64,000 bases of DNA from NCBI GenBank assembly GCA_001603805.1, contig LUZY01000002.1, positions 1 through 64,000 on the forward strand, given 5' to 3'. Positions within the stretch are counted from its first letter, which is position 1. Each line of letters begins with the position of its first letter. Position numbers and translations under genes: made by a program. The notes beneath the pieces are model-generated. The model was not told the origin of the DNA, made no database searches, and saw nothing but the letters and a program-made list of their open reading frames with translations. Origin of the DNA: Deferribacterales bacterium Deferri_01 (GTDB lineage: Bacteria; Chrysiogenota; Deferribacteres; Deferribacterales; Geovibrionaceae). Below are positions 1 through 64,000 of this stretch, in pieces.

Positions 1-48
1 GGACAATAAAAAACAGAAGAGCATACACATAACCGACAGGTAGCGCAT
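1..48 (-). CDS. Start of an exported protein (partial, leaves the window)
   Basis: Only the first 16 codons are visible (MRYLSVMCMLFCFLLS). They follow a strong ribosome binding site, AAAGGAGGAAGT, directly before the ATG at 48. The hydrophobic core after an arginine looks like the start of a signal peptide. The product cannot be named. It lies on the same strand as, and downstream of, the TorA-like operon, and a copy of the 11-bp repeat regulatory site sits about 95 bases upstream. It is therefore probably a member of the same regulon, for example an electron carrier or transporter for the TorA-like enzyme (inference). Confidence 0.6.
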   Translation of the reverse strand, partial: MRYLSVMCMLFCFLLS

Positions 49-141
49 ACTTCCTCCTTTGTTAAAATGTATAAATAAAATCCGGCAACCATATTCCGGA
101 TAACTCTGCTGTAATTTCTGAAGAAAAACTACCAGACAGAA

Positions 142-159
142 AGTGAAATGAAAGTGAAA
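142..159 (-). promoter_or_regulatory. 11-bp-spaced AGTGAAA repeat, probable response-regulator site
   Basis: Two copies of AGTGAAA (142-148 and 153-159) lie exactly 11 bases apart. On the coding strand of the gene starting at 48 they read TTTCACT-N4-TTTCACT. The same arrangement occurs at 1136-1153 and 5017-5034. Direct repeats with one-helical-turn spacing are typical of OmpR/PhoB-family binding sites. The rest of the 49-364 gap is AT-rich and shows no other feature that I can support. Confidence 0.55.
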
Positions 160-364
160 TAAGACCAACTATTTGCATGAGTATAATTTATTATTAAAAG
201 AACATATGTTCCTGATATATTTTTAATATCAGACATAGGCAGATGAATAAAAACATAAATAATATTTATATTTTAGGGGAAAATTAATTATTAATAAAAA
301 TAGACAAAGATATACTGAGCGAATATAAATTGTTTAATCAGCAAGATAGAGTGATTTTAAATAT

Positions 365-1066
365 TTAACAATATTTGTCAGAAGCAGCCTCCGCATAGTT
401 ATCGTCAATTTTGTATCCTCTGCCTCGTATGCAGTGAAGGAGCTGTTTATCAAATGGTTTATCAACAAGCCGCCTCAGCATGTAAAAATGTGATTTCAGT
501 GAGTTGCTCATGGGAGGCTGATCTTTCCATATATCAAACTCAAGCTCCTCTCTTGTGACTATTCCCGGATATTTCTCCATGAGGCGCAGCAATATCCTGA
601 AACAGGCATGTGGAAGAGTTATGCGTACGCCATCACGCTCTGCCAATCCGTTTTCAGGATCAAGAGTGAGGTCGGCAACTCTGAAAACACTTGCAACGCA
701 CTGTCTGTATCTCCTCGTCAGAGCCCTGAGCCTTAAAAGAAGCTCCTCAAGATCAAAGGGTTTTGTGAGATAATCGTCTGCACCTGACTCAAACCCCTGC
801 ACCTTGTCACCAAGCATAACCCTTGCAGTAAGCATCAGCACAGGTATCTTAAGGCGCATGTTCTGCCTTATCCTTTTGCAGATCTCAAATCCGTTTAATC
901 CATGCAGATTAATATCAAGAATCACAGCGTCATAATTGTTTTCATGCAGAAGTTCCAGAGCAAAATCCCCGTCCATTGCATAATCCAGGCTGTTTCCGTG
1001 CCTTTCGAGGAAATCTATGATGTTTTCTGAGATATCCGGATCATCCTCAACAAGCAAAAGTTTCAT
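365..1066 (-). CDS. OmpR/PhoB-family response regulator (TorR-like position)
   Basis: The protein has an N-terminal receiver domain (start MKLLLVEDD, phospho-acceptor Asp in AVILDINLHG, conserved Lys in LTKPFD) and a C-terminal OmpR-type winged helix ending GRGYKIDD. The reading frame is open to ATG 1132. The start at 1066 was chosen because receiver domains usually begin right here; ATG 1096, preceded by GGGTGATTTG, is a serious alternative. A start at 1132 would put the start codon against the AGTGAAA repeats and has no good ribosome site. The gene follows the TorA-like enzyme and its sensor kinase on the same strand, so it very likely controls them and itself through the three 11-bp repeat sites. 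Confidence 0.9.
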   Translation of the reverse strand: MKLLLVEDDPDISENIIDFLERHGNSLDYAMDGDFALELLHENNYDAVILDINLHGLNGFEICKRIRQNMRLKIPVLMLTARVMLGDKVQGFESGADDYLTKPFDLEELLLRLRALTRRYRQCVASVFRVADLTLDPENGLAERDGVRITLPHACFRILLRLMEKYPGIVTREELEFDIWKDQPPMSNSLKSHFYMLRRLVDKPFDKQLLHCIRGRGYKIDDNYAEAASDKYC

Positions 1067-1135
1067 ACCTTCAGATCCCTGCATTCTATTTTCCATCAAA
1101 TCACCCACATTATTTGGCAATATTAGTTCCATATC

Positions 1136-1153
1136 AGTGAAACTTTAGTGAAG
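1136..1153 (-). promoter_or_regulatory. 11-bp-spaced AGTGAA repeat upstream of the response regulator
   Basis: AGTGAAA at 1136-1142 and AGTGAAG at 1147-1153 are 11 bases apart, with the same spacing and orientation as the sites at 142-159 and 5017-5034. It lies between the stop of the TorA-like gene (1222) and the regulator, which suggests that the regulator has its own autoregulated promoter. Confidence 0.5.
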
Positions 1154-1221
1154 CGCCCTTGTAAACAAATATTCACAGGCAGAAACCATCTCCAACTCTT
1201 CTGTAATCTGAAGCTCTTTAC

Positions 1222-3603
1222 CTATTTCACAAAGTCCAGAATCACAGGACACTCATATGCTGCGTTCTCCGGAGGAGCGACTTTAAGCTTTTTAATTCCC
1301 ACAAGACAGGTATTTGCAGAGATAGCCTGTGCAAAACGTGATGTGGGACGATCCGATGTCAATACATTCACCTGACCTGAAAGACATCTGGAATTCTTTT
1401 TTAAGGGGTTTTCAGCGCAATACCATGCACCTTCCGCCACTGCTACAACTCCGGACACAATATCATCTGTCAGGAATGCACAGGAAACTATGCTGCCTCT
1501 GTCATTGTAAACCTCAACAAGATCACCGTGTTTAATACCCAGCTTTGAGGCATCGCCTTTGTTAATAAGAGCAGGCTCCCGTTTGTCAACTTTGTATTTG
1601 ACATTCAGCGAAGTATTGTCCAGCTGGGAGTGCAGTCTGCGCTCAGGGTGGGGAGTCAGAAGCTGGAAAGGATATTTCTTTACCAACGGAGAGTTAATTC
1701 CCTCTGTGGGCTCCAGCCACACAGGATACCCCGGGCAGTCGCTATAACCGAATGAGGCTATTTTCTCACTGAATAACTCTATCTTTCCTGAAGGGGTGCG
1801 AAGATGATTTTTAACAGGATCTTCTCTGAAATCAGCATAGCGTACATATTCAATACTGTCCTTCGGCGGAGTAAAATGGACGTACCCCTTCTCCCAAAAT
1901 TCCTCAAAAGGCACATGTGACTTCACTTTTCCGTAGCTCCACCGAATCCACTCATCGGCGGTTTTTCCTTCGGTAAACTCCTTTTCAAAGCCGAGCCTTT
2001 TTGAAAGCTCCTGAAAAATATCAAAATCGTGCTTTGCCTCAAACATTGGCTCTATAACCTTTTTCATGGCAAAAATATACTCAACGCCATAGGATGAACC
2101 GAAAGAGATGTCATTTCGTTCAAAGCTGGTCGCCACAGGAAGCACTATATCGGAATATTTTGCAGTGGGTGTCCACCATGGTTCATGAGTGATCACAGTA
2201 TCTACCCTGCGGATCCCTTCGATGAGCTTATTCACATCGGGGTGATGACCTATCGGCGTTACCCCAGCGGAATAGACAAGCTTTATATTTGGATAGGTGA
2301 GTCTACGCCCGTTATAGGCGATTGTTTTGCCCGGATTAAGCAGAAGTTCCGCCATTCTGGAAGCGGGGATATTAATCCCAACCGGATTCTTTTTCTGAGA
2401 AAGCATAAGCGGAACACCTGCACCTGAATATGGAGTTCCGGCACCGCAGAAGGACATGTTGAAATAGAGTCCCCCGCCGGGCAGCCCTATCTGCCCTATC
2501 ATGCACCCAAGAGCAACAAGGCTCCAATGGAACTGTTCCCCGTATTCAATTCTCTGACACGACCAGCTTCCGGAAAGAAGAGTCCTGTGTTTCACACTCA
2601 TTCTGGACAGTTCTTTTGTTTTTTCCGCAGGCACACCGCATATTTTTTCCGCCCATTCTGCGTTTTTCACAACGCCGTCAGTTTCACCTTTGAGATACTT
2701 AAGAAATACATCAAACCCTACAGTATATCTGCTTATGAATTTTTTATTGTACAGGTTCTCCTCATAAAGGGTGTAGCACATTGCAAGTATCATTGCCACA
2801 TCGCTTGCAGCCTTTATAGGCACCCATTCACTCCCCAATGCCTTGATTGTGGCACTTTTGGTGGGGTCGATATTAAAAAACTTGATCCCTTTGTCACGCA
2901 TCTTCCTGAACCATTCATTGCCTGTGTGTATAGGCACCTGATAGTCAATTTTATCTGTCTTAAAAGGATCAGTGCCCCACATTAAAAGCAGCTCCGTGTG
3001 CTTCAGCACCACTTCTCTTGAAGTCTGCTGGCTATAAACCTCCATATCCCCCATTACATAAGCAAGAAGCTGGGCCGCTGCTCCCGCTGAATAATCACCC
3101 ACAGTGTCGCAGAAACCGCCGAAAATACCGAGCATTCTGCCCTGAAGCCCTGCTGCCTGATGTATTCTGCCGGGGTGAGCCCATCTGGCGTAGGTGGATT
3201 TAAAAATGGACTCATTGCCGTATCGCTGTTTTGTTTTCACAAGTGATTCGGCTAAAAGATCAAACGCGTCGTCCCAGCTAACCCGTACAAACTCTTCAGC
3301 GCCACGCAAATGCCTGTTGTCTGAACCGTTCAGATAGCTTTTCCTTACGCACGGATACTTAATCCTGTTCGGAGCATAAATGGCTTCATTCAAAGCATAG
3401 AGAATGTCCACAGGATCCATATCCATTCCCATAGCTTCAATTTTCACCACTTTCCCCTGCTTGACATGAGCTTTAACAGGACCGAAATGTGTGGCATGAA
3501 CAATAACCTTCTCTCCGCTTTCCGCTAACACTTCAGGGCTCCATGTCAGGGCGGTAAGAACCGCCGCTGCCGTTTTGATAAATTCTCTTCGGTTCAAACG
3601 CAT
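1222..3603 (-). CDS. TorA/BisC-type periplasmic molybdopterin S- or N-oxide reductase
   Basis: This 793-residue protein is a bis-MGD enzyme of the DMSO reductase family. A Tat signal (RREFIK at residues 5-10, cleavage probably near AEA/LAES) exports it. It has no N-terminal Cys motif for an Fe-S cluster, as in TorA, BisC and Rhodobacter DmsA. The segment TVGDYSAGAA places a serine at about residue 172 as the likely Mo ligand, and GDMEVYSQQTS continues the TorA-type signature. The substrate is probably an N-oxide or S-oxide such as TMAO (family inference). The start codon follows GGAGGATTGA inside the end of the sensor-kinase gene, and the genes touch (TGA then ATG). No TorC-type multihaem cytochrome or TorD chaperone is adjacent; the gene that begins at 48 may supply a partner. 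Confidence 0.88.
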   Translation of the reverse strand: MRLNRREFIKTAAAVLTALTWSPEVLAESGEKVIVHATHFGPVKAHVKQGKVVKIEAMGMDMDPVDILYALNEAIYAPNRIKYPCVRKSYLNGSDNRHLRGAEEFVRVSWDDAFDLLAESLVKTKQRYGNESIFKSTYARWAHPGRIHQAAGLQGRMLGIFGGFCDTVGDYSAGAAAQLLAYVMGDMEVYSQQTSREVVLKHTELLLMWGTDPFKTDKIDYQVPIHTGNEWFRKMRDKGIKFFNIDPTKSATIKALGSEWVPIKAASDVAMILAMCYTLYEENLYNKKFISRYTVGFDVFLKYLKGETDGVVKNAEWAEKICGVPAEKTKELSRMSVKHRTLLSGSWSCQRIEYGEQFHWSLVALGCMIGQIGLPGGGLYFNMSFCGAGTPYSGAGVPLMLSQKKNPVGINIPASRMAELLLNPGKTIAYNGRRLTYPNIKLVYSAGVTPIGHHPDVNKLIEGIRRVDTVITHEPWWTPTAKYSDIVLPVATSFERNDISFGSSYGVEYIFAMKKVIEPMFEAKHDFDIFQELSKRLGFEKEFTEGKTADEWIRWSYGKVKSHVPFEEFWEKGYVHFTPPKDSIEYVRYADFREDPVKNHLRTPSGKIELFSEKIASFGYSDCPGYPVWLEPTEGINSPLVKKYPFQLLTPHPERRLHSQLDNTSLNVKYKVDKREPALINKGDASKLGIKHGDLVEVYNDRGSIVSCAFLTDDIVSGVVAVAEGAWYCAENPLKKNSRCLSGQVNVLTSDRPTSRFAQAISANTCLVGIKKLKVAPPENAAYECPVILDFVK

Positions 3604-4998
3604 TCAATCCTCCAAAGGCATCTTACGCTGTCCGGAAATGGACGCATTGCTGCCGAAATAAATAACAGCATCAGAACCTGTTTTCCCATCAGACTTAAGC
3701 TCAAGCTTCCAGCCCAACTGAGTACACATCCTGTGCGCAATAGTGAGCCCAAAGCCAAATCCATCAGCCATGGCAACTCCCTCTGCATCATTTAAGCTGT
3801 CTCTTACATATTGCGGTATACCCGGACCAGTATCTCTCACGGATATATAGGTTTCGTGTATTGAAACCACTACCTCTCCTTTTTTTGTATAGGTAATGGC
3901 ATTTCTTATTATGTTGCTCACGACAATGTAGAAAAATTCAGAAGCAACAGGCAGGACAATACCCGCATACTCGCAGACCTTCACTTCAACCGGCTTGTTT
4001 CTGATCAGGTAGCTGTTATTTTCCACGCTTTCCCTTATCACCGATGCAGCCCTGCATGAGCTGCCGCTTTCATGTCTTTCCTGACGGGAGAGCCACAAAA
4101 AGGAGTTAATCAGGTGTTCCATATTAAGCGCTGCTCTTTTTATACGTGAAATAACATTCTGCGTTTTTTCACTGCTGCATTCCGGCTCCTCAGTCAGTAT
4201 CTTTACAGCTCCCTGAACCACCGTTACAGGCGAACGCAGCTCATGACTGGCGTCCCGTGCAAAAGCTTTCTCCCTGTCCAATGCGGACTGCATTTCATTT
4301 ATGGAATGCTCCAAGGCTTTTGCCAGAAAGCCCACCTCATCATTCCTAAAATCTGCGGCAAGGTTTTTCGGCAGTTTTCCATCGGAATCCCTGCCTTTTA
4401 TGATTTTTGTGAGCCGCACCACGGGGGAGACTGCTTTATATGAAGTGATTATCCCCAGAAGAAGCCCTATGATAAATATAGGTACAAGGATGATAGTAAA
4501 ATAAGTTCTGGAAACATTTATTGCAATGTGGTCAGTGAGCAGTGTGGTAACGTTAAAGAGTATATAAAGCCTCTGACCGTTTCCAAGATCTCTCACGGCA
4601 ACATAATAGTTCTGTTTGTCATTATGCTTTTCATAGTTTCCTTCAGGAATCTCAGCAAGATCTTTTGCCGCCCATTCAGGAAGAAAGTCTTCACCCAGAT
4701 ATGAGGTCATGTAAGGAGATTCCGGCAAAAGGATCTCAGAACTGAAAATCACCGGAGAAAAAGGAGAATTAACAACTGACTCAATATACCTGTCTGTTTC
4801 GAGTTTAAGCCTTTTCTTCAAGGTGTATTTTTCTGCATATTTAGTTGAAATCAGGATACCGGCAGCAAGCGCCCCGCCAAGAAGGATGCTGAAGACAACA
4901 AATACCAGAACTATTCTTAAACGAAGTGATTCGCTAATAAAACTCACAATAACTGCACCATTGTTGATCAAATATAAAACCATTAACGTATTAATCAA
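3604..4998 (-). CDS. Sensor histidine kinase with HAMP domain
   Basis: The protein has two membrane segments (about residues 27-50 and 167-190) flanking a periplasmic sensor of roughly 115 residues, then HAMP, HisKA with the phospho-acceptor in DASHELRSP, and HATPase_c (NAITYTKKG, DTGPGIP, GFGFGLTIAHR). It is the first gene of the operon with the TorA-like enzyme and most likely pairs with the response regulator at 365-1066. The start is uncertain: ATG 4998 and ATG 4983 lack a clear ribosome site and lie close to the repeat box, while GTG 4947 begins at VSFISESLRLR just before the first membrane segment. The sensor does not resemble the TorS hybrid type, since no receiver or Hpt domain is present. 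Confidence 0.88.
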   Translation of the reverse strand: MINTLMVLYLINNGAVIVSFISESLRLRIVLVFVVFSILLGGALAAGILISTKYAEKYTLKKRLKLETDRYIESVVNSPFSPVIFSSEILLPESPYMTSYLGEDFLPEWAAKDLAEIPEGNYEKHNDKQNYYVAVRDLGNGQRLYILFNVTTLLTDHIAINVSRTYFTIILVPIFIIGLLLGIITSYKAVSPVVRLTKIIKGRDSDGKLPKNLAADFRNDEVGFLAKALEHSINEMQSALDREKAFARDASHELRSPVTVVQGAVKILTEEPECSSEKTQNVISRIKRAALNMEHLINSFLWLSRQERHESGSSCRAASVIRESVENNSYLIRNKPVEVKVCEYAGIVLPVASEFFYIVVSNIIRNAITYTKKGEVVVSIHETYISVRDTGPGIPQYVRDSLNDAEGVAMADGFGFGLTIAHRMCTQLGWKLELKSDGKTGSDAVIYFGSNASISGQRKMPLED

Positions 4999-5016
4999 TC
5001 ATTATCCGAACATTAA

Positions 5017-5034
5017 GGTGAAATTAAAGTGAAA
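5017..5034 (-). promoter_or_regulatory. 11-bp-spaced GTGAAA repeat upstream of the kinase-torA operon
   Basis: GGTGAAA (5017-5023) and AGTGAAA (5028-5034) repeat at 11-base spacing immediately upstream of the kinase gene. This is the third copy of the same motif within 5 kb, each in front of a gene on the minus strand. Confidence 0.55.
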
Positions 5035-5080
5035 CTACAGTAATGAACCCCCGTCTCTATTCCTCTAATGTTTTACATTG

Positions 5081-6229
5081 CTATCTGACATCTATCATAA
5101 ATGATGCCGCCAATGCACAGAGCAGAAGAGGAACCATTATAATCCCTGCCGTCTGCCACGAATAATGACCTGCTAAAAAGCTGAATAACACCGGACCACA
5201 GAACATTCCGGTATTTTGTCCGAGTGCTATAGCAGACATCCCTCTGCCGGTAAGATGCGGTTCTTTCATTATTTCTGAAACAGATGAAAAAGTTGCCGTC
5301 GGCACTATACCCCCCGTTATTCCAAGAATTATAAGCAGAAAAGGGAAAGTGGTAACTCTTGATGTGAAAAGAAAAAGCATCACAAAACAGACCATGACAA
5401 GACCTGTGATCAGAATTATTTTTCTTGACTTGAGCAGATCGGAAAACCACCCGCACAGGGGTGCGGAAGCAAGAGAAAAAAGCATAATAAGAGCAGTAAA
5501 CATCGAAGCTTTCAGCAAAGAGAGCCCCAGTTCTTCCTCAAGAAAAATAGGCGCATATGTTTTTACAGATACAATAACAATATTATAGATCATAAAAACA
5601 GCAGCAAGAAGCCAGATGCTTTTGTTTGAATAAGACCTGCGACAGACCTTGCCGTCTGTTTTATATTTCGCAGTGAAGCCATCAGGCATATGAAAAAATA
5701 CAAGGAAAGCAACAAGTGCAGCCAATGTGTAAACAGAAGTGAATATCCACGCATTCTGCCATATTCCGAATGCCGGAGCAGCAATAAACATTATGATTGT
5801 TCCGATAGGAACCCATGTTGCCCATACGCCCATTGCCGCACCTCTCCGCTCCGGAGGAAACCATGCGGAAATAGCTGCAGGACCTGTAACAGAAATGAGA
5901 CAAAGCCCGATCCCTTCAATTATACGGCTGAAAATGAGCATACCCAAAGAGGTTGAGGTTCCACCCATAACAGATCCGGCAAGCAGTGCCAAAAGGGCGA
6001 TGGTTCCGGAAGGCTTCATCCCTATCCTGCCTATAATGTGACCTGAAGGAAGTGCAAACAACATCCCTACAAGGGCAAACAAGGACATAAGCCACCCTGA
6101 AACCTCAATGCTCATGTCAAAATGCTCCACCAGCTGCTGCATCATGGGCGGCACTTTAAACTGGTTAAGAGGTGCTGCCACACCTGCAACAAACACGATG
6201 AGCAAAATTAAATAACGATTGTTATGCAT
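5081..6229 (-). CDS. MFS transporter
   Basis: This 382-residue, twelve-segment major facilitator carries the loop-2/3 signature GHIIGRIGMKPSG and a long Gly-rich helix after RIIEGIGLCLISVTGPAAIS. It resembles the CynX/NarK-like small-anion and organic-acid carriers, but the substrate cannot be read from sequence. The ATG follows GAGGGAAAA. It lies 62 bases downstream of the sigma-54 activator on the same strand, so the two may be co-transcribed. The carrier may handle the compound sensed by the activator and used by the operon at 8.5-16.7 kb (inference). Confidence 0.85.
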   Translation of the reverse strand: MHNNRYLILLIVFVAGVAAPLNQFKVPPMMQQLVEHFDMSIEVSGWLMSLFALVGMLFALPSGHIIGRIGMKPSGTIALLALLAGSVMGGTSTSLGMLIFSRIIEGIGLCLISVTGPAAISAWFPPERRGAAMGVWATWVPIGTIIMFIAAPAFGIWQNAWIFTSVYTLAALVAFLVFFHMPDGFTAKYKTDGKVCRRSYSNKSIWLLAAVFMIYNIVIVSVKTYAPIFLEEELGLSLLKASMFTALIMLFSLASAPLCGWFSDLLKSRKIILITGLVMVCFVMLFLFTSRVTTFPFLLIILGITGGIVPTATFSSVSEIMKEPHLTGRGMSAIALGQNTGMFCGPVLFSFLAGHYSWQTAGIIMVPLLLCALAASFMIDVR

Positions 6230-6252
6230 TTTTCCCTCAGATACATAAAATT

Positions 6253-6281
6253 ATGGGTATAGCAGTGTATATAATACCTAT
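6253..6281. promoter_or_regulatory. Imperfect inverted NarL-like heptamers (ATGGGTAT...ATACCTAT)
   Basis: ATGGGTAT at 6253-6260 and ATACCTAT at 6274-6281 form an inverted repeat with one mismatch in the 62-base gap upstream of the MFS gene. TACCCAT and TACCTAT both match the NarL/FixJ heptamer form TACYYMT. Similar heptamers are near the LuxR-type genes at 16.8 and 62.1 kb. Its function is inferred. Confidence 0.3.
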
Positions 6282-6291
6282 ATCCTGTTTA

Positions 6292-8274
6292 TCAGCCTTT
6301 TATTTTCCGGTATAAAGTCGCCCTGCTTATTCCCAGAGTTTTTGCCGCCTCTGTTGCATTTCCGAGTTCCTTGATTGTTTTTAGAATAACATCCTTTTCC
6401 AAGTCTTTAAGAGCATCCAGTTTGTTAGAGAGCGAATATTTTACTCCGCCTGTTATATCGTGAGGCAGATCCTTCGGGGTGATGACTCTCCCCGCTGCAA
6501 CAGTTACTGCATATATCATTGCATTCTGGAGCTGTCTTACATTCCCCGGCCAGGGAAACTCCATAAGGATTTTTTCAGTTTCCCCAGCCAGTGTACAGAC
6601 AGGCATATTAAAGTTGCTGCAGGTGCTTTTAATAAAGTTATCCGCAAGGAGAAGTATATCTTCTCCCCGTTCTCTGAGAGGAGGCAGCTCAAGCTTTACA
6701 ACCGCAAGCCTGAAATACAGATCCTGACGGAACTTATCTTCAGTAAAATTACCGCACAGAGATTTATTAGTCGCAGAAATTATTCTGAAATCAACAGGAA
6801 CACTTTTATTTCCCCCTATCCGGGTAACTCTTTTCTCCTCCAGAACACGAAGCAGAACAGGCTGAAGTGCCGGAGGCATGTCCCCTATCTCATCGAGAAA
6901 AAGAGTTCCGCCGTTTGCATATTCAATCTTCCCTTTTCTGCCTGTTTTTTCCGCACCGGTAAACGCCCCGCTCTCATAACCGAAAAGCTCGCTTTCAATA
7001 AGATTCGCAGGAATCGATGCACAGTTGATCGCAACAAACGGACCTGATTTATAATAGAAGTTGTGTATTGCCTGAGCAAAAACCTCTTTTCCGGTTCCGC
7101 TCTCTCCGAGAAGCAGTATGTTAATCGGTTTACGGGAAACCATCTTTGCGGTATCTTTCAGAGTTTCCATAATCTGACTTTTACCTATTATTCTATCGAA
7201 AGTAATACTGGGAACTCTCGCAGAATCTTCGGTCGTTACACTTTCAGTTTTCTTTCTTATGCGTATAACCGCACCTTGGGCATGCTTGAGACGATCTCCG
7301 TGAAACGGGTCAATATCTACAATAAAATGCTCCGAAGAATCAGTTTTCAGCATCAAGTTCTGATCGAGAACTGCTCTTCCGGTGTGCAGTGCATTTATTA
7401 AAGCTGTGGAGTCTGAGAGTATGGTAAAAAGATTAATCTTAGTATCACTGGAGAGATTCAGAAGCCTTGCTGCTTCTTTGTTTATGTTAATAATGCGTCC
7501 TGAATCATCTATTGAGATATAGCCGTCTTCAATATGGGCGAAGGTTGCCTTAAGGGTAGAATTCATGAGCTTAAGCCGTTTATCTCTCCGAAACAGCTTA
7601 AGCTGACTGCTGATTGCGGATGCCACGGAAGTTACCCAACCTAATGTATGGGTCATCATTCTGGTTATATCTGCGTTTCTCTGAACAAGCCTTATGCTTC
7701 CTATTGTTTCCCCGTATTCATTGAATATCGGGGCAGCGGAACTCAGGTTGCTTTCAAGAAACTTGTAAAAATTAGCCGGACCCATTATCTGAATAGGGCG
7801 GCTGTAGGCAAGAGCAAGAGTATGAGCGGTACAGCCGACATATTCCTCACTCCAAATATCTCCGATTTCAAGCATAAAGTCATTCCATATCCTGTCAGAG
7901 TTATTAGTTTTGCTGAGAAGAATCCCGTTTTCATCGGTAATTGACATTGTAAAGTCAGTTCCTTCAAGTATCTCCTGAAACTCTTTTATGAAGCCTGTCG
8001 CAACTTCTATGAAGAGACTTTTCTTTTCCTTGATACGCTCAAAATCACTTTCACTGAGCTTGGGAACTTTGATTGGGTTGTCCCATTTGATTCCGCAACG
8101 TATTGAGCGTGTCCACATTTCAATTATTTCCTCAGGGATAAAAGCTGCATCATCAGGTAGTTTTCCGGTTTCAATAAGCGTCTGTTTTGCTTCAGTGACT
8201 TTTCTCCAGACCTCTGGATCACAACTAGTTAGGACAATAGGCTTAAGCTGCCATATCTGACTTTTCTTTTTCAT
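6292..8274 (-). CDS. Sigma-54-dependent activator, GAF-PAS-AAA+-Fis (AcoR type)
   Basis: This 660-residue enhancer-binding protein has a GAF-like sensor (about residues 75-215), a PAS domain (about 235-340), the AAA+ module with Walker A GESGTGKE, the sigma-54 contact loop GAFTGAE and Walker B FLDEIGDM, and a C-terminal Fis-type helix-turn-helix ending [11 protein letters not shown]. There is no receiver domain, so it senses a ligand directly. It starts at ATG 8274 after AGAGGCG. It is divergent from the molybdoenzyme operon, which has a near-consensus -24/-12 promoter at 8427-8442 and dyads at 8338-8367 placed as enhancer sites. The proteins of this group typically detect small organic molecules; the ligand here is unknown. 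Confidence 0.93.
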
Positions 8275-8337
8275 AAAACGCCTCTGTGCTGAACTTGCGT
8301 AAAATCCAGCTTAAATAAAAAAATACTGACTTAAATA

Positions 8338-8367
8338 TGAGACAGATCTCACTTATGAGACACTCAT
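8338..8367. promoter_or_regulatory. Pair of TGAGACA dyads, likely enhancer sites of the sigma-54 activator
   Basis: TGAGA-CAGA-TCTCA (8338-8351) and ATGAG-ACA-CTCAT (8355-8367) are perfect inverted repeats that share TGAGACA, 18 bases apart. They lie roughly 85-115 bases upstream of the expected start point of the sigma-54 promoter at 8427-8442, the usual place for upstream activating sequences. Confidence 0.55.
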
Positions 8368-8426
8368 AAAAACCATACCAAAAGATATAGTCTTGATAAT
8401 ATTCAACTTTTACCAAGAAAACCAAT

Positions 8427-8442
8427 TGGCATCTCTGTTGCA
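8427..8442 (+). promoter_or_regulatory. Sigma-54 (-24/-12) promoter of the molybdoenzyme operon
   Basis: TTGGCATC-TCTG-TTGCA matches the consensus TGGCAYR-N4-TTGCW. GG at 8428-8429 and GC at 8440-8441 have ten bases between them, the strict RpoN spacing. It lies about 100 bases upstream of the first gene at 8539, and the RpoN activator is encoded divergently next to it. Confidence 0.75.
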
Positions 8443-8538
8443 TTATATAAACAAGCAAACTCACTGCCCAACGGAAATATAGTTCCTGCTGACGGAGAGA
8501 GCAACAAAGTTAATTAATTTTTATTTCAGGAGAACTTT

Positions 8539-9117
8539 ATGAATCAAAATACTCAGACTGCAAATCATGCGTCAGAGGCTGATGAACTCTTTATAAAAAT
8601 AGCCTCCGAGCCCGCATCACGGGAAATCATGTACAAAACTCTCAATTACTGTTTCACTCCCCGCCCGCTGGAGGAGGTCAAAACTCAGATAAGAAAGTGG
8701 GTTGGGGCCAAAGCGATGCTTCATTCGGCTCAGGCAATTGTCAACTGTCTTTTAGAGTCCGGGGGGCTGGAAACTCTTAAAAATGAGAGCGCCATGGAGC
8801 TTCAGACAACCCCGGCAGGAAAAACCGTGGCGGATGCTGCGGCTCCCAATAAAAGGCTGGTTAGGCTTTTCAGAAGCTCGCCCGAATATGCGGATATTTT
8901 TATATCAATTATCCGTGCCTGCGCCCAGCCCAAAACAACGCAGCAGATTGAGAGCATGCTGGCAGATAACGAAATAATGGCACGAGAAAATATTTTTGCC
9001 AGTTACTTCATTGGTGAACTGGAGGACGCAGGCGCCCTTGAATGGGATGTTAAGTGGGTTTCAACACAGTCAGGCATGGAAGCTGCCGCAGAGAGAAACC
9101 TCTTAAATCATAAATAA
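8539..9117 (+). CDS. Tandem winged-helix-like protein, first gene of the molybdoenzyme operon
   Basis: I do not recognise this 192-residue soluble protein as a named family. It shows an internal duplication: residues about 28-100 (EIMYKTLNYCFTPRPLEEV ... ELQTTPAGKTVAD) align with about 113-184 (DIFISIIRACAQPKTTQQI ... WVSTQSGMEAAAE). Each half reads as three helices followed by a T-x-x-G turn, like a winged helix-turn-helix unit. A good ribosome site (AGGAGAACTTT) precedes the ATG. It is the first product of the sigma-54 operon, 39 bases ahead of the Tat-exported catalytic subunit. A regulatory or assembly role is possible; no enzyme motif is visible. Confidence 0.8.
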   Translation: MNQNTQTANHASEADELFIKIASEPASREIMYKTLNYCFTPRPLEEVKTQIRKWVGAKAMLHSAQAIVNCLLESGGLETLKNESAMELQTTPAGKTVADAAAPNKRLVRLFRSSPEYADIFISIIRACAQPKTTQQIESMLADNEIMARENIFASYFIGELEDAGALEWDVKWVSTQSGMEAAAERNLLNHK

Positions 9118-9156
9118 CAACAATATGTTATGCGCAATTTTAATTAGGAGGATTTA

Positions 9157-11838
9157 ATGCAACATTTTAAACTGAATCGTAGGGATTTTTTAAAGGCTAC
9201 AGCAGTTGCCGGTACTATGGCATCAGCTGGCTCGCTCCTCGGCGGCAGCCTTGTACCCGGAGCGGAAGCTGCAACAACTGATGACACTCAAATCATCAGA
9301 ACAAACTGCCGAAGCTGTACAGCAGACTGCGGTGTTCTTGCCCATGTTAAAAACGGGCGTGTTGTGAAGCTTGACGGCGACCCTGATTTTTCCAGAAGTG
9401 AAGGCGCACTTTGCGTCAAAGGGCTTTCCGGAATACAGGCACTCTACCACCCTAACAGACTTAAATACCCGCTTAAAAGAGTCGGTCTGAGAGGGGAAAA
9501 CAAATGGAAACGTATTTCATGGGAACAGGCTATAGATGAGATAGCCCATAAACTTATGGAAATAAGGGCGAAATACGGCGCTGAGTCTGTATTTGCATCA
9601 ACAGGCGGAGGCGGAAACCCCAACTTCAACGGTGCATGCAGGTTCTGCGACACTTTTGATACACCCAACTGGTTTGAGCCCGGCGCTGCTCAGTGTTATA
9701 TGCCCAGAACACTTATCTACGGCATGGCATACGGAGATAACAAATCCTATCAGGGTACAGATACCAGCCTTGGCGACTCAAACGGTGTTGAACTCTATTT
9801 CTATAATGAAAGAAACGCCAAAAGCCTTGTTATGTGGGGCACAGCTCCCGCTTACAGCGGACCTTCACAGGCAGGACGAGTTCTTGCTGAAAACAGGGCA
9901 AGAGGTCTGAAAACAGTTGTCATTGATCCTCGTTTCACTCCGGATGCTTCAAAAGCAGATATCTGGCTGCCCATCAGACCCGGAACAGATGTGGCTCTGG
10001 GGCTGTCATGGGTTCGTTACATCATCGCAAACAAGCTTTATGACAAAGACTTCTTACAGAGATGGTCGAACCTGCCTTATCTGGTAAATACAAAAACAAA
10101 AATGATGCTCAGAGGCAAAGAGCTTTTCAAAAATGCTGATGACAAAACATTTGTCGTCTGGGACACTAAAACAAACTCTGCAAAACCTCTTCCCTTCCCA
10201 TATGACGACAACTTAGACCCTGCGCTTGACGGAACATTCACAATAAACGGTGAAGAGTACAAAACCGGATTTCAGCTTCTCAAGGAAAGAGCTGAACCCT
10301 GGACTCTGCAAGCTGCCGGAAAAGAATGCTGGCTTGAACCTAAATCAATAGAAAAAGCAATACTCATGTTTGCAAAAGACGCCCCCTCCAGTATAGCACT
10401 CGGCGTGGCAACAGACCAGACCCCCAACTCAACTCAGGCAGCGCAGGTTACTGCTGTTCTGCATATTCTCATGGGTTATTTTGAAAAACCAGGCGTCCTG
10501 CTTCAGCGTTATGAAGACAAGGGCGTCGGAGGACTCCTCAGAACAACAAAGCTTAAAAGCTTCCTCTCTGAAGCACAGCTTCATAAACGTCTGGGCTCTG
10601 TTGAGCATAAAGGTATGCTCCACTGGTGGATTGCACAGCCCACAGCAATACTTGAAGCCATGACTACCGGCAAGCCTTATAAACTTAAAGCATGGCTTGA
10701 ACGTTCAGGCAATAAGCTCGGCACAGTGGCAAATGCGTCCGCATGGGTTGAGGGAATGAAAAACCTTGACCTGATCGTGCATATCTTCCTTTACCCCACA
10801 TCTTTCTCTGCTTATTCCGACTATCTTTTGCCTGCAACGGAATGGCTTGAGTCAGACTTCATAACTGCTTCTTTAAACAAATGCTTCTCACGCAAGGCTG
10901 TTACACATCTTTATGAAACAGCTAACGAAGCATGGATCTGGGCTCAGATAGCAAAACGCTGCGGAGAACTGGGGCATGAAAACTGCAAACGCTCTTTCGA
11001 CAAAGCTCAGACAGCACCAGAATCACCCTATTACAACACATACGAAGAGCAGCTTGACCATTGGACAAGCTTTTTCGGAATGACATGGAAAGAATACAAA
11101 GACAAGACGCCTTTTGAATTTACTCCGATGGAAAGATTCAGACGCTACTATGTTTACAAAGAAATCAACCCTAAGACAGGCAAAGTAAAAGGCTTTAACA
11201 CAGGAACAGGTAAAGTGGAAGGCTATATGGAAAGCCTTATTATTCTGGGTCGTACAGGTCAGCCCTTCACAACCTATCCTCTGCCCCCGGCCACCAAGGA
11301 TTACGATCCGCTGCCTTACTACCTCAAACCTTCAGAAAGTCCTGATAATGAAGTAGGTAAAGAATATCCTCTTGTTATGACCAACGGACGCCTCCCTTTC
11401 TGGCATCACACAACCCTGAGAAATATCCCGTACCTCAGAGAGATCAAACCATACGCAGAACTGTGGGTACACCCGGCTGATGCCAAGAAATACGGTATAT
11501 CTCAGGATGACTGGGTTCAGATCGAATCAATGAGAGGAAAAATCCACGCAAGGGCACTTGTTACTGAAGGAATCGCAAAGGGAGTAGTTTATATGGAGCG
11601 TTTCTGGAACCCGGAAAACCTTGATACTCCCACCCACGGCTGGCAGGAAATGAACGTGAATGTTCTTTCCAAACAGACCGCTCCTTTCAATGACTTATGC
11701 GGAACATATACCCTCAGAGGCTATCAGGTGAAAATATCAAAAGCCAAAGAAGCTCCAAAAGGCATCTGGACCGAACCGAAGCAGTTTGAACCATGGATGC
11801 CCCAAGTGTCTGACAAAACTAAAACAGTGGAGATTTAA
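9157..11838 (+). CDS. Tat-exported molybdopterin oxidoreductase catalytic subunit
   Basis: The 893-residue protein starts with a Tat signal (LNRRDFLKATAV). The Fe-S motif CRSCTADC followed by GALCVKG supplies the four Cys of the FS0 cluster, and the rest is the bis-MGD fold of the DMSO reductase family. In the segment PGAAQCYMPRTL the Cys is the likely Mo/W ligand, as in PsrA-like, formate dehydrogenase-like and catechol dehydroxylase-like branches, rather than the Ser of TorA/DmsA. It is larger than PsrA, with an insertion near residues 310-380. The ATG follows TAGGAGGATTTA. Fe-S, TorD and anchor genes follow in one operon. The substrate is unknown; a ligand-sensing sigma-54 activator nearby suggests an organic compound (inference). 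Confidence 0.9.
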   Translation: MQHFKLNRRDFLKATAVAGTMASAGSLLGGSLVPGAEAATTDDTQIIRTNCRSCTADCGVLAHVKNGRVVKLDGDPDFSRSEGALCVKGLSGIQALYHPNRLKYPLKRVGLRGENKWKRISWEQAIDEIAHKLMEIRAKYGAESVFASTGGGGNPNFNGACRFCDTFDTPNWFEPGAAQCYMPRTLIYGMAYGDNKSYQGTDTSLGDSNGVELYFYNERNAKSLVMWGTAPAYSGPSQAGRVLAENRARGLKTVVIDPRFTPDASKADIWLPIRPGTDVALGLSWVRYIIANKLYDKDFLQRWSNLPYLVNTKTKMMLRGKELFKNADDKTFVVWDTKTNSAKPLPFPYDDNLDPALDGTFTINGEEYKTGFQLLKERAEPWTLQAAGKECWLEPKSIEKAILMFAKDAPSSIALGVATDQTPNSTQAAQVTAVLHILMGYFEKPGVLLQRYEDKGVGGLLRTTKLKSFLSEAQLHKRLGSVEHKGMLHWWIAQPTAILEAMTTGKPYKLKAWLERSGNKLGTVANASAWVEGMKNLDLIVHIFLYPTSFSAYSDYLLPATEWLESDFITASLNKCFSRKAVTHLYETANEAWIWAQIAKRCGELGHENCKRSFDKAQTAPESPYYNTYEEQLDHWTSFFGMTWKEYKDKTPFEFTPMERFRRYYVYKEINPKTGKVKGFNTGTGKVEGYMESLIILGRTGQPFTTYPLPPATKDYDPLPYYLKPSESPDNEVGKEYPLVMTNGRLPFWHHTTLRNIPYLREIKPYAELWVHPADAKKYGISQDDWVQIESMRGKIHARALVTEGIAKGVVYMERFWNPENLDTPTHGWQEMNVNVLSKQTAPFNDLCGTYTLRGYQVKISKAKEAPKGIWTEPKQFEPWMPQVSDKTKTVEI

Positions 11839-11840
11839 CA

Positions 11841-12443
11841 ATGAAAAAAACAGCGCTAGTAATAGACCTTGACCGTTGCATCGGATGCTACTCATGCGAG
11901 ATCGCCTGCAAGAATGAAAATAAAATTGACCTCGGGGTGCAGTACAATAAAGTCTTCACCATGGGTCCCACCGGCAGCTTTCCAAATCTGGAGATGTACT
12001 ACCTCCCAGCAGTGTGCCAGTCATGCAAAAATGCTCCCTGTGTGGAAGTATGTCCCACCGGCGCATCATATGTGGATAAAGACGGTGTAATACTCGTTGA
12101 CAGCAAGAAGTGTATCGCCTGCATGTCGTGCATATCCGCATGCCCCTACGGCGCACGTAAATTCAATGAAAAACAGCAGTACGTTGAAAAATGTACAATG
12201 TGTTCTCACCTTCTGAATGCGGGAGATCAGCCCGCATGCGTTAAGGTTTGCTGTGCTAAAGCCAGATTTTTCGGTGACGTCAACGATCCGGAAAGCAAAG
12301 TTTCCAAAATTATCAAGGAAGCCGGCTCCGCTGCCCGCAGCCTTCCCGATGAAGGAAACCACCCTGCAACACGCTACATACTGCACGATAAAACAGCAAA
12401 ATGGCAAAACAAGAAATCATGGACATTCTTTGAGAACATCTGA
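11841..12443 (+). CDS. Four-cluster [4Fe-4S] electron-transfer subunit (DmsB/PsrB type)
   Basis: This 200-residue protein has the standard set of four Cys groups: CIGCYSCEIACK near the N-terminus, CQSCKNAPCVEVCP, CIACMSCISACP and CTMCSHLL with a later CVKVC. It passes electrons between the membrane subunit and the molybdenum subunit just upstream (three bases apart). It lacks its own signal peptide, as usual for subunits co-exported with the Tat-bearing partner. Confidence 0.93.
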   Translation: MKKTALVIDLDRCIGCYSCEIACKNENKIDLGVQYNKVFTMGPTGSFPNLEMYYLPAVCQSCKNAPCVEVCPTGASYVDKDGVILVDSKKCIACMSCISACPYGARKFNEKQQYVEKCTMCSHLLNAGDQPACVKVCCAKARFFGDVNDPESKVSKIIKEAGSAARSLPDEGNHPATRYILHDKTAKWQNKKSWTFFENI

Positions 12444-12497
12444 CAACAAAATTATGGGGCGGCAGCACTGCCGCCCTGTAAAACAGGAGAGCCGATA

Positions 12498-13178
12498 ATG
12501 GAAACAATTGCAGAATATACTGAAATAAACGGCTGCCGTGAAAGCATGTATCTCTTTCTCATGCATTTATACAAATCGGAAGTTGATGAAAACCTGTTCA
12601 TGCAGATGAAGAATGCTGCATATCCCGAAGACGGAAACACCGAAATCACCAACGGATATAGGATTATAAAAGGCTATCTTAATCTTCCGCATACAGATCC
12701 TCTGACAGATCTTGCGGTTGACTACGCAAAAGTATTTCTCGGAGCCGGAATTGTGGATCCAAAGAAAGTCGCCTACCCGTATGAGTCTGTCTACACCAGT
12801 CAGGAAAGACTGATAATGCAGGACGCCAGAGACGAAATGCTCCGGATTCTGAGGGAAAATAAGCTGGGGCTTGAAAACAGCTACAACATACCGGAAGACC
12901 ATATATTTGTTCAGCTTGAATTTATGGCACATATCTGCGGAGAAATACGCAAAGCCTTTGAAAAAGATGATAAAAAAGCAGCAGCCGTTCTTCTGGGTGA
13001 ACAGAAACAGTTCATAGAGAACCATCTTTTAAACTGGGTTCCGGAATTATGCTCCGATATTAAAAAGTTTGCCCTGACTGATTTTTACAAAGGTCTGGCT
13101 ATGATTACCGAAGAATATACAAAAATGGATCTTGCCGTTGTTGAAGACATGTTATCCGCATGTACCACGCCTGAATAG
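12498..13178 (+). CDS. TorD-family molybdoenzyme chaperone
   Basis: The all-helical 226-residue protein carries the TorD/DmsD features: the helix-1 pattern ESMYLFLMHLYKSEVDE, the acidic DYAKVFLGAG and AYPYESVYTSQERL segment, and the late EFMAHICGEI ... NHLLNWVPEL. TorD proteins bind the Tat signal and insert the cofactor before export, so its client is most likely the enzyme at 9157-11838. The ribosome site GGAGAGCCGATA precedes ATG 12498. Confidence 0.9.
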   Translation: METIAEYTEINGCRESMYLFLMHLYKSEVDENLFMQMKNAAYPEDGNTEITNGYRIIKGYLNLPHTDPLTDLAVDYAKVFLGAGIVDPKKVAYPYESVYTSQERLIMQDARDEMLRILRENKLGLENSYNIPEDHIFVQLEFMAHICGEIRKAFEKDDKKAAAVLLGEQKQFIENHLLNWVPELCSDIKKFALTDFYKGLAMITEEYTKMDLAVVEDMLSACTTPE

Positions 13179-13188
13179 TGAGGCATGT

Positions 13189-14007
13189 ATGTATACTAAA
13201 TGGCAAATGACATTTTTTTTGTTTTTAGGCATCGTAAACGCCGGGATATTGCTCTGTATTGCAGCAAAAATGATCGCAGATTCCGAAGAAAAGGCTGAGA
13301 AATATGCTTTGGCTGTTTTCCTGACAAGCTTATTCGCAGTCCTTTCTGTTGCTCTGGGACTAAACAATCCGGCCGGAATCATCAACATACTCGCCAAACC
13401 AGGCACAGGACTTAGCAGTGCTGTTATATCCCTTGCAGTGTCTGCTGTTTTCGGGCTGGTTCTCTTCATCAGAAAACCTTCAGGTATGTACATTGCCTTT
13501 ACATCAGCGGCAGTGTCAGCCGCAGTTATATTCTGCCTGTCCAAGCTATACATGATCAGCACCAGACCAGCTCTGCATACTTTTCTTTTGTTAAGCCTGT
13601 TTATTGTGCTTTCCGTGCAGTTTGCTTCAGTGCTGGCGGTAACAGACAGCTCATGCAGTAACAGCTTTTTCAGGAAAAAATCTATTGTTTCACTGTGCAT
13701 TCTCAGCGCAAGCGTTCTGCTTTTCGCCACTTTTATACTGAGAATCAAAATGCTGACTCCTCCCGACAGGATACTCTCCTTTGAACAGCTCACATCGGGA
13801 AGCCTCGCACCGGTAATGTGGGGAGCGGTGTTAACAATGTTTGTGATCCCAGCATTGGCTTCTTTTATACCGGCGCTGAGAAAGCAGCCAGCGTTGAATA
13901 CGATATTCAGACTGTCCGCCGCACTGGGAATATTCCTGCTGAGTATTCTGATAAATCAGATGCCCGCAATGACAGGAACTGTCGGCGGAGGAAGAATACT
14001 TTTCTGA
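13189..14007 (+). CDS. DmsC-like membrane anchor subunit
   Basis: This polytopic protein of 272 residues has about eight hydrophobic segments and resembles DmsC (helix 1 MTFFLFLGIVNAGILL, then SVALGLNNPAGIINILAKPGTGLSSAVIS, which parallels the DmsC quinol-side region). DmsC anchors the catalytic and Fe-S subunits and oxidises menaquinol. The frame extends upstream into the torD gene, but ATG 13189, after GTGAGGCATGT, is preferred because it begins at the first membrane helix. Confidence 0.75.
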   Translation: MYTKWQMTFFLFLGIVNAGILLCIAAKMIADSEEKAEKYALAVFLTSLFAVLSVALGLNNPAGIINILAKPGTGLSSAVISLAVSAVFGLVLFIRKPSGMYIAFTSAAVSAAVIFCLSKLYMISTRPALHTFLLLSLFIVLSVQFASVLAVTDSSCSNSFFRKKSIVSLCILSASVLLFATFILRIKMLTPPDRILSFEQLTSGSLAPVMWGAVLTMFVIPALASFIPALRKQPALNTIFRLSAALGIFLLSILINQMPAMTGTVGGGRILF

Positions 14008-14039
14008 GGCATTGTAAAGGGTATTTAAAGAGTTCAGAT

Positions 14040-14654
14040 ATGAAAATTTCCAGAAGAACATTTATTAAACTGATCTCGGCGGTATCAGCAGCACCAAAGC
14101 AGGCGCTCTGTGCGGAGAATGGCAGACAAAACTTTCTGAGACCTCCCGGAGCTGCTTCAGAAAAGGAGTTTCTGGAGAGATGCAACAGGTGTCAGAAATG
14201 CGTGCAGGTGTGCCCAACAAATGTGGTGATGCCGGCTTCCCTTTCTTACGGGTTAATTGATATGAACACTCCGGTAGTTACTTTTAAGGTGTCTTATTGC
14301 AACTCCTGCATGAAATGCACTGAAGTCTGCCCTACAGGAGCGCTCAAGCCCATCAGCAAAGAAAAACTTGATATAGGAGTGGCAGTTATATCTGAGACAG
14401 ACTGTGTGGCATGGGAATGGACAGGCTGCACTGTGTGCGTGGATGAATGCCCGCTGAAGGCCATATATCTGGATGAAAACAAACGCCCTGTGGTGATACC
14501 TGAAAAATGCAACGGTTGCGGGATATGTGAGTTGAAATGCCCATCCACTGCGCTGCGTAAAACCACCCGGAATAAAGGTGTAATAGTTAAGCCCAGAACA
14601 GGCGGCGTACCGGCGAGAGAATACAGCGAAGAAGCAGGGAGCGGTAAAAGTTGA
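14040..14654 (+). CDS. NapG/MauM-like ferredoxin with Tat signal
   Basis: Begins MKISRRTFIKLI, a Tat motif, followed by four Cys clusters: CNRCQKCVQVCP, CNSCMKCTEVCP, CVAWEWTGCTVCVDECP and CNGCGICELKCP. This is the layout of NapG, a periplasmic Fe-S protein that works with the membrane quinol oxidase NapH. The predicted protein has 204 residues. The frame is open upstream, but that part overlaps the anchor gene and lacks a signal. The next gene is a NapH-like protein overlapping by four bases. Confidence 0.88.
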   Translation: MKISRRTFIKLISAVSAAPKQALCAENGRQNFLRPPGAASEKEFLERCNRCQKCVQVCPTNVVMPASLSYGLIDMNTPVVTFKVSYCNSCMKCTEVCPTGALKPISKEKLDIGVAVISETDCVAWEWTGCTVCVDECPLKAIYLDENKRPVVIPEKCNGCGICELKCPSTALRKTTRNKGVIVKPRTGGVPAREYSEEAGSGKS

Positions 14655-15451
14655 AACGGCTGAATTTATCTAAATACAGAATTCTGACCCTTGCCGGAGG
14701 AGTAATCATCATCACGGCAGCTTTTTTTATCGGCACAGGAGTGGGTTCATACTGCACACTCTGCCCGCTGGGGCTTCTGCAGATAGCTGCTGCCTCTGGC
14801 AGTCTTCCGACAGGTATGCTGTTCGGTACGCTCTCAGGGCTTATAGCCGTGCTGGTTTTGGGGCGTTTTTTCTGTGGCTGGTTCTGTCCCACTACTTTGA
14901 TAAAAAAAGTATTCGGCAGCAACGGCAAAAAATATCAGCCTTCGGAAAAAGCCAACAAATATATAAAAAGGCTTCCGGTGCTGATTGCGGCTGGCTCTGT
15001 CGCTGTATCATTTTTAGCAGGATTTCCGGTTTTTTGCCTGATCTGCCCTATAGGCATTTTTTTCGGTTTCATCTTTGCAGTCATGAAAATGCTGTTTGTA
15101 CTTGAACCGAGCTGGAACCTGATAATTTTCCCTGCAATTCTCACAGCGGAAATACTGATATTTAAGAAATGGTGTTCTTACATATGCCCGGTATCCGCAT
15201 TATTCTCCCTTGTCTCAAAGATACCTTTTGTCAGGTTCAGACCAGTGCTGAACAGCCAGACATGTATTTCACACAGCGGAGGACTCTGTTCATCCTGCAT
15301 AAGATCCTGTCCGGAAGGAATAAACATTACAGAAAACGATGAAGATATGAACACAAAATGTACAAGCTGCATGGAGTGCATTGACAACTGCCCAACACAC
15401 TCACTCTCCTATGCGCGGAATAAAACCAACAATAATCAGGAGGATTTATGA
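14651..15451 (+). CDS. NapH-like membrane iron-sulfur protein
   Basis: The 266-residue protein has four to five membrane helices with the CxxCP-type motifs of the NapH/NosR/CcoG group (CTLCPLG, CGWFCPT, CLICPIG, CSYICPV), and a C-terminal cytosolic pair of [4Fe-4S] sites (CSSCIRSCPEG and CTSCMECIDNCP). It would take electrons from menaquinol and pass them to the NapG-like protein. The start is TTG 14651, which overlaps the stop of the previous gene (TTGA). Its presence beside a DmsC-like anchor in one operon is unusual. Confidence 0.85.
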   Translation: MKRLNLSKYRILTLAGGVIIITAAFFIGTGVGSYCTLCPLGLLQIAAASGSLPTGMLFGTLSGLIAVLVLGRFFCGWFCPTTLIKKVFGSNGKKYQPSEKANKYIKRLPVLIAAGSVAVSFLAGFPVFCLICPIGIFFGFIFAVMKMLFVLEPSWNLIIFPAILTAEILIFKKWCSYICPVSALFSLVSKIPFVRFRPVLNSQTCISHSGGLCSSCIRSCPEGINITENDEDMNTKCTSCMECIDNCPTHSLSYARNKTNNNQEDL

Positions 15452-16689
15452 GAAAGCTACTTTTAATTTTTTCAGTGACATTCTGTACGGCGCTCTTTAG
15501 TTTTGCTGCCGACAATGTAAAAGATATGTTCGCTGACGGTTCGCTTAAAGGCGAAATCAGAATACTCAGTTTTCAGAGGAACTTTGACAAAACCACACCG
15601 GACAGGCTGGATAATGCCGCCGGCGGATTGCTGTATTACCGCACCGCATCCTTTAAAGGAATATCCTTCGGTGCAGCTTTCGCAACGGCAAACAGCATTT
15701 TCAATGACGATGATGATGCCGTTTACAGCCTTCTTGCCAGAGATGAAGACGGAAACCACAAAAGTGTCACCCGTCTTCAGGAGTATTTCATCCAGGGCGA
15801 ATGGTTTGATACAGTCATCAAATACGGGGCGCAGGAAATCAAAACCCCCATGTTCAACATTCATGACATCCGCATGATGCCCAGAACTTTCAAAGGGCTT
15901 TCCATCGTGAACAATTCCCTTGAGAATCTTACTCTTTCTGCTTACTACATCACAGACTCAATGGGATGGAGTGATGATGAGTTCATCACACTCTCCAAAG
16001 CTGTTGCGGACGAACCCGGAGGCGCTGCATCAATATCTGAAGATAACCACATGGCAATCTTCGGAGCATCATACAATATTCCCACAGATGCTGTGAAAGC
16101 CAATGTTCAGGGCTGGTTCTACACCATGGAAGATGTTTACAGAGAGACCTTTTTCAAGGCTTCGCTGAGCAAAAAATTCGGCGAAACAAACATTTATTTC
16201 AACCCTTCATACTTTACCCAGAAATCTCAGGGCGATGAACTCAACGGTGACGCTGACACATACCAGTACGGCTTCAACACAGGTGCGGTGTTTAAAGGCT
16301 TTAATCTTACAGGCTTTTATGCCAAAACAGGTGACGATGGTCTTGTTCTCCCATGGGGTGATGATAAGGTTGTAATCCAGCAAGTACTGGCATCGGGCAG
16401 AGCAGAAGAGGACGTTTACGCATTGAAAGCGGCTTACGACTTCTCACGTATAGGTCTGAAAGGTCTGAGTGCATATGTTTTCTATGCTGAATATGATGTA
16501 CCGGAATCAACAGGCAAGGATCAGTCTGAAATAGATTACAGTGTTCAGTATGCCTTTTCAGGAACTCTGGACGGACTCAGCCTCAGGGCAAGATACGCTG
16601 ATATAGATGTTAAAGATGGCGGCGAAGGCTACAACGACATCCGATTCTACGCTATCTACAAGTTTGCCCTCGGCAAAAAGGAAAAATAA
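15448..16689 (+). CDS. OprD-family outer-membrane porin
   Basis: A signal peptide (MRKLLLIFSVTFCTALFSFA) precedes a 390-residue beta-barrel rich in alternating aromatic strands, with the OprD-like start in which LKGEIRILSFQRNF is followed by an exterior loop and YGAQEIKTPMFNIHDIRMMPRTFKGL. It ends in a beta-signal (FYAIYKFALGKKEK). OprD porins pass small organic anions or amino acids, so this porin probably brings the enzyme's substrate into the periplasm. It overlaps napH by four bases (ATGA) and is the last gene before a strong terminator. Confidence 0.85.
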   Translation: MRKLLLIFSVTFCTALFSFAADNVKDMFADGSLKGEIRILSFQRNFDKTTPDRLDNAAGGLLYYRTASFKGISFGAAFATANSIFNDDDDAVYSLLARDEDGNHKSVTRLQEYFIQGEWFDTVIKYGAQEIKTPMFNIHDIRMMPRTFKGLSIVNNSLENLTLSAYYITDSMGWSDDEFITLSKAVADEPGGAASISEDNHMAIFGASYNIPTDAVKANVQGWFYTMEDVYRETFFKASLSKKFGETNIYFNPSYFTQKSQGDELNGDADTYQYGFNTGAVFKGFNLTGFYAKTGDDGLVLPWGDDKVVIQQVLASGRAEEDVYALKAAYDFSRIGLKGLSAYVFYAEYDVPESTGKDQSEIDYSVQYAFSGTLDGLSLRARYADIDVKDGGEGYNDIRFYAIYKFALGKKEK

Positions 16690-16704
16690 ATACTAGTATC
16701 AAAC

Positions 16705-16731
16705 AGCGGGCAGAAATGCCCGCTTTGTTCT
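16705..16731 (+). terminator. Rho-independent terminator of the sigma-54 operon
   Basis: AGCGGGCA (16705-16712) and TGCCCGCT (16717-16724) form a perfect 8-bp stem closed by a GAAA tetraloop, followed by TTGTTCTTT. Confidence 0.85.
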
Positions 16732-16741
16732 TTCAGACAAA

Positions 16742-16829
16742 TACCCTCATCAGAAGATGCAGAGATGCAGCATCTATACCGTGATATTTCTGTACCCATT
16801 CTGCCATTATTTACCCATTTTCTACCAAT
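16742..16829 (+). promoter_or_regulatory. Cluster of NarL-like TACCCAT heptamers upstream of luxR-type gene
   Basis: TACCCTC (16742), TACCCAT (16793), TACCCAT (16812) and TACCAAT (16823) lie in the 180 bases before the LuxR-type gene at 16913. TACYYMT is the known NarL heptamer, and this regulator has a NarL/FixJ-type helix-turn-helix. Autoregulation is the simplest reading. Confidence 0.4.
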
Positions 16830-16912
16830 TGTGCATTCATTCTCATCAACGTATTATTATTTAATTTATTTTTACCAATATATATATGACTTATAACAGT
16901 CTGGGTGATGTT

Positions 16913-17905
16913 ATGGACGAGATTCTCAGCAAACTTACAGACAAGCAGTTACTGCACAAGGCGATAGCTATCAACCAAAACTGGCTGTCAGTTGAGGATG
17001 TGCAGTTATTCACCAGCGATAAATATCAGAAGAAGTATCTTTCCACAATCTTCAAAATTATCGAATACTATGATGGAGATGTCGGCTACTTTGACCTGCT
17101 GGGTAAAAAAGAACTCATGCATTCTCTGCTTGAAACAGCAAGAGAACACATGGATGAAGGAATCCGGCTTGATATGCTTTTGGGAAGCGCAAAAGTTTAC
17201 TGTATATATTATGAATATATTCTGTCACATTCCTCAATAAACAAGAAAGATGTTATCAGGTTTCTTGTTAATCTTAGAAAAATCCATGACGCCTTTGAGG
17301 TGATAGCGGTAAAAGAATGGTTTATACATATAAATGAAGTGAACTGCATAAAAATCAATATGCTCCAAGAAAAGGTTGAGACACGCAACCTGCAGCTCAG
17401 TGCATTAATTGAAACTTCCAGTGATTTCATAGCAATTGTTGATATGGAAGGCAAAATAATTTTCATGAACCATAAAATGGCTTCGTATTTTTCTATTATA
17501 AATTGTGAAGAAAGACAGCTTTGCTCACTCCTTAACTATGAACATATTAGCTTTAATGAACTTTTGAAGTTTTATAACTACGGAGGCAGAAAGCAACTCT
17601 GCCTTTCAAACGGGGAACAGTTTTACACAACTTTATCAAAACTTCCGGCAGGTCTTTTTTTATTCTCAATGTCATACATCAGAAACAGTCCGTCTTCTTC
17701 CATAAAAGAGATGATTTCAAAGTTTACCCCCTCTGAAAATGCTGTCTGCTCCTGCATAATCAAAGGTATGACTACCAGAGAAATTGCAGATAATCTCTTT
17801 ATATCAATCGATACCGTGAACACACATAGAAGAAATATCAGGCGTAAACTGGAGTTAATAGGTAAAAATGAAACAATTACTCAGAAGCTTGGTTCATTTA
17901 AGTAA
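16913..17905 (+). CDS. LuxR-type regulator with helical N-terminal domain and PAS
   Basis: This 330-residue protein has an N-terminal all-helical domain (about 1-145), a PAS domain (about 155-250) and a C-terminal LuxR/FixJ helix-turn-helix (TREIADNLFISIDTVNTHRRNIRRKL). The N-terminal segment LLETAREHMDEGIRL ... LRKIHDAFEVIAVKEW aligns with the regulator at 60481-62133 (LLKSAHRHYERGIGE ... LRRIIDSMETLAVGEW), so they are paralogues. It resembles RsbR/RsbRD N-terminal domains in style (tentative). ATG 16913 follows GGGTGATGTT; an upstream ATG at 16886 has no ribosome site. It probably controls one of the flanking molybdoenzyme operons. Confidence 0.85.
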   Translation: MDEILSKLTDKQLLHKAIAINQNWLSVEDVQLFTSDKYQKKYLSTIFKIIEYYDGDVGYFDLLGKKELMHSLLETAREHMDEGIRLDMLLGSAKVYCIYYEYILSHSSINKKDVIRFLVNLRKIHDAFEVIAVKEWFIHINEVNCIKINMLQEKVETRNLQLSALIETSSDFIAIVDMEGKIIFMNHKMASYFSIINCEERQLCSLLNYEHISFNELLKFYNYGGRKQLCLSNGEQFYTTLSKLPAGLFLFSMSYIRNSPSSSIKEMISKFTPSENAVCSCIIKGMTTREIADNLFISIDTVNTHRRNIRRKLELIGKNETITQKLGSFK

Positions 17906-17957
17906 AAAAGCGCTTTAAATGATTGACAATACACAGTTTCAAATTTAAATTAAACTT

Positions 17958-18644
17958 ATGTTTAATATATCAATACAGCATCTGATGAATTACAGTTTAT
18001 TCCTTGAAAAGTGGTTATTTCATATAAAAGAAACGCATATAATAGCCTTTACTTCCAACCGTGCGAATTCTGAACTTCATTACAAAAAAATCATAACAAT
18101 TATTGATGATACTATCAGCCGATATGAAAGCAATATCGTAATGACAAGGATTTTATCTGATAAAAACTTCAGAAATTCTGCGGAAAATATAATCAGCCAA
18201 CATATTGATCATACAAGTATGAGTACTTTTATGCTGGCGTTTAAACTTTTTAAGCAATGTGTTGTTGAAATAATAAATGAATCTGGTGTCAAAGGTACTG
18301 CGCAAATATTGCCGGAAGTCGGTAAAGTATTTGATGCAATGGATGTTATCTTTACTGATATTTACCATATGAACAGCATAAACAAATTAAGAAATATGCT
18401 GCAACAGGTCACTAATACAACACCAAAGCCAAAGCCCATAAAGATTGGTTCAAAATCGATGACACAAACCGAGCATAAAATTTGTGAATACATCAAAGAA
18501 GGTTTATCCACAAAAGAAATTGCAGAAAAAATGAATGTTGTAATTTCCACAGTTCAGACACATAGGAAAAGAATAAGAAAAAAGCTGAATATCAATAATA
18601 AGCAAAGTTTATATAATCACTTAAAAGAAAATGTTAATAGCTGA
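17958..18644 (+). CDS. LuxR-type regulator, short paralogue lacking PAS
   Basis: The 228-residue protein keeps the N-terminal helical domain of its neighbour (ENIISQHIDHTSMSTFMLAFKLF ... VFDAMDVIFTDIY) and the C-terminal LuxR helix-turn-helix (TKEIAEKMNVVISTVQTHRKRIRKKL), but has no PAS domain between them. It is 52 bases downstream of the longer paralogue on the same strand. No strong ribosome site is visible, so a later Met is possible. AT-rich compared with neighbours. It may modulate the longer protein or hold a second, PAS-independent input (inference). Confidence 0.8.
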   Translation: MFNISIQHLMNYSLFLEKWLFHIKETHIIAFTSNRANSELHYKKIITIIDDTISRYESNIVMTRILSDKNFRNSAENIISQHIDHTSMSTFMLAFKLFKQCVVEIINESGVKGTAQILPEVGKVFDAMDVIFTDIYHMNSINKLRNMLQQVTNTTPKPKPIKIGSKSMTQTEHKICEYIKEGLSTKEIAEKMNVVISTVQTHRKRIRKKLNINNKQSLYNHLKENVNS

Positions 18645-18650
18645 AAAATA

Positions 18651-18691
18651 AAAAAGAGTGTGCGGACGAGCAACGTCCGCACACTCTTTTT
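18651..18691. terminator. Strong bidirectional terminator
   Basis: An 18-bp perfect inverted repeat (A5 GAGTGTGCGGACG, loop AGCAA, then the complement ending in T6) separates the luxR pair from the convergent torD gene. It has a U-tract in both directions. Confidence 0.9.
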
Positions 18692-18749
18692 TGTGGCATA
18701 CTGACCAAAGCACGCCCTGACGGTTACCCTGTTGTTATACCGTTATATT

Positions 18750-19376
18750 TCAAACTGCATCCTGACAGCTCTCTGTTATTTCTTTTAGATTCTTAAAATC
18801 TATAGTTAAAAACTCTTCCACCAGCAATACCATAGCCGAATAGAACCCCTGCTCTCCTGCTTCTTTCAGCACATTGGATGAAAACATGGGCACCCATTGG
18901 AGAAGGTGCTTTTCTAAAAATAACCGCTGTTGTGTCATATATTTCATATGCCCGCTCTCAGCAGTTTTTTCAGACATTTTAAACATGAAATACAACTCAG
19001 AGGGGAAACTATCTATTGAAAAGTTAACTCCGGATGGACGCGGAATATTATTGTCTGCATAAAATAAAGTAACTGACAAAATAAGTTCCGTTGGGTTCAG
19101 ACTGCTTCTATGTCTGGACTCTTTCAGTTCAACACTGCGCAGCCCTAGAAGAAACAGACGGGTAAACTGCATATTCAGTGAAAGAATATCTAAATCATTG
19201 CATTTCTTCAGTATTGATAACCCGCGGGAAAACTTAGCCGGAATCTCTTTTTCCAGTGCCTCAAACACCGGAATAAACGTATCTATTGCTTTCAAAAGCC
19301 TTTCATCCGGTACAATATAGAACACTAAAGTAAAAAATTCGTATATCGCCTGACGGCCAAGTAAGTAATTTTTCAT
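18750..19376 (-). CDS. TorD-family molybdoenzyme chaperone
   Basis: This 208-residue helical protein has TorD features: an N-terminal helix GRQAIYEFFTLVF, the segment LNMQFTRLFLLG with an acidic neighbour, and the late EKHLLQWVPMF. It is the last gene of the DmsA-like operon, so its client is probably the enzyme at 20017-22854. A hairpin lies between it and the Fe-S gene. Confidence 0.88.
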   Translation of the reverse strand: MKNYLLGRQAIYEFFTLVFYIVPDERLLKAIDTFIPVFEALEKEIPAKFSRGLSILKKCNDLDILSLNMQFTRLFLLGLRSVELKESRHRSSLNPTELILSVTLFYADNNIPRPSGVNFSIDSFPSELYFMFKMSEKTAESGHMKYMTQQRLFLEKHLLQWVPMFSSNVLKEAGEQGFYSAMVLLVEEFLTIDFKNLKEITESCQDAV

Positions 19377-19390
19377 TATTTTACCTAAAA

Positions 19391-19420
19391 GCAGCTCCCA
19401 CCCAGAAAAGCGGGAGCTGC
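19391..19420 (-). terminator. Intercistronic hairpin before torD
   Basis: GCAGCTCCC (19391-19399) and GGGAGCTGC (19412-19420) form a 9-bp stem. On the minus strand it is followed by TTTTAGG, directly upstream of the torD start. It may be a leaky terminator or processing site that keeps the chaperone at a lower level than the subunits. Confidence 0.5.
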
Positions 19421-19426
19421 GGATTA

Positions 19427-20020
19427 TTACCAGGTTTTAATAACTATTGAAGGTCCGGTTAATTTTTGATTCGGCACAAGATCTTCCGCTGCAGAGGCTG
19501 CATTAGCAGGAAGAGTTGTAAGATCATGGGTATTGCCATAATTACCGATCAAAACATCATAATCTCCAAATTTTAGTGCCGCATTAGGACAGCTTTGAAC
19601 GCAAAACGGCTGAATTCCCGCCTGAAGACGGTCATAACACATATCGCATTTGCTGGCTTTTTCAGCTTCCTCATTAAAAACCGGAGCATGGTACGGACAT
19701 ACCTCAATACATGTCTGGCATCCGATACATTTGCTATAATCATGTATCACAGGGCCTTCTGGGGTTTTCGTATATGCTTCCACTGGGCAATATTCAACAC
19801 ACTGAGGCTGATGGCAATGGTTGCAACTCATAGAAACCTGTATAAAGGTATTCGGATTCTCTCCAAATTTTGGATTGCTGATCCCCTCAAGCTCCACTGA
19901 ACGAACTTTTCTCCACTTAATGCCTGTGACAAGTTTACGTTCCATCTTACAGGCAAGCTCGCAAGTTTTACAGTTGTTACAGTATCTCGTATCTATCAGA
20001 AATGCTAAACGCCTGCTCAT
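19427..20020 (-). CDS. Four-cluster [4Fe-4S] electron-transfer subunit (DmsB type)
   Basis: This 197-residue protein has four Cys groups: CNNCKTCELACK, CNHCHQPQCVEYCP, CIGCQTCIEVCP and CDMCYDRL with CVQSCP. It overlaps the catalytic gene upstream by four bases (ATGA), so the two are a stoichiometric pair. No membrane anchor follows; only torD does, so quinol oxidation must come from elsewhere or the enzyme uses a soluble donor. Confidence 0.93.
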   Translation of the reverse strand: MSRRLAFLIDTRYCNNCKTCELACKMERKLVTGIKWRKVRSVELEGISNPKFGENPNTFIQVSMSCNHCHQPQCVEYCPVEAYTKTPEGPVIHDYSKCIGCQTCIEVCPYHAPVFNEEAEKASKCDMCYDRLQAGIQPFCVQSCPNAALKFGDYDVLIGNYGNTHDLTTLPANAASAAEDLVPNQKLTGPSIVIKTW

Positions 20021-22854
20021 TTCAAACCTCCTTTGGTTATTTTCACAAGAGTATTATTATGCGTATGTCCGCAACCCATAGGGTCAGGCAGTTCAGCAAC
20101 AATAGTACTTGAGCTTAGTGGTCCGTATTTATCCCACCAGCCGTTTTCTACACAGACAACACCGGAAACAACTCTGGAGGTTACCATTGCAAAACGTTCA
20201 ATAGAGCCGATTGCACTGCTGACAGTGACCAGATCGCCGTCTTTGATACCTATTTTTTCCGCATTATCAGGATGAATCATCACGATACCTTTTTCACCAA
20301 AGAGCTCACGAATCCATGGCAAGCCGGTAAAAGAAGCATGAACAGATCTGGCAACTTTGATCTGGACGCAATTCAGGTCATATTCATTCCTTATATCCTG
20401 CCATCTTTGAGGCAGTTTACCGAAATCTTTTTCCCAGTAGAGAGCAGAAGTCCACCCTTGCCCAGATACAGGCGCCCATGGCAGAGAACTTTCAAGAGCC
20501 GGTACAAATCTGGGGAAAGGACCCCTGAAAAGATCCTTTGCCGGATTAGGGGAAAGGCGGGGGTATTTGTAGCCCGCCGGCTTGCCCGGTGAAGCTTCCA
20601 TGCTCTGCCATTCAGTTATAAACAGCTTTGCTCGGTTGTTGGTAGCGCATGCTCCTTTAAACTCATGGTTCCAGAAAGGAACCCAAGGCAACGCAAGGGA
20701 TGCAGGGCGAATTGCCTTTTCTTTCTGCAGTCCTTTGTAGGTAATTCCGTTAATTTCAAAATTATTTGCAGGGTTTTCAATTATATCTTTTACGTAAAAT
20801 TCATCATCATGATCAAATTGAGCCGCTTCATCAGCATTCAACACAAGCTTTGCCAGCCTGCGCATAATCTGCATATCAGAAAGAGCCTGTCCATAAGGCA
20901 TAATACCGTTTTCCATGATCTGAACATATTTATTACGGTTATGCGCTCCGATATCATTATATTCAAAAGGCGTGGCCACAGGCAAAAAGTAATCACAGTA
21001 GTCAGCATCAGTGTTCCATGTCGGCTTCGCAACTACAACAGTTTCAGTGGTCAGCAAAGCATCTTTGAGAGCATTAGTGTTCGGGAACTGTGTCAGCAGG
21101 CTTCTTGATGCAACCCATAAAAATTTCAGCTGAGGATCTTTTGTACCTGCAGGAAATTTTGAAGACGGCAAAAAAACATCCTGAGGTTTTCCTCTGTTTG
21201 CATCACTCAAACGTTGTCCTAATACGCCAAATGGTATTGTATAACCAGACATATTTCCTTTTGGACGTGGCTGAGTAATATATGTATTGGCTACGTTTAG
21301 TTTTTTCATATCACCAGTCTGCATTCCGCCGGAAGTCGCATAACCGGAAGTGTCATCCACACCGTTTCCAGGTTCACCGAGATTTCCAGTTACCATTGAT
21401 AAAATGCAGTGAAGTGCGCACATGTGACCGCCGTTTTCAGTCCTCATAGCGCCGCCCATATTCTGGATAATCATGGACTTCTTTCCGCTGGATGCATATA
21501 CAGCTGCAGTTGAGTTTATTTTACTGATCGCAACACCAGTATAGCCGGATATTGTTTCATCACAATACGTGGGGTCATAAAAATACTGTAAGTCACTGAA
21601 ATTACCGAATTTTTTGACTATTACCTTTTTATCTCCGGCATAGAGCCCCAACATAAGGTTGAATACAGTTGTTATACCTTTTTCGCGATCTGCATAAAAC
21701 AAATCAGGGTTCTGCAAGGGTTTTGTATTACGCCCTTTATTTAATTCCGCAGCAACAGCTTTTCCGCCACTCCAGACACACGGATTGCCGTCAGAATCAG
21801 TCATATATTTCATATTATACATTTTGTTGTATGCTTTTTCCCCGGCAGCAGGGATTACAGGTTTATTATCATCATCTGTCAAAGCGGAAATATCTATTAA
21901 GTAAGAAGCGTTAGTGCGGTGTTTAAGAAACTCTTCATCTATCCAGCCCGGTTGTGATCCATCAAAGTGCTTTTCAAATATATGCCTGAGCATTCCGATA
22001 GCCACAAGGGTATCTGTACCCGGTTTTATGGGCAGCCATTGATTGGCAATTTCTGCACTCTCACTGTAGCGGGGATCAATCACAATAATTTCTGCATTAT
22101 TTTTTTCGCGAGCTTCTGCCACAAACTTCCAGTACGTGTTTGAAGTTGTAGCAGGGTTATTACCCCAGCAAATTATACAATGAGCATTTTTTATTGTATC
22201 CCTTGTATCTATACGTCTCTCTCCGAAGGCCGTTACCATTCCGTCGTCAGCACCCTGACAGCAGCTGTTACCAATGTGGACTATCCTGTTAGGCGCAGCA
22301 AAAGAAAAGAAATTACTAAGCAGGTTGTTGGCAATCGGTCCCATGTTGCCTGAACCTGTACACAGAAGAACACCCTGATCATTTCTTAAAGGTTTAAGCT
22401 TTGAAGCAATTTCATCAAGCGCCTGCTCCCATGAAATAGAGATAAAAGAGTCTTCGTTATTATTTTTTATGGCAGGGTTTTTCCTCACTCTCTTCATAGG
22501 AGTTGCAACTCTGTTTTCGGTCAAAAACTGCATGCGGCTCATTCCTCTGGCACAAGCCGTTGTAAAGTAAGGATCATCCGGCTTTCTAGTCGGCTCAACA
22601 CGCACAACAGTGTCCCCTACCAGCTGGCAATTCAAACTGTGGGTAAGACACTCAACCGGACAAGTCGAATATACTTTTCTTGTCTCACGCAAATCAATCT
22701 TGTTTGGGTTTGGTGACAGCTCGTTACCCTCTGCAGCATTCAAGGATTTTCCTGCACATCCCGGCAGGGCAGAGGCAGCACTAACTGCCAAAACTCCTTT
22801 CATAAAAACACGTCTGGACAATGACCCGTTGAAATTCTCAGATTCTTTTTTCAT
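20017..22854 (-). CDS. DmsA-like Tat-exported molybdopterin oxidoreductase
   Basis: The 945-residue protein has a Tat signal (SLSRRVFMKGVLAVS). The start at 22854 has the ribosome site GGAGAGAACC; ATG 22875 lies in that leader and is less likely. The N-terminal cluster motif is CPVECLTHSLNC ... CARG: Cx3C is normal, but the third ligand position holds Ser, with a Cys three residues on, so the FS0 cluster is unusual. The segment IGNSCCQGADDG covers the Mo-ligand region and suggests Cys or Asp rather than the DmsA Ser. The middle and C-terminus (GHTHNNTLVKI) are DmsA-like. The substrate is unknown. The Fe-S and TorD genes follow. Confidence 0.88.
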   Translation of the reverse strand: MKKESENFNGSLSRRVFMKGVLAVSAASALPGCAGKSLNAAEGNELSPNPNKIDLRETRKVYSTCPVECLTHSLNCQLVGDTVVRVEPTRKPDDPYFTTACARGMSRMQFLTENRVATPMKRVRKNPAIKNNNEDSFISISWEQALDEIASKLKPLRNDQGVLLCTGSGNMGPIANNLLSNFFSFAAPNRIVHIGNSCCQGADDGMVTAFGERRIDTRDTIKNAHCIICWGNNPATTSNTYWKFVAEAREKNNAEIIVIDPRYSESAEIANQWLPIKPGTDTLVAIGMLRHIFEKHFDGSQPGWIDEEFLKHRTNASYLIDISALTDDDNKPVIPAAGEKAYNKMYNMKYMTDSDGNPCVWSGGKAVAAELNKGRNTKPLQNPDLFYADREKGITTVFNLMLGLYAGDKKVIVKKFGNFSDLQYFYDPTYCDETISGYTGVAISKINSTAAVYASSGKKSMIIQNMGGAMRTENGGHMCALHCILSMVTGNLGEPGNGVDDTSGYATSGGMQTGDMKKLNVANTYITQPRPKGNMSGYTIPFGVLGQRLSDANRGKPQDVFLPSSKFPAGTKDPQLKFLWVASRSLLTQFPNTNALKDALLTTETVVVAKPTWNTDADYCDYFLPVATPFEYNDIGAHNRNKYVQIMENGIMPYGQALSDMQIMRRLAKLVLNADEAAQFDHDDEFYVKDIIENPANNFEINGITYKGLQKEKAIRPASLALPWVPFWNHEFKGACATNNRAKLFITEWQSMEASPGKPAGYKYPRLSPNPAKDLFRGPFPRFVPALESSLPWAPVSGQGWTSALYWEKDFGKLPQRWQDIRNEYDLNCVQIKVARSVHASFTGLPWIRELFGEKGIVMIHPDNAEKIGIKDGDLVTVSSAIGSIERFAMVTSRVVSGVVCVENGWWDKYGPLSSSTIVAELPDPMGCGHTHNNTLVKITKGGLK

Positions 22855-22927
22855 GGTTCTCTCCTTCTTCATCATGTCCTATCAATTTTAAACAATCTTG
22901 TTTATATCCAATAAGTTATGCGAAGCA

Positions 22928-22955
22928 AGCGGACCAAGTCCGCTAAGTGCACTTA
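22928..22955. promoter_or_regulatory. Two abutting palindromes upstream of the DmsA-like operon
   Basis: AGCGGAC-CAA-GTCCGCT occupies 22928-22944 and is immediately followed by the perfect palindrome TAAGTGCACTTA (22944-22955). The position, about 75-100 bases before the start codon, fits an operator or activator site. Confidence 0.4.
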
Positions 22956-23227
22956 CGCAGCAACCTTTGTAACAAAAAATTAACATCAGAGATAAAGTAT
23001 GATAATAGTGAAAAAAATGACTTTTCAGTAAAAGAGTTTATATTAAAATAACTTATACAAAAAAGAAGTGTTTAAAAAAGTAGAGCAGGTAGTGAGATTA
23101 TGGGTATATGAGTAAAAAATATGTACTAATAATAAAACAAAACAGTACTGTGTTCATATTTACACACATAAAATACAAAAAGACAGCAGCGACGCATAAG
23201 AATAAATACCAGTTTCATAAAAATTCT

Positions 23228-23246
23228 CCCCCCCCCCAAAAAAAAA
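23228..23246. repeat. Homopolymer tract C10A9
   Basis: Ten C followed by nine A. Such tracts are prone to slipped-strand length change. It does not lie in a gene that I can support. Confidence 0.8.
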
Positions 23247-23931
23247 CAGTCAGAGCTGCAGAGAGACAAATCAGCCCACTGTAGGAATGTTAAATCTTTT
23301 GTCTTCTTCCATATGGAGTTTAAGTCTACCTCTCTTGGTGATCTTACGTAAAAGATGAACAGAAGGGGAATTTCTTCAAGATAGCTATGTTCCTTTTTTA
23401 ATTTATCGAAGCTGGTAATAATAGCCACACGGAGCCTTAACCTATGGAGATTTAAATTCAGGAAAGGATGATAAAATGACTGGGAATACACCTTCCTTAT
23501 TTTGGCCTAAAAGCTGTACAGTAGATGGAAATCAGCTTCTTACAAACCAAAGAACTCATAATGTGACTGGAAAGAGAACGTGTGATCGTTTCATTTACTA
23601 GCAAAAATAAGTGAAAACATTCTTGACAAAAAAACCATCCAGACGGTATGTTCATTTCTTATATTTGTCTGCCTGTAGTCGCTACAGCACCTTAACTCTG
23701 TCTGACCAAAGCCTTTTACACCCTCTAACAGATAGTACACATATATACTAAGGCAACATAGGACTGCCCGACTTTTTAAGCTAATTAGTGCCGAATTCAA
23801 CGCAATGAAGTAATCGAATACACATTCAGCTATACAAAACAATTATTGTTTACAGAAATTTAACACTGGGTTCAGCTGGCGGACGCTCATAACTTGCGCC
23901 ACTAATCCGAAAGTTCAAGGAGCAAAACTAT

Positions 23932-25284
23932 ATGAAAAGCAATTTTGATAACAGGTATCTGTTAGAGCATGGTTCAATCAGCAGAGTTTTTCTGAAATAC
24001 TCACTTCCAAGTGTCATCACAATGGTATTTTTTGGTGTGCAGAGCTTGGTAGACGGTATTGTAGTAGGAAATTATCTGGGATCAGATGCTTTGGGCGGTG
24101 TAAATATCATTATGCCATTTTTCAGCTTTATTATAGTGTTAGCTCTTATAATCGGCATAGGAAGCCAGACAATTGTCAGTATGGAACTGGGCCGTAAAAA
24201 TACAGAGAAGGCACAGGATGCTATGTCTACCGGTTTTTGGGCGCTAGTAGCAATAGGTATGATAGCAACAGCCTTTCTGCTTCTGTTCGCTGAACCGCTG
24301 ACCAAATTGATGGGGAGTGACGATCGGCTTCTGCCTTTTGCACTTGACTATCTTAAAGGGCTGATACCATTCGTATTGCCACTTGCTCTATGCTTTTATT
24401 CCGATGCCATGTTGAAGTCACTGGGGCATCCCAAGTTTTCAATGATTATCATGTCGCTGAGTGTGGTAATCAATGTGTTACTGACTTTCCTTTTTGTGGC
24501 AGTATTGGACTGGGGCACGGCTGGAGCAAGTGTGGCAACTGGTCTGGCTTTCACTATCGGATTACTGATTTCAGGGAGTATCACCTTTAATCCAAAGCAA
24601 CAGCTGTCAATGCTTAAGGGTCGTTTTCATATGCTGCTCTTGCGACGAGCTGCTTTCAACGGCTCATCCGAAGGTGTATCAGAAATGGCGGCTGCAGTCA
24701 GTATTCTAATCATTAATCTAACTGTCATCCGCCTTTTGGGGGCAGACGGCGTGGCTGCGTTTACTGCTATCAACTACCTTAACCTGATAGGTGTTTTGTT
24801 GTTCCTCGGTATTTCGGATGGTTTAATCCCTGTGCTTAGTTTCAATTTCGGAGCTGGAAACCACGAACGGGTCAAACAATTATTTCGTTTTGCTGTAGTA
24901 GTCAATATGAATATCGGTATAATAGTGTTTATAGTGTTGCAATTAGCCGGAAGCAAAGCAATTTTGCTGTTCTTTGATAGCAGCGAGAATCAGGCATTCC
25001 GGATCGCTGCTGATGGCTTACAACTCTTCGCTTTCGTATTTTTGGTAAACGGACTTAATGTACTGATTATCTCCTATTTTACCGCACTGGGCGAAGCTAA
25101 AAACTCATTCATAATTGCGGTTTTGCGTGGTTTGGTGTTTTTGCTGGCGGGCGTCACAATTTTACCAATATTTATCGGTATTAATGGTGTCTGGGCGGCA
25201 ATTCCACTGGCGGAGTTGCTGGCACTGGGAGTAGCACTCTTGCTGCTACATAGGACGCACAAAAAAATAATTTGGCACGTATAG
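23932..25284 (+). CDS. MATE-family efflux transporter
   Basis: The 450-residue protein has twelve membrane segments arranged as two MATE repeats, with LVDGIVVGNYLGSDALGGVNI in the first half and GISDGLIPVLSFNFGAGN in the second, typical of NorM/DinF-type Na+ or H+ drug antiporters. AAGGAGCAAAACTAT precedes the ATG. A GNAT gene and a TetR-type gene follow on the same strand, with gene-poor DNA before, so this may be an acquired resistance island (inference). Confidence 0.9.
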   Translation: MKSNFDNRYLLEHGSISRVFLKYSLPSVITMVFFGVQSLVDGIVVGNYLGSDALGGVNIIMPFFSFIIVLALIIGIGSQTIVSMELGRKNTEKAQDAMSTGFWALVAIGMIATAFLLLFAEPLTKLMGSDDRLLPFALDYLKGLIPFVLPLALCFYSDAMLKSLGHPKFSMIIMSLSVVINVLLTFLFVAVLDWGTAGASVATGLAFTIGLLISGSITFNPKQQLSMLKGRFHMLLLRRAAFNGSSEGVSEMAAAVSILIINLTVIRLLGADGVAAFTAINYLNLIGVLLFLGISDGLIPVLSFNFGAGNHERVKQLFRFAVVVNMNIGIIVFIVLQLAGSKAILLFFDSSENQAFRIAADGLQLFAFVFLVNGLNVLIISYFTALGEAKNSFIIAVLRGLVFLLAGVTILPIFIGINGVWAAIPLAELLALGVALLLLHRTHKKIIWHV

Positions 25285-25352
25285 ATGTAACATCTATTGC
25301 AGGGTTAAAGGCACGCCTTAGACGCAAAGAATTCAAGGGTTGGAAGTAAACT

Positions 25353-25907
25353 ATGGAAAATAATGTTAATAAATCGAATATTGTTCTCAGAATTGCAGAC
25401 AAGCTAGAACTTGAAAAATTTAAAACTGATTTACAAGAAGCCTTTAGAATATCAGCAGAAAAGGAATTTGGTCATACATTAGATAAGCCAATTCCTTCTG
25501 ATTCAGACATTGAAGAGTCAGTTAAATCTGCAGGTTCCATTGTCTATCAAGTTCTTTTAAATAAGAACATTGTTGGTGGTGCTATTGTATCTATTGATGA
25601 AGCAACTCAACACAACAAACTGTTATTATTTTTTATATTAACTCGTTGTCATGATAAAGGTATCGGGCACAATGCATGGAAGGCAATCGAAGAAAAACAT
25701 CCAGAAACAAAAGTGTGGGAAACTGCTACGCCGTATTTTGAGAAAAGAAATATCCATTTTTATGTAAATAAGTGCGGATTTAAAATAGTTGAATTCTTTA
25801 ATAAGTATCATCCTGATCCAAATCAAAAACCAGATAATGACTTTGATGATGAAGATGAAATGTTCAGATTTGAGAAACAGATGAATATATACGAAACGCC
25901 CTCCTAA
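25353..25907 (+). CDS. GNAT-family N-acetyltransferase
   Basis: This 184-residue protein has the GNAT acyl-CoA core (IVYQVLLNKNIVGGAIVSID, then GIGHNAWKAIEE as the motif A loop, and NIHFYVNKCGFKIVEFF near the C-terminus). The substrate is unknown. The gene is clearly AT-rich compared with its neighbours. Its stop codon runs into TAACAGTCGTTTAAGCGG followed by a GCCTGC/GCAGGC stem, which resembles the left half of an integron attC site without a matching right half. This fits an acquired gene. Confidence 0.85.
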   Translation: MENNVNKSNIVLRIADKLELEKFKTDLQEAFRISAEKEFGHTLDKPIPSDSDIEESVKSAGSIVYQVLLNKNIVGGAIVSIDEATQHNKLLLFFILTRCHDKGIGHNAWKAIEEKHPETKVWETATPYFEKRNIHFYVNKCGFKIVEFFNKYHPDPNQKPDNDFDDEDEMFRFEKQMNIYETPS

Positions 25908-26072
25908 CAGTCGTTTAAGCGGGGCGGAGCTTGCGGCCTGCTTTTCAGGGCAGGCTTGCCAGTTAAGAATATTAACCACGGAAATCAATTTTAACTAGTT
26001 TTTTTAGTACACATGGTTGATAAATAATCTGGATCCTAACTGATCATGCTTAAGAAAACATGGAGATCTCTT

Positions 26073-26636
26073 ATGCCGACCGCCCATAAACGGAAAAAGC
26101 AACCTGAAATAGTCCGCAGCAAGCTTATTGAGTGTGCCGCACGAATAATCACAGAGCAAGGCCCTAATGCTGTCACAATTCAGACCGTTGCTGATGCGGC
26201 TGGTGTTACCAAGGGAGGACTTCTTCATCATTTCAAGAACAAAAATCAACTTAACGAGGCTGTATCAAAGTATTTTATAGATCAGCTGGATGCGGAAATT
26301 AATAAACTGATGGCTGATGATCCAGTGGAATATGGGCGATTTACCAGGGCATATATAAATTCTGCATGGAAAGATGTTGCATCAAGGCAGGAAGAACAGT
26401 GGATATCTTTTGTCTTTTATGCACTATCCAACCCTCAATTAAAGTCCATGTATAACGAATGGATGGAAGAAAAACAAAAGCTGCACCACGACACTGACTC
26501 AGATGAAATGCTGCAAGTTCTGAGATACGCAGCCGACGGGATATGGTTTGAAACTTTAATGCGGGCCGGTTATCAAAAAGAGTACTCTGCTTTGTTATCC
26601 AACCTTATAAGAATGACATACAGCTTAGAAAAATAA
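26073..26636 (+). CDS. TetR/AcrR-family regulator
   Basis: The N-terminal helix-turn-helix (NAVTIQTVADAAGVTKGGLLHHFKNKNQL) is typical of TetR proteins, with a ligand-binding C-terminal domain. The start at 26073 follows GGAGATCTCTT; ATG 26046 is less likely. The predicted protein has 187 residues. It is the third gene after MATE and GNAT and may control the MATE pump. Confidence 0.88.
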   Translation: MPTAHKRKKQPEIVRSKLIECAARIITEQGPNAVTIQTVADAAGVTKGGLLHHFKNKNQLNEAVSKYFIDQLDAEINKLMADDPVEYGRFTRAYINSAWKDVASRQEEQWISFVFYALSNPQLKSMYNEWMEEKQKLHHDTDSDEMLQVLRYAADGIWFETLMRAGYQKEYSALLSNLIRMTYSLEK

Positions 26637-26807
26637 CTAACGTCAACTTTCAACCTTTACCTCTTCTGAAATACGGAAAACCCCGCCGAATCGCCGGGAA
26701 GCATATCCGGTTATTAGAGATTTAGACCTGTTATATCTTAAGCGGTCTTATTGTTTCAACACAATGTCACAAATCTGTAGGCTCTGCTGTATTGGAATAT
26801 GAAGCAA

Positions 26808-26832
26808 AAAGGCAGCGTTTATAGCTGCCTTT
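26808..26832 (-). terminator. Terminator of the first flavoprotein-cytochrome module
   Basis: AAAGGCAGC (26808-26816) and GCTGCCTTT (26824-26832) form a 9-bp stem with a seven-base loop. On the minus strand a T-rich stretch follows, just after the tetraheme gene. Confidence 0.8.
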
Positions 26833-26857
26833 CACTAATGTTTTTTAAAGTAAAGAG

Positions 26858-27193
26858 TTACGGCACCCTGAAATCAGCATCATCATGACACACTAAGCAG
26901 AAGCTGCTTGATTCATCATGCATAGAATGACAGTCTGCGCATTCTATATCATCAAGATATGGTTCATGAGGCTGGTGAGGGTTGTATCTTCCATATTTTT
27001 CAGTTGATAATGCGAGCTTATTAAACCCGCCGTGACACCCTGTACAAACTTCCATCGATGGTTTCGAATACAACTCATCAGTGTGGCATACTTTGCAATC
27101 TATATTAAATAAGCCATGCTTGCTAATCTCAGGCTCAGAGGCAAACAAGGCGAAGGCAACAAAAATAATCCATAAAAAAAACATCGGCTTCAT
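26858..27193 (-). CDS. Small periplasmic tetraheme cytochrome c (module 1)
   Basis: A signal peptide (MKPMFFLWIIFVAFALFAS) precedes 92 residues with four haem sites, CKVCH, CTGCH, CADCH and CLVCH, and extra His for bis-His ligation (NPHQPHEPY). This is the fold of the cytochrome domain of flavocytochrome c3 and of small tetraheme cytochromes, which carry electrons across the periplasm to soluble reductases. It lies 47 bases after the Tat-exported split-barrel flavoprotein on the same strand. The near copy at 30608-30934 ends with the same KVP/RVP tail. Confidence 0.92.
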   Translation of the reverse strand: MKPMFFLWIIFVAFALFASEPEISKHGLFNIDCKVCHTDELYSKPSMEVCTGCHGGFNKLALSTEKYGRYNPHQPHEPYLDDIECADCHSMHDESSSFCLVCHDDADFRVP

Positions 27194-27240
27194 AATAATT
27201 CTCCAAAAAAGCCTGCAGGCAATGCTGCAGGCGAAGTAAA

Positions 27241-27903
27241 TCAGCGTCCTGTAGTAGTATTGCCGTACTGGTCGATAACAAGCTCGGTATCCGGTTTGTT
27301 AGCTTTTCCGGTTATCTGCTTCACATTAATTTCATAGAAATCGATCACTTTATTGAATTTGCCATAATATTTTTCAAGCCCGTCAACCACTTCAGGGAAA
27401 TATTTAGGCACAAAATGTTTTGTCATTATTTCTTTCTTAAAGTCCCCTGTTACCACCTTGACATCTCCATAGGCTATAGCACTTGAGAAGTACCAGTCAA
27501 AGTCAAAAGGCTCTTTCAGATGTAGCGGCTGTGCATTTTCGACAACAGTGAAAGATACTTTGGGATTTGTCTTCATATTATCGATTTTCAGACCTGTTTT
27601 CGGAGTGTGGAAATAGATGTTTTTGTCATATACCACAAATGATATAGGCACAACATGCGGCTGACCTCCTTCACCCGAAGTACCCAAAAAGCCGTATCTG
27701 CATGATTTCATAACAGTCCATGTTTCATCTTCACTTAAGGCACGTTCTTTTCGTCTCATATTGCGGAACTCACCATGCCCTCCTCCCTGTCCGAAAACAG
27801 CTTCCGGCATAATTGCTCCCGTTACAGCAACAAAACTGCCCGCAGCTATCAGTTTGCCAAAGTCACGCCTGTTCATCTGAGTATCCTTTTCATTTTTGCT
27901 CAT
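27241..27903 (-). CDS. Tat-exported Nim-like split-barrel flavoprotein (module 1)
   Basis: The 220-residue protein has a Tat signal (MNRRDFGKLIAAG) and then a pyridoxamine-phosphate-oxidase-like FMN-binding barrel of the Nim branch: RNMRRKERALSEDETW, RYGFLGTSGEGGQPHVVPISFV, IYFHTPKTGLKIDNMKTNPKVSFTV. Nim proteins are usually cytosolic nitroimidazole reductases, so export is unusual. Tat transport fits a cofactor loaded before export. Ribosome site GGAGGAACAAT. The tetraheme gene follows and a MocR gene precedes. The likely role is a periplasmic reductase fed by the cytochrome; the substrate is unknown (inference). Confidence 0.88.
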   Translation of the reverse strand: MSKNEKDTQMNRRDFGKLIAAGSFVAVTGAIMPEAVFGQGGGHGEFRNMRRKERALSEDETWTVMKSCRYGFLGTSGEGGQPHVVPISFVVYDKNIYFHTPKTGLKIDNMKTNPKVSFTVVENAQPLHLKEPFDFDWYFSSAIAYGDVKVVTGDFKKEIMTKHFVPKYFPEVVDGLEKYYGKFNKVIDFYEINVKQITGKANKPDTELVIDQYGNTTTGR

Positions 27904-28026
27904 ATTGTTCCTCCTGTTCTACGCAGTGGTTAAGTGTATTTGAACGGAAGAAAACAGAAAAGATACAGCAGCAGACTATTTTAACAGGTCAGAGATGACA
28001 GAGCTGAAATAAAAAAGCGGGTCGGT

Positions 28027-29391
28027 TCAGAACCATGCTTCGCTTAATAATTTGATACCAGGAAAGACATCGGCTTCTCTTACCGCATTAAATCCAAGTA
28101 ATATACTGTTCAGGGGAGCTTTATCTTTATTCAGCCAAAAAGGCATTGTGGAATAAACTTTTACGCCTTTTTGCAAAGCAAGAGATATCAGTTCATCCTG
28201 CTCCCGTGTTCCACTCACAGTTACAACTACATGAGTTCCGCCTTCAGAGCCGGAAACAGACACCTTCTCTCCCATATATTGTTTGACGGCGTTCAAAATT
28301 GCATTGCGCTTACGCCGATTATCTGAATAGATTTTATTAACACGTCTCTCCCAGTAGCCTTCTGCCATATAGAGGGTAATAATTCTCTGCTGAAGCCACG
28401 AGACCATACAGTAGTAATAATGGAAAAGCCTATGATATTTTTGAAGAAGCTTTTTTGGAAGCACAAAATAACTGAGCCGCAGCGCCGGTGAAAATACTTT
28501 TGAAAAAGTTCCCAGATAAATAACACGGTCATATGTATCAATAGACTGCAAAGGCTGGACAGTTTTCAAATCATATAAAAACTCATGGTCATAGTCGTCT
28601 TCGATAATATAAGAATCAGCATTTTCCGCCCACTCTAAAAGTTGTTTTCTTCTGCTGTATGGCATTACAGCTCCGGTAGGCATCTGGTGTGACGGAGTCG
28701 TAAAAACCAGCCCCGCATCATCCCGAAGAGAATCAAGGTCTATTCCATCTTTTTCAACAGGAACAGGAAGTATTTCGTATCCGTTATTAATGAACGTGTC
28801 ACGAATATTATAGTATCCGGGTTCCTCCATTGCGACAACACGTTTGTCTGACAGTTTCACAATTATATCAAGGGAATACTGGATGCCGCACGTGATAACG
28901 ATTTGGTCGGGATCACAGAGCATGCCTCTTGAAAGGCGCAGATAAGCAGCTATTTCTTTCCTCAGTTCCGGTTCGCCCTGTTTATCGCCGTAATGGCTGG
29001 CTTTATCAATATCTTCTGATAAAAGAGCCTTATTGGTAAGCCGGCGCCACAATGAGAGAGGGAAACTCTCGCTGCTTAAATCTGAATATGAAAAATCATA
29101 CAATATCCTGCTGTTCTGAGCTTTTGAGCATCTTGAGCTTTTCTCTCCGCACCCTGAAATAAGGGTGTCAATATTCAGCACTATATGACCGTATGAGGGT
29201 ATGTTCTCAATATAACCTTCAGAAATGAGAAGGGCATAGGTACTTTCGACAGTTGTTTTTGACACACCCAGATCTTTTGCAAGCTGCCTTACAGAAGGCA
29301 GACGCTCATTGGTGCGGTAGCGTCCACGTTTTATCTCTCTCACAAAGTCTTCATAAATTTGTTCATATATAGGTTTTTTATTCATATCCAA
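28027..29391 (-). CDS. MocR/PdxR-type regulator (GntR + aminotransferase fold), module 1
   Basis: The 454-residue protein has an N-terminal GntR winged helix (KPIYEQIYEDFVREIKRGRY, LPSVRQLAKDLGVSKTTVESTY) and a C-terminal type I aminotransferase domain with the PLP-binding Lys in LGTFSKVFSPALRLSYF. Such proteins use PLP as an effector sensor, not as an enzyme. It sits 124 bases upstream of the Nim-like gene on the same strand and is divergent from the SDR, so it may control both. A second MocR protein is tied to module 2. Confidence 0.92.
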   Translation of the reverse strand: MDMNKKPIYEQIYEDFVREIKRGRYRTNERLPSVRQLAKDLGVSKTTVESTYALLISEGYIENIPSYGHIVLNIDTLISGCGEKSSRCSKAQNSRILYDFSYSDLSSESFPLSLWRRLTNKALLSEDIDKASHYGDKQGEPELRKEIAAYLRLSRGMLCDPDQIVITCGIQYSLDIIVKLSDKRVVAMEEPGYYNIRDTFINNGYEILPVPVEKDGIDLDSLRDDAGLVFTTPSHQMPTGAVMPYSRRKQLLEWAENADSYIIEDDYDHEFLYDLKTVQPLQSIDTYDRVIYLGTFSKVFSPALRLSYFVLPKKLLQKYHRLFHYYYCMVSWLQQRIITLYMAEGYWERRVNKIYSDNRRKRNAILNAVKQYMGEKVSVSGSEGGTHVVVTVSGTREQDELISLALQKGVKVYSTMPFWLNKDKAPLNSILLGFNAVREADVFPGIKLLSEAWF

Positions 29392-29431
29392 TCAACATTA
29401 TCTTATACCACATTACGCAGGCTATGAAAAT

Positions 29432-29461
29432 GGTCACAAACCAGAAAATAAAACGGGTCAC
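29432..29461. promoter_or_regulatory. GGTCAC direct repeats between MocR and SDR
   Basis: GGTCAC occurs at 29432-29437 and 29456-29461, each followed by a short ACC element (AAACCA and TACCGG), 24 bases apart. Paired direct repeats in a divergent intergenic region are the usual MocR operator style. Confidence 0.4.
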
Positions 29462-29575
29462 TACCGGATGGTTCAATACATTCTTTTACAATTCCGTCTT
29501 TGACACTCTCCCGTATACTTATAATATTACATAGAGTGTTGATATTCGATACATACAACAATCAAGGGGTGCAAT

Positions 29576-30289
29576 ATGGATTTTACCAGTCAGGTTGTTA
29601 TGGTTACAGGAGCAAACGGCGGCATAGGAAGCGCAATTGTGAATGAGCTGCTTAAAACAAAGGCAAGTAAGATATATGCTTGCGCCAGAAACACAGACTC
29701 ACTCAAGGGGATGTTTTCAGATTCCCGTGTTCAGCCCGTTGAACTGGATATTACAAAACAGGAAAATGTCAAATCCGCTGCTGCAAAGTGCAGTGATGTA
29801 ACAGTTTTGATAAATAACGCAGGGGTTGCCATGGGCGGCCTTCTTGGTAGTCAGGAAAAAGCCCGGATTGAAATAGAAGTTAACTATTTCGGCACACATT
29901 CTATGTGTACTTTTTTTGCACCTGTTCTCAAGAATAACGGCGGCGGGTGCATTGTTAATATAGCATCTCTTCTCAGCTTCGTGAATATGCCTTCAATAGG
30001 CACATACAGTGCTACTAAAGCGGCAGTGCATTCTCTCACTCAGGGACTAAGAGGCATATTGACAGCGCAGGGAACAAAAATTATCGGAGTTTACCCCGGT
30101 CCGGTCGAAACAAGAGCGACAAAAGGGCTCCAAATGCCTATGGCAAAACCAGATGATGTTGCTGCTGAAATTGTTATAGGAATCATTGAAGAACGTGAAG
30201 AAATATTTCCGGATAAAATGTCAAAAGAAGTGATGCAGGGTCTTGCTGTCGATCCGAAAGCTGTTGAACGTCAGCTTGGATCCTGCTGA
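29576..30289 (+). CDS. Short-chain dehydrogenase/reductase
   Basis: The classical SDR protein of 237 residues has the nucleotide-binding loop TGANGGIGSAI, the NNAG motif (LINNAGVAMGG), and Ser-Tyr-Lys catalysis (IASLLSF, then YSATKAA). The cytosolic substrate is unknown. It is divergent from the MocR gene and lies between the two flavoprotein-cytochrome modules. GGGGTGCAAT precedes the ATG. Confidence 0.9.
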   Translation: MDFTSQVVMVTGANGGIGSAIVNELLKTKASKIYACARNTDSLKGMFSDSRVQPVELDITKQENVKSAAAKCSDVTVLINNAGVAMGGLLGSQEKARIEIEVNYFGTHSMCTFFAPVLKNNGGGCIVNIASLLSFVNMPSIGTYSATKAAVHSLTQGLRGILTAQGTKIIGVYPGPVETRATKGLQMPMAKPDDVAAEIVIGIIEEREEIFPDKMSKEVMQGLAVDPKAVERQLGSC

Positions 30290-30311
30290 TACTCCCGTAA
30301 GTTTTTACTTC

Positions 30312-30342
30312 CTCACTCCCTGCCGATAAGGCAGGGAGTGAG
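30312..30342 (+). terminator. 13-bp hairpin after the SDR gene
   Basis: CTCACTCCCTGCC and GGCAGGGAGTGAG pair perfectly around the loop GATAA. There is no clean U-tract, so it may act with the second hairpin at 30434-30472. Confidence 0.6.
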
Positions 30343-30433
30343 AACAAAACCTTTTACTGGAATACAGCCATATATAAAAACATAAGTTAAACTCTCTCAA
30401 ACCTGTAAAAACTTTTATCCCCACCATAAGATA

Positions 30434-30472
30434 GCAAAACCGGACAAGCGTACGCCGCCTGTCCGGTTTTGC
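30434..30472. terminator. Bidirectional terminator
   Basis: GCAAAACCGGACA (30434-30446) pairs perfectly with TGTCCGGTTTTGC (30460-30472). It separates the SDR from the convergent module 2. Confidence 0.75.
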
Positions 30473-30516
30473 CTTTTCATCAGGAACTGTTCAACTTTGC
30501 AGTTTTGGAGGAAGTC

Positions 30517-30594
30517 TTATAAGCCGCCGTAAATAACATAATACATAAAACCTGAAATAATCAGGCTGATACTGAAACCTATTTTAAAAAACAT
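30517..30594 (-). CDS. 25-residue membrane peptide after the module 2 cytochrome
   Basis: A short frame begins ATG 30594, 13 bases after the tetraheme stop, behind a strong ribosome site (GAAAGGAGATCTG), and ends at TAA 30517. The peptide (MFFKIGFSISLII, then SGFMYYVIYGGL) is one hydrophobic helix with a single Lys near the N-terminus. It resembles the small single-span subunits that accompany respiratory complexes. It has no counterpart in module 1. Confidence 0.6.
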   Translation of the reverse strand: MFFKIGFSISLIISGFMYYVIYGGL

Positions 30595-30607
30595 TCAGAT
30601 CTCCTTT

Positions 30608-30934
30608 CTACGGAACTTTCAGACCCGTATCATGGCATGTATCACAGTAGTTTACAGATTCTTTATGGTTTGCATGGCAGTTTGTGCAGGATATTTCATT
30701 ATACGGCTCATGGGGAGCATGCGGGTTAAATTCATGCATATCCGTGAGTTCCGCTACATCTGCAAAACCGCCGTGGCAGTCTTCGCAGGCTTCAGCCGGA
30801 GCAGGATTTTCCACTCCTGCAGTATGGCATACAGCACAGTCCATACCGCCGTGCTTGTTAACTTCCGGAGTTTGCACCGCTGCAAAAACCGCTGTGACAG
30901 CACCAAGCAGTATAACCGAAATTATTTTATACAT
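30608..30934 (-). CDS. Small periplasmic tetraheme cytochrome c (module 2)
   Basis: A signal peptide (MYKIISVILLGAVTAVFA) is followed by about 90 residues with CAVCH, CEDCH, CTNCH and CDTCH. It aligns throughout with the module 1 cytochrome (TPEVNKHG versus EPEISKHG; NPHAPHEPY versus NPHQPHEPY; same LKVP tail). It lies 73 bases downstream of the Tat-exported flavoprotein and is followed by the 25-residue membrane peptide. Confidence 0.92.
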   Translation of the reverse strand: MYKIISVILLGAVTAVFAAVQTPEVNKHGGMDCAVCHTAGVENPAPAEACEDCHGGFADVAELTDMHEFNPHAPHEPYNEISCTNCHANHKESVNYCDTCHDTGLKVP

Positions 30935-31007
30935 TACATTTCCTTATCAACTCATTCTGCGGGCAATCAAGTGCCCGCAGAATGCTGATCCACCTGTTTT
31001 GTACCGC

Positions 31008-31628
31008 TTAGTAGTGCTTTTCGCCTCTTTCTTTGCCTGTCATATGGTCTATCTTTATGCAGTAAGCGTTCATAGCTTTGTTAAGCTTTTTGTAATAACC
31101 TTCAATATCTTCTGTAAAAGTGGGAAGATACTTTGTACTTATCGCAGTCATTACAGCTTTCTTTTCATCAGGGTCTTCCACAAGGCTCACACGCCCGAAA
31201 ACCATAACGCTTTTGAAAAGTGTGCCCAGAGTGTTTTTATAAGTACTGGGGATTGCGTAGTTAACAATTGTGAAACATACGTCCGGATTTTCTGTAAAAT
31301 TTATCATTTTTTCTCCCGGAACCTTCGAAGTATGGATATAAATATTTCCATCCTTAAAAACATATGAAATGGGAGTTCCGACAGGAAAACCTTCTTTGTT
31401 TACTGTAGACAGAATCCCGAACCTGCCGTCATGCAGTGCGGCAATAGTGTCTCTCTCATTCATGGCCTCTGCCGTGTTCCTTAAAGGACGGAACTCACGC
31501 TTTTTTTCCTGTGCTGCAAAAAGAGTGGATGGAGAAACCGCACCGGCTGCAGCTATAACACCGGCGCCTGCCAATATCTTTCCGAATTTGCGTCTTGTTA
31601 CGCCTTGACTGAGCTTTTCATCTTTCAT
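31008..31628 (-). CDS. Tat-exported Nim-like split-barrel flavoprotein (module 2)
   Basis: This 206-residue paralogue of 27241-27903 has a Tat signal (VTRRKFGKILAGAGV) and the same core: FRPLRNTAEAMNERDT, RFGILSTVNKEGFPVGTPISYV, IYIHTSKVPGEKMINFTENPDVCFTI. It is shorter at the C-terminus. The sequences have diverged enough that the two may reduce different substrates. It is divergent from the second MocR gene and adjacent to its own tetraheme cytochrome, so the whole module was duplicated and kept. Confidence 0.88.
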   Translation of the reverse strand: MKDEKLSQGVTRRKFGKILAGAGVIAAAGAVSPSTLFAAQEKKREFRPLRNTAEAMNERDTIAALHDGRFGILSTVNKEGFPVGTPISYVFKDGNIYIHTSKVPGEKMINFTENPDVCFTIVNYAIPSTYKNTLGTLFKSVMVFGRVSLVEDPDEKKAVMTAISTKYLPTFTEDIEGYYKKLNKAMNAYCIKIDHMTGKERGEKHY

Positions 31629-31853
31629 ATATAGCCTCCTTATGTAAGATAAGGATATTTAGACCAAACAAAGCTAACACGAAAGATGCAGATCGATTTT
31701 ATTTTAGATATGCAGACCAGCAATGGACAGAAATAAAAGCTTTTATACAAATAGCTTATAATTAAATAACACAAAAGAATATCAGGACTTACATGTTGCC
31801 TGAAGCCGAATATCTGCTATTATAATACTGATTTTATTTACGGGATGACCGCC

Positions 31854-33224
31854 ATGCTCTACATTGATGAAAACTCTCAAAAACCGCTCTATGAGCAGGT
31901 TTACGAATATTTTGTATCCGGTATCACCTGCGGGGAATACAGAAAGGGCGATAAGCTGCCGTCAACACGCTCCCTCGCCAGAAGCCTGAATCTTTCCGTA
32001 ACCACTGTCACAAAAGCATATGATAATTTGTGCATGGAGGGATACGCTGTTTCCGTACCCAAAAGCGGCTATATTGTCCATAATCCGCCTTACAAATCCG
32101 AAAGGAGCGCACGCAAAAGACTTGCGCCGCAAGCTGAAACAAAGATTTTTAATTTTGATTTCAGTGACTTTGATTCAGGAAGTTTTCCTTTATCAGTGTG
32201 GAGACGTTTATCCAATAAGGCTCTTCTTTCTGCCGACATCGAAAAGATTGACTATTACGGTGACAAGCAGGGGGAGTATGAATTCAGGGAAGAGATAGCC
32301 AAACATCTGAGATTCTCCAGAGGTTTGTCATGCAACCCTGAACAAATAATTATTTCAAACAGCACCTCAGCTATCTTGGACACGGTTGCTACTCTGATGC
32401 CGGACAACCGGACATCGATTGCATTTGAAGACCCGGGCTTTGAGTTAAACAGACGTGCGTTCATTAATAACAGGTTCAGAGTCATCCCGATTCCAGTTGA
32501 AGCGGACGGAATAGATACCGAAGCGGTAAAAAAATCTGCCGCAGGACTTGTATTCACAACTCCCTCACACCAGATGCCCATGGGTGCTGTACTCTCATAT
32601 GAAAAACGGGTAGAGCTGACCGAATGGGCCGAGAAAAACGACTCATACATAATAGAAAATGACTATGACTATGAGTTCAGATATGACATCAAACCCCTTC
32701 CGGCGATGTATTCCATGAACAGAAGCCGCGTCATATATTCCGGTACTTTCTCCAAAATAGTGTCACCGGCTTTACGCATATCATATTTTGTTCTTCCTGA
32801 ACCGCTTCTGGAAAGATACAGAGAAATGTATAATAATTATCATTGTGCAATCCCCTGGATTCAGCAGAAAACCATTACTTTCTACATGCAGGAAGGTTAC
32901 ATGACCAGACGCATGAACAGCCTTCAAACCATTAACCGCAAAAAAAGAAACACTCTTATATGCGCTGTCAGAGAAATACTGGGAGACAGGGTAAAAATAA
33001 GCGGAGAAAGCGCAGGGACTCATATTTTACTGTCGGTAAAGCAGCCGGGAGGGGCTCTTGTACAGCAAGCCATTGAAAATAATGTCAAAGTTTACTCTCT
33101 TTTACCCCATTGGTATGATAAAATTCGACACGATCCGAGTCAGGTTATAGTCGGATTTAATTCAATCAGGGAAAAAGACATAGAAGAAGGTGTAAGATGT
33201 CTTGAAAAAGCCTGGTTTGAATAA
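31854..33224 (+). CDS. MocR/PdxR-type regulator (GntR + aminotransferase fold), module 2
   Basis: The protein has an N-terminal GntR domain (KPLYEQVYEYFVSGITCGEYRKGDKLPSTRSLARSLNLSVTT) and a PLP-binding aminotransferase-like domain with Lys in YSGTFSKIVSPALRISYF. It is clearly related to the regulator at 28027-29391. Start at 31854 (MLYIDEN) chosen; ATG 31845 is nine bases earlier. It is divergent from the Nim-like gene, and the 225-base gap holds two AGACCA motifs (31661 and 31714). A GFA-family gene follows by 22 bases. Confidence 0.9.
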   Translation: MLYIDENSQKPLYEQVYEYFVSGITCGEYRKGDKLPSTRSLARSLNLSVTTVTKAYDNLCMEGYAVSVPKSGYIVHNPPYKSERSARKRLAPQAETKIFNFDFSDFDSGSFPLSVWRRLSNKALLSADIEKIDYYGDKQGEYEFREEIAKHLRFSRGLSCNPEQIIISNSTSAILDTVATLMPDNRTSIAFEDPGFELNRRAFINNRFRVIPIPVEADGIDTEAVKKSAAGLVFTTPSHQMPMGAVLSYEKRVELTEWAEKNDSYIIENDYDYEFRYDIKPLPAMYSMNRSRVIYSGTFSKIVSPALRISYFVLPEPLLERYREMYNNYHCAIPWIQQKTITFYMQEGYMTRRMNSLQTINRKKRNTLICAVREILGDRVKISGESAGTHILLSVKQPGGALVQQAIENNVKVYSLLPHWYDKIRHDPSQVIVGFNSIREKDIEEGVRCLEKAWFE

Positions 33225-33246
33225 TTTTAAAAAATAAGGAGATACC

Positions 33247-33654
33247 ATGCCTAAGCATTCCGGTTCATGTCTTTGCGGCAAAATAACTTTTGAAGTCGAA
33301 GGTGATTTTGAAAACTTTTTTCTATGCCACTGTGAATACTGCCGTAAAGACACAGGCTCTGCACATGCGGCAAACCTGTTTTCATCCACAGCGAAGCTTA
33401 CATGGCTTTCCGGAGAAAAAGATGTGAGAACTTTTGATTATGACGGACACATTAAAAGCTTCTGTCCGGAATGCGGTTCTGCATTGCCAAATATCCAGAT
33501 GAACGGCAAGTTGGTTGTTGTCCCGGCGGGAAGCCTTGACACCGACGTGAATATAAAGCCCCAGGGGCATATATATTTGTCTCACAGAGCAAACTGGGAT
33601 AACAAACTGGAAGAAATAACCGGATTTGAAGAACTGCCTGAAATCAGGAAGTAA
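33247..33654 (+). CDS. GFA-family zinc protein (S-(hydroxymethyl)glutathione synthase-like)
   Basis: The 135-residue protein has the Zn-binding Cys pattern of the GFA/CENP-V family (SGSCLCGKITFEV, FLCHCEYCRKDTGSAH, FCPECGSALP). Members bind thiol adducts or small aldehyde adducts; the substrate here is unknown. AAAAATAAGGAGATACC precedes the ATG. It is probably in an operon with the MocR gene. Confidence 0.88.
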   Translation: MPKHSGSCLCGKITFEVEGDFENFFLCHCEYCRKDTGSAHAANLFSSTAKLTWLSGEKDVRTFDYDGHIKSFCPECGSALPNIQMNGKLVVVPAGSLDTDVNIKPQGHIYLSHRANWDNKLEEITGFEELPEIRK

Positions 33655-33661
33655 TAAACCC

Positions 33662-34447
33662 CTAGCGCAGAGCAAAGCTTACAGAAAGAACAACGTACAC
33701 AGTTTCAGACGGAGAAGGCAGAGGCGAGGCATCCAGAACTGCCTGTCTGGCTGCTTCATCAAGGAGTTTAAAACCACTTGATGAATGTATGCTGGCATCG
33801 TCCACCTTCCCGTCTGTGTGTATGCGAAACTTAACTGCGGATGTACCCCTCATACCCATACGTCTGGCTACTGTCGGATATTCCAGACTGTCATGAATTT
33901 TTCTGCGTATCCCTGCGAGGTTAATCTGCATATAAGCTTCAGCTATATTTCCGCTGCCTATCCCCTTCCCTTTTCCACTTCCCGTTCCGGCTGTTTCTGT
34001 TCCGGATTCCTCTGCGGCGGCGTCCTCTTCCTTGCCCACATAGCCTGAACCGTCATATTCCGGCAGTTCAGGATTAACAGGTACATTCACAGGGGCGTAT
34101 TCCTTATCACCAAAATCACTCACATACTTAGGTTCACTCTCCTGAACAGGTTCAGGCACAGGAGGCAGAGAAACAGGTTTTGCAACAGGTTTAGGCTTGG
34201 GCTTCGGCTTGCTAATTGGCTTAGGCTTAACAACAGGTTTTGGTTTAACAGGTTCAGGAGTCACCTCCGGTAAAGGAGCGGCGGCCGGTGCCGCCTCTTC
34301 AACAGCCTTTGCCACAGTAAATGCAGAAATATCAATTGTTTTAGGCACAGAAGAAACAGGAGTCATATTCATCTGACCCGCAAAAAGAAGACCAACGGCT
34401 GCTCCGTGCAGAAGAAGTGATACGAAAAATCCTTTTAAGTAGTTCAT
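33662..34447 (-). CDS. tonB: TonB energy-transducing protein
   Basis: This 261-residue protein has an N-terminal membrane anchor, a long Pro/Lys-rich spacer (PEPVKPKPVVKPKPISKPK repeats) and a C-terminal TonB domain (YPTVARRMGMRGTSAVKFRI ... LLDEAARQAV). It transmits proton-motive energy from ExbBD to outer-membrane receptors. No receptor gene lies in the window. It is the last gene of exbB-exbD-tonB. Confidence 0.93.
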   Translation of the reverse strand: MNYLKGFFVSLLLHGAAVGLLFAGQMNMTPVSSVPKTIDISAFTVAKAVEEAAPAAAPLPEVTPEPVKPKPVVKPKPISKPKPKPKPVAKPVSLPPVPEPVQESEPKYVSDFGDKEYAPVNVPVNPELPEYDGSGYVGKEEDAAAEESGTETAGTGSGKGKGIGSGNIAEAYMQINLAGIRRKIHDSLEYPTVARRMGMRGTSAVKFRIHTDGKVDDASIHSSSGFKLLDEAARQAVLDASPLPSPSETVYVVLSVSFALR

Positions 34448-34452
34448 AAGCT

Positions 34453-34824
34453 CTAACGTTCTGTCTGGATACTTACCTTTGTGAACCCGCTGTCTTTGAT
34501 AGCTTCAACAGCGGAAACAAAAGGCTGTATTGTAGCCTGCTTATCAGCGCTAATCAAAACAGGCGTGTTTTTATCTTTGAATGCAAGCATCTCCGGCAAA
34601 TCTTCAATGGGCACCTGCACACCGTTCAGATACAGGTTCCCTTCTTTAGTCATATCAATCTGGAGAGATTCTTTGATAGAAGGATTTTCGGCGTTCGCCT
34701 CAGGCAGATTCACAGGGATTATCCCTTTCACCATAAAGTTTGCCGTTACCAGCACTATGGTTATAAGCACAAGCATGATATCAACCAAGGGAATTACATT
34801 GATTTCTGAAAAGTTATCCTTCAT
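34453..34824 (-). CDS. exbD: ExbD proton-channel subunit
   Basis: This 123-residue protein has one N-terminal membrane helix with the essential Asp in INVIPLVDIMLVLITIVLV, and a periplasmic ExbD/TolR domain. It overlaps exbB by 11 bases and lies next to tonB, which makes ExbD more likely than TolR. Confidence 0.92.
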   Translation of the reverse strand: MKDNFSEINVIPLVDIMLVLITIVLVTANFMVKGIIPVNLPEANAENPSIKESLQIDMTKEGNLYLNGVQVPIEDLPEMLAFKDKNTPVLISADKQATIQPFVSAVEAIKDSGFTKVSIQTER

Positions 34825-35242
34825 TGTCTATATCCCATCTCATCAATATTTTGCGTGCTGTTCCGGAGAGAGTGTTGTAAAGCACCACAGCAACGATAGC
34901 CACCACCAGCCCCACCGCAGTCGCCTTCAGCGCCAGAGAGAGGCTGACCATTATTTTGCCGGTTTCTATATTATTTGTTACACCCACATTATAAAAAGTC
35001 AGCATTATGCCGAGAACTGTTCCCAAAAGACCGATATAAGGTGCATTGCTGGCAACAGTACCGATAAACGGAAGATTTTTCATAAGGACAAGTTCGAGTT
35101 CCTTGCGGGATTTATAAATCGAAGGATCTGTTTTACGGAAAAACAAAGCACGTTCCACGCCAAGCATTACAGCTATGAAACAAAGAAAAATAAGAAAACC
35201 AATGACCCCGTAGTCAATCAAATCTGCAAGCCAGCCCATCAT
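34814..35242 (-). CDS. exbB: ExbB proton-channel subunit
   Basis: This short 142-residue MotA/TolQ/ExbB-type protein has the conserved core NAPYIGLLGTVLGIMLTFYNV and ALKATAVGLVVAIVAVVLYN. It is shorter than E. coli ExbB, lacking an extended N-terminus, as in the compact Campylobacter-type group. AAGGAGAT precedes the two possible starts, ATG 35242 and 35239. Confidence 0.92.
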   Translation of the reverse strand: MMGWLADLIDYGVIGFLIFLCFIAVMLGVERALFFRKTDPSIYKSRKELELVLMKNLPFIGTVASNAPYIGLLGTVLGIMLTFYNVGVTNNIETGKIMVSLSLALKATAVGLVVAIVAVVLYNTLSGTARKILMRWDIDNEG

Positions 35243-35348
35243 ATCTCCTTATATATCTTACAGTCTGCGCAGATAGCGCTATATAGTTATATATATAACG
35301 ATTAAGCGGTAAGCTCAAGGTGAAAAATATGGCCGGCGATATATTCTT

Positions 35349-36548
35349 TTAATGTTTTTTGCGTTCTATTACAGAAACAGTGAAAATAGTCATGCAAAAA
35401 AGACTTATGATGCTTGTACTTATAATTGTTGCTCTGATTGACAGATACACAGTTAATAAAGAGCATAACAATGCACCCAAAGCAAAACTTAAGCCCATAA
35501 CGCTGTTCACCCTGCCGATAACACATGCAATGTTGTCCTCGTTATCCCGTAACAGCATAAGCATACTCGCAGGCTGGGAAACCGCACCGGAAAAACCGTA
35601 AATCCCTACAAGCAAGAAAGCGACAGCAAAAGAATGGGTAAAAGGCAGAAACAAAAAGATAACAGAAGAGATCAGCCCTCCTGAAAGCACCAGCGTATCA
35701 TAGGGCACATTATCCGCAAGCCTTCCCATTGTTTTCAGCATTAAAACCATTACCACTGACGGAATAGAGAGAAGCACACCCACATGAAAAGTGTTCATGT
35801 TCAGCTCATTTGTGAGATAAAGCGGAAAATATATCAGAAAACAGGCAAGCATCACTGATTTTCCTGCAATAAAAAAGTAAAAAAACGCTTCAGACTTTGA
35901 TCTTTTGCAATAATAAGTTTCTTCCATATCTATATGCTTTGACGTGTTTTTTGAAAGAAGGAATAGATAAATGATCATAGCAATAAGGCAAAGTATACAT
36001 GAAACGGCAAAAAGACAGGTAAATCCAAATTTTTCTTTAAGAAGCCCGCCTGCCAGAGGTCCAAAAGCAAGTGACAAATAATAGGAAGTGTCGAAAGAGC
36101 CGAAAATATTTCCTTTTGGTAATCCAACATGATCAAGCTCGCAGTTGAGAATACCGTATAATACCGGGCGGAAAGCAGCACAGGCGAAACCAAGCAGAAT
36201 CCTCAGCGCTACAACTGCATAAACATCGCTAGACACTGTCATTAATAAGAAAACAGTTCCGAATGTAATAATGCTTGTCAGCAAAACAGCCCTGCTGCCA
36301 AACCGCAGCAAGGTATGCCCCATGAACCAGCCGAAAAATATTTTGGATATCTGGTATGATGATGCGGAAACACCGATGAGAAAAGCTGTGGCTCCAAGCT
36401 CATTAAAATATATGGACAAAAATGAGTCAGACATGCTGAAACCAAGATTTATAAGAAAGTTAATTCCGAACAATGCGAAAAAAATCTTATAAAAATCTCC
36501 TTCCAGACTGAGCCGCCCGATACCGCAATTATCCATATCCACACTCAT
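35349..36548 (-). CDS. MFS transporter
   Basis: A 399-residue twelve-segment major facilitator with SVDMDNCGIGRL at the N-terminus and the loop-2/3 motif GHTLLRFGSRA. It resembles drug/organic-ion efflux-like carriers. It follows another MFS gene by 21 bases in the flavoprotein reductase operon. The two carriers probably move the reductase substrate or product (inference). Confidence 0.82.
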   Translation of the reverse strand: MSVDMDNCGIGRLSLEGDFYKIFFALFGINFLINLGFSMSDSFLSIYFNELGATAFLIGVSASSYQISKIFFGWFMGHTLLRFGSRAVLLTSIITFGTVFLLMTVSSDVYAVVALRILLGFACAAFRPVLYGILNCELDHVGLPKGNIFGSFDTSYYLSLAFGPLAGGLLKEKFGFTCLFAVSCILCLIAMIIYLFLLSKNTSKHIDMEETYYCKRSKSEAFFYFFIAGKSVMLACFLIYFPLYLTNELNMNTFHVGVLLSIPSVVMVLMLKTMGRLADNVPYDTLVLSGGLISSVIFLFLPFTHSFAVAFLLVGIYGFSGAVSQPASMLMLLRDNEDNIACVIGRVNSVMGLSFALGALLCSLLTVYLSIRATIISTSIISLFCMTIFTVSVIERKKH

Positions 36549-36568
36549 GAATCAACCGGTTATCGCTT

Positions 36569-37747
36569 TCAGCCGAAGTGTTTTAATTGTTCTGCACCAA
36601 GTCCGCTTCCGGCAAGTTGTATTTTAGGGCGGAAATAATACTCGACAATCACAATCATAATCAGGAGAAGGTAAATCATCCCGCTGAATATGAACAGTAT
36701 CCTGAAATCCCCTCTAAAAAGCATTCCTCCAACCACAGAGCTTAATCCGATCCCCGTTGCGATCGACAATGCAAGCACAGATGAAGTTTTCAGATAACTT
36801 GAATAAGCGGAACTTCTGAAAGCCGCTGTGGGGAGTACAGTGGACTCAATACCGCTTCCCGCTCCCACGATAAAAGCGCCGAAAAGGAGTGCCGGTATTG
36901 TGTTAAGTGAGAAGACCATATAACCTGCAAAAAGAAGAAAGTAGGAAAATACAAGTAGAATCTTCACATGGAATTTGTCTGTAAAAAAGCCTGTCAGCAG
37001 CCTTGCCATAAAACTCGCCAAAGCATACGCTGCAATAACAAGACCTATATTGAACCCGCCTACGGATTTTGCATATAATACAGCGAAGGAAATAAAAAGC
37101 CCATATCCCATAGAACTCATTGTTTTGAGAAGCACAAAGAAGTAAAGCTTATTATTTGCCTGCATCTCAAGCTCCGGTTTTGATTGCGCTGACCGTAAAA
37201 AGCTCTCTGATTTAGTGTGGATAAAAAATACAAGACAGGATGCGACTATGCACAAACCTCCGAGACAAAGAAAAAGAGTTGTCATAGAAAAGGCGTCGGA
37301 AACTGCAAATGCAACCGGTGGTGCAACCATCATCGCAATGATAGTTGCCGAGCCGATCACCCCGATTGCTTTACCAAGATGTTTTTTATTAACTACATCA
37401 GCAGTAACAGAGTTGTATATCGCACGCACCATCCCTGAGGAAAACCCCTGGATAAAGCGGAGAAAAAATACAAAAAAGATACCGCCGGCAAAAGGATACA
37501 TACATATAGTAATCCCCAGCAGGTAAAGAGCAGCAAAATAAAGCCGCATCTTGTTAATATGGCAGGATACAACTCTGCACACAAACATTGCACAAATTGC
37601 AGAAAGCGCAAATATGCTTGTAAAATATCCTGCAAACGAAACATCCTGCCCCAGTGCCTCTGTTATGTATATAGGCATACTGACCGTAATTCCGTACTCT
37701 GCAAAGAAAAACAATAAAACTATAATAAAATTAGAAGCAAGATTCAT
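36569..37747 (-). CDS. MFS transporter
   Basis: This 392-residue twelve-segment carrier has the motif ARLLTGFFTDKF between helices 8 and 9, and GLSSVVGGMLFRG late. It lies 13 bases downstream of the tetraheme gene and is in an operon with the FAD reductase and porin. It is only distantly similar to the next MFS protein, so this is a pair rather than a recent duplication. Confidence 0.82.
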   Translation of the reverse strand: MNLASNFIIVLLFFFAEYGITVSMPIYITEALGQDVSFAGYFTSIFALSAICAMFVCRVVSCHINKMRLYFAALYLLGITICMYPFAGGIFFVFFLRFIQGFSSGMVRAIYNSVTADVVNKKHLGKAIGVIGSATIIAMMVAPPVAFAVSDAFSMTTLFLCLGGLCIVASCLVFFIHTKSESFLRSAQSKPELEMQANNKLYFFVLLKTMSSMGYGLFISFAVLYAKSVGGFNIGLVIAAYALASFMARLLTGFFTDKFHVKILLVFSYFLLFAGYMVFSLNTIPALLFGAFIVGAGSGIESTVLPTAAFRSSAYSSYLKTSSVLALSIATGIGLSSVVGGMLFRGDFRILFIFSGMIYLLLIMIVIVEYYFRPKIQLAGSGLGAEQLKHFG

Positions 37748-37760
37748 GTTGTCTCAGCCA

Positions 37761-38120
37761 TTAAGGCACAGTAAGTTCAAATCTATGGTGGCATCCTTCA
37801 TTACAAAACAGTGCAGAGGTTTTATGTATTGAGTGGCATTTTGTACATCTTATATCTCCTGCGTGTGATGCATGAGGATTAAGCTTAACATCATGACCTG
37901 AGCTATTTTTTGTAACAATAGACTCAGAATCTTTCATATCGCCGTGGCAGCTTCTACATGCCGCCTGAGGTGCTTTGCCTGTCGGCTGTTCTTCTGAATG
38001 GCAGTCCACACAGTTAAGTTTGTTTTCAAGGTGTCTGCCTTTCAGCTGATGTTCAGCATCCGCATAAGCTGTTATACTAAATAATGTAATTATAATTAGC
38101 AAAGTAAATATATATTTCAT
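37761..38120 (-). CDS. Small periplasmic tetraheme cytochrome c with a CX3CH haem site
   Basis: A signal peptide (MKYIFTLLIIITLFSITAYA) precedes a domain with CVDCH, CRSCH, CTKCH and the expanded site CNEGCH. It is related to the two tetraheme proteins of the flavoprotein modules and ends in the same way (ELTVP). It is encoded in the operon of the periplasmic FAD reductase and probably feeds it electrons, as the haem domain does in flavocytochrome c3. The start at 38120 follows GGAGACAAAAA; ATG 38147 is less likely. Confidence 0.9.
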   Translation of the reverse strand: MKYIFTLLIIITLFSITAYADAEHQLKGRHLENKLNCVDCHSEEQPTGKAPQAACRSCHGDMKDSESIVTKNSSGHDVKLNPHASHAGDIRCTKCHSIHKTSALFCNEGCHHRFELTVP

Positions 38121-38204
38121 TTTTTGTCTCCTTTTTTTGTGCAGCAAAAAGAGGTAACGGCAGACAAAGCTGCCGTTACCGTTTTATTACAGGGAGGAAA
38201 GTAT

Positions 38205-39350
38205 CTATAAATCGATTCTAAACTGGATACCTGCCTGAATGATTGCCGCTGAGTCGGTCGGTTTCTGTCCTTTTTTGGTTGCGTTTTCTTTCATGTCATA
38301 GAAACCGATTTCAGGAGTTATCTGTACGTAACGGTTAAGCTTGTAGTTGTAGTTTGCAAACACACCCATATTATCATCATCTTTTTCGTACATATCAGAT
38401 GAAGAAGACTGGAAGCCGTAACCTACTTCAAGTGTTGACTGTTTATCGACTTTGTAAACAAATGTCACACCGCCGCCGTATGATTTAACATCCTCAACTT
38501 CTCCTTTAGCATTAAGGTAGTTGGGCTGAATAACAAATCTGGAGGAATTGGAACCTGTGCTTACCTGAGCATAAAGCCCGCCGTTCACAGCGTAGAAACC
38601 TGTGAGTTTAAGACCGAACTTGCCGTATGAAGGGTTAGCAAGGAATGAGACGTGATACGCAGAGGTATCAAAGTCTTTTTCTTTATTATTAGCATCTTTC
38701 GCAGTTGCACTGAACATAGAGTAAGCGCCCATAAGAGAAAGACGAAGAGCAGGAATCGCATACTGAACTTCAAACTTGGGAAGTTTCTGTTCAACATTTA
38801 CGTCGGAATACTGAGAACCGGTAAATATTTTTGAATAGTTTGAACTGTCAGGTCTTGTGTCGAAAAGAAGAACCTGAAAGTTTTTGCTGAAATCATATCT
38901 TATACCGGGTCTACGAGCGCCGCCGAGTCCTCCGAAACCAGCTATACCGGAGTCACCTGTGAGTTTTCTTCCCATAGCGGGACCAGCGCCGGCTATTGTG
39001 GACTGCTGACCAACATACACTGCCCTGTCACCGTCAAATGTCATACCTACATAAGCAAGACGAAGACCGTTGCTGGCATATGTAGTATCACTTGAACCGT
39101 TAGGCTGATTATATTCAACATGGGCGATTATATTGTCTTTTTTGAATATAAAGCCCAGCCTTGAGTTTATCTGCACACCAAGCAGAGATTCAGTTGTATC
39201 AGTTGTTTCACTTTCAAGATCCTGAACCATGCCGTATGTTCTTATGCTTGCATATATATCAAGCTTACTGTTGGAAGGACCTTCGATTTCAAAAGCATAA
39301 CCCGTTATGCTTACTGTCAGAAGAGCTATTACAGCTAATATCTTTTTCAC
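38205..39350 (-). CDS. Outer-membrane beta-barrel porin
   Basis: A signal peptide (MKKILAVIALLTVSITGYA) is followed by about 360 residues of alternating hydrophobic strands ending with QAGIQFRIDL, a typical C-terminal beta-signal. The GYGFQSS and YNYKLNRYVQITPEIGFYD strands fit a general or OprB/OmpC-like porin. It lies 10 bases after the FAD reductase, so it may pass that enzyme's substrate. Confidence 0.75.
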   Translation of the reverse strand: MKKILAVIALLTVSITGYAFEIEGPSNSKLDIYASIRTYGMVQDLESETTDTTESLLGVQINSRLGFIFKKDNIIAHVEYNQPNGSSDTTYASNGLRLAYVGMTFDGDRAVYVGQQSTIAGAGPAMGRKLTGDSGIAGFGGLGGARRPGIRYDFSKNFQVLLFDTRPDSSNYSKIFTGSQYSDVNVEQKLPKFEVQYAIPALRLSLMGAYSMFSATAKDANNKEKDFDTSAYHVSFLANPSYGKFGLKLTGFYAVNGGLYAQVSTGSNSSRFVIQPNYLNAKGEVEDVKSYGGGVTFVYKVDKQSTLEVGYGFQSSSSDMYEKDDDNMGVFANYNYKLNRYVQITPEIGFYDMKENATKKGQKPTDSAAIIQAGIQFRIDL

Positions 39351-39360
39351 AAATCAACTC

Positions 39361-40857
39361 CTATTTTTTCATTTCATCAACAGCTTTTATTGCTGCGAAT
39401 CTTCCCGAGTTCACTGCCCAGCCAAGTGTCTGTCCGGCTGAAACAATATTGTAAGTATCACCGTAGAGCATGCCTCCGGAGTCGAGACCTACAACAAAAA
39501 GCCCAGGAATTGCTTTGTTATCTGCATCAAGAGCAGCAGCGTTTTCATCAACTTTGATACCGCCGACTGAACCAAGGAATGCAGGATAAGTTACCAGCGC
39601 ATAGTAGGGAGCTGTTTTAAACTCTCTGAGGTACTGTCTGTTCTTGAAGAACTGAGAATCTTCATGGTTGGCATAGCTATCGTTAATCTGTTTGATAGTT
39701 GCCTGAAGAGTAGCTTCGTCCATGTTGAAGCCGTAGTTTTTATTCAGCTTCTGAACAAGCTCTTTGATTGAATTAGCCTTAACAACCTTGTTGCCCTGAA
39801 CATCCATTTCAACAGATTTATTGAAGTCGTTGTTGGGTTTGAGGTCATGCACGCCATACAGCGCGCCGCCGTTGTCAGTGATGTGTTTAACTGTTGCAGC
39901 ATCAAGAAGCTTGATAACAACGCCGTCAGGCTGGTTAAGACTTGCGTTTCCGCTGTAAGCCCAGAGCATACGGTATGTTTCGTCCATGAAACGCTTGCCT
40001 TCTTTGTTCACCCAGAAGAAGGGTTCGTTGAAACCGCTGCGTGTAGCACGTCCGATGTCTGTTTTAGGCATGGGGTCATGCCACTGCATGAGACCGATAT
40101 TATGAGTATCAGCACCGGCAGAAAGAGCCATGTTGATACCATCGCCAACTCTGAATTTAGAGCCTTTGTTTACAGAAAAGCCTTTGAACGGAGCATATTT
40201 CTTGACCATATCAGGGTTACCGCCGTATCCGCCTGTGGCAATAATTACGGATTTAGCGTTGATAGTTACTTTTCCGTCTTCCTCGCTCTCAGCAATAACA
40301 CCGGCAACTTTTCCATTTTTGATAATGAGTGATTTACCCGGAGTTTCAGTTAAGGCAGTGATGTTGTATTTTTTGAATTCTTCGATCAAACTTTTCAACA
40401 TTCCCGCACAATGACCTGTAAGTGGGTGCCATGCTGGATCTTCCAGATATGTGTAAAGGAATATCGGGTCAAATTTAACATTGTGTTTCTTGAGCCATTC
40501 GTATGAATTGTTTGACTCATTAATGAACTTACTGACTATGGGAGCAACGCCTGCATAGTGGTTGTAATCCATTATTTTTTTGAAAACATATGATTTGTCT
40601 GTAAACTGGTGAAAACCATATTTGTTTTGCTGGTCGCTTCCTACAACAGTCAGACCGCTGCAAATTGTCCCGCCGCCAAGAGAAGGCAGCTTCTCAATAA
40701 TGACAACTTTTGCTCCGAGTTCTGCCGCCTGTAAAGCAGCCGTTACACCTGACGCACCAGCGCCAACAACAACAACATCCGTGTCATATGTTTTATCCGC
40801 AAAAGCCAGCATTGGAATAAACAAACAACACAAAAGGGCCATGAAAAACTTTTTCAT
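39361..40857 (-). CDS. Periplasmic FAD-dependent reductase (fumarate-reductase flavoprotein family)
   Basis: This 498-residue protein has a Sec signal peptide (MKKFFMALLCCLFIPMLAFA) and the FAD-binding fold (VVVGAGASGVTAALQA, then EGKRFMDE and GGMLYGDTYNIVSAG). It corresponds to the flavin domain of flavocytochrome c3 without the haem domain; a separate tetraheme cytochrome is in the same operon. The catalytic Arg of fumarate reductases in the last motif is not evident, so the acceptor may be another enoate (urocanate, acrylate or cinnamate type; inference). A Crp/Fnr regulator is divergent. Confidence 0.85.
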   Translation of the reverse strand: MKKFFMALLCCLFIPMLAFADKTYDTDVVVVGAGASGVTAALQAAELGAKVVIIEKLPSLGGGTICSGLTVVGSDQQNKYGFHQFTDKSYVFKKIMDYNHYAGVAPIVSKFINESNNSYEWLKKHNVKFDPIFLYTYLEDPAWHPLTGHCAGMLKSLIEEFKKYNITALTETPGKSLIIKNGKVAGVIAESEEDGKVTINAKSVIIATGGYGGNPDMVKKYAPFKGFSVNKGSKFRVGDGINMALSAGADTHNIGLMQWHDPMPKTDIGRATRSGFNEPFFWVNKEGKRFMDETYRMLWAYSGNASLNQPDGVVIKLLDAATVKHITDNGGALYGVHDLKPNNDFNKSVEMDVQGNKVVKANSIKELVQKLNKNYGFNMDEATLQATIKQINDSYANHEDSQFFKNRQYLREFKTAPYYALVTYPAFLGSVGGIKVDENAAALDADNKAIPGLFVVGLDSGGMLYGDTYNIVSAGQTLGWAVNSGRFAAIKAVDEMKK

Positions 40858-40988
40858 ATGTTACCTCCTGTTTTATAATCTGGAGGCAACATAGCCCATG
40901 AAAAAAAATGAAAATATATACCGGAGTATTGGTTTTGTACTTTTATTAAAAAAAAATGATAGTATATATGTAACCTTGGAGAGTAGAG

Positions 40989-41699
40989 ATGAAGTCATAC
41001 TTTATGGCATTACCGTGGATTGCCCGCAATACAAGCGGCATCATAACGGAAACTTTTAAGACAATCGGCAAGTTTTCAAAGCTCAAGAAGAATACTGTTG
41101 TCTTGTCTCAGGAAAGGCTCTTTGACAAGTATGTGTATGTTGAATCAGGTTTATTAGGGCAAACCACCAATGACGTTTCGCTGAAAAAGCCGTCTATCAT
41201 GGGGCTTATACCCCCCGGAAGGATGTTCGGGCCAACCCCAATTGCCCGCAAAGCAGTGAGCATCACAAACTTTTACGCAATGAGGGAAAGCACCGTCTAC
41301 ATAGTCCGTCAGGACGACTTGTTGCGCTATATGGAAGATAAACCTGCGGTTAAAGAAGAATTTTTTCTGGCAACAATATCAAGACTCCACACACACATTG
41401 AGAAATTTGCTGTTGCTGCCATGCTGACCCCAAAAGAGCGCCTCCAGCTTTTTTTTAAAGTTATACTGATATCTTATGAAATAGACCTTTCTGCAAAATG
41501 GCTGCGGCTTCCCGTAAACTTATCTATAATCGAATTCTCCAATATTGTTTACACAACCGAGCAAATGCTGGCTAAAATTTTTATGCAGTGGAAAAAAGAC
41601 GGGCTGCTTAAAAGAGAAGGACGCTACACGATCATTAACAAAGATCTCCTCGAAACGCTTGACTGGTCAGGCAACGAAGTCGCATTTTACGACAAGTAA
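40989..41699 (+). CDS. Crp/Fnr-family regulator
   Basis: The 236-residue protein has a cyclic-nucleotide-binding-like beta-roll (about 30-125: TVVLSQERLFDKYVYVESGLLGQ), a dimerisation helix and a C-terminal winged helix (IIEFSNIVYTTEQMLAKIFMQWKKDGLLKREG). It has no FNR-type Cys cluster. GGAGAGTAGAG precedes the ATG. Being divergent from the FAD-reductase operon (131-base gap), it very likely controls it. Confidence 0.85.
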   Translation: MKSYFMALPWIARNTSGIITETFKTIGKFSKLKKNTVVLSQERLFDKYVYVESGLLGQTTNDVSLKKPSIMGLIPPGRMFGPTPIARKAVSITNFYAMRESTVYIVRQDDLLRYMEDKPAVKEEFFLATISRLHTHIEKFAVAAMLTPKERLQLFFKVILISYEIDLSAKWLRLPVNLSIIEFSNIVYTTEQMLAKIFMQWKKDGLLKREGRYTIINKDLLETLDWSGNEVAFYDK

Positions 41700-41890
41700 C
41701 AGACACAACAGACCGCCAAACTTCAAACACATCAAAAACATTCCCAAGACCGTGAGCAAAAAGAGCATTATATTCTTAAAATACAAAATTTACTTTTATT
41801 CCGAATACTTTAACTCTTAAACAAATGATATATGATACTCCGTATAAAACCCCGGTAAACACAACCGGCGGAAAAATACGGAGGTACACC

Positions 41891-43216
41891 ATGCTGTACT
41901 TAGAATTTTTATTTCTTCTCGTAATGCTATACATAGGCAGCCGTTTCGGCGGCATAGGACTCGGTGTTGTTTCAGGCATAGGTCTTTTAATTGAAGTGCT
42001 GGTTTTCAAAATGCCCCCCACCTCTCCACCCATCACCGTTATGCTTATCATCCTTGCGGTGGTTACATGCGCATCTATTCTGGAAGCTGCGGGCGGTTTG
42101 AAATATATGCTTCAGATAGCGGAGAAGATACTCCGATCCAACCCTAAGAAAATAACTTTTCTTGGACCCATAGTAACATATACAATGACATTAATGCTCG
42201 GCACAGGGCATGCAGTCTACACTATCATGCCTATCATCGGCGACATTGCGCTCAAAAACGGCATACGCCCTGAACGCCCGATGGCTGCAGCTTCTGTGGC
42301 TTCTCAGCTCGGAATAACTGCAAGCCCTATTTCAGCAGCGGTTGTTTACTATCTCTCTGCTCTTTCAGGCATAGCAGAAGGGCTCACCCTGCTTTCCATA
42401 GTCGGCGTAACCATCCCAGCCACCTTCATCGGAACCATAGCAATGTCAGTTTACAGCCTCCGCAGAGGTAAAGAGCTGAAAGATGACCCTGAATATCAGA
42501 AACGTATGGAGGATCCTATATGGCGTGAGAGAATACTCAACACCACCGCAACCACGCTTAATGAAAAATTGCCCGCATCCGCCAGAAACGCAGTCTATAT
42601 ATTCCTTGCATCTCTGGCAGTAATAGTAATATTCGGCATGTTCCCCTCTCTCAGAACCATAGAAGGCATGCCCAAACCTGTTGATATGGCAACGCTGATT
42701 CAGATGATGATGCTCGCCTTCGGCGGTCTGATACTCATAGTAACCAAGACAAAACCCTCGCTCGTTCCCGAAGGTGTTGTGTTTAAGTCAGGTATGGTTG
42801 CCTGCATCGCTATATTCGGTATAGCGTGGATGAGCGACACTTATTTCCAGTACGCCATGCCTGCTTTTAAAACCTCAATAACCGAAATGGTCAACGCATA
42901 TCCGTGGACATTTGCACTGGCTATGTTCATAGTATCAGTGGTTATCAACTCTCAGGCGGCAACATGCAAAATGATGCTTCCGGTGGGTCTCGGTCTGGGT
43001 CTGCCCCCTGCCCTGCTCATAGGCATAATGCCTTCAAGCTACGGATATTTCTTTATACCGAACTATCCGTCAGATATTGCAACATGCACATTTGACATCA
43101 CAGGAACAACAAAAATAGGCAAATTTTACTTTAACCACAGCTTTATGGCGCCAGGGCTGATCGGGGTTATAACAGCCTGCTGCGTCGGTTATGCCTTAGC
43201 ACTTTTCATAATCTGA
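41891..43216 (+). CDS. Anaerobic C4-dicarboxylate transporter (Dcu family)
   Basis: The protein has about twelve membrane segments with the DcuA/DcuB signatures LGTGHAVYTIMPIIGDIALKNG, ASVASQLGITASPISAAVVY and ATCTFDITGTTKIGKFYFNHS. It exchanges fumarate or malate for succinate. The start at 41891 follows GGAGGTACACC; the frame is open upstream to 41825 without a ribosome site. The neighbouring DcuS/DcuR-like genes favour a DcuB role, but DcuA cannot be excluded. Confidence 0.92.
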   Translation: MLYLEFLFLLVMLYIGSRFGGIGLGVVSGIGLLIEVLVFKMPPTSPPITVMLIILAVVTCASILEAAGGLKYMLQIAEKILRSNPKKITFLGPIVTYTMTLMLGTGHAVYTIMPIIGDIALKNGIRPERPMAAASVASQLGITASPISAAVVYYLSALSGIAEGLTLLSIVGVTIPATFIGTIAMSVYSLRRGKELKDDPEYQKRMEDPIWRERILNTTATTLNEKLPASARNAVYIFLASLAVIVIFGMFPSLRTIEGMPKPVDMATLIQMMMLAFGGLILIVTKTKPSLVPEGVVFKSGMVACIAIFGIAWMSDTYFQYAMPAFKTSITEMVNAYPWTFALAMFIVSVVINSQAATCKMMLPVGLGLGLPPALLIGIMPSSYGYFFIPNYPSDIATCTFDITGTTKIGKFYFNHSFMAPGLIGVITACCVGYALALFII

Positions 43217-43237
43217 CAAAGTAAACATACACTCCTG

Positions 43238-43270
43238 AAAAGGACACGGGCATATTCCGTGTCCTTTTTT
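43238..43270 (+). terminator. Terminator after the Dcu gene
   Basis: AAAAGGACACGG and CCGTGTCCTTTT form a 12-bp stem around GCATATT, followed by further T. It lies before the sensor-kinase gene. Confidence 0.9.
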
Positions 43271-43324
43271 TATTTCACCGGACGACCTATGGTAATATTA
43301 CTTAAAAAAACGAAACAGGTAGCT

Positions 43325-44941
43325 ATGAAGCGTATTTTTTCCGAACGCCCAGTAAGAACACAGATGCTGATGATGATTTTTGCTGTGCTTATGCTCCAGC
43401 TTTTAATAAGCGGGCTAATTTTTGCCGGCATGGTGGCTGATTTCCTTCGCTTTCAGATAGGAGAAAAGGCTCTTAACATAGCCCAGACCATGACAACAAT
43501 GCCGCTGGTTCAGACATCCCTTGAAGCACGCAGTGATGAAGACGGCAGACTTCAGGCTTTGGCAGAGGAAGTGCGCCATAAAACAGGAGCGGCGTATGTG
43601 GTGGTTGCAGATAACTTCGGAATACGTCTGACACACCCAAACACGGCGAACATAGGAAAAAAGTTTCAGGGAGATGATACGGACAGGGCAACAATACACG
43701 GGGAAGCCTATGTATCTGAAGCCGTGGGGACTCTCGGTCCTTCTGTGAGGGGGATAGCCCCTGTTTATTACAACGAGCGCATAGTGGGCTTTGTCGCTGT
43801 CGGCTATCTTAAGGAACGCATCCGGGCCACTATTATTGAGCATCAAAAAAAGCCGCTGATGTTCGTATTAATGATGCTTGCAACGGGACTGGGCGCCGCT
43901 GTTCTCATCGCCAACCACCAGAAGAGGATAACTCTTGGGCTTGAGCCGGCGGAGATCGCAGATCTGTTTCTTGAGCGTAATGCAATAATAGACACGATAC
44001 GTGCCGGGATAATCGCAGTTAATACAGAAAATGAGATCCGGCTGATCAACAAGAACGCCATGAGGGTTCTCACACTTGAAAAAGATTATATAGGGCATCA
44101 CCTCAGCGAAATTTTTCCCCCGGAATATTCGGCAGAGGTAATCAGAAGCAAAGAAAATATGGAAGACACGTCTATGATAGTCAGGGATGTGGATCTGCTT
44201 GTGAACGTTATGGCGGTAATGCACATGGGCAAGGTTCACGGTGCTGTTATAACCTTCAGAAGAAAAAATGAAATAACTCTCTTGGCACAGGAGCTTAACC
44301 GTATCAGGAAATACTCTGACATGCTCAGGGTTCAGTCCCACGAATACTCAAACAAGCTGCATACAGTGGCAGGGCTTATTCAGATAGAAGCCTATCAGGA
44401 GGCGCTGGAGCTTATTCTCTCTGAAACAAGAATATACCAGGAGATGATAAGCTTTGTTAATGCCAATGTGCCCGACCCCATTGTTTCAGCGCTGATAATA
44501 GGGAAACACAGCAGGGCAAGGGAACTTAAAATTGACTTTACCATAGCTGAAAACAGCCGCATGACGGACCTCCCGGATCATATAGACAGGGAAAAGATTG
44601 TGACAATTCTGGGCAACATACTGGACAACGCCTTTGATGCGGTAATAGACTCACCAGTGAAGCAGGTTCTCCTCACAATGAAGGATTCGGGCAAAAGTCT
44701 GCTGTTTCAGGTTGAGGATTCAGGAAAAGGACTTGAACCGGAAATTATCGAAAATATCTTTGAAAAAGGGGTAAGCACCAAGGGCGATAACAGAGGCATA
44801 GGGCTTTATCTGGCTAACAACGCCCTCATGGAGATGCGTGGTTCCATAAGCATGGCTAAAAGCAGGCTCGGCGGTGTATCATTCAGGGTATCAATCCCCA
44901 AGGAAATGTTTCATGAAGAGAATAAGAACGGTAATAGTTGA
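43325..44941 (+). CDS. DcuS/CitA-family sensor histidine kinase
   Basis: The protein has one membrane segment near the start and a second near residues 175-200 around a periplasmic PAS-like domain (AAYVVVADNFGIRLTHPN), then a cytosolic PAS, the phospho-acceptor RVQSHEYSNKLHTVAG, and an HATPase domain (NILDNAFDAV, GRGIGLYLANN-like). It senses C4-dicarboxylates or citrate in known members. Start at 43325 (MKRIFSERPV) after AGGTAGCT; the open frame further upstream would start inside the terminator. Confidence 0.9.
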   Translation: MKRIFSERPVRTQMLMMIFAVLMLQLLISGLIFAGMVADFLRFQIGEKALNIAQTMTTMPLVQTSLEARSDEDGRLQALAEEVRHKTGAAYVVVADNFGIRLTHPNTANIGKKFQGDDTDRATIHGEAYVSEAVGTLGPSVRGIAPVYYNERIVGFVAVGYLKERIRATIIEHQKKPLMFVLMMLATGLGAAVLIANHQKRITLGLEPAEIADLFLERNAIIDTIRAGIIAVNTENEIRLINKNAMRVLTLEKDYIGHHLSEIFPPEYSAEVIRSKENMEDTSMIVRDVDLLVNVMAVMHMGKVHGAVITFRRKNEITLLAQELNRIRKYSDMLRVQSHEYSNKLHTVAGLIQIEAYQEALELILSETRIYQEMISFVNANVPDPIVSALIIGKHSRARELKIDFTIAENSRMTDLPDHIDREKIVTILGNILDNAFDAVIDSPVKQVLLTMKDSGKSLLFQVEDSGKGLEPEIIENIFEKGVSTKGDNRGIGLYLANNALMEMRGSISMAKSRLGGVSFRVSIPKEMFHEENKNGNS

Positions 44942-45599
44942 AGACGACCTTAAGATATCAGAACTTCATAAACGCTTCACCGAAAAAGTAGAAGGCTTTG
45001 AGGTGGTGGGCATAGCAAACTCTCTGGCAGACGGTGAAGAGATGGTGGATCTCCTTGAACCGGAGCTTGTGCTTCTTGATCTGTTTTTTCCCGAAGGAAA
45101 CGGAATGCAGCTTCTTAGGAATATGCGGGCAAAAGGAAAATCTGTTGACGTGATACTTATAACAGCAGCAAAAGAGGTAAGCTCACTTCAGGAAGCCCTC
45201 CGTGGAGGAGCGTTTGATTATCTTGTTAAGCCTGTGATTTTTGACAGGTTCAAAGCATCTTTAGAAAAATTCCGCACATACAGCACGGAGCTGACACGTA
45301 ATGCAGTGCTTGAACAGCAGATGATAGACAAACTTATACATCCGGCCTCTGAAACACAGGATGAAGGCGGACTCCCGAAAGGCATAGACCCCATAACTCT
45401 GCGGAAGATATGCGCAGTGTTTGATGAGAGCGGAGCAGACGGATTTTCTGCCGAAGAGGTCGGCAAAAAAATAAATGCAAGCCGCAACACCGCAAGACGT
45501 TATCTGGAATACCTGCTGGCATCCGGTTTTCTGTATGCAGATATAGACTACGGGACAGTGGGAAGACCGGAGAGAATTTTCAGGAAAATGAGTATTTAA
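44913..45599 (+). CDS. DcuR/CitB-family response regulator
   Basis: This 228-residue protein has an N-terminal receiver (VIVEDDLKISE, LVLLDLFFPEGNG, DYLVKPV) and a C-terminal helix-turn-helix of the CitB group (FSAEEVGKKINASRNTARRYLEYLL). It overlaps the kinase gene by 29 bases; ATG 44913 follows AAGGAAATGTTTC. It probably controls the Dcu gene just upstream. Confidence 0.9.
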   Translation: MKRIRTVIVEDDLKISELHKRFTEKVEGFEVVGIANSLADGEEMVDLLEPELVLLDLFFPEGNGMQLLRNMRAKGKSVDVILITAAKEVSSLQEALRGGAFDYLVKPVIFDRFKASLEKFRTYSTELTRNAVLEQQMIDKLIHPASETQDEGGLPKGIDPITLRKICAVFDESGADGFSAEEVGKKINASRNTARRYLEYLLASGFLYADIDYGTVGRPERIFRKMSI

Positions 45600-45607
45600 A
45601 AGAAAAA

Positions 45608-45641
45608 AGCCCCATGCGGCACACAGGTCCGCACGGGGTTT
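45608..45641. terminator. Terminator between convergent regulator and efflux operon
   Basis: CCCC-A-TGCGG and CCGCA-C-GGGG pair with one mismatch, with a T-run on the right and A-run on the left, between the DcuR-like gene and the convergent outer-membrane factor. Confidence 0.7.
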
Positions 45642-45651
45642 GGTGAGAGAT

Positions 45652-47064
45652 TTATATTTGTCCGCCGCCCAATACTTTGTACAGCGTTACAAGGTTGTTC
45701 AAATACTGCTGCCTTACCGAGATAACCCCCTGTTCTGCTGCAAAAAGCGAACGGTGGGCATCCAGTACGTCAAGATAGTTTGATATCCCGTGTTTGTAGC
45801 GTTCACTCGCCAGTTCATAAACTGTGCGTGTGGACTCCGCAAGTGACTTCTGCGCCGCAAGCTGGTCAGTAAATGTACCTTTAGCCGCAAGCTGATCTGC
45901 AACCTCACGGAAAGCAGTCTGAATGGCTTTTTCGTATTCCGCCGCTGCTATCTTCTGGTTAACTTTGGCAACTTCCAGAGTGGCCTTGTTACGCCCGGCG
46001 TTGAATATGGGTATATTTATCTGCGGAGCAAAAGACCATGCAAGTCCTGAGCCTGAGCTGAACAGGTCATCGAGTCCGTTGCTGGCAAGCCCTGCCGAAC
46101 CGGTGAGCGTAATAGACGGGAAGAAAGCCGCCCTTGCTGCACCTATATCAGCATTAGCAGCCTTGAGCGAATGTTCCGCACGTTTTATGTCCGGTCTGTT
46201 CAGCAGTGTTTCCGAAGGAACACCAGCAGGCAGAGGCTTGAGCGCTGTTATCTCATCCGGCAGTGAAGCCTGAAGAGCAGCAACGTCAATATCAGTACCA
46301 GCAAGCAGGGTAAGACCGTTAAGATCCTGCGCTGTAAGCCTTGTGTACTGAACTTTGCTTATCTTTGCGTTTTCAACCGCAGTGGCAGCTTGTTCAAGTT
46401 CAAGCCTTGTTGCGCTGCCCAGCTCATATTTCTTTTTCACAAGTTCATATGCTTCCTGCTGGTTTTTGAGGGTTTCCTCTGCCAGTTTCAGCATTTCCCT
46501 GTCGCCCAGATAAGTGATGTATGCGTTTGCCACCTCTGCTACAAGGGTGATCTGCGCCGCATTTCTTGCCTCTTCCGTAGCAAAATAGCTTTCAAGGGCT
46601 TTTTCACTGAGGCTTCTCACTCTGCCGAAAAAATCAAGCTCATAAGCAGCTATTCCGATACCCACACTGTAGCTGGATGCGGTATAGGAACTGCCTGTGG
46701 CACTTGCATTTTCAGGCACACGCTGACGTGTGAATGAGCCTGTCGCATTTACATCCGGCAGAAGGTCGGAGCGTTGAATTCTGTAAGCAGCCCTTGCGGA
46801 CTCTATATTAAGAGCCGCAACACGGAGATCTCTGTTATTTTCGAGGGCTTTCTCAATGAGAGCCCTGAGTTCCGGAGCAAGGAAGAAGTCTTTCCATGCC
46901 ATTTCAGCAACATTAACAGACATGTTGTCTGCCTGCCCATATGCCGAACCTTTGGGAAAAGATGCAGCAACGGGGGAGGCAGGTCTTTCATAAGCGGGAA
47001 TCATAGAGCATCCCGCCATTATCACAGACACGGCAGCCGCCGCAATTATGTTTTTACTTACCAT
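45652..47064 (-). CDS. RND efflux outer-membrane lipoprotein (NodT/OprM family)
   Basis: A lipoprotein signal (VIMAGCS) is followed by a 450-residue outer-membrane factor with the paired OMF repeats ([22 protein letters not shown] and [22 protein letters not shown]). It forms the outer-membrane channel of a tripartite pump. It overlaps the RND gene by 11 bases. Confidence 0.92.
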
Positions 47065-50000
47065 TAGTTGTCTCCTTAACGTCAGCCGGTGTGCGCTTGC
47101 CGAACTGTTTCATTATAACAATATAAAACATCGGCACAAAAAGTATGGCAAGGAATGTAGCAGAGGTCATGCCCCCGATAACGCCTATACCTATGGCATT
47201 CTGGCTGGCGGAACCTGCACCGTTGGATATGGCAAGGGGGGTAACACCGAGAATAAACGCCATTGACGTCATAAGAATCGGTCTTAACCTTTGTTCAGAT
47301 GCTATCATAGCAGACCGCAGCAATCCGTATCCGCTGTCGTGCAGGTCTTTTGCAAATTCAACGATAAGAATGGCGTTTTTCGACGCAAGACCAATCGTGG
47401 TAAGCATACCCACCTGAAAGTAAACGTCATTGGCAAGGCTCGCCGCAAGGGTCGCAGCTACTGTACCCACAATACCAAGAGGAACAATAAGCATTACCGC
47501 AAACGGAACAGACCAGCTCTCATAAAGAGCAGCAAGAGACAGGAACACGATAAGCAGAGACAGTCCATAGAGCAGACCTGTCTGCGCTCCTGCAGCACGC
47601 TCTTCATATGAAATACCTGTCCACTCAAGGCTTATACCCTGCGGAAGCTGTTTAGCGTACTCCTCTATAATCTGCATAGCCTCACCGGAGCTTACTCCGG
47701 GAGCCGGAGCGCCCAGAATTTCCTGAGAAGATGTACCGTTGTAACGCTCAAGTTTTGGTGAGCCGTATTCCCATTCCGCAGTGGAGAAAGCAGAAAATGG
47801 AACCATCTCTCCTTTGTCATTCCTAACATACCATTTATAAATATCTTCAGGCAGCATTCTGTACTCTGAATCACCCTGAATATACACTTTTTTGATACGC
47901 TGATTATGGAGAAAGTCGTTAACATAACTTGAGCCCCAAGCTGTTTTCAGCGTGTTGTTTATACTTGCGATGGAAACGCCCAGAGCGCTTGCTTTTTCAT
48001 GATCAACATGGATCCTGAACTGAGGAACATCATCAAAACCGTTGGGACGAACACCCACAAGTCTTGCGTCCTGTGCAGCCATCCCGAGGAGCTGATTTCT
48101 GGCATTCATAAGAGCCTCATGCCCAAGACCGGCTCTGTCAAGGAGCTGAAGGTCAAAACCTGTGGCATTACCAAGGGCAATAATTGGAGGCGGATAGAAA
48201 GCAAACACAAATGCATCTTTAATTGTTGAAAGATTCATCATGGCCCTCTGAGCTATGGCAAAAACCTTCTGGTGCTTCTCTGTTCTTTCTTCCCAGTCCT
48301 TGAGACGTACAAAACCCATCGCAGTATTTGAGCCTCGTCCGGCAAAACTGAAGCCTGTAACTGTAAATATACTGATTGCAGACTCTTTTTCCTGTTCCAT
48401 GAAATACTGTTCAACTTTCTTCACGCTTTCAAGAGTCCTCTCCTGAGTGGCTCCCGGAGGTGTTGATATCTGTACAAGCATAATACCCTGATCCTCATCA
48501 GGAAGGAACGATGTTGGTATTTTTGTGAACATGTATCCGAGTCCTGCAATTATCACTGCATATACTATGAAGAATCTGAAAGCTCTGGCTGCAACATATC
48601 CCACACTTGTTCTGTAGGCGCTTCTGCTGCGGTTAAACATTCGGTTAAACCATCCGAAGAAGCCTTTCATATGCTCTTTATGCCCTTTTTCAACAGGCTT
48701 GAGCATTGAAGCGCAAAGTGAAGGAGTAAGAACAAGAGCCACCACAACGGAAAGTACCATCGCAGAAACTATTGTAATCGAGAACTGCCGATAGATAGCA
48801 CCTGTGGAACCTTTGAAGAAAGCCATAGGAACGAAAACCGCAGAAAGAACAAGCGCAATACCCACAAGGGCGCCTGTAATCTGGTTCATTGATTTTCTTG
48901 TAGCTTCCTTCGGAGGCAGACCTTCTTCACTCATAACCCTTTCAACGTTTTCAACAACGACAATGGCATCGTCCACCAGAAGCCCGATTGCGAGAATCAT
49001 GGCGAACATCGTAAGAACGTTGATAGTAAACCCGAAAGCAGAAAGTATTCCGAATGTACCCAGAAGAACAACAGGGACTGCAATAGTCGGGATAAGTGTC
49101 GCCCTGAAGTTCTGCAAAAACAGGTACATAATGAGGAAAACAAGAACAACTGCTTCTAAAAGGGTCTTAACAACCTCTTTTATAGAAATTGTAACAAAAG
49201 GTGTCGTATCGTAAGGGTAAACAACTTCGAGCCCCTCCGGCATAAACTCTTCAAGCTCTGCAACTTTTGCTTTAACATTGTTAGCAGTTTCAAGAGCGTT
49301 TGCCCCTGTGGCAAGACTCACGGCCATACCTGCGGCGGGCTTGCCCATATATCTGGTTACAAAATCATAGTTCTGAACACCGAGTTCGACTCTTGCAACA
49401 TCCTTTATACGTACCTGCGAACCGTCGGTATTAACCTTGAGAAAAATATTCTCAAAATCTTCAACAGTTCTCAGCCTTGTCTGAGCAGTGATTGTAGCGT
49501 TAATCTGCTGACCGTCAACAGCGGGGTTTCCGCCAAGCTGACCGGCAGAAACATCTGCGTTCTGTGCGCTTATGGCGCTTATGACATCATCTGAAGTAAG
49601 CTTATAATTATTAAGCTGATCAGGGTTAAGCCATATACGCATGGAGAAAGGCTGACCGAAAACCTGAAGCGAACCGACACCCAGAACCCTGCTGAGAGGA
49701 TCGGACATGTTAGAGCTTATGTAGTCGCCAATCTCATTCTGAGTCATTGACCCGTCAGCAGAGTAAAGCCCTATAACCATAAGGAAACTGCTGTTCGACT
49801 TTTCAACGGTTACACCGAGCTGCTGAACTTCCTGCGGCAATGACGACAAAGCAGACTGAATCTTGTTCTGTGTCTGAACCTGAGCAATATCAGGATTTGC
49901 TTCCGGTTCAAATGTAAGAGTTATCTCAACATTACCTGTTCCGTCACTGGTTGATGAGAAGTAACGCAGATAGTCAATACCCACAAGTTTCTGTTCGATA

Positions 50001-50191
50001 ACCTGCGTAACACTGTTTTCCAATGTTTCTGCAGATGCCCCGGGGTAGCTAGCACTAATGGAAACGGTGGGCGGCGCGATCTGCGGGTACTGCTCAACAG
50101 GCAGTGTCTTTATGGCAAGAACACCTGCGAGCATTATAATAATTGCAATCACCCATGCAAAGATGGGACGATCTATAAAGAAATTTGACAT
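47054..50191 (-). CDS. HAE1-family RND multidrug efflux transporter (AcrB/MexB-like)
   Basis: This 1045-residue protein has twelve membrane segments, the N-terminus [21 protein letters not shown], the proton-relay motif [18 protein letters not shown], and large periplasmic porter domains. It is of the AcrB/MexB size. It is in an operon with a periplasmic adaptor upstream and an outer-membrane factor downstream. Confidence 0.96.
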
Positions 50192-50216
50192 ATTATATCA
50201 TCCTGCTGTTTTGTGC

Positions 50217-51365
50217 CTATTCGGCTTTTGTTTCAACCGGGTTTACCTTTGCGCCGGGACGTATCTTCTGGAGTCCCTCAAGAACAATTCTGTCACCGGG
50301 CTGAAGACCGGACATAACTGCCCATTTATTTCCCACAGTATCAGATACGCTAACAGGACGAGGATTCACAGTATTTTCAGAGTCTACCGCCCAAACAATT
50401 ACACTGCCGTCAGCATTTCTTACCGCTGTCTGCTGGGGAATGAGTATGGCAGCATCATCCTTGGCCTGCGGAATCCTTGCTTTTACAAAAAGACCGGGCA
50501 GAAGCTCCCTTTCAGGATTCGGGAAAAGAGCGCGGAGCTGAACCATTCCGGTTGTTTCATCCACCGTAACATCAGAGAACTGCATTACACCTTTATGAGC
50601 ATAAGGTTTTCCACCGATGAGAAGCTCAACTTCAGCCGAATTTCCAAGGGTTCCGTCATCCGTTATCATGCGGCGAAGCTTCATAACCTCTTCCGCAGAC
50701 TGGCTTACATCCACATATACACTGTCAAGCTGCTGAACTTTGGCAAGAGCAGATGCCTGATTAGCAGTTACAAGAGCCCCTTCCGTCACGGAGGACTTGC
50801 CAATATGCCCGGAAATGGGTGAAAAAACCTTAGTATAATCGAGATTTATTTTTGCTGCTGCCACAGCCGCCTTTCCGGCAGCCACAGACGCCTTAGCCTG
50901 AGCAAGCGCAGTTGCAGTATCTTCATACTCCTGTGTGCTGACACCGCCGACTTTAAGCAGTTCAGCGTATCTTGCCTCTTTCGGCGCAGCAGACTGCAAA
51001 TCAGCTTCGGCTCTCATAAGTTCAGCTTTGGCGCTGTCATATGATGCCTGAAAAGGTGCAGGATCTATCTGGTAAAGCTGCTGACCGGCACTTACACTGC
51101 CCCCTTCCTTAAACAGCCTTTTCTGAATAATCCCTGAAACCTGAGGACGTATTTCAGCAACTCTCACCGCCGATGTACGCCCCGGCAAATCTTTTGTAAA
51201 TGTTACTGCTTCTGCTTTAACAGTATAAACAGTAACTTCTGCAGCCGGTCGTTCTCCTCCGCCCTGCGGCTGGGAAGCAGTGGCTGAACCGCCGCTTTTG
51301 AAAATAACCAGTCCGATAATAACTGCCGCAGCCAAGCCTGCGAAACCTAATAACTTTGACTTCAT
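50217..51365 (-). CDS. RND periplasmic adaptor (AcrA/MexA-like)
   Basis: This 382-residue adaptor has an N-terminal hydrophobic anchor, lipoyl halves (RVAEIRPQVSGIIQKRLFKEGG and GHIGKSSVTEGALV), a coiled-coil hairpin and a beta-barrel. It is the first structural gene after the TetR repressor. Confidence 0.94.
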   Translation of the reverse strand: MKSKLLGFAGLAAAVIIGLVIFKSGGSATASQPQGGGERPAAEVTVYTVKAEAVTFTKDLPGRTSAVRVAEIRPQVSGIIQKRLFKEGGSVSAGQQLYQIDPAPFQASYDSAKAELMRAEADLQSAAPKEARYAELLKVGGVSTQEYEDTATALAQAKASVAAGKAAVAAAKINLDYTKVFSPISGHIGKSSVTEGALVTANQASALAKVQQLDSVYVDVSQSAEEVMKLRRMITDDGTLGNSAEVELLIGGKPYAHKGVMQFSDVTVDETTGMVQLRALFPNPERELLPGLFVKARIPQAKDDAAILIPQQTAVRNADGSVIVWAVDSENTVNPRPVSVSDTVGNKWAVMSGLQPGDRIVLEGLQKIRPGAKVNPVETKAE

Positions 51366-51378
51366 ACAATATCCCTTC

Positions 51379-51960
51379 CTATGTGATTATCAGCCTTTTT
51401 ACCAGCTTCAACATTTCCTCTTTGGCATTTTTAAGTCCGTCATCAGTTATATTTCTATAACCGTACGAACCAAATGTGCCTATAACCATTCCGGTAAAAG
51501 TGTTTGCCAGAATATATGGATCAACATTCACAAATTCTCCCGTCTTGATCCCTGCTTCAAAAATTTCGGACAGAGGCTCAAGCAGTAAATAATGTGTATC
51601 CTCTGCATCCTCCTCTACTGTACGGTGTGAATCCAGAAAACGGAAATAGAGGCATACTTCTTCATTAACATCGAAGATATCCTCAAATACCGCCATAAGT
51701 TTTTCAGATGGTCTCATACTGCTTTCGCGTATTTCACGGAATCTTTTTTCCAAAGGTTCAACCATCTCAGCATGAACATACTCCATAAGGCTTTCCTTAT
51801 TATCAAAATAGTTATAAAGAGAACCCTTGGAGACACCCGATTTTTTGGCTGCCTCTTCCATGGTTATGCATCCGTTCTCCCTAATCAGTTCTATAACTGT
51901 CTTGACAATTCTTTCCTTAAAAAGGTTATCCAAAACTTCTTTTCTTTTCTTTAAGTTCAT
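51379..51960 (-). CDS. TetR-family repressor of the RND operon
   Basis: This 193-residue protein has the TetR helix-turn-helix (ITMEEAAKKSGVSKGSLYNYFDNKESL). It is the first gene of the efflux operon. A highly symmetric palindrome at 51974-52008 lies directly upstream, so it likely represses its own operon and responds to pump substrates. Confidence 0.92.
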   Translation of the reverse strand: MNLKKRKEVLDNLFKERIVKTVIELIRENGCITMEEAAKKSGVSKGSLYNYFDNKESLMEYVHAEMVEPLEKRFREIRESSMRPSEKLMAVFEDIFDVNEEVCLYFRFLDSHRTVEEDAEDTHYLLLEPLSEIFEAGIKTGEFVNVDPYILANTFTGMVIGTFGSYGYRNITDDGLKNAKEEMLKLVKRLIIT

Positions 51961-51973
51961 CCGTTTCCCTTTA

Positions 51974-52008
51974 TTGACTTCCCAGTCATAATATGACTAA
52001 GCAGTCAA
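51974..52008. promoter_or_regulatory. Nested palindrome, likely TetR operator
   Basis: The site reads TTGACT-N4-AGTCAT-AAT-ATGACT-N4-AGTCAA and is fully symmetric about 51991. It contains an inner 15-base palindrome (51984-51998) and outer TTGACT/AGTCAA arms, as expected for two bound TetR dimers. It lies just upstream of the tetR start. Confidence 0.75.
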
Positions 52009-52218
52009 ACTACGACCGAGGGGTCATGATGTCAAGATTTTTATGGACATTAATTGTAAATAAACGTTAAGAAAATGTAACTTTATCCGAAAAGCGGACA
52101 TTTTTGAGCAGGGTAATCAAAATTCTTTGCTTTAATAATCTATAAGTATTAAAATAACATAAATCATCTGTCTGTTACGACCGTTTATACACAAAGAATA
52201 TCCGGAGAAACTGAATTA

Positions 52219-55134
52219 ATGAACCGAACCATAAACAGCTTCGCTGTCCTTATCCTGCTGGTCTTTTTTTATTCTATAAACGCATCGGGCGAAAGTAATA
52301 TTTTCACGCCGGAAGAGCAGACATACATAAAGGACAAAAAAACAATCACAGTCGGGGTTGTTGACAGCAACGAACCCTATACCTACTTCAGAAACGGAAA
52401 CATAAAAGGCTACTCCATTGACTTCATGAGCATGATTCAGGAAATCAGCGGACTCAGAATAGAATATAAAATGGGGAACTGGACAAATATTTACAACTCT
52501 TTCCTCAATGGTGAGCTGGATGCAATAAACGAAATATCATACACACCGGAAAGGGAAAAATATATTTTATTCAGTGTTCCCTACCACATAAGAAGAACTG
52601 TCGTGTTTGTCCGCAATGACTCCGGAATAAAACCCGGCGACAATCTAATTGCTCTGGTGGGGCTTAAAACAGGTTATATCAAAGATATCTTCTACTCAGA
52701 GATACTTAAGAAACAACGCCTGAACCTTCTGGAATATAATAATAATGTGGACATGATTAAATCTCTCGCTTTTGGCTGGGTTGATGCGGTGTTTGTCAGC
52801 GAACTCGGAGGGCGGTTCATTGCAAGGGAAAACACATTTTCTAACATAGTCTCCGTAGGGACTTTAAATTTTGAAGGGCTGGAAGATGAGGACCTCCGTA
52901 TCGGAGTTCTGAAGACAAATCCTGTTCTTGCGGGAATAATCAACAAGTCTATAAAAGCACTGCCGGAAACAAGGAAAGACAAGCTTGAGAGACTCTGGTC
53001 AATATATAACGGACAAGTTTTCAGTGCAGCAGAAAGTATCGAACTCACACCGGAAGAGGAATCATTCATCCGTTCACGCCCATCGGTTTCTGTGGGCATG
53101 CTGCCTGACTTTTATCCGTTCAGTTTCGCATCAAATGAGCAGATCATGGGCTACACAGATGCTCTTCTGAAAATAATCAGCCGCCGCACAGGAATAGACT
53201 TCGCATACAATATAAAACCCTGGTCAGCTATACTGAATGATTTCAGAGACGGCAAAACGGACATGATTGCAGACATATCCATGACAGAAGAAAGAAAAGC
53301 GTTCACTCTCTTCACAGATGAATACGCCCGCATCCCCAGTTATGTTTTTATCAGGGACGATTTTGGAAAATACACTGACACTTCATCTCTGGATGGCAAA
53401 AAAGTGGGCATAACAAAAGGGATTTTCTTCAAGGATCTTATAAATAAAGATGAACTCAGTGAGTTAAAGGAATATATATCAAGGGATGAGATGTTCAAAG
53501 ATCTCTCCTTCGGTAAAATCGATGCTGTCATAACCTCCCTTAATTCCGGCAGCAGCATGATAAAGAAATATGCTCTTCTCAATGTAACCATTGGCGGCGA
53601 ATTCAACTCCGACGAGAGAACTGTTGAAGACCTCCGCTTCGGGGTTAACCCTGAGCTTACAGAACTTTACAGCATCATAACAAAAACTTTGGCAAGCATA
53701 AGTCAGGAAGATAAAATATTGCTGGAAAATCAGTGGCTTGTACCGCAGTTAAATGAGATCAAACGTCCGGCTCTGGCGTTCACTGAGCAGGAAGAAGAAT
53801 ACCTTGAAAGAAAAAAAATAGTACGGATGTGTGTTGACCCTGACTGGATGCCGTTTGAAAAACTTGAAGGCGGCAAGCGTCATACTGGCATATCGGCTGA
53901 TTTTATCAAACTTATGCAGAGCAACTCCGGCATACAGATTCACATAGTTCCCACTGAAACATGGGCAGAAACCCTTATAAAAGGGCAGAATAGAGAATGC
54001 GATATAATTTCACTGGCAATGCGTACACCGGAAAGGATGAAATATTTCAACTTCACTTCTCCATATCTTGTTATTCCTACAGTGATTGCAACATCCATAA
54101 ATGACCCTTTCATCGACAAAATAGATGATGTTCTGGATAAAAGCTTCGCCACCGTAAAAGACTACGCCATTACAGAAATGCTTAAAAAGAAATACCCGCA
54201 TCTCAAGCTTATTGAAGTGGAAAACGATGCAGAAAGCATAGCTCTCCTGCAAAAAGGGGAGGTTTACGGAGCAATCGGAACCATGGCGGGCATAGGTTAT
54301 CAGATTAAGCAGCAGAAGATTGTTGATATAAAAATATCCGGAAGGCTTGAACAGGACTGGGAGCTGGGCATAGCTGCCAGAAACGATGAACCTGAGCTTG
54401 CAAGAATCTTCCAGAAGCTTGTGGATTCCATAAGCGAAGAGGACAGAAACGCTATTACCGGCAAATGGATGAGTATCCGCTATGATCAGGGATTTGACTA
54501 TAAGCTTTTCTGGCGCATCATGGGAATCTTCGCCGTTATTGCCGCCGTTATTGCTTACTGGTCGGGCAAGCTCAGGAAGCTGAACAAAGAACTTCAAACA
54601 GCAAACATAAGGCTTCAGGAACTCAGCGACAAGGACAGCCTCACGGGGCTTTACAACAGGCGTTTCTTTTCAGTAAGCAGCCAGCAGGCTTTTAATATAT
54701 GCCAGAGAAACGGAATACGCTTTTCTGTGGCTATAATTGATATTGACCACTTTAAAAAGGTTAATGACACCTTCGGGCACCTTTTCGGAGATAAAAGCCT
54801 TCAGGAAATGGGCAAAACACTCCTGCGCCATTTCCAGAGGCAGACTGACGCCTGCTCACGCTTCGGAGGGGAAGAATTTGCGGTTTTTATAACCAACACA
54901 GGGGAAGACACCCTCGCCAACCGCATAGAAAATATCCGTATTGAAATTGAAAAGAAAATTATAGAAATGGAAAATATGCGCACCACTCTGACAATCAGCG
55001 CAGGAATATATTCATCCATACCAACACAGGAAGACACTCTGGACGATGCCCTTAAAAAAGCTGATGACGCTCTTTATAAAGCAAAAAATGAAGGCAGAAA
55101 CCGTGTAACAATATGGAAGGAAGAAAGCGAGTAA
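52219..55134 (+). CDS. Membrane diguanylate cyclase with three periplasmic SBP domains
   Basis: This 971-residue protein has a signal peptide and three tandem solute-binding domains of the SBP_bac_3 type (about 30-270, 280-510 and 520-760), one membrane helix (about 770-790: IMGIFAVIAAVIAYW), a short coiled coil and a C-terminal GGDEF domain with the active motif GGEEF and an RxxD inhibition site five residues before it (RQTD). It makes c-di-GMP in response to a periplasmic ligand, probably amino acids or similar compounds (family inference). Confidence 0.92.
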   Translation: MNRTINSFAVLILLVFFYSINASGESNIFTPEEQTYIKDKKTITVGVVDSNEPYTYFRNGNIKGYSIDFMSMIQEISGLRIEYKMGNWTNIYNSFLNGELDAINEISYTPEREKYILFSVPYHIRRTVVFVRNDSGIKPGDNLIALVGLKTGYIKDIFYSEILKKQRLNLLEYNNNVDMIKSLAFGWVDAVFVSELGGRFIARENTFSNIVSVGTLNFEGLEDEDLRIGVLKTNPVLAGIINKSIKALPETRKDKLERLWSIYNGQVFSAAESIELTPEEESFIRSRPSVSVGMLPDFYPFSFASNEQIMGYTDALLKIISRRTGIDFAYNIKPWSAILNDFRDGKTDMIADISMTEERKAFTLFTDEYARIPSYVFIRDDFGKYTDTSSLDGKKVGITKGIFFKDLINKDELSELKEYISRDEMFKDLSFGKIDAVITSLNSGSSMIKKYALLNVTIGGEFNSDERTVEDLRFGVNPELTELYSIITKTLASISQEDKILLENQWLVPQLNEIKRPALAFTEQEEEYLERKKIVRMCVDPDWMPFEKLEGGKRHTGISADFIKLMQSNSGIQIHIVPTETWAETLIKGQNRECDIISLAMRTPERMKYFNFTSPYLVIPTVIATSINDPFIDKIDDVLDKSFATVKDYAITEMLKKKYPHLKLIEVENDAESIALLQKGEVYGAIGTMAGIGYQIKQQKIVDIKISGRLEQDWELGIAARNDEPELARIFQKLVDSISEEDRNAITGKWMSIRYDQGFDYKLFWRIMGIFAVIAAVIAYWSGKLRKLNKELQTANIRLQELSDKDSLTGLYNRRFFSVSSQQAFNICQRNGIRFSVAIIDIDHFKKVNDTFGHLFGDKSLQEMGKTLLRHFQRQTDACSRFGGEEFAVFITNTGEDTLANRIENIRIEIEKKIIEMENMRTTLTISAGIYSSIPTQEDTLDDALKKADDALYKAKNEGRNRVTIWKEESE

Positions 55135-57694
<2,560 letters not shown>

Positions 57695-57721
57695 TAGCAA
57701 CATAAATAAAATAATAACCAT

Positions 57722-57756
57722 AAGCGGTACTCTCTGACGGGGGTGCCGCTTTTTTT
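57722..57756 (+). terminator. Terminator of the IDH gene
   Basis: AAGCGGTAC (57722-57730) and GTGCCGCTT (57743-57751) pair with one wobble, followed by T7. Confidence 0.85.
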
Positions 57757-57814
57757 GTTTTAAGTGCGTTGATTTTGTACTAAATTACAAAAAACATTAC
57801 TCAAGGAGGACTGA

Positions 57815-58312
57815 TTGCAGTTTTCAAAAGGTGTTGAATATGCCCTTCACTCCCTGCTCCAGATGCTTAACGCCCCCGCAGGCAAATCTGTCGGAGTAAG
57901 AGAGCTTGCCTCTTTTCAGGGCATATCAGAAACCTACCTCTCCAAGATTTTTACAAAGCTCCGCAAGGCGGGCGTGGTAAAGGCAGCACCCGGAGTAAAC
58001 GGAGGCTATGAGCTTGCCCGTACTCCTGAGCATATAACCTTCTGGGATGTTATAGAAGCCGTAGAAGGCTCTTCTGATATGTTTCAGTGCATAGAAATAA
58101 GGCAGAACACTGCCACGCTGGACAAGAACAACCTGCCCGATTTATACACCAAATGCCCCTGCCTAATAAAAACAGTTATGCTGGATGCGGAGGAGCAAAT
58201 GCGCAAATACCTGAGAGGAAAGAACATAGGCTGGCTAAGAAATGAAGTGCAGAAGAAAATCCCCTGTGAACAGCAGAAGGCTACAGAGGAGTGGTTCAGG
58301 AATAAAAAATAG
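57815..58312 (+). CDS. Rrf2-family regulator
   Basis: The 165-residue protein has the Rrf2 winged helix (MQFSKGVEYALHSLLQML, ISETYLSKIFTKLRKAGVV, GVNGGYELAR) and a C-terminal region with FQC and KCPC cysteines, which may bind an Fe-S cluster as in IscR/NsrR-type members. The start is TTG 57815 behind AAGGAGGACTGA. No direct target is apparent; the IDH gene upstream is on the same strand but has its own terminator. Confidence 0.88.
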   Translation: MQFSKGVEYALHSLLQMLNAPAGKSVGVRELASFQGISETYLSKIFTKLRKAGVVKAAPGVNGGYELARTPEHITFWDVIEAVEGSSDMFQCIEIRQNTATLDKNNLPDLYTKCPCLIKTVMLDAEEQMRKYLRGKNIGWLRNEVQKKIPCEQQKATEEWFRNKK

Positions 58313-58349
58313 ATAAACCGGGACAGAATCCGCCCCGATCTTGGTAGGC

Positions 58350-58718
58350 TCAGAGTGTCTGCTTAAGTTCGCTGACGGTTATCTCCAGTACTCTGCTGAG
58401 AAAAGGGAACTTTCCTTTCATCATATCAAACTCTGCACCATCGTGAAAAAAGCTTGCAGTGCCTTCAATGCGAAACCCCGTACCCATAGCTCTAAGCCCC
58501 TGAACATTGTTACTACCCAGAGTAAGCTTCACTCTGTTGTTTACGATAATATCCTTCTCAATGCTCTGCATTCCTGCCGCAGGAATCAGCAGCCTGCCGT
58601 CTTCGGTGACATTAACATAAGAGTTCCAGGTGTTTACTATGTGAGGCTCATCAGAACCCCATGAAACGATAGATACCACGCCCTCATTTTTAAGGACATT
58701 TAAGAAAGCTTCATTCAT
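58350..58718 (-). CDS. Cytosolic pyridoxamine-phosphate-oxidase-like FMN-binding protein
   Basis: A compact 122-residue split-barrel protein (EGVVSIVSWGSDEPHIVNTW, RLLIPAAGMQSIEKD) without any signal peptide, unlike the Tat-exported pair at 27-31 kb. The start at 58718 follows GAGGTTTGAAATT; ATG 58733 is five codons earlier. Probably an FMN-dependent reductase or scavenging protein. Confidence 0.82.
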   Translation of the reverse strand: MNEAFLNVLKNEGVVSIVSWGSDEPHIVNTWNSYVNVTEDGRLLIPAAGMQSIEKDIIVNNRVKLTLGSNNVQGLRAMGTGFRIEGTASFFHDGAEFDMMKGKFPFLSRVLEITVSELKQTL

Positions 58719-58836
58719 AATTTCAAACCTCATATAAAGATATTACAGATACATATTATCTGGAATCAAAATATACTGATAATGAAGGAAGATCAAGCCT
58801 TATTTTAATCATTATCTTATCAGCTTTTCAGACAGG

Positions 58837-59253
58837 TTATTTTGAAACAAAGCCGTCCGCCTTCTCTTCCGGCTGTTCATAATCGGCAGAGCAGAAAAGT
58901 CCCTTGCCACCGAGATGTTCCTCGTATTCCGCACCCCACTCCTTCATCAGCATAAGAACAGGAATCAGCTTGGAGCCTATTTCCGTGAGCCTGTATTCCA
59001 CCTTCGGCGGAATCTGATTATAAACCTCACGGCTTATCAGCCCGTCCCCTTCCAGTTCTCTCAACTGCTTGCTCAACATTCTCTCAGTTATCTCCGGCAT
59101 GCTCTTACGAAGCTCTCCGAAACGGAGAACAGGATCAACCGCAAGCCTGTAGAGGATCAGTGCTTTCCATTTTCCGGACAAAACCTGCACCGTAAGCTCG
59201 AAATAACATCTGTATAATTTTCCGTCCAATTCCTTGACTTTACAAAAACCCAT
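58837..59253 (-). CDS. HxlR (DUF24)-family regulator
   Basis: The 138-residue protein has the HxlR winged helix (LSGKWKALILYRL, RFGELRKSMPEITERMLSKQLRELE). It contains Cys4 and Cys16, the latter at the family's conserved redox position before ELTxxVLSGKW. In the known family (YodB, HypR, QorR) such Cys sense electrophiles or disulfide stress. AGGTGTATT precedes the ATG. It is divergent from the monooxygenase-like and flavin-reductase genes. Confidence 0.88.
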   Translation of the reverse strand: MGFCKVKELDGKLYRCYFELTVQVLSGKWKALILYRLAVDPVLRFGELRKSMPEITERMLSKQLRELEGDGLISREVYNQIPPKVEYRLTEIGSKLIPVLMLMKEWGAEYEEHLGGKGLFCSADYEQPEEKADGFVSK

Positions 59254-59266
59254 AATACACCTGCTA

Positions 59267-59303
59267 TACTAAATGTAAGTACATGAAAAAAAATACCGTA
59301 CTT
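59267..59303. promoter_or_regulatory. Likely HxlR operators
   Basis: TACT-N7-AGTA (59267-59281) and AAGTAC-N15-GTACTT (59277-59303) lie in the divergent gap between the HxlR gene and the ABM gene. Short inverted TAC/GTA half-sites are typical for this family. Confidence 0.4.
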
Positions 59304-59414
59304 GTAAAAACAATATTACTACTATATTTTCTTTCATCAAGACTAAAAATTATCTCCTGCGCACCTGATGCAGAAGATGCAGACATTGAATTATTAAAGG
59401 AAGGAGGGTACGAA

Positions 59415-59717
59415 ATGTTTGTACTTCATGTGGAAATGAAACTTAAAGAGGGGAAGGCGGATGAGCTATATAAAATCTATTCCGAAATATCCCCCCTTGT
59501 AAAAGAAGAAAAAGGATGCACTGCCTACAAGCTGACATTTACAGGCGATAAAACACAGGCCGCCATGTTTGAAATATGGGAATCTGAAGAGGATCTTGCT
59601 CTCCACGGAGAACAGCCGCACGTCAAAAAACTTTTTTCCGTCTTCCCTGATGTACTTGCAGGAAAGCCCGAAGCAACAAAATATGAAATAAGCGAAATAA
59701 AAAGAAACGCAATCTAG
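59415..59717 (+). CDS. ABM-family (YgiN-like) monooxygenase or stress protein
   Basis: A 100-residue protein of the antibiotic-biosynthesis-monooxygenase ferredoxin-like fold (MFVLHVEMKLKEGKADEL, EKGCTAYKLTF, FEIWESEEDLALHGEQPHVKKLF). The E. coli relative YgiN acts on quinols. GGAGGGTACGAA precedes ATG 59415; the frame is open upstream but that part looks non-coding. It is in an operon with the flavin protein. Confidence 0.85.
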   Translation: MFVLHVEMKLKEGKADELYKIYSEISPLVKEEKGCTAYKLTFTGDKTQAAMFEIWESEEDLALHGEQPHVKKLFSVFPDVLAGKPEATKYEISEIKRNAI

Positions 59718-59731
59718 GAGGAACAAACCGG

Positions 59732-60346
59732 ATGTATGCACTTGCGATATGCGGAAGCCCCCGCAAAAACGGAAACACCAGCATAATACTCAACACTGTT
59801 CTGGAGACTCTGAAAGCCAAAGGCTGGGAAACAGAAATGGAGACAGTCGGCGGACAGAATATCAGAGGCTGCACTGCCTGCGGAGCCTGTTTTAAGAAAG
59901 CGGACGGCACATGTATAATTGATGACGATCTTAACCCTGTTATCGCTAAAATGTTTAAGGCAGATGCAATAATCATAGGTTCGCCCACTTATTTTGCAGA
60001 TGTAACAGCAGAAATAAAAGCCCTCATAGATCGTGCCGGTTTTGTGGCGATGGCAAACGGCAACGCACTGAAAGGTAAAATAGGCGCAGGTATCTCCGCT
60101 GTGAGAAGGGGCGGTTCAATTCACACAGTTGACACCATCAACCATCTTTTTATGATTTCAAGAATGATAATTCCCGGTTCAACATACTGGAACATGGTTT
60201 ACGGACTCCACAAAGGGGATGTTGAAAAGGATAAAGAGGGTCTGGCAAACATGAGGCACATAGGGGAAACCATTGACTGGCTGGGCAGAGCAATAAAGCC
60301 TCACATGGAATCATACCCGGATATAACCACAGAAAAAGAAGGATAA
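59732..60346 (+). CDS. NADPH-dependent FMN reductase/iron-sulfur flavoprotein family
   Basis: The 204-residue flavodoxin-fold protein begins with the phosphate loop GSPRKNGNT and has a Cys-rich loop GCTACGACFKKADGTC, as in iron-sulfur flavoproteins and NAD(P)H:quinone or FMN reductases. It lies 14 bases after the ABM gene. With the HxlR sensor, the set suggests quinone or electrophile detoxification (inference). Confidence 0.88.
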   Translation: MYALAICGSPRKNGNTSIILNTVLETLKAKGWETEMETVGGQNIRGCTACGACFKKADGTCIIDDDLNPVIAKMFKADAIIIGSPTYFADVTAEIKALIDRAGFVAMANGNALKGKIGAGISAVRRGGSIHTVDTINHLFMISRMIIPGSTYWNMVYGLHKGDVEKDKEGLANMRHIGETIDWLGRAIKPHMESYPDITTEKEG

Positions 60347-60355
60347 AGACAAAAC

Positions 60356-60377
60356 ACCGCCCCGCAGATGGGGCGGT
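60356..60377 (+). terminator. Hairpin after the flavin-reductase gene
   Basis: ACCGCCCC (60356-60363) and GGGGCGGT (60370-60377) form an 8-bp stem around GCAGAT, followed by CTCTCGTT. Confidence 0.65.
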
Positions 60378-60480
60378 CTCTCGTTATACTCCAAGAAGCA
60401 GAACGTTACCGTGCTAATTTCCGGTTGATTTATTGTGATTATTAAATCATTCTTAATTAAGATACGGGGGGTCGTTTGAT

Positions 60481-62133
60481 TTGAAAAATCTCCTTGAACA
60501 TATAATCGCAGAGACGGAAGCTTTTCTGATAAACTGGACAGAACGCATGAAGAGCGCCGGTTATCTTGAGCATACAACGGCAAAACGGGAAGACTGCATA
60601 CTCAGCCTGCACGGTGTCATTTTACCTGTCAGAGAGTATATCAATCAGGGGCTCAAACCGGATTTTCCGGAACTTTTGAAAAACGGACGAAATGTTGCCG
60701 AATTTCTGCTGAAATCAGCACACAGGCACTATGAACGGGGGATCGGAGAAGAATATTTTTTCGGGTGCTTCAAAACACTCCTCCACGCTGTTGAAGATAT
60801 AATCCTGAAATATGACGCTGAACCGGCGGAAAAACTACAAAACTACATTGAACTGCGCCGCATAATTGACTCGATGGAAACACTTGCCGTCGGGGAATGG
60901 CATTCAAGAAATGCCGCAGAAACCGCAACCATCCTCCAGAATAAAAACAGAGAGCTAACTCTTCTTAAAAATAAATATGAAAACATTCTTGAATCTGCCT
61001 CCGATCTGTTCATCACCGTTTCGGAAAACGGGCAGATACTGGAAATGAACGCATCTGCAAGGAACAGATTCGGTGCCACAGCCATAGGAAGCAATGTAAT
61101 GGAGAGCCTCAAACCGGAAATGAGCTTTCACAAATTTCTTTCTGTTTTCCTCTCCGGCGAAACCCATGAAATCCGCATGCCGGACGGCAAATCAATATAC
61201 TCGCTCGTAATCATTCCACTCAAAAAAGTATCTTTAGCATCAGAAGGTTACGTTATTGTTCTCAATGACATAACATACATTGCAGACCAGCGCATGAAGC
61301 TTGAACAGGAAGTAAACCAGAGAACACAGGAGCTGGCAGAATCAGAGAAACTGTTCCGCTCTCTCTTCACTTCTGCCGGTGAAGGAATAATCCTTACCGA
61401 CAGCAGCCTGAGAATCTTACAGGCAAACAGTAAAGCTGCCGAAATATTCGGTCTGCCAGAAAAAGACATGGAAGGAAAAAGCTGTGTGCGCTTCATCCAT
61501 CCTGACAGCATAGATGCAATGAGATCCGCTGTGATAATAGCCCAGGGCGAAATATGGAACGGTGAGTTCAACGGTGTGACAGCGCAGGGGGAAACCTTTC
61601 CCGCCAGCATAACTCTGAACAGGTTTCAGATGGGCAGCGGAGACTTTATCCACATCATATTGCGCAATATTACCCGCCAGAAGGCTATGGAAGAACACCT
61701 GAAAGAAGAGAAGGTCAAGGCGGAGGAGATGAACGTAACCCTCCGTAATGTGCTGAAAACCATAGACAGAGAGAAAGAGGAGATGATGCTTACTATCTCC
61801 CAGAAGATAGTTACAAATATAATCCCCTCTGTTCAGAAGCTGACGGCAGAGGATAATCCTGAGATCAGAACAATATACTCAGGCATAATTAAAGACCTGC
61901 TCGCAGGGCTCACAGAGGAGACTGGAAGCCTGAACTCTGTGAATATGGGGAAGCTTACCAAAGCAGAAATACAGATATGCCAGCTCATTCAGTCCGGTTC
62001 TGACAGCAAAGAGATAGCGGAAAGCATGAATATTTCATTTGATACAGTGCAAACTCACAGAAAAAACATCCGCAAGAAGCTGGGTCTAAGCGGCAGAGAA
62101 ATTAGCCTTTTCACCTATCTTAACAACAGATAA
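60481..62133 (+). CDS. LuxR-type regulator with helical N-terminal domain and two PAS domains
   Basis: The 550-residue protein has the N-terminal helical domain shared with 16913-17905 (about 1-145), a first PAS (about 165-265), a short coiled coil (about 270-290), a second PAS (about 295-410), a further coiled coil and a LuxR/FixJ helix-turn-helix (SKEIAESMNISFDTVQTHRKNIRKKL). The start is TTG 60481 after a GGGGGG stretch. It sits just before a TorD-molybdoenzyme operon and very likely controls it through the TACCC sites at 62142-62195. Confidence 0.88.
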   Translation: MKNLLEHIIAETEAFLINWTERMKSAGYLEHTTAKREDCILSLHGVILPVREYINQGLKPDFPELLKNGRNVAEFLLKSAHRHYERGIGEEYFFGCFKTLLHAVEDIILKYDAEPAEKLQNYIELRRIIDSMETLAVGEWHSRNAAETATILQNKNRELTLLKNKYENILESASDLFITVSENGQILEMNASARNRFGATAIGSNVMESLKPEMSFHKFLSVFLSGETHEIRMPDGKSIYSLVIIPLKKVSLASEGYVIVLNDITYIADQRMKLEQEVNQRTQELAESEKLFRSLFTSAGEGIILTDSSLRILQANSKAAEIFGLPEKDMEGKSCVRFIHPDSIDAMRSAVIIAQGEIWNGEFNGVTAQGETFPASITLNRFQMGSGDFIHIILRNITRQKAMEEHLKEEKVKAEEMNVTLRNVLKTIDREKEEMMLTISQKIVTNIIPSVQKLTAEDNPEIRTIYSGIIKDLLAGLTEETGSLNSVNMGKLTKAEIQICQLIQSGSDSKEIAESMNISFDTVQTHRKNIRKKLGLSGREISLFTYLNNR

Positions 62134-62141
62134 ACACATCA

Positions 62142-62195
62142 TCGGGTATAAACGTATACCCGATAAATACCCTTTTCCCCACATTTAATACCCAT
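62142..62195. promoter_or_regulatory. Inverted and direct TACCC heptamers before the torD-molybdoenzyme operon
   Basis: TCGGGTA (62142-62148) and TACCCGA (62157-62163) form an inverted pair within a longer dyad (ATCGGGTAT, six bases, ATACCCGAT). TACCCTT (62168-62174) and TACCCAT (62189-62195) follow. They resemble the NarL heptamer and lie between the LuxR-type gene and the torD start. Confidence 0.55.
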
Positions 62196-62237
62196 CAAAC
62201 AGGCATTATCATACCTTCAAACATATGAGGTATGGCT

Positions 62238-62789
62238 ATGGATTCAATTAAACGGATTGAAGCCTTCCGGGATTTTTTTCATTACGGCACAAAAGAAAAA
62301 ATGCAGGAAGCATATGCCCGCATAACAGACACAGAATGCGGTCTGACAAAAAACATTGACTGGGAAGCCGAGGAATTTCTGTTCAACAGACTTTTCGTAG
62401 GTCCCGCATCCCCCGAAGCCCCCATGACAGCATCAGTTTATCTTGATCCTGAGAGACACACCAACGGCAGAATCACTGAAAAAGTAAGAGAAATATACAC
62501 AGCAGCAGGTCTGAGCCTGTCAAACAGAGGCTCAATCCCCGAAGACCTTCTCCCTGTGGAACTAGACGCATGCTGCATATTAAAGCGGCTTGCGGAGGTT
62601 GATGAAAACTTTATTGAGCTTTACGAACAGCTCACCGCAATGCACATGTACATGTGGATACCTCTGTTTACCGAAAGAGCAGGTTCTTGTGCAGATGAAT
62701 CCTCGGCGGTTATGCGTGTTCTGTGCATGCTTGATGAGTGGATCAAAAACGAGGTGACATCGCTGGTGATGTCAAAGGAGAAAATATGA
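62238..62789 (+). CDS. TorD-family molybdoenzyme chaperone
   Basis: A helical TorD protein of 183 residues (FRDFFHYGTKEKMQEAYARI, WEAEEFLFNRLFVGPASPE, then a late AMHMYMWIPLFTERAG). The start at 62238 has GAGG at proper spacing; ATG 62232 is too close to it. It overlaps the downstream molybdoenzyme by four bases (ATGA), so the chaperone is made just ahead of its client. Confidence 0.85.
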   Translation: MDSIKRIEAFRDFFHYGTKEKMQEAYARITDTECGLTKNIDWEAEEFLFNRLFVGPASPEAPMTASVYLDPERHTNGRITEKVREIYTAAGLSLSNRGSIPEDLLPVELDACCILKRLAEVDENFIELYEQLTAMHMYMWIPLFTERAGSCADESSAVMRVLCMLDEWIKNEVTSLVMSKEKI

Positions 62790-64000
62790 AAAAGGATTTA
62801 TTGAAAACAGGGGGAATCTGTCCCCTGAGCAGACGCTCATTCCTTAAAAGTGCGGCAGCAGCAGGCATACTTTCCTCTCTCCCTGCGGGCATTCTTCAGG
62901 CGGCAGAATGGGAAAGAACCCATTATGAAGGAGATTACGAAACTTTCCGTAATGCCTGTCCGAGAAACTGCTACGACACATGCAGCATCAAAAGCTACGT
63001 AAAGGACGGGGTTCTCCGGTTTGTTGAAGGGGCAAAGGAATCAACATTCACCGGCGGAGCGCTCTGTGTGAAAGGATTCAGCTATCCCAGAAGAGTATAC
63101 AGCCCGGACAGGATCAAATACCCTATGAAACAGATAGGCAGGGGAACAGGAAACTGGAAACGAATAAGCTGGGACGAGGCTTTGACAGAAATCTCCAATA
63201 AAATACTTGAAATCAAAAAGAAAGACGGCTCGCTCCTCGGTATGGCGCTGGATAAATATTCCGGCAACTTCGGCATAACACACTACGGCGTGGAGGGCAT
63301 GATGAGTTCCCTCGGCTACACCACAAGGTTTGTGGGCACACCCTGCTGGCCTGCGGGTATTGATGCACAAAACTTTGACATGGGCAATATGTGGTGCAAT
63401 GACCCCGAAGACATAGTCAAGGCGAAATATATCATAATCTGGGGCGGCAACCCTGCTTGGAACTCCGTACACTCCATGAAGTTCGTTTATGAAGCTCAGG
63501 AAAGAGGAGCGAAAGTTGTTGTTATCGACCCCATAATGACCCAGACAGCGGCAAAAGCCGACCTCTATATAAGAATCAAAACATCAGAAGACGGCTCACT
63601 CGCCCTCGGCATGGCAAGGCATATACTTGATAAAAAGCTTTACAGTAAAGAATTTACGACCAAACACAGCAAAGGTTTTGATGAGTTTGCCGCATACCTG
63701 AAAAAGAATGTAACAGTTGAATGGGCGGCGGAAAAATCCGGCGTTCCGGCAAATGTTATCAGACAGATTGCAGAGGAATTCGCATCGGCAAGCCCTGCAA
63801 CAATATGGGCAGGCTATGGTCTTCAGCGCCACACAAACGGCGGGGTTAATGTACGTGCCATTGACGCTGTAGTCGCAATGACAGGCAACATCGGCATCGA
63901 AGGCGGCGGAGCCAGATACGGACACCTGCACACATGGGGCTTCAACTACAACGCCATGGTTCAGAAACAGCCCGAAGGTTCTGTGGGTTATCTCGGAAAA
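62786..64000 (+). CDS. Tat-exported molybdopterin oxidoreductase catalytic subunit (partial)
   Basis: The first 405 residues are visible; the gene runs off the window. It has a Tat signal (PLSRRSFLKSAAAAG), the Fe-S motif CPRNCYDTC with GALCVKG (normal Cx3Cx3C), and the family fold. In the segment VGTPCWPAGIDAQ the Cys is a candidate Mo ligand. AAAGGAGAAAAT precedes ATG 62786. The substrate is unknown. Further subunits probably follow beyond the window. Confidence 0.9.
   Translation, partial: MKKDLLKTGGICPLSRRSFLKSAAAAGILSSLPAGILQAAEWERTHYEGDYETFRNACPRNCYDTCSIKSYVKDGVLRFVEGAKESTFTGGALCVKGFSYPRRVYSPDRIKYPMKQIGRGTGNWKRISWDEALTEISNKILEIKKKDGSLLGMALDKYSGNFGITHYGVEGMMSSLGYTTRFVGTPCWPAGIDAQNFDMGNMWCNDPEDIVKAKYIIIWGGNPAWNSVHSMKFVYEAQERGAKVVVIDPIMTQTAAKADLYIRIKTSEDGSLALGMARHILDKKLYSKEFTTKHSKGFDEFAAYLKKNVTVEWAAEKSGVPANVIRQIAEEFASASPATIWAGYGLQRHTNGGVNVRAIDAVVAMTGNIGIEGGGARYGHLHTWGFNYNAMVQKQPEGSVGYLGK

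Follow-up and report, generated by a model that had tools for sequence, protein, structure and literature searches.

Organization of the locus

Within the window (the whole 64,000-nucleotide stretch of DNA that was analysed), an operon encodes a tandem winged-helix protein (wh1), the catalytic and Fe-S subunits of a molybdoenzyme, a TorD-type chaperone, a DmsC-like membrane protein, NapG-like and NapH-like ferredoxins, and an OprD-family porin; the gene for a sigma-54 activator lies opposite (Table 1). All of the parts listed in an earlier note on this DNA are found in place, by sequence and by model matches. The first gene of the operon, wh1, had been left unnamed there.

Table 1. Features of the operon and its control region
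Feature	Position	Strand	Evidence
Sigma-54 activator, AcoR/DhaR-type (N-terminal sensor, PAS, AAA+, Fis HTH)	6292..8274	-	Pfam PF00158 4e-64, PF02954 5e-11
Two dyads, TGAGACAGATCTCA and TTATGAGACACTCATAA, candidate activator sites	8338..8371	.	Sequence; conserved in relatives
Sigma-54 operon	8426-16724	+
-24/-12 sigma-54 promoter TTGGCATCTCTGTTGCAT, TTGGCAT-N5-TTGCAT	8426..8443	+	Motif search; rpoN in genome
wh1, tandem winged-helix protein, homologue of gene in DadhE position	8539..9117	+	Profile matches, genome context
Mo catalytic subunit: bis-MGD, N-terminal Fe-S cluster motif, TAT signal, Cys180	9157..11838	+	Models, tree, alignment
Fe-S electron-transfer subunit, four clusters, DadhB-like	11841..12443	+	Domain matches, motifs
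TorD-type chaperone, DadhF-like	12498..13178	+	PF02613 1e-30
DmsC/NrfD-type 8-helix anchor, DadhC-like, without equivalents of E. coli DmsC His65/Glu87	13189..14007	+	Relatives' matches, model, alignment
NapG-like periplasmic ferredoxin, TAT signal, four Fe-S motifs, DadhG-like	14040..14654	+	NapG/MauM models (~1e-23, under cut-off), motifs
NapH-like membrane ferredoxin, TTG start, DadhH-like	14651..15451	+	NapH models (~1e-22, under cut-off)
OprD-family outer-membrane porin	15448..16689	+	PF03573 3e-31
Intrinsic terminator-like hairpin, operon end	16705..16724	+	Stem in sequence

With the start of napG corrected to 14040, the gaps between successive genes are about 39, 2, 54, 10, 32, -4, and -4 bases. 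The seven-gene core is retained in eight other Deferribacterota operons (one of them interrupted by a contig end), and all but one of the nine Deferribacterota loci, the window included, have an oprD gene. The gaps, the terminator-like stem, and this conservation support a single operon in which DmsC-like and NapGH-like proteins accompany one molybdoenzyme. The earlier note had named a separate promoter and independent variation of the NapGH-like genes as grounds for abandoning that view; within the Deferribacterota, however, the napG and napH reading frames overlap by 4 bases and the pair is retained in every complete copy.

Promoter and regulator

A -24/-12 element, a sigma-54 activator, and an rpoN gene encoded in the genome together argue that the operon would be under sigma-54 control. 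The pattern TGGCAYN5TTGCW has its sole exact match in the 64 kb at the promoter site (0.25 expected), and none of 300 shuffled versions of the intergenic region attained the score of this site. Equivalent sites lie 5' of further operons, seven in other Deferribacterota loci and two in Sporomusa. The upstream dyads are likewise present, with TGAGACA at 8338 and 8356. This 7-mer is not rare (10 found, 8 expected); both dyads are conserved in one relative (G001), and TGAGAC-N3-TCTCA is found again in L001 and L003. The activator, which is retained beside the operon in relatives, is spanned by the DhaR model from residue 43 to 659, and its N-terminus is DhaR-like. It had been described as a GAF-PAS protein; the sigma-54 AAA+ domain and a weak PAS match (2e-4) are there, but domain-model searches called no GAF domain.

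The catalytic subunit

Cys180 of the Mo subunit aligns at the Mo-ligand column and, together with Arg184, Asn305, Trp563, Arg755, and Glu762, is common to this subunit and the catechol dehydroxylases (Cdhs), of which the characterised members are ~32% identical to it. In the tree the subunit falls in a clade of its own (100/100), separate from the Cdh clade (100/100) that holds Dadh, Hcdh, and Cadh. The neighbours of its clade are the Eggerthella-type Cdhs and a group of acetylene-hydratase-like enzymes that is named by resemblance only, no genuine Gordonibacter-type Cdh (eam cluster) being identified in the tree. The same 100/100 clade also holds two Eggerthella lenta enzymes (L131 and L134), which are 49-51% identical to the Mo subunit and come with the same accessory set; unlike the operon, these systems are LuxR-regulated and have no porin.

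The earlier label "PsrA-like" is not borne out. Among NCBIfam models PhsA comes nearest, but the subunit scores 297 bits where the cut-off is 694, and no PsrA/PhsA grouping appears in the tree (in which no named PsrA is included); rather, the subunit is set with relatives of acetylene hydratase and Cdh. PsrA/PhsA and inorganic-oxyanion identities were rejected by the tree and the model scores. Acetylene hydratase (2e7z) is the best PDB match by sequence, and its Cys Mo ligand aligns, but this identity was also rejected: its catalytic Asp13 aligns with Thr55 of the Mo subunit. Acetylene hydratase is a non-redox enzyme, whereas the operon encodes a full electron-transfer set.

Relation to known systems

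Eggerthella-type Cdh clusters (PMC7028382, PMC11887054) have, like the operon, a bis-MGD subunit that is exported by the TAT route and has Cys in the Mo-ligand column, an Fe-S subunit, a DmsC/NrfD anchor, a TorD protein, NapG/NapH-like ferredoxins, a wh1/DadhE protein, and a dedicated regulator adjoining the genes. The operon thus has both the exported three-subunit enzyme of this type (Mo, four-cluster Fe-S, and membrane anchor) and its accessory proteins (DadhE/wh1, DadhF/TorD, and the DadhG/H membrane ferredoxins); no DadhI homologue is found in the operon, and no homologue of the helicase-domain protein DadhD among the window ORFs beside it. In E. lenta, the published dadh cluster corresponds to L128, cadh to L129/L130, and hcdh to L135. 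The Hcdh candidate has the published length of 1193 aa. Its identity to the Dadh candidate is 36% (35.3% published), and two members of the five-enzyme cluster share 51% with the Dadh candidate, where 50.9% is published for Cadh. All three clusters hold homologues of the operon's parts. Because these characterised clusters carry the same set, the pairing of DmsC-like and NapGH-like proteins is real and conserved yet not unprecedented, where the earlier note had held that most known systems have one such anchor and not both. Apart from its divergent catalytic subunit, the operon differs from the Eggerthella type in gathering all genes in one unit, in having an OprD porin, in its sigma-54 activator (a membrane LuxR there), and in an anchor that is without the quinol residues.

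Other systems share less. DmsABC and PsrABC also combine a Mo subunit, a four-cluster Fe-S subunit, and an NrfD-type anchor, but they have no NapGH and no wh1, belong to another catalytic clade, and keep the anchor's quinol residues. Nap has the NapG/NapH pair, proposed as a quinol dehydrogenase or a maturation module; however, NapA is of another family and the operon has no cytochrome NapB. In addition, the curated NapG and NapH models are not passed (84 and 81 bits against cut-offs of 269 and 234), so that the two proteins here would be homologues of NapG and NapH rather than equivalogs.

The wh1 profile finds all three E. lenta clusters, at 73 bits for dadh, 96 for cadh, and 71 for hcdh, and in 31 Deferribacterota genomes its matches adjoin a Mo gene in ten cases of ten. 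By gene order and the published cluster description, its homologue is DadhE, a "hypothetical" protein required for Dadh activity (PMC11887054). It is not DadhD, because a separate 620-aa gene, itself without an NCBIfam match, holds that place in E. lenta and wh1 matches the next gene. The predicted wh1 model (pLDDT 85.5) returned only generic winged-helix matches in a Foldseek search (best E 8e-3).

Electron entry

The DmsC-like protein alone has no Pfam match, but its relatives match NrfD/DmsC, and its model is predicted to have the 8-helix NrfD-type fold, nearest to PsrC (2vpw_C, E 4e-5). In E. coli DmsC, His65 and Glu87 are needed for quinol oxidation. The operon's own anchor has Gly and Ala at these columns, and in all eight Deferribacterota anchors compared Glu87 is replaced by Ala and His65 by Gly, Asn, or Thr; both residues are retained in the DmsC-like proteins of Sporomusa, Robertmurraya, and Eggerthellaceae. 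Genetics of the dadh cluster (PMC11887054) is relevant here: in a heterologous host that has anchors of its own, dadhC is dispensable for dopamine dehydroxylation, dadhB and dadhD-H are indispensable (dadhE-H being the wh1, TorD, NapG, and NapH counterparts), and Dadh protein is still produced in most of the inactive accessory mutants.

Taken together, these observations make it reasonably probable that the product of the operon is a menaquinol-dependent terminal reductase of the periplasm, which would work like the Eggerthella-type Cdhs while belonging to a separate clade and would receive electrons by one route, through NapH/NapG. A small organic compound would activate the divergent regulator, which would bind the TGAGAC dyads and open the sigma-54 promoter. 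In the cytoplasm, wh1 (as DadhE) and TorD would hold and mature the Mo subunit before TAT export, as E. lenta genetics suggests. On the periplasmic side, the DmsC-like protein, probably an anchor only, would seat the Mo and Fe-S subunits, and electrons would pass from menaquinol through NapH/NapG and the Fe-S subunit to the Mo site. The substrate would enter by the OprD porin and be reduced; most likely the reaction would strip a hydroxyl from a hydroxylated organic compound, whether catechol-like or not. Speaking against this reading are the low identity of the Mo subunit to the characterised Cdhs, the absence of DadhD and DadhI homologues from the operon, and the anchors that the host used to show dadhC dispensable has of its own.

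There is a modest chance that NapGH instead serves maturation or reactivation, by reducing the Fe-S or Mo centre as the enzyme is assembled, and that the DmsC-like protein oxidises quinol at an altered site. Such a role has been suggested for NapGH of C. jejuni (PMC6195509), and the persistence of Dadh protein in inactive mutants fits it; however, the loss of the anchor's quinol residues, together with the dispensability of dadhC as reported, means that another electron entry must exist. Less probable still are the two working quinol routes that the earlier note proposed, in which both modules oxidise menaquinol or one is an energy-coupling site. Both modules are conserved within one operon, and Sporomusa, Robertmurraya, and Eggerthellaceae keep His65 and Glu87, so two routes may operate there; in the Deferribacterota they are unlikely because all eight anchors are without these residues, and dopamine metabolism is unaffected by dadhC deletion. 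This natural loss independently favours the view that electrons truly enter this enzyme class through the NapGH-like proteins.

Substrate and distribution

The OprD porin and the DhaR/AcoR-like activator suggest an organic ligand, so that the organic substrate postulated earlier stands as the likeliest reading. The operon is probably a complete, switchable gene set for respiring a hydroxylated organic compound, most likely a catechol-like one. The E. lenta members of the clade are absent from the available part of a 2025 paper that calls its assignment of the E. lenta catechol dehydroxylases complete, so that the clade's substrate may not be a catechol. It is very improbable that the enzyme acts on an inorganic acceptor as a reductase of the PsrA/PhsA, ArrA, or selenate type, since, despite the 21 Mo oxidoreductases encoded in the genome and PhsA as the nearest model, the tree parts the Mo clade from those families (86/93 to 92/97; no named PsrA included), lactobacilli and Lachnospiraceae have NADH-linked cytoplasmic relatives, and the porin and activator point to an organic ligand.

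The neighbour genes of relatives, among them UroD/MtaA-like methyltransferases and a BaiCD-like flavoenzyme, gave no consistent answer as to the substrate, and a literature search on the clade's E. lenta members and on lactobacilli found nothing useful. The DmsC and NapGH pairing also occurs in Sporomusa, Robertmurraya, Sutterellaceae, Telmatospirillum, and Eggerthellaceae, the last having the same parts beside divergent membrane LuxR regulators. Farther from the Deferribacterota, relatives have the entire membrane module swapped for another. Fermentative relatives are without TAT, DmsC, and NapGH; in their place stand AsrA/AsrB equivalogs, which score above cut-off and form an NAD(P)H module such as would suit a reductase.

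Machinery of the Eggerthella dehydroxylase type, known from human-gut Actinobacteria, here forms a single compact operon in a phylum of Gram-negative bacteria. It may tentatively be suggested that there is a widespread respiratory dehydroxylase/reductase family for a common hydroxylated natural compound, with a core that runs on menaquinol/NapGH or on NAD(P)H/AsrA/AsrB, a Deferribacterota DmsC anchor that does not oxidise quinol, and tandem winged-helix proteins as dedicated molybdoenzyme maturation factors. Its widely shared catalytic clade offers an obvious starting point for finding a new substrate. The family so proposed ranges over Deferribacterota, Sporomusa, Acidobacteriota, Eggerthellaceae, gut Firmicutes, and lactobacilli.

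Organization of the operon

The operon proves to be a genuine, coherent unit, and it is conserved. Its genome, 2.85 Mb in size, has 21 molybdopterin oxidoreductase genes; among named organisms, Seleniivibrio and other Deferribacteraceae are closest to it. The genes and domains reported in the earlier note match the ORF and domain calls in the window; the first gene, wh1, had been left unnamed. The -24/-12 element is the sole exact match to the searched pattern within 64 kb (chance expectation, 0.25), and rpoN is found in the genome. Seven further Deferribacterota operons, and two from Sporomusa, have equivalent elements upstream, and every one of these elements outscores 300 of 300 shuffles of its own region. 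Genome G001 retains both dyads of the window operon, and a TGAGAC-N3-TCTCA dyad is also found at the related loci L001 and L003. The operon genes are closely spaced, with 4-base overlaps at both napG/napH and napH/oprD. An MFS transporter gene adjoins the activator, as in L001 and G001; it may carry substrate or product.

Coordinates of the features discussed (window positions unless a locus or contig is named)
Feature	Position	Remarks
TorA/BisC-type reductase	1222-3603	region 365-4998; flanked by response regulator and histidine kinase genes
MFS transporter	5081-6229	
Sigma-54 activator	6292-8274	divergent
-24/-12 element	8426-8443	
wh1	8539-9117	192 aa
Perfect GC-rich hairpin	12457-12476	8 pairs, within 54-base Fe-S/TorD intergenic gap
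Terminator-like hairpin	16705-16724	after last operon gene
Two LuxR-type regulators	16886-18644	adjoin the following operon
Further Mo operon	18750-22875	952-aa Mo subunit, Fe-S subunit, TorD-like
Porin-like, small cytochrome-like, and reductase-like genes	37761-40857	secreted FAD-dependent reductase-like gene, 39361-40857
Second operon copy (L102)	G000:C3:314792-317452	complete
MtaA/UroD-like methyltransferase genes near Mo-subunit relatives	L004:5910-9236; L018:306-1358	also L007, L008, L024; Sporomusa also BaiCD-like flavoenzyme

Relationships of the Mo subunit

The window system works like those of the characterized catechol dehydroxylase (Cdh) clade, and its enzyme lies outside that clade. 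The Mo subunit, previously described as PsrA-like, passes no NCBIfam equivalog (top model PhsA, 297 bits vs. a cut-off of 694), and acetylene hydratase is its nearest solved structure by sequence, with PsrA ranking behind. In trees that took in the Mo enzymes of the source genome and of E. lenta, and no named PsrA, acetylene hydratase, or ArrA sequences, it falls in a separate clade (100/100) with members from Deferribacterota, Sporomusa, Acidobacteriota, Telmatospirillum, Sutterellaceae, Campylobacter, Lachnospiraceae, lactobacilli, and Eggerthellaceae. This clade adjoins the Eggerthella-type Cdh clade and an acetylene-hydratase-like clade; Psr/Phs/Tor/Dms-type enzymes are separated from it (86/93 to 92/97), the outgroup being the other Mo enzymes of the source genome and E. 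lenta. Cys180 occupies the Mo-ligand column, whereas Asp13 of acetylene hydratase is replaced by Thr55. Arg184, Asn305, Trp563, Arg755, and Glu762 are common to the window clade and Cdhs and absent from most other groups compared. The MtaA/UroD-like and BaiCD-like neighbors of some relatives are possibly linked to methoxylated or hydroxylated aromatics.

The accessory genes

Homologues of wh1, TorD, NapG, NapH, and the DmsC-like anchor surround the Mo enzymes L128, L129/L130, and L135 of a genome that we take to be E. lenta DSM 2243. This identification is supported by the L135 Mo subunit, whose 1193 aa equal the published length of El Hcdh, and by that of L128, whose identities (36% to the L135 enzyme, 51% to two enzymes of the five-Cdh cluster L129/L130) agree with those published for Dadh (35.3% vs. 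Hcdh, 50.9% vs. Cadh). The same gene set is described as DadhA-I in PMC11887054. The co-occurrence of DmsC-like and NapGH-like proteins therefore belongs to a known type of system: both are indeed present in one operon, but published clusters with the same set weaken the earlier claim of novelty. That paper also calls the assignment of all E. lenta Cdhs complete; L131 and L134, the E. lenta relatives closest to the window enzyme, are not listed in its available text.

Gene order equates wh1 with DadhE, a 'hypothetical' protein. Among 31 Deferribacterota and related genomes, wh1 matches adjoin a Mo gene in 10 of 10 cases, and the predicted structure is a tandem pair of winged-helix units (pLDDT 85.5, pTM 0.62). 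Because no TAT signal is seen in wh1, it is expected to remain cytoplasmic, which would fit a maturation role.

Loci of the clade take two forms, distinguished by electron-transfer module and by TAT signal, the latter called with a loose pattern that flagged the AsrAB locus L022 and missed a few TAT enzymes. In the first, TAT-exported enzymes accompany DmsC and/or NapGH, and often wh1; Campylobacter L012, on a short contig, has DmsC with no adjacent NapGH. In the second, found in Lachnospiraceae, Oscillospiraceae, Clostridiaceae, and lactobacilli, enzymes without TAT lack both DmsC and NapGH, and nearly all loci carry AsrA and AsrB genes. Of these genes, two pairs were tested and both exceed the equivalog cut-off; at some loci AsrA is fused to TorD. 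No clade locus combines AsrAB with DmsC/NapGH, and L009 and L029 have neither module. Finding an NAD(P)H module in fermenters is consistent with electrons flowing to the enzyme.

A third deep Mo lineage (L136 of E. lenta and L106 of the Deferribacterota genome G016; 100/100) has Fe-S, DmsC-like, NapG, and NapH genes nearby; the accessory set therefore serves at least three clades.

The probable quinol route

The DmsC-like protein alone has no Pfam match, members of its alignment match NrfD and DmsC, and its predicted structure is an 8-helix NrfD-type fold nearest to PsrC. E. coli DmsC loses quinol oxidation when His65 is replaced, and its Glu87 is important for coordinating the quinol (PMC8076601). 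We aligned anchors from 8 Deferribacterota copies of the operon with 12 other sequences, including E. coli DmsC and an unrelated locus of G016. In all 8, Glu87 is replaced by Ala and His65 by Gly, Asn, or Thr; the other sequences retain Glu87 in 12 of 12 cases and His65 in 10 of 12. This alignment is strong but not conclusive evidence for loss of the quinol residues, because it has few invariant residues and identity to distant anchors is ~17%. In G. urolithinfaciens, PMC11887054 reports dadhC, dadS, and dadhI as dispensable and dadhB, dadR, and dadhD-H as indispensable. The residue loss and the dispensability of dadhC argue for a single quinol route, via NapH and NapG. A role of NapGH in maturation has been proposed elsewhere (PMC6195509). 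The two quinol routes of the earlier note are unlikely in the source organism, given the same anchor replacements and dadhC result.

Other Mo systems

In L102, whose Mo subunit is 63% identical to that of the window, oprD is relocated upstream of wh1, and there is a separate divergent activator and -24/-12 site; genomes G001 and G002 carry the same two-system pair. The TorA/BisC-type reductase falls short of the S/N-oxide reductase model, at 925 bits (cut-off 1017). The gene group with the FAD-dependent reductase-like gene looks like another respiratory reductase set.
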